Shown: positions 1 through 35,368 of the stretch, one piece after another | Numbering within the stretch: position 1 is the first letter of the stretch | How the letters are laid out: each line of letters begins with the position of its first letter | From: a virus | IMG/VR virus record: IMGVR_UViG_3300011126_000040 | Span: 1 to 35,368 of that record | Reading direction: 5' to 3' (one strand) | Length of the DNA stretch: 35,368 bases | The notes under the pieces: generated by a model | Seen by the model: the letters and a program-made list of their open reading frames with translations, nothing else | What the model was told of the DNA's origin: nothing | The model's database searches: none | Position numbers and translations under genes: made by a program

Positions 1-128
1 ATATAAACCTGAAATACGACATTTGTGTTTCTCCTGCTTTCTTATTCTTTTTATTTTTTTTTTGCAAGCAGAAGACGGCATACGAGATACATCGATGACT
101 GGAGTTCAGACGTGTGCTCTTCCGATCT
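1..128. other. Sequencing adapter artefact plus unassigned end
   Basis: Bases 65-128 read as the 64-base Illumina P7/TruSeq adapter: P7 flow-cell part at 65-88, a 6-base index ACATCG at 89-94, then the read-2 primer part ending in GCTCTTCCGATCT at 128. One base differs from the adapter as I remember it (A at 95 where G is expected). Bases 1-64 are AT-rich with a T run at about 48-63; nothing phage-like is seen and they may be chimeric. Phage sequence most likely starts at 129. Confidence 0.95.
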
Positions 129-159
129 ACCACATTTTCACTACCGACCTAAAAACTTT

Positions 160-172
160 GTTATAGTATAAC
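160..172. promoter_or_regulatory. 13-bp dyad upstream of terminase
   Basis: GTTATA-G-TATAAC is a perfect inverted repeat about 35 bp before the small terminase start, followed by another TATAAC at 180-185. It could be an operator or part of a late promoter; the AT-rich hexamers could act as a -10 box. No clear -35 box is seen and the upstream sequence is lost to the adapter, so the role is uncertain. Confidence 0.3.
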
Positions 173-205
173 ACTCCGGTATAACAAATTTGCATAGGAG
201 CAAAG

Positions 206-595
206 ATGCGTAGAGGGCAACGCGGTGGCAGTCCGGCTAAAACTGCCAAGCAGAAAATACTTGAGGGAAACCCCGGAAAAGGAAAGATCAACAAAAACGA
301 ACCTGAGGGAAAAGGCAACCTTGGCTTCCCTCCTGACTATTTCAATGATGCGCAGCGCGAAATTTGGGCTGAGGTGGTTTCTCTTATTCCAGACTATATA
401 GCAACCAACAGTGATAGCGTTGTGGTTGAGGTTCTCGTGAATGCGCTTTCGAAGCTTCGTGCCGGTGAGTTTAACACGGCGCTTTGTGCCGAGATCAGGC
501 GCGGGTGTTCTGAGCTATGTATGTCCCCAACCAGTCGAGCTACAATGAAAGTTCCTGAAAAAGATGATAACCCGTTCAGTGCTTTGATGAATTGA
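206..595 (+). CDS. terS: Terminase small subunit, P27-like
   Basis: A 129-residue protein directly before the large terminase. The N-terminus is basic and Gly/Pro-rich (RRGQRGG, EGNPGKGKINKNEP), as in P27-family small terminases, followed by a helical part with FNDAQREIWAEVV. The family recognises phage DNA and delivers it to the large subunit for packaging. AGGAG lies about 6 bases before the ATG. The length is near the family norm. The assignment rests on position and the N-terminal pattern; the C-terminal half is less typical. Confidence 0.85.
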   Translation: MRRGQRGGSPAKTAKQKILEGNPGKGKINKNEPEGKGNLGFPPDYFNDAQREIWAEVVSLIPDYIATNSDSVVVEVLVNALSKLRAGEFNTALCAEIRRGCSELCMSPTSRATMKVPEKDDNPFSALMN

Positions 596-608
596 TCAGT
601 GGGTTGAT

Positions 609-2318
609 ATGAGCAAGGATTATTTTTGGAACATGACAAAAGACTATGCCGAAATCGCTTTGAAATATGCGAATGATGTTGTCTCAGGGAAAATCCTTGC
701 TGGCAAATACATCAAGTTAGCCTGCCAAAGACACATTGACGATCTTCAATGGCAGGAAGACGAAACCTTCAAATACTATTTTGATGAACGTAAGGCCGAG
801 CGGGTATGCAAATTTTTGGAATTGCTACCTCTTGTAAAAGGTGCTTGGGCCGCGCGTGGCGAGAAGATGATTCTTGGACCATGGCAGGTCTTCTTCGTCG
901 CCAACCTTTTTGGCTGGTGCCGAAAGAAAGATGATACACGACGTTACCGGCAAGCCATGCTGTTTGTGTCGCGTAAGAACGGCAAGTCCGCCATTGCTGC
1001 TGGCATTGGTCTTTATATGTTCTGCGCTGATGGAGAATATGGCGCAGAAGTCTATTCAGGTGCGAACAGCGAAAAGCAGGCGTTCGAAGTGTGGCGACCA
1101 GCGAAACAGATGGTTGACCGAACGGACGCTTTAAAAAACCATTTCAAGATTCAATCCAACGCAAAAAACCTAAGCATTGCGGCGAACGGATCACGGTTTG
1201 AAACTGTGATTGCAAAGCCTGGCGATGGTGCTAGCCCGTCATGCGCCATTACCGATGAGTTACACGAAGCTGATAGCAGTCACATGCTTGATACATTCAT
1301 TACAGGCATGGGGGCGCGTGAGCAACCTTTGCTTTTGGTCACGACCACGGCGGGGGATAACCTTGAAGGCCCATGCTATTCCATGGTGATAGATGCGCAG
1401 CGGATGCTTGAAGGCGCAATCGAGAATGACGAGTTTTTCGCAATGCTGTATTGCGCCGATCCTGAGGATGACTGGACCAGTGATGAAGCAATTTACAAAT
1501 CAAACCCGAACATCAATGTTTCAGTGTCTGATGAGTTTCTGTTCGCCCGCCGTAGGGACGCGCTACAGAATGCACGAAAGCAATCAACCTATCAGATTAA
1601 GCACTTGTGTCGGTGGGTGGGCGCAAAGGATGCGTATTATAACGTTGAGAAGTGGAAGGCATGCGCAAACACGGAGCTAACCTTAGAACAATTCGCCGGG
1701 CAAGAATGTTTTCTTGGGCTGGATTTGGCGCAAACAGTGGACATTGCCGCAATCAGAATACTGTTTCCAAGGGACGACGGGGGATATACAAGCTTTGGGA
1801 AATACTATTTGCCAGAGGCTACCCTCGAAGATGGCGCCAATGAACACTATCGCGGATGGATGAACGAAGGCTGGTTAACCATTACCGATGGTAACATGAT
1901 TGATTTCGATCAAATCGAGGAAGACATTCTTGATATTTGTTCGATGTTTCACGTTAGAGAGATGGCGTTTGACCCGTTCCAAGCAACCATGCTGGTTGGT
2001 AGGTTGATGAAAAACGGCGTCCCATGCATTGAGGTGCGACCTACTGTCCCAAACTTTAGCCAGCCAATGAAGACGCTTGACGGACTTATTCGAGAGAAAA
2101 AGGTTAGCCACAATGGCGACCCTATTATGACTTGGATGGTTTCAAATGTGGTTGCCAAAGAAGATAAGAAAGAGAACGTTTATCCAAACAAACCACGTAA
2201 AGAAGCCAAGATTGATGGCGTGATTGCGGAGCTGATGGCACTGGCGCGGATGCCTGTTGCAGAAGATCCGGGAGACTTGGATGATTTCCTTAACAATGCT
2301 TTGAGCTTAACTATGTAA
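609..2318 (+). CDS. terL: Terminase large subunit
   Basis: A 569-residue packaging ATPase/nuclease. A Walker A-like segment SRKNGKS lies at about residues 121-127 after the adenine-binding-type segment GPWQVFFVANLFGW (about 90-103). Walker B is AITDELHE at about 213-220, followed by the LLVTTTAG coupling motif. The nuclease half opens with FLGLDLAQTVD near 368-378 and has a later acidic segment MAFDPFQ. This is the arrangement of the Terminase_1/HK97-type family. The protein docks at the portal, pumps DNA into the prohead and cuts the concatemer. The gene starts 13 bases after the small subunit stop, with only a weak Shine-Dalgarno, so coupling is likely. Confidence 0.97.
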   Translation: MSKDYFWNMTKDYAEIALKYANDVVSGKILAGKYIKLACQRHIDDLQWQEDETFKYYFDERKAERVCKFLELLPLVKGAWAARGEKMILGPWQVFFVANLFGWCRKKDDTRRYRQAMLFVSRKNGKSAIAAGIGLYMFCADGEYGAEVYSGANSEKQAFEVWRPAKQMVDRTDALKNHFKIQSNAKNLSIAANGSRFETVIAKPGDGASPSCAITDELHEADSSHMLDTFITGMGAREQPLLLVTTTAGDNLEGPCYSMVIDAQRMLEGAIENDEFFAMLYCADPEDDWTSDEAIYKSNPNINVSVSDEFLFARRRDALQNARKQSTYQIKHLCRWVGAKDAYYNVEKWKACANTELTLEQFAGQECFLGLDLAQTVDIAAIRILFPRDDGGYTSFGKYYLPEATLEDGANEHYRGWMNEGWLTITDGNMIDFDQIEEDILDICSMFHVREMAFDPFQATMLVGRLMKNGVPCIEVRPTVPNFSQPMKTLDGLIREKKVSHNGDPIMTWMVSNVVAKEDKKENVYPNKPRKEAKIDGVIAELMALARMPVAEDPGDLDDFLNNALSLTM

Positions 2319-2345
2319 TCTCTTGCCTTGCTGTAAGCATATATT

Positions 2346-2359
2346 TTGAGTAAACTCAA
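2346..2359. promoter_or_regulatory. 14-bp palindrome between terminase and portal
   Basis: TTGAG-TAAA-CTCAA is a perfect inverted repeat in the 71-base gap between terL and the portal gene. It may be a protein-binding site or a small RNA hairpin. No T run follows it, so it is not an intrinsic terminator. Confidence 0.3.
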
Positions 2360-2389
2360 CTAACAATTCATTTATTAGGTTGGTCAGGC

Positions 2390-3610
2390 ATGGCAGGTTA
2401 CTGGAGGCAAGTTTGGGGTGCCGTGACTGGCGCGGGGCGTCGGCAGGAGGGGCTTCTTTCCGGTGATTCTGGAACGGCGGAGAAACCCCCGGTCCCGGTC
2501 AACTATGACACTGCGCTGCAAGTTTCCGCTGTATGGGCTTGCACCCGCATTATATCGGAAGCAATTTCAGGTATGCCTTTGCGTGCTTACAGGCGGTTGC
2601 CTGATGGATCACGCCAAGAGGTGTTTAACCACGAGCTTGTAAGGCTTTTCAACCGATCCCCCAACAGATGGCAGACAAGACAGGAGCTTATGGAAACATC
2701 AACCATGAGCCTTTCCATGTTGGGCAACAGCTACAATTTACTACAGCGTAACGCTAGCGGTCAAATAATCGGCATCGTTCCATTGATGACAAAGCAGATG
2801 GAAGTACGCTTACTGGGCGATGGCTCAAGAGTTTACACATACACCAACGGAAACGATGTTCGGGTGTATTCTCAGAAGTCAATCTGGCATTGCATGCTTA
2901 TGCCTTCTAACGGCGTGATCGGTCTTTCCCCTCTTAGCTATGCCTCGCGCACAATTGGCGTTGCACAGTCAGGTGAAAACCGTGTGTCTAACCTAGCTCG
3001 AAACGGGTTCAAGCCAACTGGTGTTTTGATGATTGACAAGCTGTTGACCCCGGAACAGCGAGAGCAAATCAGGACTGAATTTTCCAACCTACAGACAAGC
3101 AGCGGTGATCCTCTGCGTGTTCTAGAGGCGGGGATGGAGTACCAGCAAATCAGTATGTCGCCAAAAGATGTTCAGCTTTTGGAAACGCGTCGGTTCTCTA
3201 TTGAGGACATCGCGCGTTTTTGGGGTGTTCCATCAGTATTGATTAATGATACCCAAAGCTCGACAACGTGGGGATCAGGTATTCAGCAGATTGTTGAAGG
3301 TTTTTACAAGTTTGGACTTCGCCCTTATCTTGAGCGTTACGAGAGTTCCATTGAAAAATGGCTGTTACCTGAGTCTGATCGTGGTAATATCGAAGTAGAA
3401 TTCGACTTCAAGTCATTGCTACGCGCCGATGAAAAGACCCGTATTGAGAATTTGCGCAACGCAATTGGTGGCCCGTTCATGACGACGAACGAAGGCCGCA
3501 TGATGGAGGGCTTAGGCCCGGTCGATGGTGGTGACGAAATTTACAAGCAGCAACAGGACATTCCGTTGAGCATCGCACAGGAAGGACAACAAGATGTTTC
3601 CGAAGTTTGA
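2390..3610 (+). CDS. Portal protein, HK97 family
   Basis: A 406-residue portal protein. The N-terminal half has NYDTALQVSAVWACTRIISEA, the typical HK97-portal opening, then the NSPNRWQT-like and ETSTMSLSMLGNSYNL segments. The middle has FWGVPSVLIND before the long helical region, also typical. Twelve copies form the ring at one capsid vertex through which DNA passes. Length matches the family (about 380-450). The C-terminus overlaps the protease start by 17 bases. Confidence 0.96.
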   Translation: MAGYWRQVWGAVTGAGRRQEGLLSGDSGTAEKPPVPVNYDTALQVSAVWACTRIISEAISGMPLRAYRRLPDGSRQEVFNHELVRLFNRSPNRWQTRQELMETSTMSLSMLGNSYNLLQRNASGQIIGIVPLMTKQMEVRLLGDGSRVYTYTNGNDVRVYSQKSIWHCMLMPSNGVIGLSPLSYASRTIGVAQSGENRVSNLARNGFKPTGVLMIDKLLTPEQREQIRTEFSNLQTSSGDPLRVLEAGMEYQQISMSPKDVQLLETRRFSIEDIARFWGVPSVLINDTQSSTTWGSGIQQIVEGFYKFGLRPYLERYESSIEKWLLPESDRGNIEVEFDFKSLLRADEKTRIENLRNAIGGPFMTTNEGRMMEGLGPVDGGDEIYKQQQDIPLSIAQEGQQDVSEV

Positions 3611-4394
3611 TAACATTCCCAAGTCTTTGCGGTGGGATGTGCCTGTTTCCGCAAAGGAACGCTGGTCGCCTATCAAGGCAGAAGACGGAAAGAACGTTTT
3701 AAATATTTATGACCAGATCGGCGAAAGCTTTGATGGTTCTGGTATCACCTCAAAGCTTGTGCAAGCAGTTTTGCGCCGCGCTGATGGTGAAGACCTTACT
3801 GTAAACATAAACTCGCCCGGTGGTGACTTCTTCGAGGGGGTCAGCATTTATCACATGCTCCGAGAGTATGAAGGCAACGTTAATGTCAAGGTTCTCGGTG
3901 TGGCGGCGTCTGCTGCCTCTGTAATCGCCTTGGCGGGCAACGACATCAAGATTGGACGTGTTGCAAACTTCATGATCCATCGGGCATGGGGTGTTGTCAT
4001 GGGTAACGCTAAAGACATGGCGGAGACAATTCCAGTTTTCGAGTTGTTCGATGAAACAATGGCAAAGCTGTATGCAGAGCGCACAGGCAAAGGCGAATCA
4101 GAAATGCTTGCCATGATGGACAAGGAAACATGGATGAATGGCGAAACAGCAGTCGAGCTTGGTTTTGCTGACGGGTTCCTTGCATCTGACAAGGTAGAGA
4201 AAGACGACACGCCTAAATCGTTTGCGAAACGACAGATTGATACCATGCTTGCAAAGGCTGGTTTGTCGCGCAGTGAGCGGCGTGAATTGTTTAAAGAGTT
4301 GGGTACGCAAGACGCTGCCCCTGCCACGCATGACGCTGGCGATAGCGATTTGATTGCTGCATTGTCCGAGTTTAAAGCGGCGATCAAGTCATAA
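3594..4394 (+). CDS. Head maturation protease, ClpP-like
   Basis: A 266-residue ClpP/S14-type prohead protease. Oxyanion-side motif NSPGGD lies at residues 73-78, the nucleophile segment GVAASAAS at 102-109 (catalytic Ser likely 106), and the His segment MIHRAW around residue 129. It would trim the N-terminal scaffold part of the major capsid protein encoded next. The start overlaps the portal gene by 17 bases, with AGGA 10-12 bases upstream. The last 50 residues are variable and may be a linker. Confidence 0.95.
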   Translation: MFPKFDNIPKSLRWDVPVSAKERWSPIKAEDGKNVLNIYDQIGESFDGSGITSKLVQAVLRRADGEDLTVNINSPGGDFFEGVSIYHMLREYEGNVNVKVLGVAASAASVIALAGNDIKIGRVANFMIHRAWGVVMGNAKDMAETIPVFELFDETMAKLYAERTGKGESEMLAMMDKETWMNGETAVELGFADGFLASDKVEKDDTPKSFAKRQIDTMLAKAGLSRSERRELFKELGTQDAAPATHDAGDSDLIAALSEFKAAIKS

Positions 4395-4419
4395 TACACA
4401 CAAGTAAATGAGGTATATT

Positions 4420-5607
4420 ATGTCTGATGACATCACAAAGCTTGTGCGTGAAGCAACCGCTAGCGTACAAGACCTAAAAAAAGGCCACGATGACGTATGG
4501 GCCAAGATTGGCGAACTTGCCAAGCAGGGCGAAAGCGTCAAGGCCGCAGCCTTGAAAGAAGTAGAAGCCGCTGTTGCCGAAAAGGTAACTGCTGTTACAG
4601 ATCGTATCGTTGATCTTGAGCAACAGATTGCTGCTGGCGTTCGTGAAAACAAGGTCGAAGCTAAGACCCTTGGTCAGATTGTTTCGCAGTCTGATCAGTT
4701 TAAGGCGTTCGCTTCTGGTACGACCAAGAAGGCCCGTATCGACGTGCAGGCAAACACCATCACTGGTCAAGAAGGCTCTCCGCCTGAGAACAGTGACACT
4801 TTGGTCGCCCCAATGCGAGAGCCGGGCATTGTTCCGGGTGCGTTTCGTATGTTGCGCATTCGCGACGTTGTTCCTGCTGGCACGACTTCGAGCAATGCTG
4901 TCGAGTTTACCCGCGAGGCTTCTTTCACCAACTCAGCAGCGGAAACCGCAGAAGCAGCCACCAAGCCTGAATCTGCTGTTACCTTCGAGCTGATCACGGT
5001 AAATGTCCGCACCATCGCTCATTGGCTGAAACTTTCGCGTCAGGTTCTTGATGATGCTCCGATGCTACAGAGCTACATCGACACCCGCCTTCGTTATGGT
5101 GTTAACCTTCGCGAAGACAGTCAGATTTTGAACGGTAACGGCACTGGTCAGAACATTTCTGGTATGACCAATACCGGCAACTTCACCGCGTTCACTCCGG
5201 CATCTGGTGATTCCGCGTTGAATAGCTTGAACAAAGCGAAGTACAACATCGTTGGTGCTGATTACGCTCCTACCGGGATCATCATGAACCCGGCTGATTG
5301 GGGTGCAATCGAACGCGATACCGGGACCGATGGTCATTATGTCGTTGGCGATCCAACCAACCCGATTGGCCCGAACCTTTGGGGCTTGCCTATCGTTGTT
5401 AGCAATGCGATGGCAACTGGTAAGTTCTTGATGGCTGCTTTCCCGGTTGCTTATGGCATTTGGGATCGTATGGGCACTGTTGTAGAAATGTCTGAAAGCG
5501 ATGACACCAACTTCCAGCAGAACCTTATCACGGTTCGCGCTGAGAAGCGTTCGACGCTTGCTTCTTACGTTCCTGCTGCAACCCAGTACGGCAACCTGTC
5601 AGTTTAA
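4420..5607 (+). CDS. Major capsid protein, HK97 fold
   Basis: A 395-residue HK97-type capsid protein. The first 90 or so residues are charged and coiled-coil-like (scaffold/delta domain), followed by a Gly/Pro-containing linker and the HK97 core from about residue 120 (SDTLVAPMREPGIV, then the A-domain part ILNGNGTGQNISGM and PADWGAIE). The protease next door should remove the N-terminal part. I chose ATG 4420 because GAGG at 4410-4413 is at the right distance; an in-frame ATG at 4408 overlaps that Shine-Dalgarno. A terminator follows the gene. Confidence 0.95.
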   Translation: MSDDITKLVREATASVQDLKKGHDDVWAKIGELAKQGESVKAAALKEVEAAVAEKVTAVTDRIVDLEQQIAAGVRENKVEAKTLGQIVSQSDQFKAFASGTTKKARIDVQANTITGQEGSPPENSDTLVAPMREPGIVPGAFRMLRIRDVVPAGTTSSNAVEFTREASFTNSAAETAEAATKPESAVTFELITVNVRTIAHWLKLSRQVLDDAPMLQSYIDTRLRYGVNLREDSQILNGNGTGQNISGMTNTGNFTAFTPASGDSALNSLNKAKYNIVGADYAPTGIIMNPADWGAIERDTGTDGHYVVGDPTNPIGPNLWGLPIVVSNAMATGKFLMAAFPVAYGIWDRMGTVVEMSESDDTNFQQNLITVRAEKRSTLASYVPAATQYGNLSV

Positions 5608-5614
5608 TCTTTGC

Positions 5615-5639
5615 GGAGGGGTTTCGGCCCCTCCTCTTT
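5615..5639 (+). terminator. Terminator after the capsid gene
   Basis: GGAGGGG-TTTCGG-CCCCTCC is a 7-bp G/C-rich stem with a 6-base loop followed by TCTTT, eight bases after the capsid stop. It probably lowers read-through so that capsid mRNA is in excess over downstream genes. Confidence 0.75.
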
Positions 5640-5653
5640 CCCTTGGAGGTTTC

Positions 5654-5917
5654 ATGAAGATTAAAGCAACAAAAGCCTTTCTTTCTCCTGTCTTCAATTG
5701 GGTGAACATTGGCGACATTCTGGAAGTTCAAGAGCGTACTGCGCATTTGTGGGTTTCAGGTGGTCAGGCAGAATACCTTGAAGAGCCAAAGCCGGATAAC
5801 GTTGAATGGCGTGACCTGCACTGGAAGAAGAAAATCGCACTTGCCAAAGAAGTCTATCAAGGCGACGTCGCGAATAAAGAAGAAGCAGAACTAATTTTGG
5901 AAGACCATTATGGCTGA
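5654..5917 (+). CDS. Small head-module protein, unknown
   Basis: An 87-residue protein starting at ATG 5654 behind a strong TTGGAGG. The first 45 residues look like a small beta domain (VNIGDILEVQERTAHLWVSG), as in short head-accessory proteins found right after capsid genes; the rest is charged and helical. It overlaps the connector gene by 8 bases. An upstream in-frame extension is only a shadow of the capsid gene. A decoration or head-completion role is possible but not shown. Confidence 0.75.
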   Translation: MKIKATKAFLSPVFNWVNIGDILEVQERTAHLWVSGGQAEYLEEPKPDNVEWRDLHWKKKIALAKEVYQGDVANKEEAELILEDHYG

Positions 5918-6446
5918 TCAACCAACCGTTGTTGAAGTTGCGAAATATCTTAGGCTTGACGATGCCAGCAGCCCGGTAGAGGAGGCTGATCTTGTTTCGC
6001 GCCTTATCGACATGGCAACGGTGGCAGTCGAAGACTACTGCAATCGGTCATTTGCACAGCAAACACGCACTCTTGAGCTTGATAAATTCAGCTCGGTTAT
6101 TGAATTGCCATATGGCCCGGTTGGTTCCATCACGTCTATTTCGTATGTGGATGTGGATGGGGCGACCCAAACGCTATCAAGCTCGTCTGCTTGGGTGTTA
6201 TCAAAGAATCGCGTAACACCTGCATTCGGTGAAGTATGGCCTGATACACGTGACCAACTAGGGGCGGTGACGATTACGTATGTTGCAGGTGATGGCAACT
6301 TCCCATCGCCTGTTGTGCAAAGCATGTATTTGCTGATGGCAGACGCATACGCACAGCGCGAAGGTCAGATCATCGGGACCATCTCCAAGATCAACCCGGT
6401 AATGATGAACCTCATGACCCCATATCGCATTTCAATGGGTATCTGA
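5910..6446 (+). CDS. Head-tail connector (gp6-like)
   Basis: A 178-residue connector of the HK97 gp6/phiE125 gp8 type. The N-terminus VEVAKYLRLDDASSPVEEADLVSRLIDMATVAVEDYCNR is the characteristic helical start, followed by LPYGPVGSITSISYVDVDG and the C-terminal ITYVAGDGNFPSPVVQSMYLLMADAYAQR. It forms the first ring under the portal. Usually the head closure gene follows at once; here a 4.4-kb block separates the two. Confidence 0.9.
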   Translation: MADQPTVVEVAKYLRLDDASSPVEEADLVSRLIDMATVAVEDYCNRSFAQQTRTLELDKFSSVIELPYGPVGSITSISYVDVDGATQTLSSSSAWVLSKNRVTPAFGEVWPDTRDQLGAVTITYVAGDGNFPSPVVQSMYLLMADAYAQREGQIIGTISKINPVMMNLMTPYRISMGI

Positions 6447-7054
6447 TGCGGGCAGTTATCATTGCATCAGGCCCATCACTAACAGTTGAAGACATTGAAG
6501 CCGTGCGGAAATCAAACCGTGCGGTTTTTGTCATTAACAACACTGTGAAGATCGTCCCATTTGCAAACTATCTATATGCATGTGATGAGGACTTAATTGC
6601 CCATTACAACGGGTTTGCAGGGTTCGAGGGGCAGAAGTGGACCACGAGTGAACAGGGGGCCATCAAGTTTCGTTGGAATCACGTCCCCGGATATAACGAA
6701 AAGACCAGCAAGCAAGACCCGTTTCCAACCGACAAGATGGAAATAGCCTACGGTGGGAACAGTGGCTTTCAGTGTTTGAACCTTGCGTATCACCTCGGAT
6801 ACAGGGACGTTATCCTGCTTGGGTATGACATGGGTTTTACGGACAAGAAACACTGGTTCGGCGATCATGAGCCACGGATTGACCGGCACAGCAATTACCC
6901 AGATTGGATTAAACGCTTTGATAGAGCGTCAACCAAAATCAATCAACATATGATTGTTGCTAACGCAAGCCGCCAAACTGCGCTAAAATGCTTCCAAAGA
7001 AGAAGCCTAGAGGACGCCTTGGATGCAGATAAATATATACAGTGCGCCGAATGA
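6446..7054 (+). CDS. Rossmann-like GT42/DUF115-type protein
   Basis: A 202-residue protein. The start AVIIASGPSL with VFVINN (residues 3-32) and the central GGNSGFQCLNLAYHLGYRDVILLGYDM (about 103-129) are shared by DUF115/MptE-like proteins and CMP-using sialyltransferases of family GT42, where they form the nucleotide-sugar site. Phage members are often annotated as 'norphogenetic protein' without known function. The start shares one base with the connector stop, and the end overlaps the next gene by 32 bases, so it is the first gene of a co-transcribed sugar-related cassette. Substrate unknown. Confidence 0.7.
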   Translation: MRAVIIASGPSLTVEDIEAVRKSNRAVFVINNTVKIVPFANYLYACDEDLIAHYNGFAGFEGQKWTTSEQGAIKFRWNHVPGYNEKTSKQDPFPTDKMEIAYGGNSGFQCLNLAYHLGYRDVILLGYDMGFTDKKHWFGDHEPRIDRHSNYPDWIKRFDRASTKINQHMIVANASRQTALKCFQRRSLEDALDADKYIQCAE

Positions 7055-7754
7055 ATTAACGTCCCCTCGTATTGCCAAGGCGATGCGCGAGGCGACAGGC
7101 GGAGTTGTATATACGGATGATCGGTATCGCAAAGGAACGTGGATCGGCTTTGGCTCGCCAACTAAGTGGAAATCCCTTCTAACAGCCCGTAAAAAAGGTG
7201 ATGATTTCGTCTTTTGTGATCACGCATACTTTAATCGTGGAAACTTCTTTCGCGTAACCAAGAACGCTTGGCAGCATTCAGGCTATGGTGAGCCGGACTA
7301 TAACCGTCTTGAGATCACAGAAAAGCCATGGTCAACCGATGGAAGCCACGTTTTGGTATGCCCACCTGATGAGGTGTTCGCGGATTTGATGGGATTTAGT
7401 GCGCAAAGATGGCTTGCAGACACGTTAGACCGGCTGAGAAAGAACACAGACCGCCAGATCAGGATCAGGGACCGATCACAGGCCGGCCGATCAAAGCTAA
7501 AGGATGATCTTAAGGGCGCTTGGTGTTTGGTTACATATACCAGCAACGCGGCCGTAGAGGCTCTTATCGAAGGCATTCCGGCTATTTGCACGGGCGATTG
7601 CGCATCAAGCCGTATGTCCTTGCGCGATCCGGTAAATGTAGAATACCCTATCCTCCCGCCTAATCGCCGTGAGTGGCTTGGTGTTTTAGCTGCAAACCAA
7701 TGGACTTTGCACGAAATCAAGCGTGGCTTTGCATGGAGGGCCATCAATCAATGA
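7023..7754 (+). CDS. Capsule-synthesis-like glycosyltransferase
   Basis: A 243-residue protein. The segment CLVTYTSNAAVEALIEGIPAI (168-188) matches the sugar-nucleotide part of KpsS/KpsC-type capsule proteins and other GT-B enzymes, which read S/T-N-x-ALxxGxPV. The N-terminal half, with GKGTW-like and FCDHAYFNRG segments, looks like the first Rossmann lobe. At 243 residues it is shorter than bacterial members. An intrinsic terminator lies right behind it, so this and the preceding gene may form one unit. The reaction and acceptor are inferred, not seen. Confidence 0.6.
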   Translation: MQINIYSAPNELTSPRIAKAMREATGGVVYTDDRYRKGTWIGFGSPTKWKSLLTARKKGDDFVFCDHAYFNRGNFFRVTKNAWQHSGYGEPDYNRLEITEKPWSTDGSHVLVCPPDEVFADLMGFSAQRWLADTLDRLRKNTDRQIRIRDRSQAGRSKLKDDLKGAWCLVTYTSNAAVEALIEGIPAICTGDCASSRMSLRDPVNVEYPILPPNRREWLGVLAANQWTLHEIKRGFAWRAINQ

Positions 7755-7757
7755 AGA

Positions 7758-7794
7758 AAGACCAGTTAGGCTGCAACCTAGCTGGTCTTGTTTT
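7758..7794 (+). terminator. Intrinsic terminator
   Basis: A 13-bp stem (AAGACCAGTTAGG paired with CCTAGCTGGTCTT, one G-T wobble), loop CTGCAA, then GTTTT. It starts 3 bases after the stop of the capsule-synthesis-like gene and divides the sugar cassette into two transcription units. Confidence 0.85.
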
Positions 7795-7864
7795 GGAGAT
7801 AGCCAATGGATATTGCGATAACATTTTACTGACAAATTAAAAAACAGTCAATGGAGAGAAATTA

Positions 7865-8047
7865 ATGAAGATAGATAAGCAGGCAGCATTGGTTGTGCTT
7901 GAATGCATGAAAACAGCATCCGATGAGGGGTGGCACCTTGACGGATATTACGGCTCGAAAATGAGCATGGAACAAATCAAACAACTGGGTAAAGAGTTGT
8001 GCGAATTTACCGGATTAGATGTATCTGAAAGGGAGTGGCTTAAATGA
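7865..8047 (+). CDS. Small protein, unknown
   Basis: A 60-residue acidic protein (DEGWHLDGYYGSKMS, LGKELCEFTGLD) behind GGAGAG with a 7-base spacer. It overlaps the methyltransferase start by 4 bases (ATGA), indicating translational coupling. No family recognised. Confidence 0.65.
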   Translation: MKIDKQAALVVLECMKTASDEGWHLDGYYGSKMSMEQIKQLGKELCEFTGLDVSEREWLK

Positions 8048-8706
8048 AACGATTTGACGAATGGTGCTTTCCAGAACATGAGGAACACCTGCAAGGCTGG
8101 ATGAGTACCGTACAAGACCGCCAGCACGGGCGTCTGTGTTATCAGGGTAAAAAATACCGCACTGCTTTGGCTGAATGCAAACACAAGCGCGTTGCTGTTG
8201 ACATTGGCGGGCACTGTGCTTTGTGGTCTTTCCAAATGGTCTACGACTTTAAGTTCATCCATGCATTCGAACCCATGCCGGAACATCGCGAGTGTTACCG
8301 TGAAAATATGCTTGATTTCAAATCGAAGTATGAATTGCATGACGTGGCGCTTGGCAATGTCGAGAAAGACACGTTCATTGAAACGCGGACAAAAGACAGC
8401 TCAGGAGACACAGGGATCAGCACCCAAGGAACGCCAGTAAAGCAGAAGACGCTTGATAGCTATGGGTTAACAGTTGTGGACTTTATGAAGATCGACTGCG
8501 AAGGCTACGAGGAATTTGTTGTTCAGGGTGCAGAGCAAACGATTAAACGTTGCCAACCAATTATTGTTGTCGAAGGCAAGCCGGAAATCAAATGCTCAGA
8601 GCTTTACGGGTCAACCTACGATGCGGCTCCCAAGCTGCTGGAGAAGTGGGGATACGAAACCGTTACCGTCCTCCAAGGTGACTATATCATGAAGTATGCC
8701 GGGTAA
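8044..8706 (+). CDS. FkbM-family methyltransferase
   Basis: A 220-residue SAM-dependent methyltransferase. SAM-binding motif I is VDIGGHCALW (52-61), followed by FEPMP (75-79), and the family-defining DFMKIDCEGYE at 146-156. FkbM enzymes typically O-methylate sugars or natural products. It sits between sugar-related genes and overlaps the next gene by one base, which suggests it methylates a glycan, either on the virion or on the host surface. The substrate is inferred from neighbours only. Confidence 0.9.
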   Translation: MKRFDEWCFPEHEEHLQGWMSTVQDRQHGRLCYQGKKYRTALAECKHKRVAVDIGGHCALWSFQMVYDFKFIHAFEPMPEHRECYRENMLDFKSKYELHDVALGNVEKDTFIETRTKDSSGDTGISTQGTPVKQKTLDSYGLTVVDFMKIDCEGYEEFVVQGAEQTIKRCQPIIVVEGKPEIKCSELYGSTYDAAPKLLEKWGYETVTVLQGDYIMKYAG

Positions 8707-9449
8707 TGGGAATCGGTGATGAAATCATGGCGGCTGGTCAGGCGGAACGTCTTGCCAAGCAGGCAGGCAAACCAGTTGCCATATTGGACAAAAACGGGGT
8801 TCCTCGCTGGCATGAGGTGTGGGAACGCAATCCGTATGTTGACCCAAAGTCTGATCTCACCATCACCAATGCACCCGGTGCCCGCCCATATATCCAACGG
8901 TGGGAGGGTTCAACATCTGTGTTTAACATGGACTACGTAAACCATCCGGGCAGGCTGTATCTCACCCAAGAGCATTGGGACTTTGCCAAGCAGATAGACG
9001 GACCATACATTGTTGCAGAGCCTGTTGTTCGCAGACCATCAAGCCTGAACAAAGAATGGCCTATGGCATACTGGCACCAGCTCAAGTTCCAATACCCGGT
9101 AATTCAAATGGGTGTAAAGGCAGACAAGCCAATATTGCCCGGTGCGATCTTCATTAAGACGCCAACGATATTCCATGCTGCGGCGATCATCGCCAATAGT
9201 TGTTACGTTATAACATCGGAGGGAGGCACCCATCACGTCGCGGGCGCAATGCGCAAACCAGCCATTGTTATTTACGGATCATTCACAAGTCCAAAGCTTA
9301 CAGGATACCCGAACCACGATGCTATAACCGTTGAAAAGCCTAACCATCCATGCGGTAAGTTTGACCATTGTGCAACGTGCAAAGAGGCAATGTTAGAAAT
9401 AACGCCAAAAAAAGTACAAAAAGTAATTGACACGTTCGCAACAATGTAG
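8706..9449 (+). CDS. GT9-like (heptosyltransferase-type) protein
   Basis: A 247-residue protein. It opens with GIGDEIMAAGQA (2-13), the N-terminal loop of GT9 enzymes, and ends with AAIIANSCYVITSEGGTHHVAGAMRKPAIVIYG, which follows the GT9 pattern of a threatened-to-be-conserved 'SxGxxHxAxAxxxPxxxxYG' donor-site segment. GT9 transfers heptose in LPS core synthesis. At 247 residues it is about 100 shorter than cellular enzymes, so it may be a reduced form with another donor. It starts at the last base of the FkbM stop. Confidence 0.7.
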   Translation: MGIGDEIMAAGQAERLAKQAGKPVAILDKNGVPRWHEVWERNPYVDPKSDLTITNAPGARPYIQRWEGSTSVFNMDYVNHPGRLYLTQEHWDFAKQIDGPYIVAEPVVRRPSSLNKEWPMAYWHQLKFQYPVIQMGVKADKPILPGAIFIKTPTIFHAAAIIANSCYVITSEGGTHHVAGAMRKPAIVIYGSFTSPKLTGYPNHDAITVEKPNHPCGKFDHCATCKEAMLEITPKKVQKVIDTFATM

Positions 9450-9662
9450 CTAATATCAAATCAAGGACAACGAGCAAGTCCAGCCGGGGATCGTTTTCTT
9501 TTCCCCCTTAGCGGTTCCCGGCATTTACTTTCGTGAAATAACTATGGAGGAAGATATGCGATATCTCATCAATTCTAAGAGCGTTTAATTTTACTGGTGC
9601 GACCGTTGAGTTTTGACGAAAAATCCAAGAGCGATCTACACAAGAAAGCTCTTGGATTTACT
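9450..9662 (+). other. Intergenic leader before the tRNA
   Basis: No gene of normal size. A 10-codon open frame at 9556-9588 (peptide MRYLINSKSV) has a full GGAGG 5 bases upstream; it contains an AGC codon, the one read by the tRNA just downstream. Whether it is translated for a purpose is unknown. A GCCGGG/CCCGGC inverted repeat with a long loop lies near 9480-9522. Confidence 0.35.
9621..9659 (+). promoter_or_regulatory. 12-bp hairpin just before tRNA-Ser
   Basis: AAATCCAAGAGC (9621-9632) and GCTCTTGGATTT (9648-9659) are perfect inverted repeats with a 15-base loop, ending 3 bases before the tRNA. It is likely a structured 5' flank, perhaps a processing signal. There is no T run for termination. 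Confidence 0.6.
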
Positions 9663-9749
9663 GGAAGGTTGGCAGAGTGGCAATGCAGCAGTTTGCTAAA
9701 CTGTATACCTTAACGGGTATCAAAGGTTCGATCCCTTTACCTTCCGCCA
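9663..9749 (+). tRNA. tRNA-Ser (anticodon GCU)
   Basis: Acceptor stem GGAAGGT pairs with ACCTTCC, discriminator G, then encoded CCA (9747-9749). The anticodon arm is GCAGT/ACTGT with loop TTGCTAA, giving GCU, which reads AGC and AGU. The long variable arm (ATACC...GGTAT) is class II as required for serine. The T arm is AAAGG-TTCGATC-CCTTT. It is the only tRNA found in the window. Confidence 0.95.
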
Positions 9750-10048
9750 ACCGCCTTAGCGGAGATAGAACTAGTGACGGTTAATTAGTCAAATGTGGAA
9801 GACATAGGGCGAACCGTTAACAGCAGGCATGTATAAGCGGCTAGCTCTATCCCCGGTGCGGCGGCGTGGAAAGCAGACACGCACTGTTGCCGGTAACCAA
9901 GAAGTGGGGCGGGATAATGTATCTTGACGAGCGCTTGGGTGACGGTATCAGGTTGGCATTCGCTCGGCGCTGATAATTGAGGACGTAAGACCAAGCCGGA
10001 GTAGCGCCCGGCCCGCACCAACTTAATTAGCAGTAGTAGGAAAACAGA
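9750..10048 (+). other. Hairpin-rich non-coding stretch after the tRNA
   Basis: About 300 bases with no convincing gene but many inverted repeats: CCGC-CTTA-GCGG directly after the tRNA (9751-9762), ACGGTT with AACCGT enclosing ATGT-GGAAG-ACAT, GCGTG/CACGC near 9865-9890, and TATCAG/CTGATA near 9948-9976. This is what a structured RNA would look like. It matches no RNA family I recognise. Confidence 0.4.
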
Positions 10049-10324
10049 ATGCAAACCATGACGGTCTATCTGATTGATAAAAGCGTAATGACGATTGAGG
10101 TCGTGCGCCCACGTCATTCACACGAACGTAACGCCATTTATTTCGAAACCCCTGACGGGTGTGGCAGCTTCATACATCTTCACAAAGAGGAAAAATGGAC
10201 AGAAGACCACCTTTGTTCAAAGCATGATGCAACTCGTGCCTTCCTGATGAATGAAAGCGGGCAGACGGTTGCCAAGTATCAGTTTGTTGATTGGGGTCGC
10301 GCCAACGAGATGCAGAAAGGCTAG
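10049..10324 (+). CDS. Small protein, unknown
   Basis: A 91-residue protein rich in His and charged residues (VVRPRHSHERNAIYFETPDGCGSF, HLHKEEKWTEDHLCSKHDAT). No family recognised. It is alone between two non-coding stretches and is followed by its own terminator. Upstream there is only a weak GTAGGAAAA ribosome site 7-8 bases before the ATG. Confidence 0.65.
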   Translation: MQTMTVYLIDKSVMTIEVVRPRHSHERNAIYFETPDGCGSFIHLHKEEKWTEDHLCSKHDATRAFLMNESGQTVAKYQFVDWGRANEMQKG

Positions 10325-10350
10325 ACTACATTAGTTTCCTCCCTGAACTT

Positions 10351-10379
10351 GGCCCGGTGTAACAGCCGGGTTCTTTTTT
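10351..10379 (+). terminator. Intrinsic terminator
   Basis: GGCCCGG-TGTAACAG-CCGGGTT (five G/C pairs plus two wobbles) followed by CTTTTTT, 27 bases after the stop at 10324. Confidence 0.8.
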
Positions 10380-10878
10380 GTCTGATTGACCTGATCGGGA
10401 AATAGTGACATAAAAGCAGAAGCCCCCAAGGAGGTAACAACTCCAAGGGGGCGAATATCGGTAAACGGTTTTAGGAAAACACCGATAGACAGAATATAAA
10501 TCGTCATCATTTTGTTGGCAAGTTCTGTTTTCCCTTAATTTTTCCTCACGGTTTGCTGCTTTCCCGTAAAAGGCAGACAGAAACGGCGGGAACTTTACCA
10601 GAAATGGCTTTCCGACCGCTCGACTAGGTTATTACGCCTTGAGAGAAAGCTAGACACATGAACCCGGTCTTTTATGGCGCGCTGGGCCTATCAGCGAGGG
10701 GAACTTGGTGGTGCAAGAGAAAACACATGTCTAGGTATACCGTTTCTTGATAGTGATCCCTAACGATCTACCAAAGATATTCGCCAGTGGTAGGGAGGGG
10801 AAATAGCGGAAAGGAAACCTATGCCGTATTGCTAGCAGCACCAATCCAATATAGAATAGCACATCACAGGAGGTTGCT
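10380..10878 (+). other. Second hairpin-rich non-coding stretch
   Basis: About 500 bases without a convincing gene before the head closure gene. Clear hairpins: 10422-10452 (GCCCCC/GGGGGC enclosing GGAG-GTAACAA-CTCC) and 10456-10487 (TATCGGT/ACCGATA enclosing GTTTT-AGG-AAAAC). Further on are CGCTG-GGCCTAT-CAGCG and CTAGAC..ATG paired with CATGTCTAG across about 80 bases (10651-10735). It may be a structured RNA or a remnant of lost genes. No tRNA was found. Confidence 0.4.
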
Positions 10879-11202
10879 TTGCAAGCTGGAAAACTAGACC
10901 GCCAAATTACGTTGCAGGAAAAAGTCGAAACAACTGATAGTTTCGGCGGCATTGTCGTATTGTACAACACCATTGCAACCGTATGGGCAAGCGTGAATGA
11001 TGTTCGCGGGCGAGACTTTCTGGCAGCACAGCAAGCGCAATCCGAACTGACCACACGTTTCCGCATTAGATACCGTGCCGGGCTTGATAACCTCACACGG
11101 GTTATGTGGAAAGGTAAGCGTTATGACGTGATCGGATATCCGAAAGAAATTGGGCGCAATGAGGGCATTGAAATAGACGCGGCGTATAAAGGTGATGCAT
11201 GA
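10879..11202 (+). CDS. Head closure / head-tail adaptor
   Basis: A 107-residue protein of the SPP1 gp16/HK97 gp7-type head-tail joining family. It has the standard opening LDRQITLQEKVETTDSFGG and then VWASVNDVRGRDFLAAQQAQSELTTRFRIRYR, with a beta strand WKGKRYDVIG. The start is TTG, supported by a strong AGGAGG six bases upstream; no in-frame ATG is available nearby. It closes the head after packaging and joins the tail. Confidence 0.9.
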   Translation: MQAGKLDRQITLQEKVETTDSFGGIVVLYNTIATVWASVNDVRGRDFLAAQQAQSELTTRFRIRYRAGLDNLTRVMWKGKRYDVIGYPKEIGRNEGIEIDAAYKGDA

Positions 11203-11387
11203 ATATTGATGATATTGACGTTAAAAGGCTTTCACTTAAAAAAGGTGATGTTGTCGTGGTTAAGGTTAGAAGCCTTTTGAGCGAGGACAAAAAGATGAAG
11301 ATGCGTAGCCGCCTTGAGAATGTCTTTCCAGATAATGAATGCATTATTTTATTGGGCGGCATGGATATTGAGGTGATCTGTGGCTAG
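11199..11387 (+). CDS. Small protein, unknown
   Basis: A 62-residue protein (VKRLSLKKGDVVVVKVRSLLSEDKKMKMR) in the head-completion cluster. It overlaps the previous gene by 4 bases and the next by 8. The KKGDVVVVKV strand resembles a small beta-barrel, but no family is recognised. Its context suggests a virion assembly role. Confidence 0.7.
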   Translation: MNIDDIDVKRLSLKKGDVVVVKVRSLLSEDKKMKMRSRLENVFPDNECIILLGGMDIEVICG

Positions 11388-11826
11388 GCAGTACGTAAGC
11401 GGGTTTAACGAAGTAGCGAAGATTCTAAAAGAGTTGCCACGCGCAGCGGAGAGCCGCGTATTGCAGGCAAGCACTCAGGCAGGCGCACGGGCACTGGCAA
11501 AAGAAGTTAAGGCCAATGCCCCGCGACACACCGGCAAGCGATCACAGGCCAGCAAGCAATACGGTACGCTCTTTCGTAATATCAAGGTTCAACCTTTGCG
11601 GTGGGCAAGGCGTCGGCGCAACATCAGGGGAAGCCGTGTGTATACCGGCAATGCGTTTTGGGGTGTGTTTCTTGAATTGGGAACACGGTTTATCACTGCA
11701 AAGCCATGGTTTCGACCGGCAATTTCAACTGGATCAGATGCAGCTTTGAATGCAATTAAGAGCGCGCTTGGGCGCGGCGTTGACCGTGAAGCCGCAAAAC
11801 TTGCGCAAAAGTACAGGACAAAGTAA
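11380..11826 (+). CDS. HK97 gp10-like tail-joining protein
   Basis: A 148-residue protein with the HK97 gp10 pattern: RVLQASTQAGARALAKEVKANAPRHTGK, then the FWGVFLELGTRFITAKPWFRPA segment that ends the family's conserved core. The start is GTG at 11380, overlapping the previous gene by 8 bases. It forms part of the neck between head and tail. Confidence 0.9.
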   Translation: MARQYVSGFNEVAKILKELPRAAESRVLQASTQAGARALAKEVKANAPRHTGKRSQASKQYGTLFRNIKVQPLRWARRRRNIRGSRVYTGNAFWGVFLELGTRFITAKPWFRPAISTGSDAALNAIKSALGRGVDREAAKLAQKYRTK

Positions 11827-12222
11827 ATGGCAGAAGCTTATCTCGAACAAGCAATGAAAAGCCTGCTTAATAGCATTGCCCCATACTACAACGACCTTGC
11901 ACCTGAAAGCCAATCGGCACCATTCATTGTCGGCACAATCATCACAGATAACCGTTGGAGGGCTATCAACGGCCCATCCGGCATGACACAGACCACAGTG
12001 CAGGTTGATTTGTATGCTGATGGCATCGAGGACCGTGCAAGCTATGGCAGGCAGATCAGACAAGCACTTGATGGCTATCGTGGCACTGTGGCGATAGGAT
12101 CAGACACATTGCGCATTGGCGGGATTAGTTTGCAGAACCAGCTATCATTCCTTGAGGATGGTACGGACCCGAAGCTTTACAGATTGTCTGGCGATTACCT
12201 TGTAACGTTTGAGGAAAGTTAG
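11827..12222 (+). CDS. Tail completion protein, DUF3168-type
   Basis: A 131-residue protein placed between the gp10-like and major tail genes, where DUF3168/gpU-like tail terminators sit. FIVGTIITDNRWRAINGPSGMTQTTVQVDLYADGIEDRASYGRQIRQALDG follows the family pattern of a strand followed by a helix. It caps the tail tube at the head-proximal end. Confidence 0.85.
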   Translation: MAEAYLEQAMKSLLNSIAPYYNDLAPESQSAPFIVGTIITDNRWRAINGPSGMTQTTVQVDLYADGIEDRASYGRQIRQALDGYRGTVAIGSDTLRIGGISLQNQLSFLEDGTDPKLYRLSGDYLVTFEES

Positions 12223-12342
12223 GCAAACGCTACCTTGCGCTAAAACAAATAATCCCATAAAATGCCATAAGTAACGGTTGGTGTTGCAAGCCGCCGTGAG
12301 AGCGTCGTGAAGACGCGCTATCCCAAGATGGAGCTTTTTCTT

Positions 12343-12753
12343 ATGGCTAATGCAATCGAAACGCAGGGTTTCACCTTTGAAATTGGCAATGGTGATTCGC
12401 CTCTTACTTATACGGCAGTCGGAGAGATTTCAAATTTCTCAGGCTTTGACGGTCAGGCGGCTGAAATTGATGTAACCCATCTACAGTCGACTGCAAAAGA
12501 ATTCCTTATGGGCCTTCAAGACTTTGGCTCGTTCTCCCTTGATGCAAACTACCTACCATCGGATGCCGGGCAAGTTCTTATGCGGGCAGGAAAGACTTCT
12601 CGCGCCGTTCAGGATTTCCGCGCAACCTTCTCTGACAGTTCCACAGCTACATTCCAAGGCTTTGTGCTGAGTGCGACGACTTCTGGCGGTGTTGACTCCA
12701 AGGTTGACACGAGCTTTAGCATTCGCATTACGGGGGTTGTAACCTTTGCATAA
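12343..12753 (+). CDS. Major tail tube protein
   Basis: A 136-residue tail tube protein. The N-terminus with FTFEIGNGDSPLTYTAVGEISNFSGF and IDVTHLQSTAKEFLMGLQDFGSFSLDANYLPSD matches phage tail-tube/TIGR02126-like proteins, and it ends with a beta-rich SFSIRITGVVTFA. I chose ATG 12343, downstream of GGAGC, because homology starts at MANAIE; an ATG at 12307 would add 12 untypical residues. Copies stack into rings around the tape measure. Confidence 0.88.
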   Translation: MANAIETQGFTFEIGNGDSPLTYTAVGEISNFSGFDGQAAEIDVTHLQSTAKEFLMGLQDFGSFSLDANYLPSDAGQVLMRAGKTSRAVQDFRATFSDSSTATFQGFVLSATTSGGVDSKVDTSFSIRITGVVTFA

Positions 12754-12757
12754 CGCC

Positions 12758-13081
12758 ATGAAGGGTGAAGTTCCAATCTTGATTAATGGCGAAGAACGCG
12801 GCCTTGCTTACACTTGGTCGCGTATTGCTGTGCTTGAGGGGATGCTGGACGGTGAGGTTCTTGAGGAACAAAAGAACCTTGGGCGCGTAGGCACCCTGAC
12901 TAAGTTCGTTGCTGCTGGTGTGGATATGTCAGAAGACGACGTTATGAACTCGGTTATTCCGGTTCGCCAAGCACAAGAGGCAGTTCTGAACGCATTGCAC
13001 CTTGCATATGTTGGACCTTTGCCGGAAGAAACGAAGCCAAAAAACCAGAAGGCCCGCCCATCAAAAAGTACGAAGGCTTAA
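12758..13081 (+). CDS. Tail assembly chaperone, short form (GTA gp10-like)
   Basis: A 107-residue protein (from ATG 12758) matching gene-transfer-agent gp10-like tail chaperones: EVPILINGEERGLAYTWSRIAVLEGMLDGEVLE. A TTG at 12746 is possible, since a GGGGG lies a better distance before it. Near the 3' end the gene contains A AAA AAC, a classic -1 slippery site, so part of the ribosomes should make the fused long form. It guides tube polymerisation around the tape measure and is not in the virion. Confidence 0.85.
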   Translation: MKGEVPILINGEERGLAYTWSRIAVLEGMLDGEVLEEQKNLGRVGTLTKFVAAGVDMSEDDVMNSVIPVRQAQEAVLNALHLAYVGPLPEETKPKNQKARPSKSTKA

Positions 13082-13380
13082 GATCAGCTTTCAAGCGGTT
13101 TGTTGCGTGCGGGCTATCACCGAATGATTTCTGGGGGCAAACACCTTATCTGACAAGGCTTGTCATTGAAGGGTGCAACGAAAAGGCCGAGGCAGACTTT
13201 AAGGCTGAGAAATGGATTGCTTGGCATATCGCGGTTCTTGGTAGAATGGACGCTAAGAAAGTACCGAAGATCAGGGATTTTGTTGATCCCGTAAAAGACC
13301 ACGGCAACGCGAGCGACAACTTTAAGGCATTCTTGATGGCACATAACCAAAAGGTAAAGGCGCATGGCAACAATAGCTAA
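12758..13380 (+). CDS. Tail assembly chaperone, -1 frameshift fusion
   Basis: The long form joins 12758..13045 to 13045..13380 (about 207 residues). The -1 frame from 13045 is open to TAA at 13378 and reads sensibly: PYLTRLVIEGCN, AEKWIAWHIAVLGRMDA, KVPKIRDFV, as in downstream G-T-type chaperone domains. That second part has no ATG near its beginning and no ribosome site, so frameshifting is the natural way to express it. It runs 17 bases into the tape measure gene. Confidence 0.85.
13039..13045 (+). promoter_or_regulatory. -1 frameshift slippery heptamer
   Basis: A AAA AAC in the correct phase (zero-frame codons CCA AAA AAC), 36 bases before the zero-frame stop. The heptamer fits X XXY YYZ exactly. 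No strong stimulatory hairpin is obvious downstream. Confidence 0.85.
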
Positions 13381-15472
13381 TCTAAGTGCGAACCTTACGG
13401 CGAACACATCAAGCTTTGACCGCAATCTTTCCCGCTCATCGCGAACACTGAGCAACACCGGGCGTCAAATGGGGCGTTCGGTAAAGTCGTTTGAGAATAC
13501 CGTTCAGGCTTCTTTTTCCAATGCTGCACGGTCTGTTGCCGCATTCCAAGGACCACTTGGACCGATCTCAGGCCGATTGTCTTCTCTGGCAAGCACGGTA
13601 GGTACGGCTGGTATCGCTCTTGGTGCGTTCGCCCTTACGGTTGGTGGGGTTGGCTTTAGCCTTAAGCGTGCTGCTGATGAGGGCGAAAAGTTCGAACGTT
13701 CATTCCTTCGTATAGAAGCACTGCTTAAGACCACTCAGAATGCATCAGGTCAGACGGCTTCTGGCATTCGGGAGTTAAGCCGTGAGATTGCACTTGCTAC
13801 GCTTGCGAGTGTTGAGGGGGTTGAAGCTGCTGCTGCCAAGCTCCTGACATTCCGATCAATCACAGGTAACACGTTCGAGCGCACCTTGCGGCTGTCTCAG
13901 GACTTAGCCGAAGTTGGCTTTGGCTCAATCGACAGCGCGGCAACACAGCTTGCAAAGGCACTTGAAGACCCAGCATTGGGTCTAACACAGTTGCGCCGGG
14001 TAGGTATTTCGTTTAGCCAATCACAGCAAGACGTTATCAAAGACCTTGCGGAGACAGGACGGCTTGCCGAAGCCCAAACACTTATCCTTGATCAGCTTGA
14101 ACAACAAGTCGGTGGCGCTGGTGCTGGTGCTGCTGGTGGTCTTTCAGGTGCATACGATACGTTGTCACAGCGTGTTAGCGAGTTCTGGCAGGCGCTTGAC
14201 ACGGCAACAGGTGTTGGCGATACGTTCGCTGATGTTGCCTCGCGGATTGCAGAAGGTCTAAACCAAGTCAACCAGGCGCTTGACCCGGAGGAATTTAAGC
14301 CTCTTGGCATTCAGGTGCTTGAGGCAACCGATCAGCTTTACAAGCTTGAAGAACAGTTAAACCGCCTTAAAGACACGCCAAACGCGCTTGGGATTACCGT
14401 TGTCGGCAACCCACAAGAAGTTGCGCAGCTTGAGAAAGAAGTTCAAGCACAGCGAGACGTTGTTAAGGCTCTTAACGACAAGCTTATCGCTCAAGGCAAG
14501 GCGACTATTGCAGCGCGTGAGGCTGGCGTTGAAACTCAAAAGCAGATTGAAGCAGAGCAACAAAAAGCTGATGCAGACAAGAAAGCTCTTGAGCTACAGA
14601 AAGCCCGACAGAAAGAAGAAGACAAGCGCGTTGCAACGATCAAACGTGTTGTCGAAGGTCTGGAAGGCGAGCTAACTGCTCTAACCGTTCAGACCACTGC
14701 ATTGCAAGACGCCAATGTCACACTTGATATGGCGGCACAAGCCTATGACATTCGCAACCAGCAAATTCGTGCAGGCGTTGATGCTATGTCAGAAGAAGGC
14801 CGCAAGATTTCCGAGCTGATCAAGCTTCGTGATCAAGAGCTTTCCAAGATCGAAGACCGCAAGCGTATAGAAGACCAGATCACTAAGGACTTTGACACTG
14901 CGCAGAAAGCAGCAGAAGACGCAGCAATTGATCGGCAGAAAGAACTTGATGACAGATCGAAGGAGCTTGCCAAGTCTGGTAAAGAAGTTGGCGACACTTT
15001 TGTCGACGCGTTCAGGTCGTTTGCCGAAGGGGCAGACAGCGCAAGCGACGCGGTCAAGAACCTTAGCTATAATCTTATCGAGATGATTGCGCAGAAGAAC
15101 CTTTTCGATCCTATCGCAACAGGCATTGGCGGCGCGATCTTTGGCGGTGGTGGCGGTGGACTTTTGAGCGGATTGTTCGGCGGGTTCTTTGCCGATGGTG
15201 GTGTTCCTCCGATGGGTAAAGTCTCAGTTGTTGGTGAGAATGGTCCTGAATTGTTCGTACCTAATACCACGGGAACCATCATTCCAAACGATCAGATCGG
15301 ATCTGGCGGTAGTGGAAACACCTTCTATGTTGATATGAAGGGCGCGTCTGTTGAAGCAGTTAACGAGCTTAAAGTGTTCGTTCAGAAAGTTAACGCCAGC
15401 ATTGAGCCTAGAGCGATCACAGCGGTTGCTAACCAGAGATCACGTCAACCTAACCTTCTTGGAGGCGCGTAA
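13364..15472 (+). CDS. Tape measure protein
   Basis: A 702-residue tail tape measure of the lambda gpH type. A Ser/Ala-rich N-terminal stretch is followed by a hydrophobic segment near residues 70-100 (TVGTAGIALGAFALTVGGVGF). The conserved domain IEALLKTTQNASGQTASGIRELSREIA to AYDTLSQRVSEFWQALD (about 120-280) is next. A charged coiled coil runs from about 320 to 560, then a glycine-rich segment. The C-terminal VVGENGPELFVPNTTGTII is common in this family. By the usual 1.5 angstrom per residue it suggests a tail near 105 nm. It overlaps the fusion chaperone by 17 bases. Confidence 0.95.
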   Translation: MATIANLSANLTANTSSFDRNLSRSSRTLSNTGRQMGRSVKSFENTVQASFSNAARSVAAFQGPLGPISGRLSSLASTVGTAGIALGAFALTVGGVGFSLKRAADEGEKFERSFLRIEALLKTTQNASGQTASGIRELSREIALATLASVEGVEAAAAKLLTFRSITGNTFERTLRLSQDLAEVGFGSIDSAATQLAKALEDPALGLTQLRRVGISFSQSQQDVIKDLAETGRLAEAQTLILDQLEQQVGGAGAGAAGGLSGAYDTLSQRVSEFWQALDTATGVGDTFADVASRIAEGLNQVNQALDPEEFKPLGIQVLEATDQLYKLEEQLNRLKDTPNALGITVVGNPQEVAQLEKEVQAQRDVVKALNDKLIAQGKATIAAREAGVETQKQIEAEQQKADADKKALELQKARQKEEDKRVATIKRVVEGLEGELTALTVQTTALQDANVTLDMAAQAYDIRNQQIRAGVDAMSEEGRKISELIKLRDQELSKIEDRKRIEDQITKDFDTAQKAAEDAAIDRQKELDDRSKELAKSGKEVGDTFVDAFRSFAEGADSASDAVKNLSYNLIEMIAQKNLFDPIATGIGGAIFGGGGGGLLSGLFGGFFADGGVPPMGKVSVVGENGPELFVPNTTGTIIPNDQIGSGGSGNTFYVDMKGASVEAVNELKVFVQKVNASIEPRAITAVANQRSRQPNLLGGA

Positions 15473-16074
15473 TGACCATATCGTATCCACTTACAGCGCC
15501 TAGTGACGTGCCTGCTTCGATCACATTTTCGCCACGTTTTGCCGTCGGTGAGAACGAAAGCGCGTTCACATATTCATCAGAAGTATATGAACATATCGGT
15601 CAGCAAATGATTTGGTCCGTTCAGATTCCACCACTGAACCAAACACAGGCAAGCGATTGGGAGGCATTCTTTCTTGCGCTAAATGGTGTTTATGGGACGT
15701 TTACTTTAGGTGATCCAACCAGAACCGCACCACGAGGGACTGGTAACGGCACGCCAGTTGTAGATGGTGCAGGCCAACAGCGCAGCAAGACACTGACAAC
15801 GCGAGGTTGGGCGGCGAATGAGCGCGTTCTGATGGCTGGAGATTATTTTCAGCTTGGGACGCGCCTGCATCGAAGCATGCAGCATGTTGATAGCGATGGA
15901 TCAGGTGAAGCAATCATTGATCTATTCCCTCGTGTTCGCGACGTTCTTGTCGATGGTACGGCGATCACGCTCAACAACACTGTTGGGGTTTGGAAGCTAT
16001 CACAAGCCCCGCAATGGTCAGTGCAAGAGGCACAGATTTACGGGTTTGCATTCCAGTGCAAGGAGGCGATATGA
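15472..16074 (+). CDS. Distal tail protein
   Basis: A 200-residue protein after the tape measure, where the first tail-tip protein sits in gene-transfer-agent-like tails. It has the pattern SSEVYEHIGQQMIWSVQIPPLNQTQASDWEAFFLALNGVYGTFTLGDP, familiar from phage proteins of this position, and an intermediate Ser/Gly segment. The start shares a base with the previous stop. Beta-rich throughout. Probable hub or distal-tail ring protein. Confidence 0.75.
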   Translation: MTISYPLTAPSDVPASITFSPRFAVGENESAFTYSSEVYEHIGQQMIWSVQIPPLNQTQASDWEAFFLALNGVYGTFTLGDPTRTAPRGTGNGTPVVDGAGQQRSKTLTTRGWAANERVLMAGDYFQLGTRLHRSMQHVDSDGSGEAIIDLFPRVRDVLVDGTAITLNNTVGVWKLSQAPQWSVQEAQIYGFAFQCKEAI

Positions 16075-16628
16075 GCCGGGACTTAACAGCACAGTTCATT
16101 AGTTTTCTAGAAGCCAATATCAAGACGGTTGCGATGTTCTACGAAGGCCAATTCACAAGCGGACCATTGCGTTTGTGGACTGGTGTCGGCGATATTACGT
16201 GGAACAGTGAAACGTGGACCGGCGCTGGTGGGCTTGCCACTGTATCACAGGTGAAAGAAACCACAGAAGTTATGGCGGAGGGGATCACTTGTACGCTGAA
16301 TGCAATCCCGGTCGATTACCTTTCGCTGGTTTTGCAAGAGGTCCAACAGGGTGCTGCTGGTAAGATTTGGATCGGGTTTATTGATGATGACGGGTCGGTT
16401 GTTGCTGATCCTGCTTTGTCGTTCTCAGGTCGCCTTGACGTTCCGACGATTTCGGATGACGCCAAGACATTGCAAATCAGCTTGACCTATGAAAGCAAGC
16501 TACGCGATTTGGAGCGACCACGCGAATATCGTTACACGTCTGGAAGTCAAGACCTTTTGTTCGAGGGGGACAAGTTCTTTGACTATGTGCCTTCATTGCA
16601 GGAATGGAATGGCGTTTGGGGATCATAA
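16071..16628 (+). CDS. Tail tip protein, DUF2163-like
   Basis: A 185-residue protein starting at ATG 16071 behind a perfect AAGGAGG. LRLWTGVGDITWNSETWTGAGGLATVSQVKET follows the DUF2163/tail hub proteins of this module, and GFIDDDGSVVADPALSFSGRLDVPTI the second half. It overlaps the previous gene by 4 bases and the next by one. An upstream in-frame extension to 15990 is the wrong frame of the preceding gene. Confidence 0.75.
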   Translation: MSRDLTAQFISFLEANIKTVAMFYEGQFTSGPLRLWTGVGDITWNSETWTGAGGLATVSQVKETTEVMAEGITCTLNAIPVDYLSLVLQEVQQGAAGKIWIGFIDDDGSVVADPALSFSGRLDVPTISDDAKTLQISLTYESKLRDLERPREYRYTSGSQDLLFEGDKFFDYVPSLQEWNGVWGS

Positions 16629-17020
16629 TGCGCTTTGAAGATTGGGACGTAAGGCTTTCGAACTATATCAACAAAGACCATTCATTCGACTGGCTGTCTC
16701 ATAATTGCGCGTTGTTTGCTGCTGGCGGGGTTGAATGCCAAACAGGGATTGACTTTGCCAAGGATTACAAAGGCCCGAAGACAAAGGCCGGGATGATCAA
16801 GCGCCTTAAGCGTGTCGCAGGCAATGTCGAAGACGCTGTAACCAAAGAGCTTGGGGAGCCGATCAATGTTAAGATGGCAAAGCGTGGCGATGTTGTTTCA
16901 TGTGAAACTGAGTTTGGTCTAGCACTTGGTCTTTGTGTTGGATCGAAGGCTGTGTTTTTAAATGAAGACGGGAAGGTATTCTTTCCGCTTAAGATTTGCA
17001 GAAAGGCTTGGAGGGTCTAA
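16628..17020 (+). CDS. NlpC/P60-like tail protein, DUF6950-type
   Basis: A 130-residue protein starting at ATG 16628. FDWLSHNCALFAAGGVECQTGIDFA gives a Cys in the position expected of NlpC/P60-like cysteine peptidases, and RGDVVSC begins a strand where the family's His is expected; the His itself is not obvious, so activity is uncertain. Homologues in this position are tail-tip peptidases that may open peptidoglycan on entry. One-base overlaps on both sides show tight co-translation. Confidence 0.75.
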   Translation: MRFEDWDVRLSNYINKDHSFDWLSHNCALFAAGGVECQTGIDFAKDYKGPKTKAGMIKRLKRVAGNVEDAVTKELGEPINVKMAKRGDVVSCETEFGLALGLCVGSKAVFLNEDGKVFFPLKICRKAWRV

Positions 17021-19839
17021 TGGCTCCAGTAGCAGCCGCCATAACGCTAGCTGTATTCGAAACCGGCATCGGGTTTGCCGCCGCTATCGCCATTGGTAAC
17101 GTGGTTGCCTATGGGGCATTGGCTATTGGTGCATCTGCTCTTTTGGGGGCACTTAGCAAAAAACCGAAACCAACTGCAAGCTTTTCACAAAGCCAACGTG
17201 ACAGGACTGTAACGGTTCGCGAGTCCATCAATCCGCGCCGGGTCATCTATGGCGAGGCACGGGTAGGCGGGACGTATTGTTTCATTCATACGACAGGATC
17301 AAGCAACGAATACATCCATCTTGTTATTGCGCTTGCAGGCCATCGGGTTAATCAAATCGGCACGATGTATTTTGATGGTGAAGAAGTTCCCATCGACGGG
17401 TCAGGGAATGCTACCGGGGAATATGCAGGATTTGCACGGGTTCTAAAGCGCCTTGGGACGGATGACCAAACAGCCTATCAAGAACTGATTGATGAAGCAC
17501 CGGACAAGTGGACAGAAGACCATCGTGGTCGCGGTGTTGCTCATGCATATGTGCGCTTGAAATATAGTCAGGACAAATTCCCTAACGGGGTGCCTGTGAT
17601 AACGTTCGAAGTACAGGGCAAGGATGACATCTTTGACCCGCGTGACAGTTCGACAGGCTACACAAGCAATGCTGCATTGTGCGTTGCGGATTACATCAGC
17701 AATCAGGTGTTCGGCCTTAAGTCATCCTATGGCACAGAGATACTTGAAGATGAATTAATTGCAGCAGCTAACATCTGCGATGAGCAAATCACTTTGTCAG
17801 CGGGCGGCACAGAAAACCGTTACGAGTGCAACGGCACGTTCGATATGGATTCAACGCCGTATGACATTCTAACAGGATTGTCTGGCGCGATGGCTGGCGT
17901 TGCGGTGGCGCAAGGGGACTTCTGGCAAATCCATGCAGGTGCATGGCGCACACCAGAGCTTACGCTTGATGAAGATGATTTCATCGGCACGATCACCACT
18001 CAAACACTGATTACGCGCAAAGAGAACTTTAACGGAGTTAAGGGTGTTTTCACGTCCCCGGACAATGATTGGCAAGCAACAGACTTTCCGGCTGTTCAGG
18101 TCGCGTCTTACGTCACAGCGGACAGCAACGAGGAAGTGTGGCGCGAGGTAAGCCTTGATTACACCACATCCGCAACGATGGCCCAACGTGTGGCTCGTAT
18201 TCTGCTCGAGGAGAACCGTCGGGCAATTACGGTAACGGTTCCTTGTAAAGCAGTCGCTTATCGGTTGGCACCATATGACACGGTTAAAATAAATCTATCG
18301 CGCTATGGATGGTCTGAGAAAACATTCATGGTCAAGAACCTTACACTAAGGCTTGAGGACACATGGGTCGTTGATCTTGAATTACGTGAGTTGGATGCAA
18401 ATGCTTATGCATGGACATCGGCGGATGAAGGCGACCCAATCCCGAACCCAACAACGAACTTGCCGGGCACGCAAACAGTATCAACGCCGGGTTTAACGCT
18501 TTCGGATGAAGTTGTGTTGCTTGGGTCTAGCCAACCATCGACAAACCTGATTGCCACGATCACACCAGCAACAGATGTTTTCGTTGTTGATTATGAGGTG
18601 CAATTCCGCAAAGCAAGCGAAACGGAATACAGCTTTGGCGGTCGTGGGTCAGACACAACGTATAGAATCCCGTCCGTTCAGGATGGTGTTTTGTATTATG
18701 TCCGCGCGCGATCTGTATCTGTTCTTGGTCGAAAATCTGATTGGATTGAAAAAACATATACGGTTATCGGGCAGCTTGCCGCGCCAAGCGATGTATCAAA
18801 CTTTAGTGTTTCGATAATTGACGACACGGCCTATCTAAGCTGGAACGCTGTTACTGATGTTGACCTGTCTCACTACACCATCAAATACACACCGTCCCTG
18901 TCTGGTGCGACGTGGGCAAGCTCGTCAACCCTTGTACAGCGCGTTGGCAAACCGGCAACCAGCATCACGGTCCCAGCGCTAAAGGGAACGTACCTTATTA
19001 AGGCTGTTGATTATGTTGGCATCCAAAGCGATAACGCTGCGCTGATCATAACGAACGTTGCAGGTCTAAAAGACTTCAATGCTGTAGAGGCTATCCAAGA
19101 AGACCCAACTTTCGCTGGTGAAAAGGTGCAAACGCTTGTTAATGCAGGCACGTTGCAGCTTGGTTATGATACAGACTTCTTTGGTCCTGATGACTTCTTT
19201 GGCCCTGGTGACTTCTTCTTGATGGAACGTGGTTTCTATTCGAGTGGAGAATACTATTTCGATGGAACAACTGATTTAGGTTCTGTTTACACAAGTCGTG
19301 TGACGGCATCAGTTTTGGTTGGCGCGAAGAATGATAACGCTGATTTCTTTGGTTCGGATGATTTCTTTGGGGTTGATGATTTCTTCTTAGCTGGGTCTGA
19401 AAATTGGGACAGTCAGTTGCAAATCAGGTTCACAGAAGACGACCCAAGCTCAAGCCCGGTTGAATGGTCTGATTGGTCTGACTTTGTTCTTGGTGATTAC
19501 ACAGCAAGAGCGTTCCAATTCCGCATTGTGTTAAGCGCAACAGAGTTTGGTGTAACGCCTGTGGTAAGTCAGTTGCGGGTTACAATTGATATGCCTGACA
19601 GGGTGGTCGCTGATGAGGACTTGACAGTAACCGTTAGCGGATTGTCTGTTGCGTTTACACCTGCATTCAGGGCGTTAAAGGGCTTGGCTATCAGCGGGCA
19701 AGGTTTGCAGACTGGCGACTATTATGTGATCACGAACAAAACGAATGAAGGCTTTGACGTGGCGTGGTATAATTCAAGTGACGTAGCAGTCGAAAGAACG
19801 ATGGATTACGTTGCTGCTGGATATGGGAAAATACAATGA
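17020..19839 (+). CDS. Tail tip / host specificity protein J-like
   Basis: A 939-residue tail hub. The N-terminus is hydrophobic (AITLAVFETGIGFAAAIAIG), followed by the conserved J-type region (RRVIYGEARVGGTYCFI, HLVIALAGHRVNQIGTMYFDGE) to about 480, then Fn3-like domains (about 500-690). Two acidic/aromatic blocks DFFGPDDFFGPGDFF (719-733) and DFFGSDDFFGVDDFF (775-789) each precede a jelly-roll-like segment. J-like proteins contact the host receptor. ATG 17020 is chosen because it overlaps the preceding stop and has GGAGGG upstream. Confidence 0.92.
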   Translation: MAPVAAAITLAVFETGIGFAAAIAIGNVVAYGALAIGASALLGALSKKPKPTASFSQSQRDRTVTVRESINPRRVIYGEARVGGTYCFIHTTGSSNEYIHLVIALAGHRVNQIGTMYFDGEEVPIDGSGNATGEYAGFARVLKRLGTDDQTAYQELIDEAPDKWTEDHRGRGVAHAYVRLKYSQDKFPNGVPVITFEVQGKDDIFDPRDSSTGYTSNAALCVADYISNQVFGLKSSYGTEILEDELIAAANICDEQITLSAGGTENRYECNGTFDMDSTPYDILTGLSGAMAGVAVAQGDFWQIHAGAWRTPELTLDEDDFIGTITTQTLITRKENFNGVKGVFTSPDNDWQATDFPAVQVASYVTADSNEEVWREVSLDYTTSATMAQRVARILLEENRRAITVTVPCKAVAYRLAPYDTVKINLSRYGWSEKTFMVKNLTLRLEDTWVVDLELRELDANAYAWTSADEGDPIPNPTTNLPGTQTVSTPGLTLSDEVVLLGSSQPSTNLIATITPATDVFVVDYEVQFRKASETEYSFGGRGSDTTYRIPSVQDGVLYYVRARSVSVLGRKSDWIEKTYTVIGQLAAPSDVSNFSVSIIDDTAYLSWNAVTDVDLSHYTIKYTPSLSGATWASSSTLVQRVGKPATSITVPALKGTYLIKAVDYVGIQSDNAALIITNVAGLKDFNAVEAIQEDPTFAGEKVQTLVNAGTLQLGYDTDFFGPDDFFGPGDFFLMERGFYSSGEYYFDGTTDLGSVYTSRVTASVLVGAKNDNADFFGSDDFFGVDDFFLAGSENWDSQLQIRFTEDDPSSSPVEWSDWSDFVLGDYTARAFQFRIVLSATEFGVTPVVSQLRVTIDMPDRVVADEDLTVTVSGLSVAFTPAFRALKGLAISGQGLQTGDYYVITNKTNEGFDVAWYNSSDVAVERTMDYVAAGYGKIQ

Positions 19840-21212
19840 GCCAACCAACAACTTTTAATATTCCAGAAGTCGGGCCGGAAAGCCCGGTCAGTATGGCAAG
19901 CTTTATCAATGATGCACTTGATGCGCTCAAGTCTGGCCACATTGGGTCAACCCGTCCTAGCTATGCGGAAAAGGGCACCATCTGGTTGCAAGAAACGTCA
20001 AGCCCATCAGAGATCACAGCGTATCTTTATGACGGCGTTGATGATATCGAGATTGGGACGTTTGATGTAAGCGGCAATACGTTTACGCCTGCCGGATCAG
20101 GTAATGCGTATGCGCTTAACCTTGCGTCTCAGGCTCAAGCCGAGGCTGGCACAAGCAACACTGTACTTATGACGCCGCTTAGGGTGGCAGAGGCTATCTC
20201 CGCTCTTTCGACAAGTAGCGTTGATCAGGTTGCCCGTGATGGCGTAGCCACTAACGCAATTATGCTTGCCATATCAAATGACCTTACGTCATTGGGGTTG
20301 ACTGGCAGTGTTGGTAATAGGTTCCTTATAGATGATTTCAGGTCTGATAGTTTAGCAACGAAGACCGGCGCAACCTATGATTCAACAAATGACTGGTACA
20401 GCAATGTAACGTCAACAGACGATGGGACAGCGGGTGAGACACAGACTAACACCGCTGAGTTAAATTCAGGAGTCGGTGATCACGGTGGCATGCAGTTTAC
20501 TGCTGCTGCTTCTGGTTCTGTAGTCGAGGCTACTTTCCAGATACAAACGGTCACTACGCCCGGTAATTATCACGTTGAGATATGGTCCAACAGCGTGAAC
20601 AATCCTTCTGCACAAGTAGGATCAGATAGTTCTAGCGTTAACATCACGACATCAGGCGTTAAAACGTTTACGTGGGCTACTGGTCCGTCTTTAACATCGT
20701 CTACCGTATATTGGGCTGTTTTGGTTCCTGAGGGTGCCTCTAACGTGACTGCTTCAATGTGCGCGGCTGTGTCTGGTTTTAAATCTTGCAGGGCTAATGT
20801 TATCACCTCGCTGAATGCTACAAGCGAAATAAATGCGTCACTGGATTTTATTTTTGGGGTTTCTATTTCGACTGGGGCAGGTCTTGCCACGCTTGCGCCA
20901 ATAGCTTCTACGATTACAACAGGCGCTCAAGATTTACTTGGTTACTTTGCGTATGACCCAGTTGATTCTGTTACGCTTGGCACGGACATAACCGTAGAAG
21001 CATCTATTGATGGCGGGTCTACTTATTCGACGTCTTCACTTACAAGCGTGGGGGCCGTTGGGGCGACTGGTGAATTGTTATTTAGGTCACAATCAGACGT
21101 ATCAGGTCAATCTGGTACATCGTTGATATATCGCCTTAAGCTTGACGCGGCGTCGGCGGGTAAGGAAATAAGATATACAAATTGCGTTGGTTTAATCCCT
21201 CTTTACACTTGA
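19836..21212 (+). CDS. Tail fibre / receptor-binding protein
   Basis: A 458-residue fibre. TRPSYAEKGTIWLQE is followed by EITAYLYDGVDDIEIG, then NLASQAQAEAGTSNTVLMTPLRVAEA, the classic phage fibre motif. The middle (about 215-310: FTAAASGSVVEATFQIQTVT, GNYHVEIWSNS, KTFTWATGPSLTSSTVYWAVLVP) resembles a choice-of-anchor-type adhesion domain. The C-terminus is beta-rich. It overlaps the J-like gene by 4 bases and likely sets host range with it. Confidence 0.85.
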   Translation: MSQPTTFNIPEVGPESPVSMASFINDALDALKSGHIGSTRPSYAEKGTIWLQETSSPSEITAYLYDGVDDIEIGTFDVSGNTFTPAGSGNAYALNLASQAQAEAGTSNTVLMTPLRVAEAISALSTSSVDQVARDGVATNAIMLAISNDLTSLGLTGSVGNRFLIDDFRSDSLATKTGATYDSTNDWYSNVTSTDDGTAGETQTNTAELNSGVGDHGGMQFTAAASGSVVEATFQIQTVTTPGNYHVEIWSNSVNNPSAQVGSDSSSVNITTSGVKTFTWATGPSLTSSTVYWAVLVPEGASNVTASMCAAVSGFKSCRANVITSLNATSEINASLDFIFGVSISTGAGLATLAPIASTITTGAQDLLGYFAYDPVDSVTLGTDITVEASIDGGSTYSTSSLTSVGAVGATGELLFRSQSDVSGQSGTSLIYRLKLDAASAGKEIRYTNCVGLIPLYT

Positions 21213-21221
21213 GGTTAATAA

Positions 21222-21404
21222 ATGAGTACCAGCAGAGCATGGCGTAGGCGCGAAGCCTATAATAAAGAAGCATCGGTTGGCGATCAGCTTGACGCGATCT
21301 GGAAGTTCATCAACCAGCAGCGTCTTATCGGCGTCGACTTGCCACAAGAAACTGATGATATGCTGAACAAGATTTTGGCGGTCAAGAAGAAGATAAAAAA
21401 GTGA
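21222..21404 (+). CDS. Small protein, unknown
   Basis: A 60-residue charged helical protein (RAWRRREAYNKEASVGDQLDAIWKFINQQ). It is a type often seen between fibre and lysis genes in such phages. It overlaps the next gene by 4 bases. Confidence 0.75.
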   Translation: MSTSRAWRRREAYNKEASVGDQLDAIWKFINQQRLIGVDLPQETDDMLNKILAVKKKIKK

Positions 21405-21826
21405 ATTACGCTTATCTCCACAGGGTAGAAACAGGCGATCAAGGAACGTTTGGGCGCATTATCTTCGGGGATTATGAGTTATTCACTGGCGAGCAACCGT
21501 GGCTTAATAACCTGCCTAACCAATCTTGCATACCAGCCGGGCTATACAAAGTTACATGGACATATAGCCCGGCATTCAAGCGGATGATGTATCTTGTAAA
21601 CAACGTTAAAGGCCGCTCTGGAATACGCATACACCCGGCAAACCTAATGGGTGATCGGGCGAGAGGATTTAAATCACACCTTTACGGGTGCATCGCACTT
21701 GGTGAAAAGCGTGGTTATCTTGGCGGGCAAAAGGCTGTTTTAGTTTCGCGTCCGGCTGTGACAAAGCTTGAAAATTGGGCTGGTGGTGAATCGTTTGAAC
21801 TGGAGATCATAAATGGATTTGGTTGA
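21401..21826 (+). CDS. DUF5675 protein, possible lysis enzyme
   Basis: A 141-residue protein starting at GTG 21401. FTGEQPWLNNLPNQSCIPAGLYKV and SGIRIHPANLMGDRARGF, then LYGCIALGEKRG, are the DUF5675 pattern. The H-x-N then GCI arrangement resembles the catalytic His/Cys part of YkuD L,D-transpeptidases. It is the only candidate murein-active enzyme near the membrane proteins. Role in lysis is inference. Confidence 0.75.
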   Translation: MNYAYLHRVETGDQGTFGRIIFGDYELFTGEQPWLNNLPNQSCIPAGLYKVTWTYSPAFKRMMYLVNNVKGRSGIRIHPANLMGDRARGFKSHLYGCIALGEKRGYLGGQKAVLVSRPAVTKLENWAGGESFELEIINGFG

Positions 21827-22409
21827 TATCCTTAGCGTGTTTGCGTCTGGTGGCATCAGTACAATCCTTGGAGGCGTAACCGGGCTTGTTGGAACGTGGT
21901 TAACCAAGCGGTACGAGTTCAAACAGCGTGATCAAGAGCTTGAAGGCATAAAAATTAAGTACTCTCACGAACTGAACATGAAACAGGCAGATGCCGAGAT
22001 CATGCGACAGGAGTGGGAGGGCCGCGAGAAGGTCGCCATTGTTGAGGGCGAAACCGCAGAATCGGTTGCCGATGCACAAGCATTCAACCAGTCCATGAAG
22101 ACAGACCCGCAAAGCTATTCCTCCAAAACAAAGCGCAGTTGGGTAATCGAATTTCTGCTTGGAATTCTTGACTTTGTGCGCGGCATGATCAGGCCGGGCC
22201 TAACGATATATCTGATGGGTGTTAATACTGTGATCTTCTTTACATTCTATGGAATGTATCAAGAGTACGGAATGACTGTATCACCAGAACAGGTGTTTGA
22301 TATACTGTTGATAATGGTCAATTCTTTCTTGTATCTGAACATGACGGCGGCATCGTGGTGGTACGGAACGCGCAATAAACAAGTACCACCTCAATTACCA
22401 AAACCTTGA
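21813..22409 (+). CDS. Membrane protein, holin-like
   Basis: A 198-residue protein. One N-terminal membrane segment (ILSVFASGGISTILGGVTGLVG, about 6-27), a charged coiled-coil middle (35-100), and two C-terminal segments: GLTIYLMGVNTVIFFTFYGMY (about 130-150) and VFDILLIMVNSFLYLNMTAASWW (about 161-183). The MIRPGLTIYLMG part resembles 3-TM holin-like phage proteins. It overlaps the DUF5675 gene by 14 bases. Holin or other envelope role is inferred. Confidence 0.65.
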   Translation: MDLVDILSVFASGGISTILGGVTGLVGTWLTKRYEFKQRDQELEGIKIKYSHELNMKQADAEIMRQEWEGREKVAIVEGETAESVADAQAFNQSMKTDPQSYSSKTKRSWVIEFLLGILDFVRGMIRPGLTIYLMGVNTVIFFTFYGMYQEYGMTVSPEQVFDILLIMVNSFLYLNMTAASWWYGTRNKQVPPQLPKP

Positions 22410-22443
22410 CTTTGTTGCACCCCTAAAGTATAGCAGCTATACT
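22406..22443 (+). promoter_or_regulatory. Promoter with a 17-bp operator-like palindrome
   Basis: TTGACT (22406-22411), 17-base spacer, TATAGC (22429-22434). The -10 box lies inside the perfect palindrome AGTATAGC-A-GCTATACT (22427-22443), so a repressor bound there would block it. A second pair, TTGCAC/TATACT with a 17-base spacer, overlaps. GCTATACT occurs again at 22487-22494. Confidence 0.5.
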
Positions 22444-22447
22444 ATAG

Positions 22448-22469
22448 AATAGTGCATAAACGCACATAT
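22448..22469 (+). repeat. Dyad element, copy A
   Basis: One of three 22-bp copies sharing AATAGTG, central TAA and CACATAT. Its core GTGC...GCAC is centred 42.5 bp before the start expected for the -10 box TATACT at 22489, which lacks a good -35. This is the normal place for a class II activator. Confidence 0.75.
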
Positions 22470-22526
22470 AGTATTTGTTGTTTAACGCTATACTCTTAGG
22501 TGTTATTGTAACATCAGGACAAGGTA

Positions 22527-22865
22527 ATGATGGAAGTTATAATGGCATCTGAAAATGTCGCGCAAGAGATCAAAGCAATTCACAGTCGAATGGATCGTAT
22601 CGACGATGTTGTCGAGAAAATCTCAGAAGCCATCCACCAGATTTCCGTCGTGATTGAGCGCCAGAACCATTCAGAGCGTGCGCTTGCAGAGCTCAAAGCT
22701 GATATGAAGCGCGGCTTTGATAAGGTAGAAGACAAAATCAGCAAGCAGGATGAGAAGATCGAAAAGAGCAACGCCAAAATACTTTATTGGTCAGGCGGTC
22801 TTGCCACACTCGTTTTCGTGATCGGAATGGTTGTTGCTGTTATTCGTCCTTTGATCGGCGCATAA
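22527..22865 (+). CDS. Coiled-coil membrane protein, XhlA/holin-like
   Basis: A 112-residue protein with a long N-terminal coiled coil (IKAIHSRMDRIDDVVEKISEAI, EKISKQDEKIEKS) and one C-terminal membrane segment (ILYWSGGLATLVFVIGMVVAVI, about 86-107), the XhlA-type layout, likely involved in lysis or membrane function. AGGAC lies 7 bases before the ATG at 22527; ATG 22542 is an alternative. Its 3' end overlaps the leftward luxR-type gene by 26 bases. Dyad element A lies upstream. Confidence 0.75.
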   Translation: MMEVIMASENVAQEIKAIHSRMDRIDDVVEKISEAIHQISVVIERQNHSERALAELKADMKRGFDKVEDKISKQDEKIEKSNAKILYWSGGLATLVFVIGMVVAVIRPLIGA

Positions 22866-23148
22866 CCCGAACGATACGCGCCGGACGCGGTGGTCGCCGT
22901 GCTTCATCCAAATTCCCATGCATAGATACATAGCCAATCACACAAATCAAACCAGCCTTTGCCAGCTTGTAAACAGCTTCTATTGTTGTTGAGGCCCGAA
23001 GTTTGCAGCGCACTGTCGAAATGGTTTTATCAATGGCTGATCGTGAAATGCCAAGATCGAAAGCAGCCTGATCGTATGACCGGCCATGCGCAATCTTTTC
23101 AATAGCTGCCAACTGTTTTTTTGTGAATTGTGGCTTGACCTTATCCAT
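22840..23148 (-). CDS. LuxR-type HTH regulator (solo DNA-binding domain)
   Basis: A 102-residue protein. HGRSYDQAAFDLGISRSAIDKTISTVRCKL-like helix-turn-helix at about 20-50, then STTIEAVYKLAKAGLI, the closing helices of GerE/LuxR DNA-binding domains. There is no signal-binding or receiver domain: the protein is only the C-terminal half plus a basic tail (RRPPRPARIVRVMRR). It ends a leftward operon and overlaps the rightward membrane gene tail to tail. It could activate the three dyad elements; that link is inferred. Confidence 0.85.
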   Translation of the reverse strand: MDKVKPQFTKKQLAAIEKIAHGRSYDQAAFDLGISRSAIDKTISTVRCKLRASTTIEAVYKLAKAGLICVIGYVSMHGNLDEARRPPRPARIVRVMRRSKDE

Positions 23149-23191
23149 CAGAATGTTACTTTCAACTTGTTCACATCACTCACCGCTTCTG

Positions 23192-23230
23192 AACCCCCGT
23201 TACTTGTCTCTCCCTCGTAACGGGGGTTTT
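23192..23230 (+). terminator. Rightward terminator beyond the luxR-type gene
   Basis: AACCCCCGTTAC and GTAACGGGGGTT form a perfect 12-bp stem with a 13-base loop, followed by TT (23229-23230) and a T-rich tail. The T run is on the + strand, so it stops transcription coming from the membrane protein gene after it has crossed the leftward luxR-type gene antisense. Confidence 0.75.
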
Positions 23231-23233
23231 CTG

Positions 23234-23326
23234 TTACCATACCAGCATACAGACGAACGCTACACAGCACATAAACATTGCCAGCAGTACCGATGTCATA
23301 AAACCGTGTAAAATGTTGCGGATCAT
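23234..23326 (-). CDS. 30-residue single-membrane-segment protein
   Basis: A small frame found through its ATGA overlap with the upstream leftward gene. MIRNILHG is followed by a membrane segment FMTSVLLAMFMCCVAFVCMLVW. GGAG lies 6-12 bases before the ATG. It has the layout of phage micro membrane proteins. Function unknown. Confidence 0.55.
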   Translation of the reverse strand: MIRNILHGFMTSVLLAMFMCCVAFVCMLVW

Positions 23327-23541
23327 ACTCCGAACTCCCTCTTGATCACCTTGCGTTGATATTCTCTCATTCTGCTATTGTTTGTTATTTCTTCTTTCCA
23401 TTCTCTAATCTTCCACACGCGATCAAGAAGAACATGATATTTGGGGTAGCCACGGATGCTGTTGCATATAGACACATATTTCCCATCCTTGCCGTAAGGG
23501 TACGGGTCTATCTCTCTGTTTTGCTCCTCACTCCATTCCAT
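23323..23541 (-). CDS. Small protein, unknown
   Basis: A 72-residue basic protein (IDPYPYGKDGKYVSICNSIRGYPKYHVLLDRVWKIREW). Start ATG 23541 overlaps the preceding stop (TGATG); a GTG one codon earlier is possible. Rich in Lys, Arg and Tyr. No family recognised. Confidence 0.7.
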   Translation of the reverse strand: MEWSEEQNREIDPYPYGKDGKYVSICNSIRGYPKYHVLLDRVWKIREWKEEITNNSRMREYQRKVIKREFGV

Positions 23542-23792
23542 CACAACACCCTCTTAAACAATTCATGGTCCGTATCAACAGCACTAGCATCACCAACAAT
23601 GCCTGCATCAATCTCTGTGATCAGTGCCTTCATGGTTGCAGCCCGCATACGTAGGATCTCATCGCCGATCTGTTGAGTGTCACGCATGAGGCAAGCCCGG
23701 CGCACACGCCCCAACTGTTGACCGCGCACCTCTTGATCATCACGGACGGCAAGAAACCTGCCACATGGTTGCTTGAAAACGTTCAAATCCAT
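23541..23792 (-). CDS. Small helical protein, unknown
   Basis: An 83-residue protein (DDQEVRGQQLGRVRRACLMRDTQQIGDEILRMRAATMKALITEIDAG), probably all-helical. GGAGGA lies directly before the ATG, which is too close; a TTG two codons in may be the true start. It overlaps neighbours by 10 and 1 bases. No family recognised. Confidence 0.65.
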   Translation of the reverse strand: MDLNVFKQPCGRFLAVRDDQEVRGQQLGRVRRACLMRDTQQIGDEILRMRAATMKALITEIDAGIVGDASAVDTDHELFKRVL

Positions 23793-23977
23793 TCCTCCAG
23801 TTTCGGCCCCTCTGAATAGTTCACCAGATGCCCGTTAAGGTCATACGTCCAGAACCCGTGTGGTTGCGTCTCTGTCTCTGCGAAGGCGACCAGCACGGTA
23901 TCGTCTGAACGTTTTAACACCATTCCATACCGAGCTTGACCCTCATGTATGGCGGTTACTGTTGTTCCGGGTTTCAT
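23783..23977 (-). CDS. Small beta-barrel-like protein, unknown
   Basis: A 64-residue protein (GTTVTAIHEGQARYGMVLKRSDDTVLVAFAETETQPHGFWTYDLNGHLV). Its alternating strands resemble a small SH3-like fold. It overlaps the neighbours by 4 and 10 bases. Function unknown. Confidence 0.65.
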   Translation of the reverse strand: MKPGTTVTAIHEGQARYGMVLKRSDDTVLVAFAETETQPHGFWTYDLNGHLVNYSEGPKLEEWI

Positions 23978-24249
23978 TTACCTTGCTCCGCAGCTTGGAT
24001 CATTGCGCAGTAAATATCGTTGTAATGAACATTTTTACGGTATGTGCAATGATCTTCCATCATTACATCATACCCGGCGTTTTCCATATCACTCGTCGGT
24101 TCTTTCATCGCAGCTATGACGGCTTCTGCGTGTGGTATGTAGTTTTCCCACGCATTATAAGTGCAATCTTGGTCTACACTTCCGGGCCACTCAGGGTTAA
24201 TTCCATCTGCCTTGCATATCTCAATGGCAATCTTTTCTTTCATATTCAT
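23974..24249 (-). CDS. Small protein, unknown
   Basis: A 91-residue acidic protein (EICKADGINPEWPGSVDQDCTYNAWENYIPHAEAVIAAMKE). The type is common in phage early regions. ATG 24249 overlaps the previous stop as TGATG, with CAGGAG 8 bases upstream. No function is known. Confidence 0.7.
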   Translation of the reverse strand: MNMKEKIAIEICKADGINPEWPGSVDQDCTYNAWENYIPHAEAVIAAMKEPTSDMENAGYDVMMEDHCTYRKNVHYNDIYCAMIQAAEQGK

Positions 24250-24665
24250 CACATAAACTCCTGTACATGCTGTTCAAGTTCACGGCTATCAATGCCCGGC
24301 AAAATATCACGGCACACAACATTAATCGCTCGTTTGTAAAAGTCGTTGAATGCTACCTGATCCATTGATCCGAAGTTGATGGACTTTGGCAGCATGACTT
24401 CGCCTTGCTTGGTTCTGACAACATCACAGTGCCCGACTCGGATACTGATCAATTGCTTTACGATCCTTTCAGGCTGATCAATCTGATCCCCGATCACCCG
24501 GCACAATGCCCAAAACTTACGATGGTGACGGATGTTTCGCGGCTTGCTAATCGAACATTTAACGATTTCATCAATGTCAAGCTGTTCAACCTCTTGCTTG
24601 TCAGATGGGTTCACTGGTGCAAGCAACCGTCCCGCCGTGCGTTTAAGATAGATGTTACGAGGCAT
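24249..24665 (-). CDS. DUF1367 family protein
   Basis: A 138-residue phage protein. YLKRTAGRLLAPVNPSD, then ISKPRNIRHHRKFWALC and LPKSINFGSMDQVAFNDFYKRAINVV, the family's ordered motifs. The start at ATG 24665 is chosen because homology begins there; a longer frame has no ribosome site. DUF1367 sits among recombination genes in many phages; function unknown. It overlaps the neighbour by 11 bases. Confidence 0.85.
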   Translation of the reverse strand: MPRNIYLKRTAGRLLAPVNPSDKQEVEQLDIDEIVKCSISKPRNIRHHRKFWALCRVIGDQIDQPERIVKQLISIRVGHCDVVRTKQGEVMLPKSINFGSMDQVAFNDFYKRAINVVCRDILPGIDSRELEQHVQEFM

Positions 24666-24858
24666 CAGGAGAACCAGGCAAATATTCAAAGAATGTTGGT
24701 TGGGCATCTTTATTTAAGCATGAATGACAGGACCATTTCCCATCGCCATCGTATTTACTTGAATAATGCCCGCTCATCGCCCCGTAAGGAGGGACATACA
24801 GAAGCAGTCTACGTCCATCTCGTGGCGCTAGGTGAATAGGCTTCCAGTCAGCTCTCAT
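24655..24858 (-). CDS. DUF551-like small protein
   Basis: A 67-residue protein with the DUF551 opening DWKPIHLAPRDGRRLLLYVPP, and a CHSC segment. ATG 24858 lies behind GGAGAG. It overlaps the HNH-like gene by 11 bases. A longer frame upstream is a shadow of that gene. Function unknown. Confidence 0.75.
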   Translation of the reverse strand: MRADWKPIHLAPRDGRRLLLYVPPYGAMSGHYSSKYDGDGKWSCHSCLNKDAQPTFFEYLPGSPDAS

Positions 24859-25162
24859 TACTTTCTCTCCATAATTCCTTAGCCAAAGCCACACCATCAA
24901 TCCCATGACCGGCAAGGAACGAAACTTCATCCCCTGATCGGTCGTGTAAGTCTGAATGACACATATGGCACATCGGTATGACCCATTCATCGCCAGCACG
25001 TAGACCCATTCCACGTACCGGACCCCTTAGCAAATGGTGAGCATGTGAAGGCCCGCCAGCGCCACAACAACAGCAAGGCATTGCCCGTACATTTGCAAGA
25101 TGGAGTTCATCCACAAATCGTTTAGGCTTGATCCTGCCATGATTGAGTTTTTTACTAAGCAT
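24848..25162 (-). CDS. HNH nuclease-like protein (DUF968-type)
   Basis: A 104-residue protein. A Cys cluster (MPCCCCGAGG, about 29-37), then HAHHLLRG (40-47) and PMCHMCHSDLH (63-73) give the zinc-binding HNH arrangement. GMGLRAGDEWVIPMC is typical of DUF968/phage recombination nucleases. It overlaps the Rad52-like gene by 8 bases, which suggests a shared recombination or junction-processing role. Confidence 0.85.
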   Translation of the reverse strand: MLSKKLNHGRIKPKRFVDELHLANVRAMPCCCCGAGGPSHAHHLLRGPVRGMGLRAGDEWVIPMCHMCHSDLHDRSGDEVSFLAGHGIDGVALAKELWRESNES

Positions 25163-25823
25163 CCTTCATCGCCAACGCTTCGAGTTTATCATCAATGGCA
25201 TCCATGATCTGACCATGCACGACCTTTGACAAATTCATCACCTCGTCAATTTTTGGCTGGTGCTTTGTTACAAGCGCCTTGACAGCATCCGTTGTTTCTT
25301 TGGTATTAAGGACCGTCAAGAACTTGTCGCGAAATCCTTCCGCCTTTTCCTGAGGTGGCTTCTCTGGCGCTTTTACATTGTCGCCGGACTTGTCATATAG
25401 AGCCAGGCCAAACGGATTGCCGAACTTGCGAAAGGCGCGTTTCTCTGCATCACTTTCGGCTTCTTTGATTGCCCCCTCATGGGCCTTGCCAACATCAGCA
25501 TCAATACCATTACCAAAGCCTGTTCCTTCTTTGACAACATCGCCAACAGTAATGCGAACCTTTGCTACGTAGGCTACATTAAAGCCGGGCTTTTCGTATT
25601 GTCCGCCCTTACCGATAACACAGTCTTTCTCTGAAACCATGTTGGTAAAGATCGTTTCACTTGACCATCCACCGAAACCGAAGACTTGGTTTGCAAGATC
25701 AATCGCATACCAGCTTTCGATGTAGCTCATCTGGTTACTACCGACGGTGCGCTGTTTGACGTGCCTTGGGTCTAACGGCCCGGAAAGCTTTTCAGAAGCC
25801 TTTGACCAATCAATTTCCTGCAT
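25155..25823 (-). CDS. Rad52-like single-strand annealing protein
   Basis: A 222-residue protein starting at ATG 25823. YIESWYAIDLANQVFGFGGWSSETI and VRITVGDVVKEGTGFGNGIDADVGKAHEGAIKEAESDAEKRAFRKFGNPFGLALYDK form the Rad52/22-type core, as in phage Sak-like annealases. The C-terminal third is charged and likely helical. It pairs complementary single strands in phage recombination-dependent replication. A frame extended to 25868 adds 15 untypical residues. Confidence 0.9.
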   Translation of the reverse strand: MQEIDWSKASEKLSGPLDPRHVKQRTVGSNQMSYIESWYAIDLANQVFGFGGWSSETIFTNMVSEKDCVIGKGGQYEKPGFNVAYVAKVRITVGDVVKEGTGFGNGIDADVGKAHEGAIKEAESDAEKRAFRKFGNPFGLALYDKSGDNVKAPEKPPQEKAEGFRDKFLTVLNTKETTDAVKALVTKHQPKIDEVMNLSKVVHGQIMDAIDDKLEALAMKDA

Positions 25824-26061
25824 TCTCGAGCTCCTCAATTGCCTGTTTAACTTTGTCGGCGGCTTCACCTAATAGGCCAGCCGCCCGTACATGCCCGATC
25901 CACGTAACCCCGCACATATCGTTTCGCTTGTCACGAATGCGCTCTTGGATAATGCGGAGGTATTGCACTTCGTTTTCCAGCGGAAAGCTCTTGACGACCT
26001 TTTCCGTACCAGTGCCCCAACCGGGTATATCAAATGGCTTGCCAGTGTCTTTGATGTTCAT
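25810..26061 (-). CDS. Small protein, unknown
   Basis: An 83-residue protein (SFPLENEVQYLRIIQERIRDKRNDMCGVTWIGHVRAAGLLGEAADKVKQAIEEL), mainly helical, starting at ATG 26061. It overlaps the annealase gene by 14 bases and the NinX gene by 4. Possibly an accessory to the annealase; no family recognised. Confidence 0.7.
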   Translation of the reverse strand: MNIKDTGKPFDIPGWGTGTEKVVKSFPLENEVQYLRIIQERIRDKRNDMCGVTWIGHVRAAGLLGEAADKVKQAIEELENAGN

Positions 26062-26468
26062 GATTGCACCAATTCGTCTGGTATTTCGATTTCGTCTTTG
26101 CAACGGTTGATGTATTTAACGATGCATAGACATGCTGCTTGAAGTGGCGTTGATCCGTGCATTATGACCTCAATATCCGGGTGGTCCTCAAATACTGCGT
26201 GAATCTTAGCGATATACCCGTCAGTATCCGGCATAAGATAGACTTCGTATTTTGGAATTAGAGGGCCGCCATGAGCCCAGTTGCCAGATGGGTTGAATTC
26301 GTCATCCTGAATGGCCTTTGGCTTTTCTCGCACGATCACTTGCGGTTCATCTGGGCTTCCAGTGTCGAAGCAGTGCCAATTTCCTGCGGGACGTGATTTA
26401 CCCCACAAACACACAGCAGCCGCATAGTTAAGCGCACGGCCTTCAAGTTCAGATACCTTGACTTTCAT
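26058..26468 (-). CDS. NinX-like protein, DUF2591
   Basis: A 136-residue protein with the DUF2591 opening MKVKVSELEGRALNYAAAVC, then FNPSGNWAHGGPLI and the C-terminal ACLCIVKYINRCKDEIEIPDEL. Length and motif order match NinX-like phage proteins, whose role is unknown. ATG 26468 overlaps the preceding small gene as ATGA. The frame extended upstream is another gene. Confidence 0.88.
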   Translation of the reverse strand: MKVKVSELEGRALNYAAAVCLWGKSRPAGNWHCFDTGSPDEPQVIVREKPKAIQDDEFNPSGNWAHGGPLIPKYEVYLMPDTDGYIAKIHAVFEDHPDIEVIMHGSTPLQAACLCIVKYINRCKDEIEIPDELVQS

Positions 26469-26644
26469 TGCGCAATCCCTTCGAAAATCTCGGAAGCCCG
26501 CTGAATATATGGCTGGGCAAGAATAACCATTCCGATAAACAGAAATTCGAACGCCGCCACTGCCAAGCACCAGATAACAAGATCATTAGTTACCGCACTC
26601 GGTGCATCTTGCTGAGACTTTGATTGGTTTTCCTCGCTCGTCAT
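26465..26644 (-). CDS. 59-residue membrane protein, overlapping
   Basis: A small frame read from the ATGA junction with NinX. A hydrophilic start (MTSEENQSKSQQDAPS) precedes one membrane segment VIWCLAVAAFEFLFIGMVILA and a charged tail. GAGGAG lies upstream. It begins 59 bases inside the end of the preceding gene in another frame. Function unknown. Confidence 0.6.
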   Translation of the reverse strand: MTSEENQSKSQQDAPSAVTNDLVIWCLAVAAFEFLFIGMVILAQPYIQRASEIFEGIAQ

Positions 26645-26918
26645 GGCCTATCTCCTCAAAGTTTCCAACGCGACCGCCACAACATGTTTTGCATGGCTCT
26701 TGGCATTGTTTGATTTCACGTTCCATCCCGCTGATCTTAACACCAACAGTGTCGTCTATCATGGATGACAGGTAGCCCTTGACTATCTCCATATCCTCGT
26801 CTGACAGATTGCATTCACGCGCCCACCAGAGAACATCAGACCGCATTGATTCACACTTCACACGATAACGCTCTATCTGTGTGGCAATGCCTTTAATATG
26901 CTCATCAAGGCCGCTCAT
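26586..26918 (-). CDS. Zinc-ribbon small protein
   Basis: A 110-residue protein: helical N-terminus (HIKGIATQIERYRVKCESM), then a Cys cluster (CQEPCKTCCGGR) and a closing CTEC, which together could bind zinc. ATG 26918 overlaps the upstream stop (ATGA). Likely nucleic-acid or protein binding; function unknown. Confidence 0.7.
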   Translation of the reverse strand: MSGLDEHIKGIATQIERYRVKCESMRSDVLWWARECNLSDEDMEIVKGYLSSMIDDTVGVKISGMEREIKQCQEPCKTCCGGRVGNFEEIGHDERGKPIKVSARCTECGN

Positions 26919-27082
26919 TTCTCACGCTCGTTTTCGTACTTGATAAGCGCGTCGTATAGATAACCGGGGATTTCTTCCCATTTTGTTATGGTGTGATTTT
27001 CAATTGCCCAATAGAATTTCGATCCTTCTTGATCAACGTGCAACCCGCCATAGTATCCAGTTATTTTGCCAATCTGTTCCAC
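26915..27082 (-). CDS. Small protein, duplicate copy 2
   Basis: A 55-residue protein starting at GTG 27082 behind AGGAGAG. It contains DQEGSKFYWAIENH and KWEEIPGYLYDALIKYENE, matching the next gene over much of its length. It was too short for standard gene calling. Together with copy 1 it is a tandem duplication. Confidence 0.75.
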   Translation of the reverse strand: MEQIGKITGYYGGLHVDQEGSKFYWAIENHTITKWEEIPGYLYDALIKYENEREK

Positions 27083-27092
27083 ATCAACTCTC

Positions 27093-27263
27093 CTATAGTT
27101 TCTCGCGCTCTATTTCGTATTTGATAAGTGCACCATACAAGTACCCGGGTATTTCTTCCCAGCGGCGTCCTGAATGATCTTCGATAGACCAATAGAACTT
27201 GTCGCCTTCTTGCTTAACAGTAATGAAATCGTAGTAATCCCGATTTCCTCCAATGCACATCAT
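27093..27263 (-). CDS. Small protein, duplicate copy 1
   Basis: A 56-residue protein starting at ATG 27263 (or 27260). It contains KQEGDKFYWSIEDH and RWEEIPGYLYGALIKYEIE, parallel to copy 2. TGG at fixed places and an acidic/aromatic pattern are shared. The pair lies in the same leftward operon, 10 bases apart. No function recognised. Confidence 0.75.
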   Translation of the reverse strand: MMCIGGNRDYYDFITVKQEGDKFYWSIEDHSGRRWEEIPGYLYGALIKYEIEREKL

Positions 27264-27278
27264 GCCAACTCTCCGCCA

Positions 27279-27494
27279 TCACAGGTCGTTATAAACATCA
27301 ATTGCATCTTGAAGCCCGATGGTATCGTGAACAACATCATCTCCATCCTCTACAAGAAACGTAAAATTGCGTGTGTTGTAGTCAGCTACCATATAAAGCC
27401 GCTTATTCGATACGATACCGTGCGATGCGGCAAGTGTAATGGAGGCATCACATCGACCGATCAATTCGTCGTAGCTAACTGTGTGCTTCTTCAT
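27279..27494 (-). CDS. First gene of the leftward operon, unknown
   Basis: A 71-residue protein (SYDELIGRCDASITLAASHGIVSNKRLYMVADYNTRNFTFLVEDG) starting at ATG 27494 behind AAAGGAG. It is the first gene after the leftward promoter. No family recognised. Confidence 0.7.
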   Translation of the reverse strand: MKKHTVSYDELIGRCDASITLAASHGIVSNKRLYMVADYNTRNFTFLVEDGDDVVHDTIGLQDAIDVYNDL

Positions 27495-27520
27495 ACTAAA
27501 TCTCCTTTGTTTGATAACGA

Positions 27521-27548
27521 ACCATACCATACATTGCGGACGTGTCAA
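27521..27548 (-). promoter_or_regulatory. Leftward early promoter
   Basis: On the minus strand TTGACA (27548-27543), 16-base spacer, TATGGT (27526-27521), then a short leader to the ATG at 27494. The -35 box is the start of a TTGACA-CGTC-CGCAAT copy (27548-27533). Confidence 0.7.
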
Positions 27549-27571
27549 TAATTATTTATGCAAAAAAGTGT

Positions 27572-27616
27572 TTGACATACACGCAATCAATCAGCATACT
27601 TTGACACATACGCAAT
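27572..27616 (+). promoter_or_regulatory. Rightward early promoter with two operator-like copies
   Basis: TTGACA (27572-27577), 17-base spacer, CATACT (27595-27600). The repeated TTGACA-N4-CGCAAT occurs at 27572-27587 and 27601-27616; the second copy covers the transcription start. With the leftward copy there are three, all with the same 4-base gap. A Cro-like protein is encoded directly downstream. Confidence 0.7.
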
Positions 27617-27629
27617 CGAGGGTTAGCGA

Positions 27630-27830
27630 ATGAAACATAAAGAGATCATCGAAAAGTGGGGTACACCTGCTGAATTAAGTAAGGACTTGGGGCTTGGCTA
27701 CCAACAGGTGTATGGGTGGTTCCGTCGCAACAGCATCCCCACTGGATATTGGGAGCGTGTCGTAACAGCCGCCACGTTACGAGGAATTGACGGTGTTGAT
27801 TTTAATGCACTTTGGAGCGGTAAAAAGTGA
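27630..27830 (+). CDS. Cro-like HTH regulator
   Basis: A 66-residue protein. IIEKWGTPAELSKDLGLGYQQVYGWFRRNSIPTGYWERVVTAATLRGIDGV is the pattern of small Cro/CI-like phage regulators (carph-isopro type). The recognition helix is likely LGYQQVYGWFRRN. It is the first rightward early gene and should bind the operators in the divergent region. GAGGG lies 8 bases before the ATG. It overlaps the RusA gene by 4 bases. Confidence 0.85.
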   Translation: MKHKEIIEKWGTPAELSKDLGLGYQQVYGWFRRNSIPTGYWERVVTAATLRGIDGVDFNALWSGKK

Positions 27831-28186
27831 TCTACAGGTTTAAGTTGACATTCCCCCATAGTGAGCTGTCACCGAACGCGCCGCATAGCAATTACCGTGT
27901 GAAGAATAACCACAAGAAGAAGTTCAAAGAGCTGATACATAAGGAATGCTTGGCGCAAGGTGCAAGGAAATTAACCGGAAAGGACGTGTCTGTGTGGGCT
28001 ACGTTCTATCCACCTGACAAGCGCCGTAGGGACTTCGATAATCAGATAGCGTCTTTCAAAGCAGGATTTGACGGTATCGCGGATGTAATCGGAGTTGATG
28101 ACTATGACTGGAGCTGGCGGCTTGACAACAGCAAAGAGCCGCTTGGATGTGTGATCGTACAGGTTGAAACACTGGAGAGTGAATGA
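27827..28186 (+). CDS. rusA: RusA-like Holliday junction resolvase
   Basis: A 119-residue protein starting at GTG 27827. SPNAPHSNYR and the catalytic block KRRRDFDNQIASFKAGFDGIADVIGVDD carry Asp 69, 71 and 91/92, corresponding to the acidic residues of E. coli RusA. It would cut branched DNA made during replication and recombination before packaging. Confidence 0.92.
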   Translation: MIYRFKLTFPHSELSPNAPHSNYRVKNNHKKKFKELIHKECLAQGARKLTGKDVSVWATFYPPDKRRRDFDNQIASFKAGFDGIADVIGVDDYDWSWRLDNSKEPLGCVIVQVETLESE

Positions 28187-28434
28187 TGACCATTATCCCA
28201 TCAGAATACAACGGAACACCAGCAGAGCGTTGCTCATTTGTTATGAGTGATGTTCCTGCCAAGCATCCTTTGAAGCAAGCAGAGGAGATACTAGCCCGCC
28301 AAGGCAAGTCTGCGCATTACAACGCACGTACTGGCGAGGTGACGTTAAGCGGATACCGCCTACCCGCTGTGATGTTTGTGAACATGGCAAACAAATACAC
28401 CACCCAACCAATCAAATACCCCGGAGCATACTAA
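28183..28434 (+). CDS. Small protein, unknown
   Basis: An 83-residue protein (HPLKQAEEILARQGKSAHYNARTGEVTLSGYRLPAVMFVNMANKY). ATG 28183 overlaps the resolvase stop; ATG 28186 is better spaced from GGAGAG. It sits directly before SSB and overlaps it by one base. No function known. Confidence 0.7.
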   Translation: MMTIIPSEYNGTPAERCSFVMSDVPAKHPLKQAEEILARQGKSAHYNARTGEVTLSGYRLPAVMFVNMANKYTTQPIKYPGAY

Positions 28435-28847
28435 TGTTGAATAAATGCGAATTTATCGGACGTGTTGGCAAAACACCTGAGACGAGACACACACAGGCAG
28501 GAACAAAGGTTGTTTCGTTCTCGCTGGCGGCAACTGAAAGCTGGAAGAACCAGCAAGGCGAAAAGCAAGAGCGCACAGAATGGGTGAATTGCACCTGTTT
28601 CGGTAATAGCCGTGGCGATGGCTTGGCAGGCGTTGTTGAAAAGTATGTTGGCAAGGGCGATCTGATTTACATCTGTGGCAAAATGCAGACGGATAAATAT
28701 CAGAAAGATGGTCGCGATGTTTACACCACCAAGATCGTTGTCGATGACATGAAGATGTTGGGCGGCAAAGGTGATGGCGGTCAATCGAGCCAAGGCGGTA
28801 ATACTGGTGGTGGCGAACCTGACCTAAGTGATGAGATACCTTGGTGA
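28434..28847 (+). CDS. ssb: Single-stranded DNA-binding protein
   Basis: A 137-residue SSB. An OB fold starts MLNKCEFIGRVGKTPETRHTQAG, followed by VVSFSLAATESWKNQQGEKQERTEWVNCTCFG and KYVGKGDLIYICGKMQTDKY. A Gly/Gln-rich linker leads to the acidic tip DLSDEIPW; cellular SSBs end in PF here, so a Trp replaces the Phe. It covers single strands in replication and recombination. Confidence 0.96.
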   Translation: MLNKCEFIGRVGKTPETRHTQAGTKVVSFSLAATESWKNQQGEKQERTEWVNCTCFGNSRGDGLAGVVEKYVGKGDLIYICGKMQTDKYQKDGRDVYTTKIVVDDMKMLGGKGDGGQSSQGGNTGGGEPDLSDEIPW

Positions 28848-28900
28848 TCAACAACTTAGCGGCTGTCTTAGCCGACAGTCGCAACACACCGGAGAGAGTT

Positions 28901-29110
28901 ATGACTGATCAAAAATTAAAGCCGTGCCCCTTTTGTGGGGCTTCGCACGTCAACGATACGGACGTTTCATGCCTGCCATCAGTTGCATCAGCATTATTTG
29001 ACGACTCATACAATTGGGTTTGTCCAGATTGTGCTTGCAGCGGACCTGCTGGCGTGACGATTGAAGAAGCAACTGAGTTGTGGAACCAAAGACAATGGTG
29101 GGAAGCATGA
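28901..29110 (+). CDS. Lar-like restriction alleviation protein
   Basis: A 69-residue protein starting at ATG 28901 with GGAGAGAG upstream. LKPCPFCGAS and VCPDCACSGPAG with EEATELWNQR give the Lar-type zinc ribbon (Cys 9, 12, 41, 44). Lar proteins modulate host type I restriction. The frame extended upstream to 28841 lies in another gene's end and lacks a ribosome site. Confidence 0.85.
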   Translation: MTDQKLKPCPFCGASHVNDTDVSCLPSVASALFDDSYNWVCPDCACSGPAGVTIEEATELWNQRQWWEA

Positions 29111-29352
29111 CTGATGCGGAAATGCGTGTATCACAGTTTTTGTTAAGCATTCAGGTTCGGTCGCCACGAACAACAAAAGCCTTGGCGACAGTGCATGCTG
29201 GCGGGTTTGAGGCTGTTCTCTTGAAGGACATTAAACAGATTCTCGAAGACCTTGCCGAACAACGAATGCTATGCGACCTATACCGTAAAGAAGCCCTAGG
29301 CCGTGCTGGAAGCAACGCTGCTGAGCACATGGCACAACATGATTTGACTTAG
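29107..29352 (+). CDS. Small helical protein, unknown
   Basis: An 81-residue protein (DAEMRVSQFLLSIQVRSPRTTKALATVHAGGFEAVLLKDIKQILEDLAEQ), helical and charged. ATG 29107 overlaps the Lar stop as ATGA. No family recognised. Confidence 0.7.
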   Translation: MTDAEMRVSQFLLSIQVRSPRTTKALATVHAGGFEAVLLKDIKQILEDLAEQRMLCDLYRKEALGRAGSNAAEHMAQHDLT

Positions 29353-29361
29353 GAGAGTGAT

Positions 29362-29883
29362 ATGGACATTAAACAGTTCAAGCCGAAGAATATCAAACGA
29401 TCTGACAAGTTCAGTGCCAATCTTTTCAAATTCATGCGTAAGAACGAATCATGGGGATTGCACGTATATTCTCCACAAATTGATTGGAACATGAATTTTC
29501 AGAAGTTCAATTATGATGATCCACGCACGCGCAGTATATATATTGGCTTTCGTGACGATCAAGGTTGGCTTGTAGGCCGATGCTTGGCGGATATCATTTG
29601 CGCTGATCGTAACGTTACTGAGTGCTACGCATATTCGCCTGGTAAAGATGATGTTTTTTACAGAAACATGATTGAAATCAGCGATTGGTTTTTCACAGAA
29701 TATGCTCGTATTGGTCGAGCGCTATGGGACAAAGAAGGCGCAAACTTCATGATTGGAAGTGAGAATCGTTTTACGATTGTAGGGAATACTAAGCGGTGCA
29801 ATTGGTCCGGGCGTTGGTACGAAAAGAAGATAACGAAAAAACAAACTACAGAACGCAAAGAAAAATGGGTTATTCAGTCATGA
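29362..29883 (+). CDS. Unknown protein, aromatic-rich
   Basis: A 173-residue protein with many Trp, Tyr and Phe (ESWGLHVYSPQIDWNMNFQKFNYDDP, GWLVGRCLADIICADRNVTECYAYSPGKDD). Strong GGAG 8-9 bases before the ATG. The Lys-rich end (KKITKKQTTERKEKW) could touch nucleic acid. No family recognised. Confidence 0.75.
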   Translation: MDIKQFKPKNIKRSDKFSANLFKFMRKNESWGLHVYSPQIDWNMNFQKFNYDDPRTRSIYIGFRDDQGWLVGRCLADIICADRNVTECYAYSPGKDDVFYRNMIEISDWFFTEYARIGRALWDKEGANFMIGSENRFTIVGNTKRCNWSGRWYEKKITKKQTTERKEKWVIQS

Positions 29884-30038
29884 CCACACAAGAAGCAACC
29901 AAACGCATTCTAAGCGATGACTGCCACTATTTCGGTGATCTAGCCGAGAAGCACCAGAGCATGCCGCTAGCAACCCTGTACGAGCGCCATATCAAGCTGT
30001 ATGAACAATATTTGCTTGGCACTCGTGTATTACATTGA
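29880..30038 (+). CDS. Small protein, unknown
   Basis: A 52-residue protein (EATKRILSDDCHYFGDLAEKHQSMPLATLYERHIKLYEQYL) starting at ATG 29880, overlapping the previous stop (ATGA). A frame extended upstream is the wrong frame of the previous gene. Confidence 0.65.
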   Translation: MTTQEATKRILSDDCHYFGDLAEKHQSMPLATLYERHIKLYEQYLLGTRVLH

Positions 30039-30049
30039 TGGAGAGAAAG

Positions 30050-30457
30050 ATGGGATGTGACATTCACGCTCACGTAGAGCTTAAAATAAACGGACAGTGG
30101 CACCATTACGACCAGCCACGTATACAGCGCGATTACAAGCTGTTTGCACGAATGGCAAACGTTCGCAACGAGGACGGCATTACACCAATCTCAGAACCGA
30201 GAGGCTTGCCGGATGACATTACGTTTATCGTTAAGTTTGATAGTGATCATTGTGGGAGCGATGGTCATAGTCACAGTTATCTCACTTCGGAAGAAATGGC
30301 AGAACTTGACCGAGAATGTCAAAACTCTGATTCATACGCCGATTGGGTGACTTTTGGATATTTGTTTGGTGGCCACTATTGTTATTACTTTGACTATCCT
30401 GATGAGCGTACAGAAGGTGTCGAAGATTTCCGTTTGGTGTTCTGGTTCGATAACTGA
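30050..30457 (+). CDS. Conserved phage/bacterial protein of unknown function
   Basis: A 135-residue protein of a conserved type: MGCDIHAHVELKINGQWHHYDQPRIQRDYKLFARMANVRNEDGITPISEPRGLPDD, then HSHSYLTSEEM. His, Asp and Cys clusters suggest a metal site. Start ATG 30050 has GGAGAG 4-9 bases upstream; longer frames start at 30035/30038. Function unknown. Confidence 0.85.
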   Translation: MGCDIHAHVELKINGQWHHYDQPRIQRDYKLFARMANVRNEDGITPISEPRGLPDDITFIVKFDSDHCGSDGHSHSYLTSEEMAELDRECQNSDSYADWVTFGYLFGGHYCYYFDYPDERTEGVEDFRLVFWFDN

Positions 30458-30493
30458 TTGACCACCGCCATATGAAGGCGTATAAAATAAAGA

Positions 30494-30518
30494 CCCCGCG
30501 ATGCGCAAACATCCGGGG
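30494..30518 (-). terminator. Leftward intrinsic terminator
   Basis: On the minus strand CCCCG-GATG pairs with CATC-(bulge)-CGGGG, then TCTTTATTTT. The T run lies only on that side, so the terminator serves leftward transcription although the flanking genes run rightward. Confidence 0.6.
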
Positions 30519-30585
30519 CACGAGGCAGCGAAATAGTTTTGGAAGACTTTCTCTTAGCCGCCTGAGGTTGATACTAAAGCAATTA

Positions 30586-30792
30586 TCAAAATTTGCAATT
30601 AGCATTATCAACGAAATCTTTAAAATCTTCCCACGGTTTGGACGCTTCCCGCATAAAAACGTCAAAAAATTCCGCTCTGCTTGCCAGCAACGGGAACCTG
30701 CAAGAACCGGCAACACCGGGATGCTTTGCTTTTCGGATGCAGTTCCATCCATCTGACCAATGGAAACAATGCATTCGGGATTTGTCCGGCAT
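30586..30792 (-). CDS. Possible reverse-strand small gene
   Basis: A 68-residue frame with plausible composition: FHWSDGWNCIRKAKHPGVAG, FPLLASRAEFFDVFMREA, PWEDFKDFVDNANCK. An internal ATG at MHCFHW is a possible start. No ribosome site or promoter is visible, but the leftward terminator is just downstream. Rival forward frames look less protein-like. Confidence 0.35.
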   Translation of the reverse strand: MPDKSRMHCFHWSDGWNCIRKAKHPGVAGSCRFPLLASRAEFFDVFMREASKPWEDFKDFVDNANCKF

Positions 30793-30824
30793 ACATAAGG
30801 GACAAGGGAGTATGTAAGGAAGGT

Positions 30825-30968
30825 ATGCCTTGCATGGCGGTGACGCCGAAGGGAAACTTAGTATCCGGCCTTATGGCTTCCAGTGGTCTTGGACTGCATG
30901 ACAGGACAGTGGTTCTGGTAGATTGCAGGGAGAAAAGGCACTTAATAGGTGAGCAGTTATCAAGATAA
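30825..30968 (+). CDS. Possible small protein, unknown
   Basis: A 47-residue frame (MPCMAVTPKGNLVSGLMASS, HDRTVVLVDCREKRHLI) with AAGGAAGG directly upstream. It ends 13 bases before the next ribosome site. The stretch 30458-30980 otherwise holds no convincing rightward gene. Confidence 0.35.
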   Translation: MPCMAVTPKGNLVSGLMASSGLGLHDRTVVLVDCREKRHLIGEQLSR

Positions 30969-30987
30969 GTAAGACAGGAGAGTGGAT

Positions 30988-31356
30988 GTGTCTGGATTTA
31001 ATTACTGTGAAAATGAACCAACGGAAGAATGCCCGTATTGCAAAACCGTTTGCTACGCAGACTGGGTTGACGTTGGTGTTGGGATGGTTCAGTGCGGACC
31101 GTTTCATTGTAATGAATGTAGCGCTTCTGAGATCGGTATGTTCGATGAAAAGAGAGATATAACAAAGGTGGAAAATGATTGTGGGTGGTATAAACCAAAT
31201 ACAGAGCCGGGAAGCTCTGCAAATGTTATCAACGGCAGGATTGTTTCGTATATTCAAATGAGAGATGCATATCAGCGTGAATTCTACGCAAACCAAAAAT
31301 GGCACGATAAAGATTATGTTGAGGATTGGTGGGAAAAAACGAGAAATGGAGAGTGA
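30988..31356 (+). CDS. Zinc-ribbon protein, unknown
   Basis: A 122-residue protein. CPYCKTVCYADW and QCGPFHCNECSASEIG give two Cys pairs for a zinc ribbon. The C-terminal half (VINGRIVSYIQMRDAYQREFYANQKWHDKDYVEDWW) is aromatic and helical. GTG 30988 is spaced 8 bases from AGGAG; GTG 30982 would be too close. A nucleic-acid role is possible. Confidence 0.7.
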   Translation: MSGFNYCENEPTEECPYCKTVCYADWVDVGVGMVQCGPFHCNECSASEIGMFDEKRDITKVENDCGWYKPNTEPGSSANVINGRIVSYIQMRDAYQREFYANQKWHDKDYVEDWWEKTRNGE

Positions 31357-31358
31357 AG

Positions 31359-31415
31359 ATGCTGAGCGCCAAGTTGGATGCTGTCATAGCTAAAGTCAAA
31401 AAATCGGAAAAGTAA
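31359..31415 (+). CDS. Possible 18-residue coupling peptide
   Basis: A short frame (MLSAKLDAVIAKVKKSEK) with GGAGAG 6-7 bases upstream. Its TAA overlaps the ATG of the next gene (TAATG). It may serve translational coupling or be a micropeptide. Confidence 0.35.
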   Translation: MLSAKLDAVIAKVKKSEK

Positions 31416-31861
31416 TGGAAAACGAAGCGGTAAGGATGTGGAACGAGATAGCTAAAGAGCTTGGTCTGTCTCAGGTGATGAAACTAACCAAAGCACGCAA
31501 AGCACGGTTGAAAGCCCGTCTAAAGGATTGTGATGGTTTGGAAGGCTGGCAATACGCACTGACCAAAATGGCAAACACACCATGGATGATCGGTGAAAAT
31601 GCCCGTGGTTGGAAAGCCAACTTTGACTTTATGTTGCAAGAAAGCAGTTTTGTTAAACTAATGGAGGGAGCCTATGAACCTAGTACCAAGCAAACCACTT
31701 GCCGAGCTAAACCCATCAGAAACCAGACAGGCTTTGAAAGTCTATTGCAGTCCTTTGAAGAACCTGACACCGATCACCAATCAGGATTACGAGATAACGG
31801 GGTTCAAGGTGACTGGAATCCTGCCAGAAGCGGCACGGGCGACCTGTTTGGAGAAGGTTAA
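31415..31861 (+). CDS. Replication-module protein
   Basis: A 148-residue protein. MWNEIAKELGLSQVMKLTKARKARLKARLKDCDGLEGWQYALTKMANTPWMIGENARGWKANFDFMLQESSFVKLMEGAY matches the C-terminal domain of phage replication/initiator-type proteins, here as a free protein. The last 55 residues overlap the next gene in another frame. It likely helps load the replication complex. Confidence 0.75.
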   Translation: MENEAVRMWNEIAKELGLSQVMKLTKARKARLKARLKDCDGLEGWQYALTKMANTPWMIGENARGWKANFDFMLQESSFVKLMEGAYEPSTKQTTCRAKPIRNQTGFESLLQSFEEPDTDHQSGLRDNGVQGDWNPARSGTGDLFGEG

Positions 31862-32273
31862 GCTCTCCCTCCTGCCTGCAAGCAAAGAACAGATCAAGCA
31901 AGCCATCATCTTTTGTGGGGCAAACACCGCTGGCAGGGATGAAAACGAAACAGCGAAGAAGCTACGCAACGCTGCAATGTTCGAGGAGTTCAGTAAATAC
32001 CCTGCTGATTTGGTGATTAGCGCACTCAGGACATGGCACGAAAACAACAAGTGGTTTCCAGATACAGGGGATATTGTCCGGGCTGTAAAGCAGGAAACAA
32101 ATGCCCGCAAATCACTGGTAGCAGCTTTGTCTACGCCAACAGAGAAGGCGAAGAAAGAGACAGCGCGAAAGTGGGATGATTTAACGGACGAAGAAAAGGC
32201 CAATCACGAGCAAAAAAGCAAGCGTGTATTGGATATGTGCAAGGTTGCCGGTCAGAAAATGAAGGTGAGTTGA
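31674..32273 (+). CDS. Phage replication-associated protein
   Basis: A 199-residue protein starting at ATG 31674 behind a strong GGAGGG. The core LLPASKEQIKQAIIFCGANTAGRDENETAKKLRNAAMFEEFSKYPADLVISALRTWHENNKWFPDTGDI resembles phage proteins found next to helicase/initiator genes. It overlaps the previous gene by 188 bases in another frame. A Lys-rich C-terminus follows. No helicase motifs are present. Confidence 0.75.
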   Translation: MNLVPSKPLAELNPSETRQALKVYCSPLKNLTPITNQDYEITGFKVTGILPEAARATCLEKVKLSLLPASKEQIKQAIIFCGANTAGRDENETAKKLRNAAMFEEFSKYPADLVISALRTWHENNKWFPDTGDIVRAVKQETNARKSLVAALSTPTEKAKKETARKWDDLTDEEKANHEQKSKRVLDMCKVAGQKMKVS

Positions 32274-32274
32274 A

Positions 32275-32667
32275 ATGAAAAAAGCTAAATACTTACAAGT
32301 TAGTGCAGGTGTTCGGTATTGGGATGATGGGTCTGTCGATGGAGTAGAGGACACAGAAGGAACGCTGATTCCATTTGGAGGAGGAGATTACTGGGACATT
32401 AAAATAGACATTGAGACAGGTTTTATTGTCGATTGGCCTACAGGTGTATCAGCGTCTGTTCATTATAAAGTTTGCGATGATGGGCACTACAATTTGCAAT
32501 CAGAAGATGGCGAAACGCTAGAGACGCATGAAGGATATGCTATTAGCTGCATGTCTCCTGAAAAAAATGGGTATGGTGATTATATCATCATGAGCATAGA
32601 TAATTTGGGGCATATTCGCGGCTGGGATAGCGACGCCGTATTCGAAGATTTTTCGTATGATCGGTAA
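32275..32667 (+). CDS. Conserved phage protein, unknown
   Basis: A 130-residue protein of a familiar phage type: YLQVSAGVRYWDDGSVDGVEDTEGTLIPFGGGDYW, then IDIETGFIVDWPTGVSASVHYKVCDDGHY and MSPEKNGYGDYIIMSIDNLGHI. Beta-rich and acidic. Function unknown. ATG 32275 follows the previous stop at once. Confidence 0.8.
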   Translation: MKKAKYLQVSAGVRYWDDGSVDGVEDTEGTLIPFGGGDYWDIKIDIETGFIVDWPTGVSASVHYKVCDDGHYNLQSEDGETLETHEGYAISCMSPEKNGYGDYIIMSIDNLGHIRGWDSDAVFEDFSYDR

Positions 32668-32676
32668 TGACGTGTA

Positions 32677-32793
32677 ATGACTGACCTGATAGCAGAACTA
32701 ACCAAACTAGCACACAAGAACAGCGGTCTAATGTGGACCCACCGCAAGCTGATACAGCGGGCGATTGATGGAATGGAGAGAGCGAAGTTATGA
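32677..32793 (+). CDS. 38-residue protein, unknown
   Basis: A short frame (MTDLIAELTKLAHKNSGLMW, THRKLIQRAIDGMERAKL) that overlaps the next gene as ATGA. Charged and helical. Its coupling to the next gene supports translation. Confidence 0.55.
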   Translation: MTDLIAELTKLAHKNSGLMWTHRKLIQRAIDGMERAKL

Positions 32794-33023
32794 AACTGTC
32801 AACAAAGCAGCAAGAGATAGTCGAAGACATGCAGAAGGGTAGCATTATTTATTGCTATCACGAACATGGCGAGACCAAATACAGGACAATGATGGGCACC
32901 TGTGAGCGCCTCAATTTGAGCGTGTCAACTTTTAGCGTCCTGTTAAGCCGTGGCATCATTTTGCCCAACAACGATGGGTTATTCGGTGACAGTCAGACGT
33001 GGAGGCTATCAGATGGCGACTGA
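32790..33023 (+). CDS. Possible HTH-containing small protein
   Basis: A 77-residue protein. KQQEIVEDMQKGSII and TCERLNLSVSTFSVLLSRGII read like winged-helix proteins; the second part could be a recognition helix. GGAGAG lies 8 bases upstream. It may regulate early genes, but the family is not certain. Confidence 0.65.
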   Translation: MKLSTKQQEIVEDMQKGSIIYCYHEHGETKYRTMMGTCERLNLSVSTFSVLLSRGIILPNNDGLFGDSQTWRLSDGD

Positions 33024-33210
33024 TTGCAACGGTAACGACATAAAGCCGGGTGATTTCGTTTGTCATCTATACCCAAATTCGTTTGAAGGGTTTGGTGGCA
33101 GGATAGAGGTTAGTGAAGTAGGCACGACTACAGTCACGCTGAAAGATGTAAATAGAAGCAGAATACCTGTTTTCTTGGCTAAAAAATGCATGGTCGTTAA
33201 TGGTCCGTAG
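33013..33210 (+). CDS. Small beta-rich protein, unknown
   Basis: A 65-residue protein (IKPGDFVCHLYPNSFEGFGGRIEVSEVGTTTVTLKDVNRSRIPVFLAKKC) resembling a small beta barrel. It overlaps the previous gene by 11 bases. Function unknown. Confidence 0.65.
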   Translation: MATDCNGNDIKPGDFVCHLYPNSFEGFGGRIEVSEVGTTTVTLKDVNRSRIPVFLAKKCMVVNGP

Positions 33211-33232
33211 GGTATAGGTAACACCACCTTTG

Positions 33233-33254
33233 AATAGTGTGTAAGTACACATAT
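33233..33254 (+). repeat. Dyad element, copy B
   Basis: Second 22-bp copy. Its core GTGT...ACAC is a covarying pair relative to copy A (GTGC...GCAC). A -10-like CATGAT at 33274-33279 puts it at -42.5, as for copy A. It lies upstream of the exported-protein gene. Confidence 0.75.
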
Positions 33255-33298
33255 TGGCGATTATCAAAAGTTGCATGATCCTTATACCGGGACAACTG

Positions 33299-33314
33299 GT
33301 CTAAGGAGTTAGAC
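33299..33314 (+). promoter_or_regulatory. Hairpin presenting the ribosome site in its loop
   Basis: GTCTAA-GGAG-TTAGAC: a perfect 6-bp stem whose 4-base loop is the Shine-Dalgarno GGAG, ending at the base before ATG 33315. Confidence 0.5.
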
Positions 33315-33953
33315 ATGAAAAAGCTTTTGATTGCTGGCATGTTGCTGGCATTTTCTTCACCGGCGATGGCGTTTGATTTCGGCGGTGGTAACAACGGTGG
33401 CAACAAGAACACCAACGAGAACACCAATTTGCAGGGGCAGGCGCAAGGTCAGCTACAGGCGCAGGGCCAAGCACAGGCAGCGGTTGCTATCAGTGGCGGT
33501 AATGAACAGGCAAACAGTCAGGCTGTGACCGTCCATGGCGATGAAGCACCGGACATTCCTGTTTCGTCTGCATATGCTCCGGGTCTGACTTCAAGCAACG
33601 GTTCGTGCATGGGAAGTTCGTCGGGTGGCGCTCAGGGTATGGGCTTTGGCCTTTCAATCGGGTCTACTTGGATGGACGAAGATTGTGACCGTCGATATGA
33701 CGCGAACACCCTTTCGAAGCTTGGCGCACCAGAAGCCGCGCTCGCTCTGATGTGTCAGAAAGCAGACGTTGCCGAAGCACTTAAGAAATCAAGCCCGGCA
33801 AAGTACAATGCTTACTGCGCACAGCCGGAAGTAAAAACTGCCGAAGCAAAGCAGTCCAAGCCGGTTAATGTTGCAAGCCGTGGTTGGTTCACGTCAACCG
33901 ATGGCAGCATTTGCCACAGCGAGTACAAGCCGTCTTGTGTTCGCCCTGAGTGA
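33315..33953 (+). CDS. Exported phage protein, Gln-rich
   Basis: A 212-residue protein with a signal peptide MKKLLIAGMLLAFSSPAMA (cleavage likely after AMA, residue 19). Then an Asn/Gly stretch, a Gln/Ala repeat (GQAQGQLQAQGQAQAAV, about 41-58), and the conserved block SAYAPGLTSSNGSCMGSSSGGAQGMGFGLSIGSTWMDEDCDRRYDA, seen in many phage exported proteins. C-terminal Cys residues could form disulfides in the periplasm. Preceded by dyad element B. Function unknown; an envelope role at infection or lysis is possible. Confidence 0.85.
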   Translation: MKKLLIAGMLLAFSSPAMAFDFGGGNNGGNKNTNENTNLQGQAQGQLQAQGQAQAAVAISGGNEQANSQAVTVHGDEAPDIPVSSAYAPGLTSSNGSCMGSSSGGAQGMGFGLSIGSTWMDEDCDRRYDANTLSKLGAPEAALALMCQKADVAEALKKSSPAKYNAYCAQPEVKTAEAKQSKPVNVASRGWFTSTDGSICHSEYKPSCVRPE

Positions 33954-33965
33954 TTAGGTGCCTCC

Positions 33966-34154
33966 ATGAAAGCAGTATTTCACAACTACGGTGTGTGTCT
34001 GTCTGAGAGCATGGAGGCATTACGCTATGCGATAGAGAACGACCTAACGGAATTTCTCTACCACAAAGAAAACGCCACAATCTGGATAAACAGGACGGAC
34101 GGGACATGGGAAATAAAAGCAAAAACAGTAAGTCCGGGTTTTCGGGTGGTCTGA
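33966..34154 (+). CDS. Small protein, unknown
   Basis: A 62-residue protein (GVCLSESMEALRYAIENDLTEFLYHKENATIWINRTDGTWEI) with CCTCC just upstream and only a weak ribosome site. It overlaps the next gene by 49 bases. No family recognised. Confidence 0.6.
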   Translation: MKAVFHNYGVCLSESMEALRYAIENDLTEFLYHKENATIWINRTDGTWEIKAKTVSPGFRVV

Positions 34155-34339
34155 TTTATTCGATCATGATGGTGGCATGTGTCGGGGGTGGCATTGGTGC
34201 CGTGCTGATAGGGAGTATCTATTACCTATACGCACGGCACTATTTGCATTCTTGGGACGTTGATTTCGCAATTACGATCACGTTTGCCGGGCTAGCATCG
34301 TTTGTAATCGGCGGGTTGATGGCTTTAGCGCATAAATAG
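34106..34339 (+). CDS. Two-membrane-segment small protein
   Basis: A 77-residue protein with two membrane segments: GLIYSIMMVACVGGGIGAVLIG (about 15-36) and FAITITFAGLASFVIGGLMAL (about 54-74). It overlaps the preceding gene by 49 bases in another frame. It could be a holin, antiholin or exclusion protein; there is no direct evidence. Confidence 0.65.
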   Translation: MGNKSKNSKSGFSGGLIYSIMMVACVGGGIGAVLIGSIYYLYARHYLHSWDVDFAITITFAGLASFVIGGLMALAHK

Positions 34340-34356
34340 TGTGTAAATGCACATAT
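34335..34356 (+). repeat. Dyad element, copy C
   Basis: Third 22-bp copy, with core GTGT...GCAC (one mismatched pair). A TACAAT -10 box at 34379-34384, flanked by AAGGG and CCCTT, puts it at about -45.5. It begins inside the last codons of the preceding gene. Confidence 0.75.
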
Positions 34357-34406
34357 GTTTTTCCCCATGTGTAAAGGGTACAATCCCTTAAACATGGAGG
34401 TTTATC

Positions 34407-35186
34407 ATGCATTACGGCGTTCACAAGGCCATCGAAGAAATCAAAAACTCATATGGGCATGACGTTTTTATCAAGCCTAAGCTGTTGATTAAGTTCGGGT
34501 CTGTTACGACGGTCGGGACGTCCGAAGAAACGATCATGGAAATGCCCGGTTCCGTCACCAGTGAGACATTTCAGACAGACAACACCATTGATAGTCTGGT
34601 TGTGGATGACACGTTCACAGGTGATGTGCGGATTGAAGGCCATACAATCTCTGGCGGCAATCTTACATTTGTGGTGCAATCAGCCACATGCACCAGTGAA
34701 ACACCAGTCACCCTAACAACGCCATTGGCACGGGTTACACGGGTATACAACAACAGCGCAGCAGCTATGCCAGCCAATTCGACGCTGTATATCTATCGGT
34801 CTGGCGATACGACGGTTACTGGCGGTGTGCCGCAGACTGACAGTGCTGTAAATATCATCATGAATGCAGAGAATAACCAAAGCCTCAAATGCAGCACGTC
34901 ATTTAGCCAATATGACTATGGAATATGCACAAGAATATGGGCATCAGTCGCCAAGAAAACACAAGGCGGCGCGGTTATCCGGGTCAAGATTAGGGAAATA
35001 GGGAGGCAATTCCGAACCATTCAGAAATTCGGTGTGAACAGTTTGGGCGGTAAGGTCATGCTAGACTATGACCAACCGTTAATCTTTCCAATCAACAGTG
35101 ATGTGATTATGACGGCCGAGGCCGACGCAAACGGCACAGAAGTAACAGGATCAATCGGTGTTTTCTTTGGCAAAATACCTGAATAA
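34407..35186 (+). CDS. Probable virion protein
   Basis: A 259-residue beta-rich protein. KPKLLIKFGSVTTVGTSEETIME, VRIEGHTISGGNLTFVVQSATC and VTLTTPLARVTRVYNNSAAAMPANSTLYIYRSGD are typical of a conserved phage structural family, often decorating heads or tails. A strong GGAGG lies 7-8 bases before the ATG. It follows dyad element C. Virion placement is from family resemblance, not shown here. Confidence 0.75.
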   Translation: MHYGVHKAIEEIKNSYGHDVFIKPKLLIKFGSVTTVGTSEETIMEMPGSVTSETFQTDNTIDSLVVDDTFTGDVRIEGHTISGGNLTFVVQSATCTSETPVTLTTPLARVTRVYNNSAAAMPANSTLYIYRSGDTTVTGGVPQTDSAVNIIMNAENNQSLKCSTSFSQYDYGICTRIWASVAKKTQGGAVIRVKIREIGRQFRTIQKFGVNSLGGKVMLDYDQPLIFPINSDVIMTAEADANGTEVTGSIGVFFGKIPE

Positions 35187-35191
35187 TGTAT

Positions 35192-35213
35192 GATTGCTCC
35201 TAAAGGAGTGATC
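35192..35213 (+). promoter_or_regulatory. Hairpin sequestering a ribosome site
   Basis: GATTGCTCC-TAAA-GGAGTGATC: 9 pairs in RNA (two G-U) with the Shine-Dalgarno GGAG inside the stem, 3 bases before ATG 35217. It would limit translation of the HNH gene. Confidence 0.5.
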
Positions 35214-35216
35214 AAT

Positions 35217-35368
35217 ATGCCAATGAGGCCACCAGTACACGTTGCGCCGGGGTGTGACCGTAAGAAGGCCCGGAGGCAGGCAAGCCGAGCACACGACAAG
35301 AAACGCGTGCCAACCAGCCAAAGGGGGCACAACGCCACGTACGCGCGACGGCGGCAGTGCTTTGCGAA
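35217..35368 (+). CDS. HNH endonuclease, N-terminal part only
   Basis: The first 50 codons of a basic protein (MPMRPPVHVAPGCDRKKARR, then RGHNATYARRRQCF) cut off by the window end. The Pro/Arg start and the Arg/Tyr pattern are those of phage HNH endonucleases, which usually lie just upstream of the small terminase gene. In other HK97-like phages HNH proteins stimulate terminase cutting. The HNH motif itself is not in the window. Confidence 0.65.
   Translation, partial: MPMRPPVHVAPGCDRKKARRQASRAHDKKRVPTSQRGHNATYARRRQCFA

Follow-up and report, generated by a model that had tools for sequence, protein, structure and literature searches.

The lux box is centred at -42.5 (PMC3376562), and class II tra boxes are centred at about -45 (PMC3907764). 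In the Pm promoter of phage Mu, the Mor site lies at -43.5 and replaces the -35 (PMC4390567), and by analogy it is the closest phage precedent for the element described here. The stretch of DNA analysed, an IMG/VR virus record of 35,368 bases ("the window"), carries three copies of a 22-bp dyad that an earlier, sequence-only reading had picked out as an activator site. That main idea is right in form: the element is credible as a phage gene switch of a fairly ordinary kind, a class II activator site of known type.

The window encodes an HK97-type capsid, a terminase and a siphovirus tail, with a lysis-like region at about 21.4-22.4 kb. Rad52-like, NinB/Orf-like and NinX proteins are specified by a leftward block, and a rightward block, which begins with the gene of a Cro/YdaS-like protein (27630-27830, assigned from domain and PHROG matches), continues with an SSB-like protein and with genes for replication. 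Because a short basic ORF starts at about 35217 and the small terminase gene is found at 206, the record probably represents an almost complete, permuted genome. The tail-tip protein is nearest to those of phages of Roseobacter, Pelagibacter and Rhizobium and thereby suggests an alphaproteobacterial host; neither the capsid nor the terminase comparisons settled the host.

All three copies of the element are on the + strand, at the positions first claimed for them: AATAGTGCATAAACGCACATAT at 22448-22469 (core dyad GTGC-N6-GCAC), AATAGTGTGTAAGTACACATAT at 33233-33254 (core GTGT-N6-ACAC) and AATAGTGTGTAAATGCACATAT at 34335-34356 (core GTGT-N6-GCAC), with 17 of the 22 positions invariant among them. 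The core of the tra box is also GTGC-N6-GCAC. The copies lie 57, 60 and 50 bp, respectively, upstream of the ATG codons of genes 22527-22865, 33315-33953 and 34407-35186; copy 3 shares bases with the stop codon of the preceding ORF (34106-34339) and is not entirely intergenic. Covariation of the inner pair, as originally described, holds for two copies, where positions 8 and 15 are C/G and T/A, but fails in the third, where they are a non-complementary T/G. The dyad is real and imperfect.

When up to three mismatches are allowed, the window contains no matches beyond the three copies, against a shuffle mean of 0.09 expected. None of 100 shuffled windows reached three matches, and the expectation is 0.01 when the five variable positions are limited to the transitions observed. 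In the flanks (100 bp per side), 10 of 200 columns are identical compared with 12.7 expected by chance; since this flank identity does not rise above chance, the 22-mer is a bounded element and not the trace of a recent duplication or a duplicated promoter region. All three copies end 45-65 bp before a gene start, an arrangement with a chance of about 5e-6 for 22-mers placed anywhere on either strand, as calculated with a hand-curated list of starts and under an assumption of independence.

Each copy is followed on the + strand by a predicted -10 box: TATACT (22489-22494) and CATGAT (33274-33279), both 19 nt past the element, and TACAAT (34379-34384), 22 nt past it. With transcription starts placed 7 nt past the -10, the dyad centres would fall at about -42.5, -42.5 and -45.5, respectively. 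The three boxes are as the sequence-only reading gave them, with the reservations that CATGAT is weak (4/6) and that the third box lies 3 bp farther from its element. The reported lack of a good -35 is borne out by a sigma-70 consensus scan, which gives no -35/-10 pair that uses any of these -10 boxes. By contrast, the early control region (27521-27600) has perfect TTGACA boxes on both of its divergent promoters, TTGACA-16-TATGGT on the - strand and TTGACA-17-CATACT on the + strand, and the element is absent there. The missing -35 boxes, together with the element-free TTGACA promoters, indicate that a distinct set of promoters has the element where the -35 would be. Relative to the inferred starts, its sites lie where class II sites do, near -41 to -46 and over or replacing the -35. 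Four things thus speak for class II activator anatomy, as had been proposed: where the sites lie, the lack of a -35, the difference from the early promoters and conservation that is limited to the 22-mer.

The gene behind copy 1 (22527-22865, + strand) encodes a small protein that has a coiled coil and a C-terminal membrane helix, and its end overlaps by 26 bp, tail to tail, that of a gene for a helix-turn-helix (HTH) protein. Copy 2 precedes a gene (33315-33953, + strand) for an exported protein with a signal-peptide-like start, which matches phrog_20531 (4e-32), a PHROG of unknown function. The gene behind copy 3 (34407-35186, + strand) is the last before the short basic ORF; in a circular or permuted genome, the terminase genes would come after that. 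Its product had been labelled virion-like, which we find unsupported, as the sole match is a weak one to phrog_8198, likewise a PHROG of unknown function. The search for orthologues of the three target genes gave none that were usable, and a single-sequence search of IMG/VR returned no relatives of two of them or of the HTH gene.

Among the window proteins scanned, the best candidate for a reader of the dyad is that HTH protein, a stand-alone GerE/LuxR-type protein of 102 aa encoded at 22840-23148 on the - strand and assigned from a profile, GerE matches and a structural model. LuxR/GerE-type HTH proteins bind such dyads as dimers. A profile of 12 members (the HTH protein and eleven phage relatives) matched RhlR (5e-10), QscR, SdiA, GerE and TraR in the PDB, these LuxR-type structure matches ranging from 5e-10 to 1e-5. 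GerE is matched by 12/12 profile members, and the window protein by itself falls under the Pfam GerE cut-off. The predicted model has the four GerE helices (residues 10-20, 25-32, 36-47 and 56-65), so that profile and model both fit a four-helix GerE HTH of about 65 residues; the single-sequence fold is of low confidence (mean pLDDT 62), and comparison of the model with PDB structures yielded no match at E below 0.1, with GerE-type domains at the top of the list. The HTH begins at residue 7 of the 102, an N-terminal autoinducer or receiver domain is absent, and the protein fits only the single-domain GerE type. In the window protein, aligned by eye with TraR, Asp and Ser occupy the positions of what we take to be the two arginines with which TraR reads its half-site. 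In the scan of about 37 window proteins (not every ORF), none matched the Mor, Ogr, RinA/ArpU or Q families. It is plausible but unproven that the activator is a phage regulator.

Several observations can be set beside this candidate. Those in its favour are the agreement of the dyad centres with LuxR-type sites and the tail-to-tail overlap with the first target gene, an arrangement conserved in Vibrio siphophages. Those against it are that there are only three sites, that the second -10 is weak and that copy 3 departs from the common spacing by 3 bp, to which are added the CRP-type dyads that Vibrio phages keep without an HTH gene, the Asp and Ser at the positions of the TraR arginines, the sub-cut-off GerE score and the low pLDDT.

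Our tentative explanation, to which we would give somewhat less than an even chance, is that the element is a class II site of a dimeric activator, most likely the phage HTH protein encoded at 22840-23148. A dimeric transcription activator would bind the 22-bp element and stand in for the -35 of three rightward sigma-70 promoters, and RNA polymerase would start at these promoters only on contact with the activator, in the class II manner of Mor of Mu or of LuxR at the lux box. The reader would be the phage's own stand-alone LuxR/GerE-type protein, whose gene is the last of the leftward operon under a TTGACA promoter. Two of the putative promoters are placed where the early and the late rightward genes meet, and the other directly after the lysis genes; from these positions we propose that they give three accessory or late genes an extra burst of transcription in the middle or late phase.

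A serious rival to the phage HTH protein as reader is a host factor, of the CRP/FNR family or LuxR-type, that would use the dyads as class II sites and couple the three accessory genes to host physiology; we hold this to be possible, if on the whole doubtful. The target genes do resemble accessory genes, and CRP sites share the GTG-N8-CAC layout, which is common to the window element and to dyads of Vibrio phages. The convergent HTH/coiled-coil gene pair occurs in Vibrio phages 1.144.O, 1.178.O, ValSw3-3, jenny 12G5, 1.137.O, 14E30.1 and 1.135.O, and also in three IMG/VR loci (L250-L252). All of the HTH-bearing Vibrio phages (10/10) have 6-11 perfect TGTGA-N6-TCACA sites per genome, as does pYD38-B (7 dyads), one of the eleven Vibrio phages with such numbers. 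Over the 97 sites, a set that takes in pYD38-B, the best -10 is exactly 21 nt downstream in 63, and several dyads sit 64-89 bp ahead of the ATG of small accessory genes. The HTH gene is absent from pYD38-B and from 1.016.O (3 dyads), and six other HTH-less Vibrio phages have zero TGTGA-N6-TCACA sites. An obligate pairing of HTH gene and dyad, which fits the 10/10 HTH-bearing phages, is broken by pYD38-B and 1.016.O and was rejected. Retention of dyads without the HTH gene in these two phages weakens the case for the HTH protein as reader and makes host CRP the likelier reader in the Vibrio phages. There, sequence and spacing of the dyads point to class II CRP sites, and reading by host CRP is the simplest interpretation. 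The comparison supports the general design, in which phage accessory genes stand behind class II dyads, and lends no support to the HTH protein as a necessary reader. In Rhizobium phage RHph_Y1_10, which carries a related HTH gene, no multi-copy dyads stood out when they were sought.

The window element departs from CRP sites in several respects. Its core is GTGY and not GTGA, and its spacing to the -10 exceeds the constant class II spacing of the Vibrio phage sites by 1 and 4 nt, so that its centres miss the -41.5 of class II CRP sites. The CRP consensus TGTGA-N6-TCACA has 0 exact matches in the window and 3 with one mismatch, compared with 1.0 expected, and none of these are the elements. 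CRP itself is disfavoured by the GTGY half-sites and the longer spacing, which fit LuxR-type geometry somewhat better. The sequence-only reading had held that many copies in a host genome would mark the element as a host site; an exact search of about 85,000 species genomes, one per species, gave 4 scattered single matches in unrelated taxa, and thus at most one exact copy per genome. Similarly, an exact 15-base version had 112 single matches in 2.9 million viral contigs of IMG/VR, about the chance level, and no TAnnnT box at the window spacing (23 nt after CAC) accompanies any of the matches inspected. Multi-copy exact elements are absent from both collections, a result for the exact pattern, which a degenerate host motif would escape. 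Relatives of the terminase led to 255 loci, and none of the best 80, at 40-53% identity, has two good copies of the element. The exact element therefore looks private to this phage.

Other explanations of the dyads have less to recommend them. They could be operators of a phage repressor that covers the -35 region to shut off the accessory genes. A dyad in that region would suit a repressor equally well, and the phage does encode the Cro/YdaS-like protein; nevertheless, the divergent early promoters, which are the expected place of a lysogeny or Cro operator, have no copy, and without a usable -35 there is little basal promoter left to repress, which makes this explanation improbable. That the element works at the RNA level, or serves as a signal for recombination or packaging, and not as a promoter site, is very unlikely. 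The 22-mers can form small hairpins (-5.2 to -5.5 kcal/mol by computed folding), but these are short and have no T-run on the + strand, the copies all point one way at a steady 50-60 bp from the start codons that they precede, and the arms are no better conserved than the unpaired TAA and the flanks. That the three promoter regions are alike by chance is suggested by the small number of copies and is scarcely credible in view of the shuffled windows and the placement before gene starts.

If the HTH protein reads the dyad, the two constitute a compact activator-promoter pair, and a function would be at hand for a small HTH family of Vibrio, and perhaps Rhizobium, phages whose members currently carry the label hypothetical or "sigma factor". 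Should a host factor be the reader, phage accessory genes would be tied to host physiology, a link that the CRP-type sites of the Vibrio phages suggest. We also put forward, as a speculation that we consider rather unlikely to hold in full, that the single-domain, ligand-free LuxR-type proteins of these phages, whose genes each lie tail to tail with one for a small coiled-coil membrane protein where the late operon ends, form a family of dedicated activators that turn on accessory and late genes from class II promoters, and that the member in the window reads a private dyad which has replaced the CRP-type sites of its distant Vibrio relatives.

Compared with the class II CRP sites of the Vibrio siphophages, the window element has the same GTG-N8-CAC dyad, upstream of a promoter without a -35 and before small accessory genes, and differs in its GTGY rather than GTGA half-sites, in centres at -42.5 and -45.5 rather than -41.5, and in its 3 copies as against 6-11. 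The candidate protein resembles LuxR-type activators in its HTH; unlike them, it stands alone with no autoinducer domain, and its DNA-reading residues presumably differ from those of TraR. The lux and tra boxes are dyads of 18-20 bp at -42.5 or about -45, and the window dyads, centred at -42.5, -42.5 and -45.5 relative to the inferred starts, agree with that form. From Pm of Mu the window differs in its dyad sequence, in having three promoters and not one, and in that no Mor/C match was obtained among about 37 proteins, whereas the two would have in common a phage sigma-70 promoter without a -35, in which an activating dyad, at -43.5 in Mu, occupies the -35 place (PMC4390567).

Perfect TGTGA-N6-TCACA dyads, the CRP consensus, occur 6-11 times per genome, against an expectation of <0.1, in a set of Vibrio siphophages comprising P23, 1.144.O, ValSw3-3, 1.178.O, pYD38-B, 1.216.O, jenny 12G5, 2E1, 1.137.O, 14E30.1 and 1.135.O (handles for the compared phage loci: L196, L197, L202, L204, L205 and L220-L234). 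Most of these dyads are followed, at a distance of exactly 21 nt, by a -10 box, the base after TCACA is G in 42 of 52, and at several sites the dyad precedes small accessory genes. They look like class II CRP promoters, in a number that is unusually large for phages.

In the window, the early control region adjoins a repeat of 181-bp period, made up of two partly diverged blocks (26918-27218; matches of 63 and 44 nt). A tRNA-Ser (GCT) gene (9663-9749) lies among the late genes, and the structural gene cluster holds an FkbM-type methyltransferase and an MptE/DUF115-like protein (6446-9449), which suggest glycan-modifying cargo. The tail-tip protein carries repeated FFGPDDFFG / FFGSDDFFG motifs (19156-19388) that are encoded by an 18-bp direct repeat.

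A related gene, again of the stand-alone LuxR type, is present in Rhizobium phage RHph_Y1_10 (L203:23000-23721), where it directly follows a GcrA-like gene and has terminase genes downstream, a position that is typical for a late regulator.

Follow-up and report, generated by a model that had tools for sequence, protein, structure and literature searches.

We find that a phage genome encodes a protein that is, from the profile matches of its relatives and the fold of its model, a stand-alone LuxR/GerE-type HTH domain protein with predicted DNA binding, and that three 22-bp dyads, each preceding a rightward gene of the same genome, are real and beyond chance. That this regulator is a late activator binding the three dyads is a tentative proposal, in which our confidence falls somewhat short of even. 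The material analysed was the complete IMG/VR record IMGVR_UViG_3300011126_000040, 35,368 bases long and referred to in its entirety as the window.

Genome organisation and class of the regulator

The packaging and structural genes of the window occupy 206 to 22409 and point rightward. An early-type cluster of leftward genes, extending from 27548 down to 22840, includes those for a Rad52-like recombinase, a NinB-like protein, and an HNH endonuclease, and a rightward cluster, from 27630 to the record end, encodes a Cro-like protein, RusA-like and Lar-like proteins, and a replication protein. The regulator gene (22840..23148, minus strand), an ORF of 102 codons' worth of protein (102 aa) opening with ATG, is the final gene of the leftward cluster and meets the rightward late genes where these end. 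Elsewhere in the window, the minus-strand neighbours 26915-27082 and 27093-27263 are tandem duplicates that have diverged (26918-27218, 181 bp spacing), and the large tail gene 16996-19839 contains at 19156-19388 a short DFFG-type repeat of GACTTCTTTGG units with an 18-bp period. The left end of the record incorporates, at 65-128, an adapter with its index, which we take to be of the Illumina P7/TruSeq type, so that bases 1-128 probably arose as an artefact of assembly.

An earlier note on this DNA had described the product of 22840-23148 as a GerE/LuxR HTH with a basic tail and no signal domain, and comparisons of the family profile, of solved structures, and of folds all agree with this description. 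Taken alone, the window protein matches Pfam GerE below the cut-off (E=0.034, 14.2 bits against 23.5), and GerE (PF00196) is matched by all eight aligned members of its family, with a best E=3.8e-7. The family profile, searched against the PDB at E up to 1, matched 34 distinct solved sequences, nearly all of NarL/LuxR-type regulators (including VraR, DesR, RhlR, NarL, GerE, and SdiA), the exceptions being two weak matches to mitochondrial ribosomal proteins (E 0.39 and 0.46) and one to an unnamed protein (E 0.4). An AlphaFold model built from seven sequences has four helices (residues 10-20, 25-32, 36-50, and 55-64) with pLDDT near 90, followed by residues 73-102, mostly under 50, which the model thus presents as a disordered tail; the last 23 residues have a net charge of +4. 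The solved structures closest to this model are GerE, LasR, RhlR, and other LuxR/NarL-type proteins including TraR, with GerE the best match (Z 12.6, rmsd 1.1, 67 residues aligned). An HTH at residues 10-64 and a disordered tail behind it leave no room for a signal domain in 102 aa. The tail is shared with the protein of IMG/VR locus L066 (ARIVRVMRRSKDE against ARVVRVARRPKSE; overall identity 44-46%), which suggests that it has a function. The name "LuxR solo", also given by the earlier note, does not fit: as defined in PMC4338825, LuxR solos possess an autoinducer-binding domain besides the HTH, and the regulator lacks such an N-terminal domain.

Three dyads before rightward genes

Dyad 1 (AATAGTGCATAAACGCACATAT, 22448..22469, plus) is centred 68.5 bp before the start of 22527-22865 (plus), which encodes a small coiled-coil protein with a C-terminal hydrophobic TM-like segment. 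Dyad 2 (AATAGTGTGTAAGTACACATAT, 33233..33254, plus) lies 71.5 bp before 33315-33953 (plus), whose product has, by eye, a signal-peptide-like start and belongs to phrog_20531, function unassigned, and dyad 3 (AATAGTGTGTAAATGCACATAT, 34335..34356, plus) lies 61.5 bp before 34407-35186 (plus), encoding a 259-aa protein of phrog_8198, function likewise unassigned. All three fit AATAGTGYRTAARYRCACATAT exactly and are the sole matches in the window at up to 3 mismatches, against 0.01 expected; none of 100 shuffled sequences reached three matches, the consensus in both comparisons having been fitted to these same sites. The non-coding bases amount to 22/22, 22/22, and 17/22, and, given the gene list compiled for this analysis, about 0.7% of window positions satisfy this non-coding placement before a start. 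Around dyad 1, the stretch 22424-22494 contains extra TATACT/AGTATA repeats (AGTATAGCAGCTATACTATAG ... ATATAGTAT ... TATACT) that are absent at dyads 2 and 3.

The predicted -10 hexamers, which are consensus guesses on the plus strand, are TATACT (22489..22494), 22 bp past the core of dyad 1; a weak CATGAT (33274..33279), 22 bp past that of dyad 2; and TACAAT (34379..34384), 25 bp past that of dyad 3. The size of the dyads and their placement before three genes stand as the earlier note had them, and its centring at about -42.5 is predicted at sites 1 and 2, the third falling at -45.5, all three values depending on the guessed hexamers. The spacing of the lux box is -42.5, and this value is one bp off the CRP spacing. 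The note had also placed one copy next to the regulator gene, which does not hold: dyad 1 lies 370 bp past the regulator 3' end, across the convergent gene 22527-22865, and 679 bp from the regulator start, which points the opposite way. As a control site of the regulator itself, dyad 1 was rejected because it precedes the convergent gene and not the regulator promoter; it controls, if anything, 22527-22865. The 22-bp dyad was also absent from the regulator's own upstream region.

Searches for the 22-bp dyad in viral contigs gave none. At up to 2 mismatches, one copy occurred in 6 of 369 gammaproteobacterial genomes and two copies in none, which we estimate to be about chance level; chromosomes do not commonly carry the dyad. 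A de novo dyad search, at the settings used, did not list the window sites, and CRP-type dyads surfaced instead. Relatives of the 33315 and 34407 genes, sought as a check on dyad conservation, were not found.

A convergent gene pair and its relatives

The regulator gene and 22527-22865 lie tail-to-tail, with 3' ends overlapping by 26 bp. The regulator belongs to a family of single-domain HTH proteins that includes those of Vibrio phages 1.144.O, 1.137.O, 1.213.O, and P23 and of IMG/VR loci L066-L071 (33-46% identity), and in these relatives the arrangement recurs. The 3' overlap with a convergent small gene is 26 bp in 1.144.O, 26 bp in 1.137.O, and 24 bp in 1.213.O, the partner being annotated as a TMhelix protein in two of these and as hypothetical in the third, and it is 4 bp in L066 and 24 bp in the other five loci. 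The pair is present in 9/9 annotated or translated relatives where it was measured; P23 seemingly has the same pair, its second gene being unannotated. The membrane-gene products of the window and 1.144.O have no significant similarity (E=0.37), so in this comparison it is the position and layout of the pair that are conserved, without detectable sequence similarity in the partner. In L061 (29585-29674) and the matching stretch of L064, L065, and L067-L071, the paired membrane gene has a nearly invariant promoter despite differing upstream genes; the -10 of this promoter falls within a CCCCATAAT...ATTATGGGG hairpin that has a T-run just 5' of the start codon. This conserved Vibrio-type promoter has no likeness to the window dyad.

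Beyond the regulator start, at 23191..23229, stands a terminator-like hairpin with a T-run in the rightward (plus) orientation (-21.2 kcal/mol, z -5.4), at which a separate search saw a shorter stem. Since the strong rightward hairpin lies only beyond the regulator gene, rightward transcripts should cross this gene in antisense.

The family-alignment search of viral contigs gave six loci with relatives of the regulator, and the search of the same contigs with the single sequence gave none. Nor were relatives found in genome contigs, in 369 gammaproteobacterial genomes at E up to 1e-12, or within the flanks of 22 loci of large-terminase relatives in genomes. The HTH was sought in 15 of 42 records with capsid relatives and found in 0/15; six of the 15, compared gene by gene, have mainly head, tail, and packaging genes in common. 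A scan for ACTGTGANNNNNNTCACAAA returned at least 120 stretches, and a local check for the HTH gave, among the matches listed, one, the already known G016.

CRP-type dyads in the relatives

The comparison of promoters in ten HTH-bearing relatives (G016, G017, G020, and seven Vibrio phage records) bears on what binds the window dyads. Exact TGTGA-N6-TCACA dyads occur in 10/10, with 4-11 copies each and none of the reversed pattern, and they have the GTG-N8-CAC spacing in common with the window dyads. In seven of these relatives, counting dyads with up to one mismatch, a -10-like hexamer stands exactly 21 bp off in 65/192 flanks, against 0-11 for each of the other offsets from 10 to 34, and the mean -10 score peaks at 21 bp in 6/7 and at 20 in G016. 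A dyad 21 bp from the -10 is the class II CRP layout. Seven HTH-free Vibrio phage records were also inspected: five are without a CRP-type dyad, and 1.016.O and 1.036.O, which share the leftward cluster and lack both the HTH and its partner gene, keep 3 and 4, and for all seven of these dyads a -10-like hexamer can be read, by eye, 21 bp away to one side or both. Because these two phages retain the dyads without the HTH, and because G016 differs in its recognition helix and yet has CRP-type dyads, the promoters of the relatives appear independent of the HTH, with host CRP as the simplest binder. A wider set of Vibrio-type phages (L060, L061, L064, L065, L079-L085, and records W08-W10) has between 4 and 11 exact TGTGA-N6-TCACA dyads per phage, in many cases followed at exactly 21 bp by a -10-like hexamer, and their whole early and late promoter sets look class II CRP-dependent. 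CRP-type dyads were absent from two Rhizobium phage records with an HTH-only protein and from Pseudomonas phage PotUPM1.

The window dyads might instead be bound by host CRP or a relative of the CRP family, the HTH protein doing something else; in the related phages, promoters of this lineage evidently can work through CRP-type sites. The spacing shared with CRP-type dyads, the 10/10 relatives with such dyads, the 21-bp preference in their flanks, and the persistence of dyads in 2/7 HTH-free Vibrio phages all argue for this explanation, which we nevertheless judge unlikely, though far from negligible, for the window itself. All six half-sites of its GTG-N8-CAC dyads read GTGC or GTGT, never GTGA, and exact TGTGA-N6-TCACA dyads number 0 in the window, so CRP does not readily suggest itself as the binder. 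Moreover, the predicted spacings are 22, 22, and 25 bp against 21. Relatives of the large terminase were found in Moraxella, Psychrobacter, Marinobacterium, and sphingomonads.

Other candidates for the dyads

The dyads could also be operators or promoter parts for some other, unrecognised phage protein, such as an early gene product, or they could be repressor sites. Most early genes of this phage have no known function, and a promoter-like TTGACT-17-TATAGC just upstream of dyad 1 (by eye) would place this dyad just downstream of a start site; however, by eye, no such promoter precedes dyads 2 and 3, and no further HTH protein occurs among the genes scanned, many small ORFs lying outside the scan. 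We consider this quite unlikely. The recognised regulators among the scanned window proteins are two, the GerE-like protein and the Cro-like protein, and the latter seems to have sites of its own. The promoter region of its gene (27630-27830) contains, between the divergent early clusters, three copies of TTGACANNNNCGCAA within 27534..27615 (27534, minus; 27572 and 27601, plus), unlike the late dyads in sequence; these copies have the appearance of an operator set for the Cro-like protein. The sequence occurs a fourth time at 9427, there within a gene.

Alternatively, the dyad may act as RNA, forming a GUGYRUAARYRCAC hairpin in the rightward leaders that is bound by a protein or is part of a nut-like antitermination element. 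The plus (sense) strand folds to -5.3, -5.2, and -5.7 kcal/mol, against -5.0, -4.0, and -2.2 for the minus strand, and at one pair position that varies the copies have C-G, U-A, and U-G (by eye), all of which pair in RNA, but another reads A-C in copy 1. The stems are short and fold only weakly better than shuffles (plus-strand z-scores of -2.4, -1.1, and -1.1), and no antiterminator gene was recognised in the window. We regard action as RNA as improbable; with three copies, too few for covariation, neither the RNA nor the DNA reading is strongly favoured.

That the regulator is a phage sigma factor, as suggested by its best PHROG (phrog_3282, labelled "sigma factor", E=2.6e-8) and by weak Pfam matches of the window protein and family members to sigma region 4, is already disfavoured and very improbable, because its 102 aa form a single four-helix domain, sigma region 2 was not matched by Pfam in the window protein or the eight family members, and the closest folds are GerE/LuxR.

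A possible late switch

The regulator remains the best phage-encoded candidate for the window dyads, because the Cro-like protein, the sole other recognised regulator, has distinct operator-like sites, because few chromosomes carry the dyad, and because the -42.5 predicted at two sites is the spacing of the lux box. This case is one of elimination, and our confidence in binding stays somewhat below the point of balance. The indications are mixed. The position of its gene, the two of three sites at -42.5, and the separate operator-like sites of the Cro-like protein would speak for binding; the CRP-type dyads of the ten HTH-bearing relatives and the retention of such dyads by two HTH-free ones would speak against it, as would the lack of a dyad upstream of the regulator and in the Vibrio-type membrane-gene promoter, and the 3-bp displacement of site 3. 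The family comparison does not support a regulon, which we consider a fair hypothesis.

Under this hypothesis, the single-domain GerE-like regulator would be made from the leftward early-type cluster, presumably early in infection, and would dimerise on the three GTG-N8-CAC dyads. Standing at about the position of a -35 box, the dyad-bound protein might then activate late rightward promoters serving the coiled-coil membrane gene, the secreted-protein gene, and the 34407 gene, the last promoter probably also serving the terminase operon behind. Transcription from dyad 1 would continue rightward and antisense over the regulator gene as far as the hairpin at 23191-23229, and could so help to switch the regulator off; the conservation of the convergent pair in the relatives speaks for this picture. 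Taken whole, from early expression to antisense shut-off, this explanation is the best of those considered, though we hold it as somewhat less likely than not. Its extension to the phage GerE-like family, in which pairing with a coiled-coil membrane gene would make a self-limiting late switch with lineage-specific GTG-N8-CAC dyads and antisense shut-off, is a speculation we think improbable.

If the link between regulator and dyads is true, the phage would have a signal-free LuxR-type late switch, and the conserved overlap with the membrane-protein gene would offer a simple way of asking whether transcription in antisense puts an end to regulator activity. If it is false, the case is a caution: in phages with a homologous regulator, host CRP accounts better for the conspicuous promoter dyads than the nearest phage regulator does. 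Literature searches on LuxR regulators of phages and on phage promoters of the CRP type listed no paper about late regulators that are HTH-only LuxR proteins, nor any about phage genomes full of CRP-type promoters. In Vibrio and Rhizobium phages, HTH-only proteins like this one already carry annotations as regulators.

Comparison with known systems

GerE of Bacillus subtilis (1fse), a cellular sporulation regulator, is like the window protein a LuxR-type HTH without a sensing domain and, as described above, its best structural match; it differs in having 25% identity, no comparable basic tail, and, presumably, a binding site unlike the window dyads. TraR matches the fold as well (Z 11.8 to 1l3l), and the inner 14 bp of the tra box have the GTG-N8-CAC spacing of the window dyads, but TraR is a pheromone-dependent protein of 234 aa with 12% identity over the domain.

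Among phages, the HTH proteins of the four Vibrio phages and L066-L071 are homologous to the regulator and similarly tail-to-tail with a coiled-coil membrane gene, whereas their phages carry CRP-type dyads and not the window dyad. Rhizobium phages RHEph18 and RHph_Y1_10 also bear stand-alone LuxR-type HTH proteins, annotated "LuxR family" and "putative transcriptional regulator", which differ in lacking the C-terminal tail, in their genome position, and in the absence of such dyads. Finally, the LuxR receptors of Aeromonas phages (Silpe and Bassler, PMC6456758; PMC10432266) share with the window protein a phage-borne LuxR-type DNA-binding domain. These receptors bind homoserine lactones through an N-terminal domain, which the window protein does not have, and a phage LuxR with an XRE partner is described as controlling counter-oriented genes (PMC10432266).
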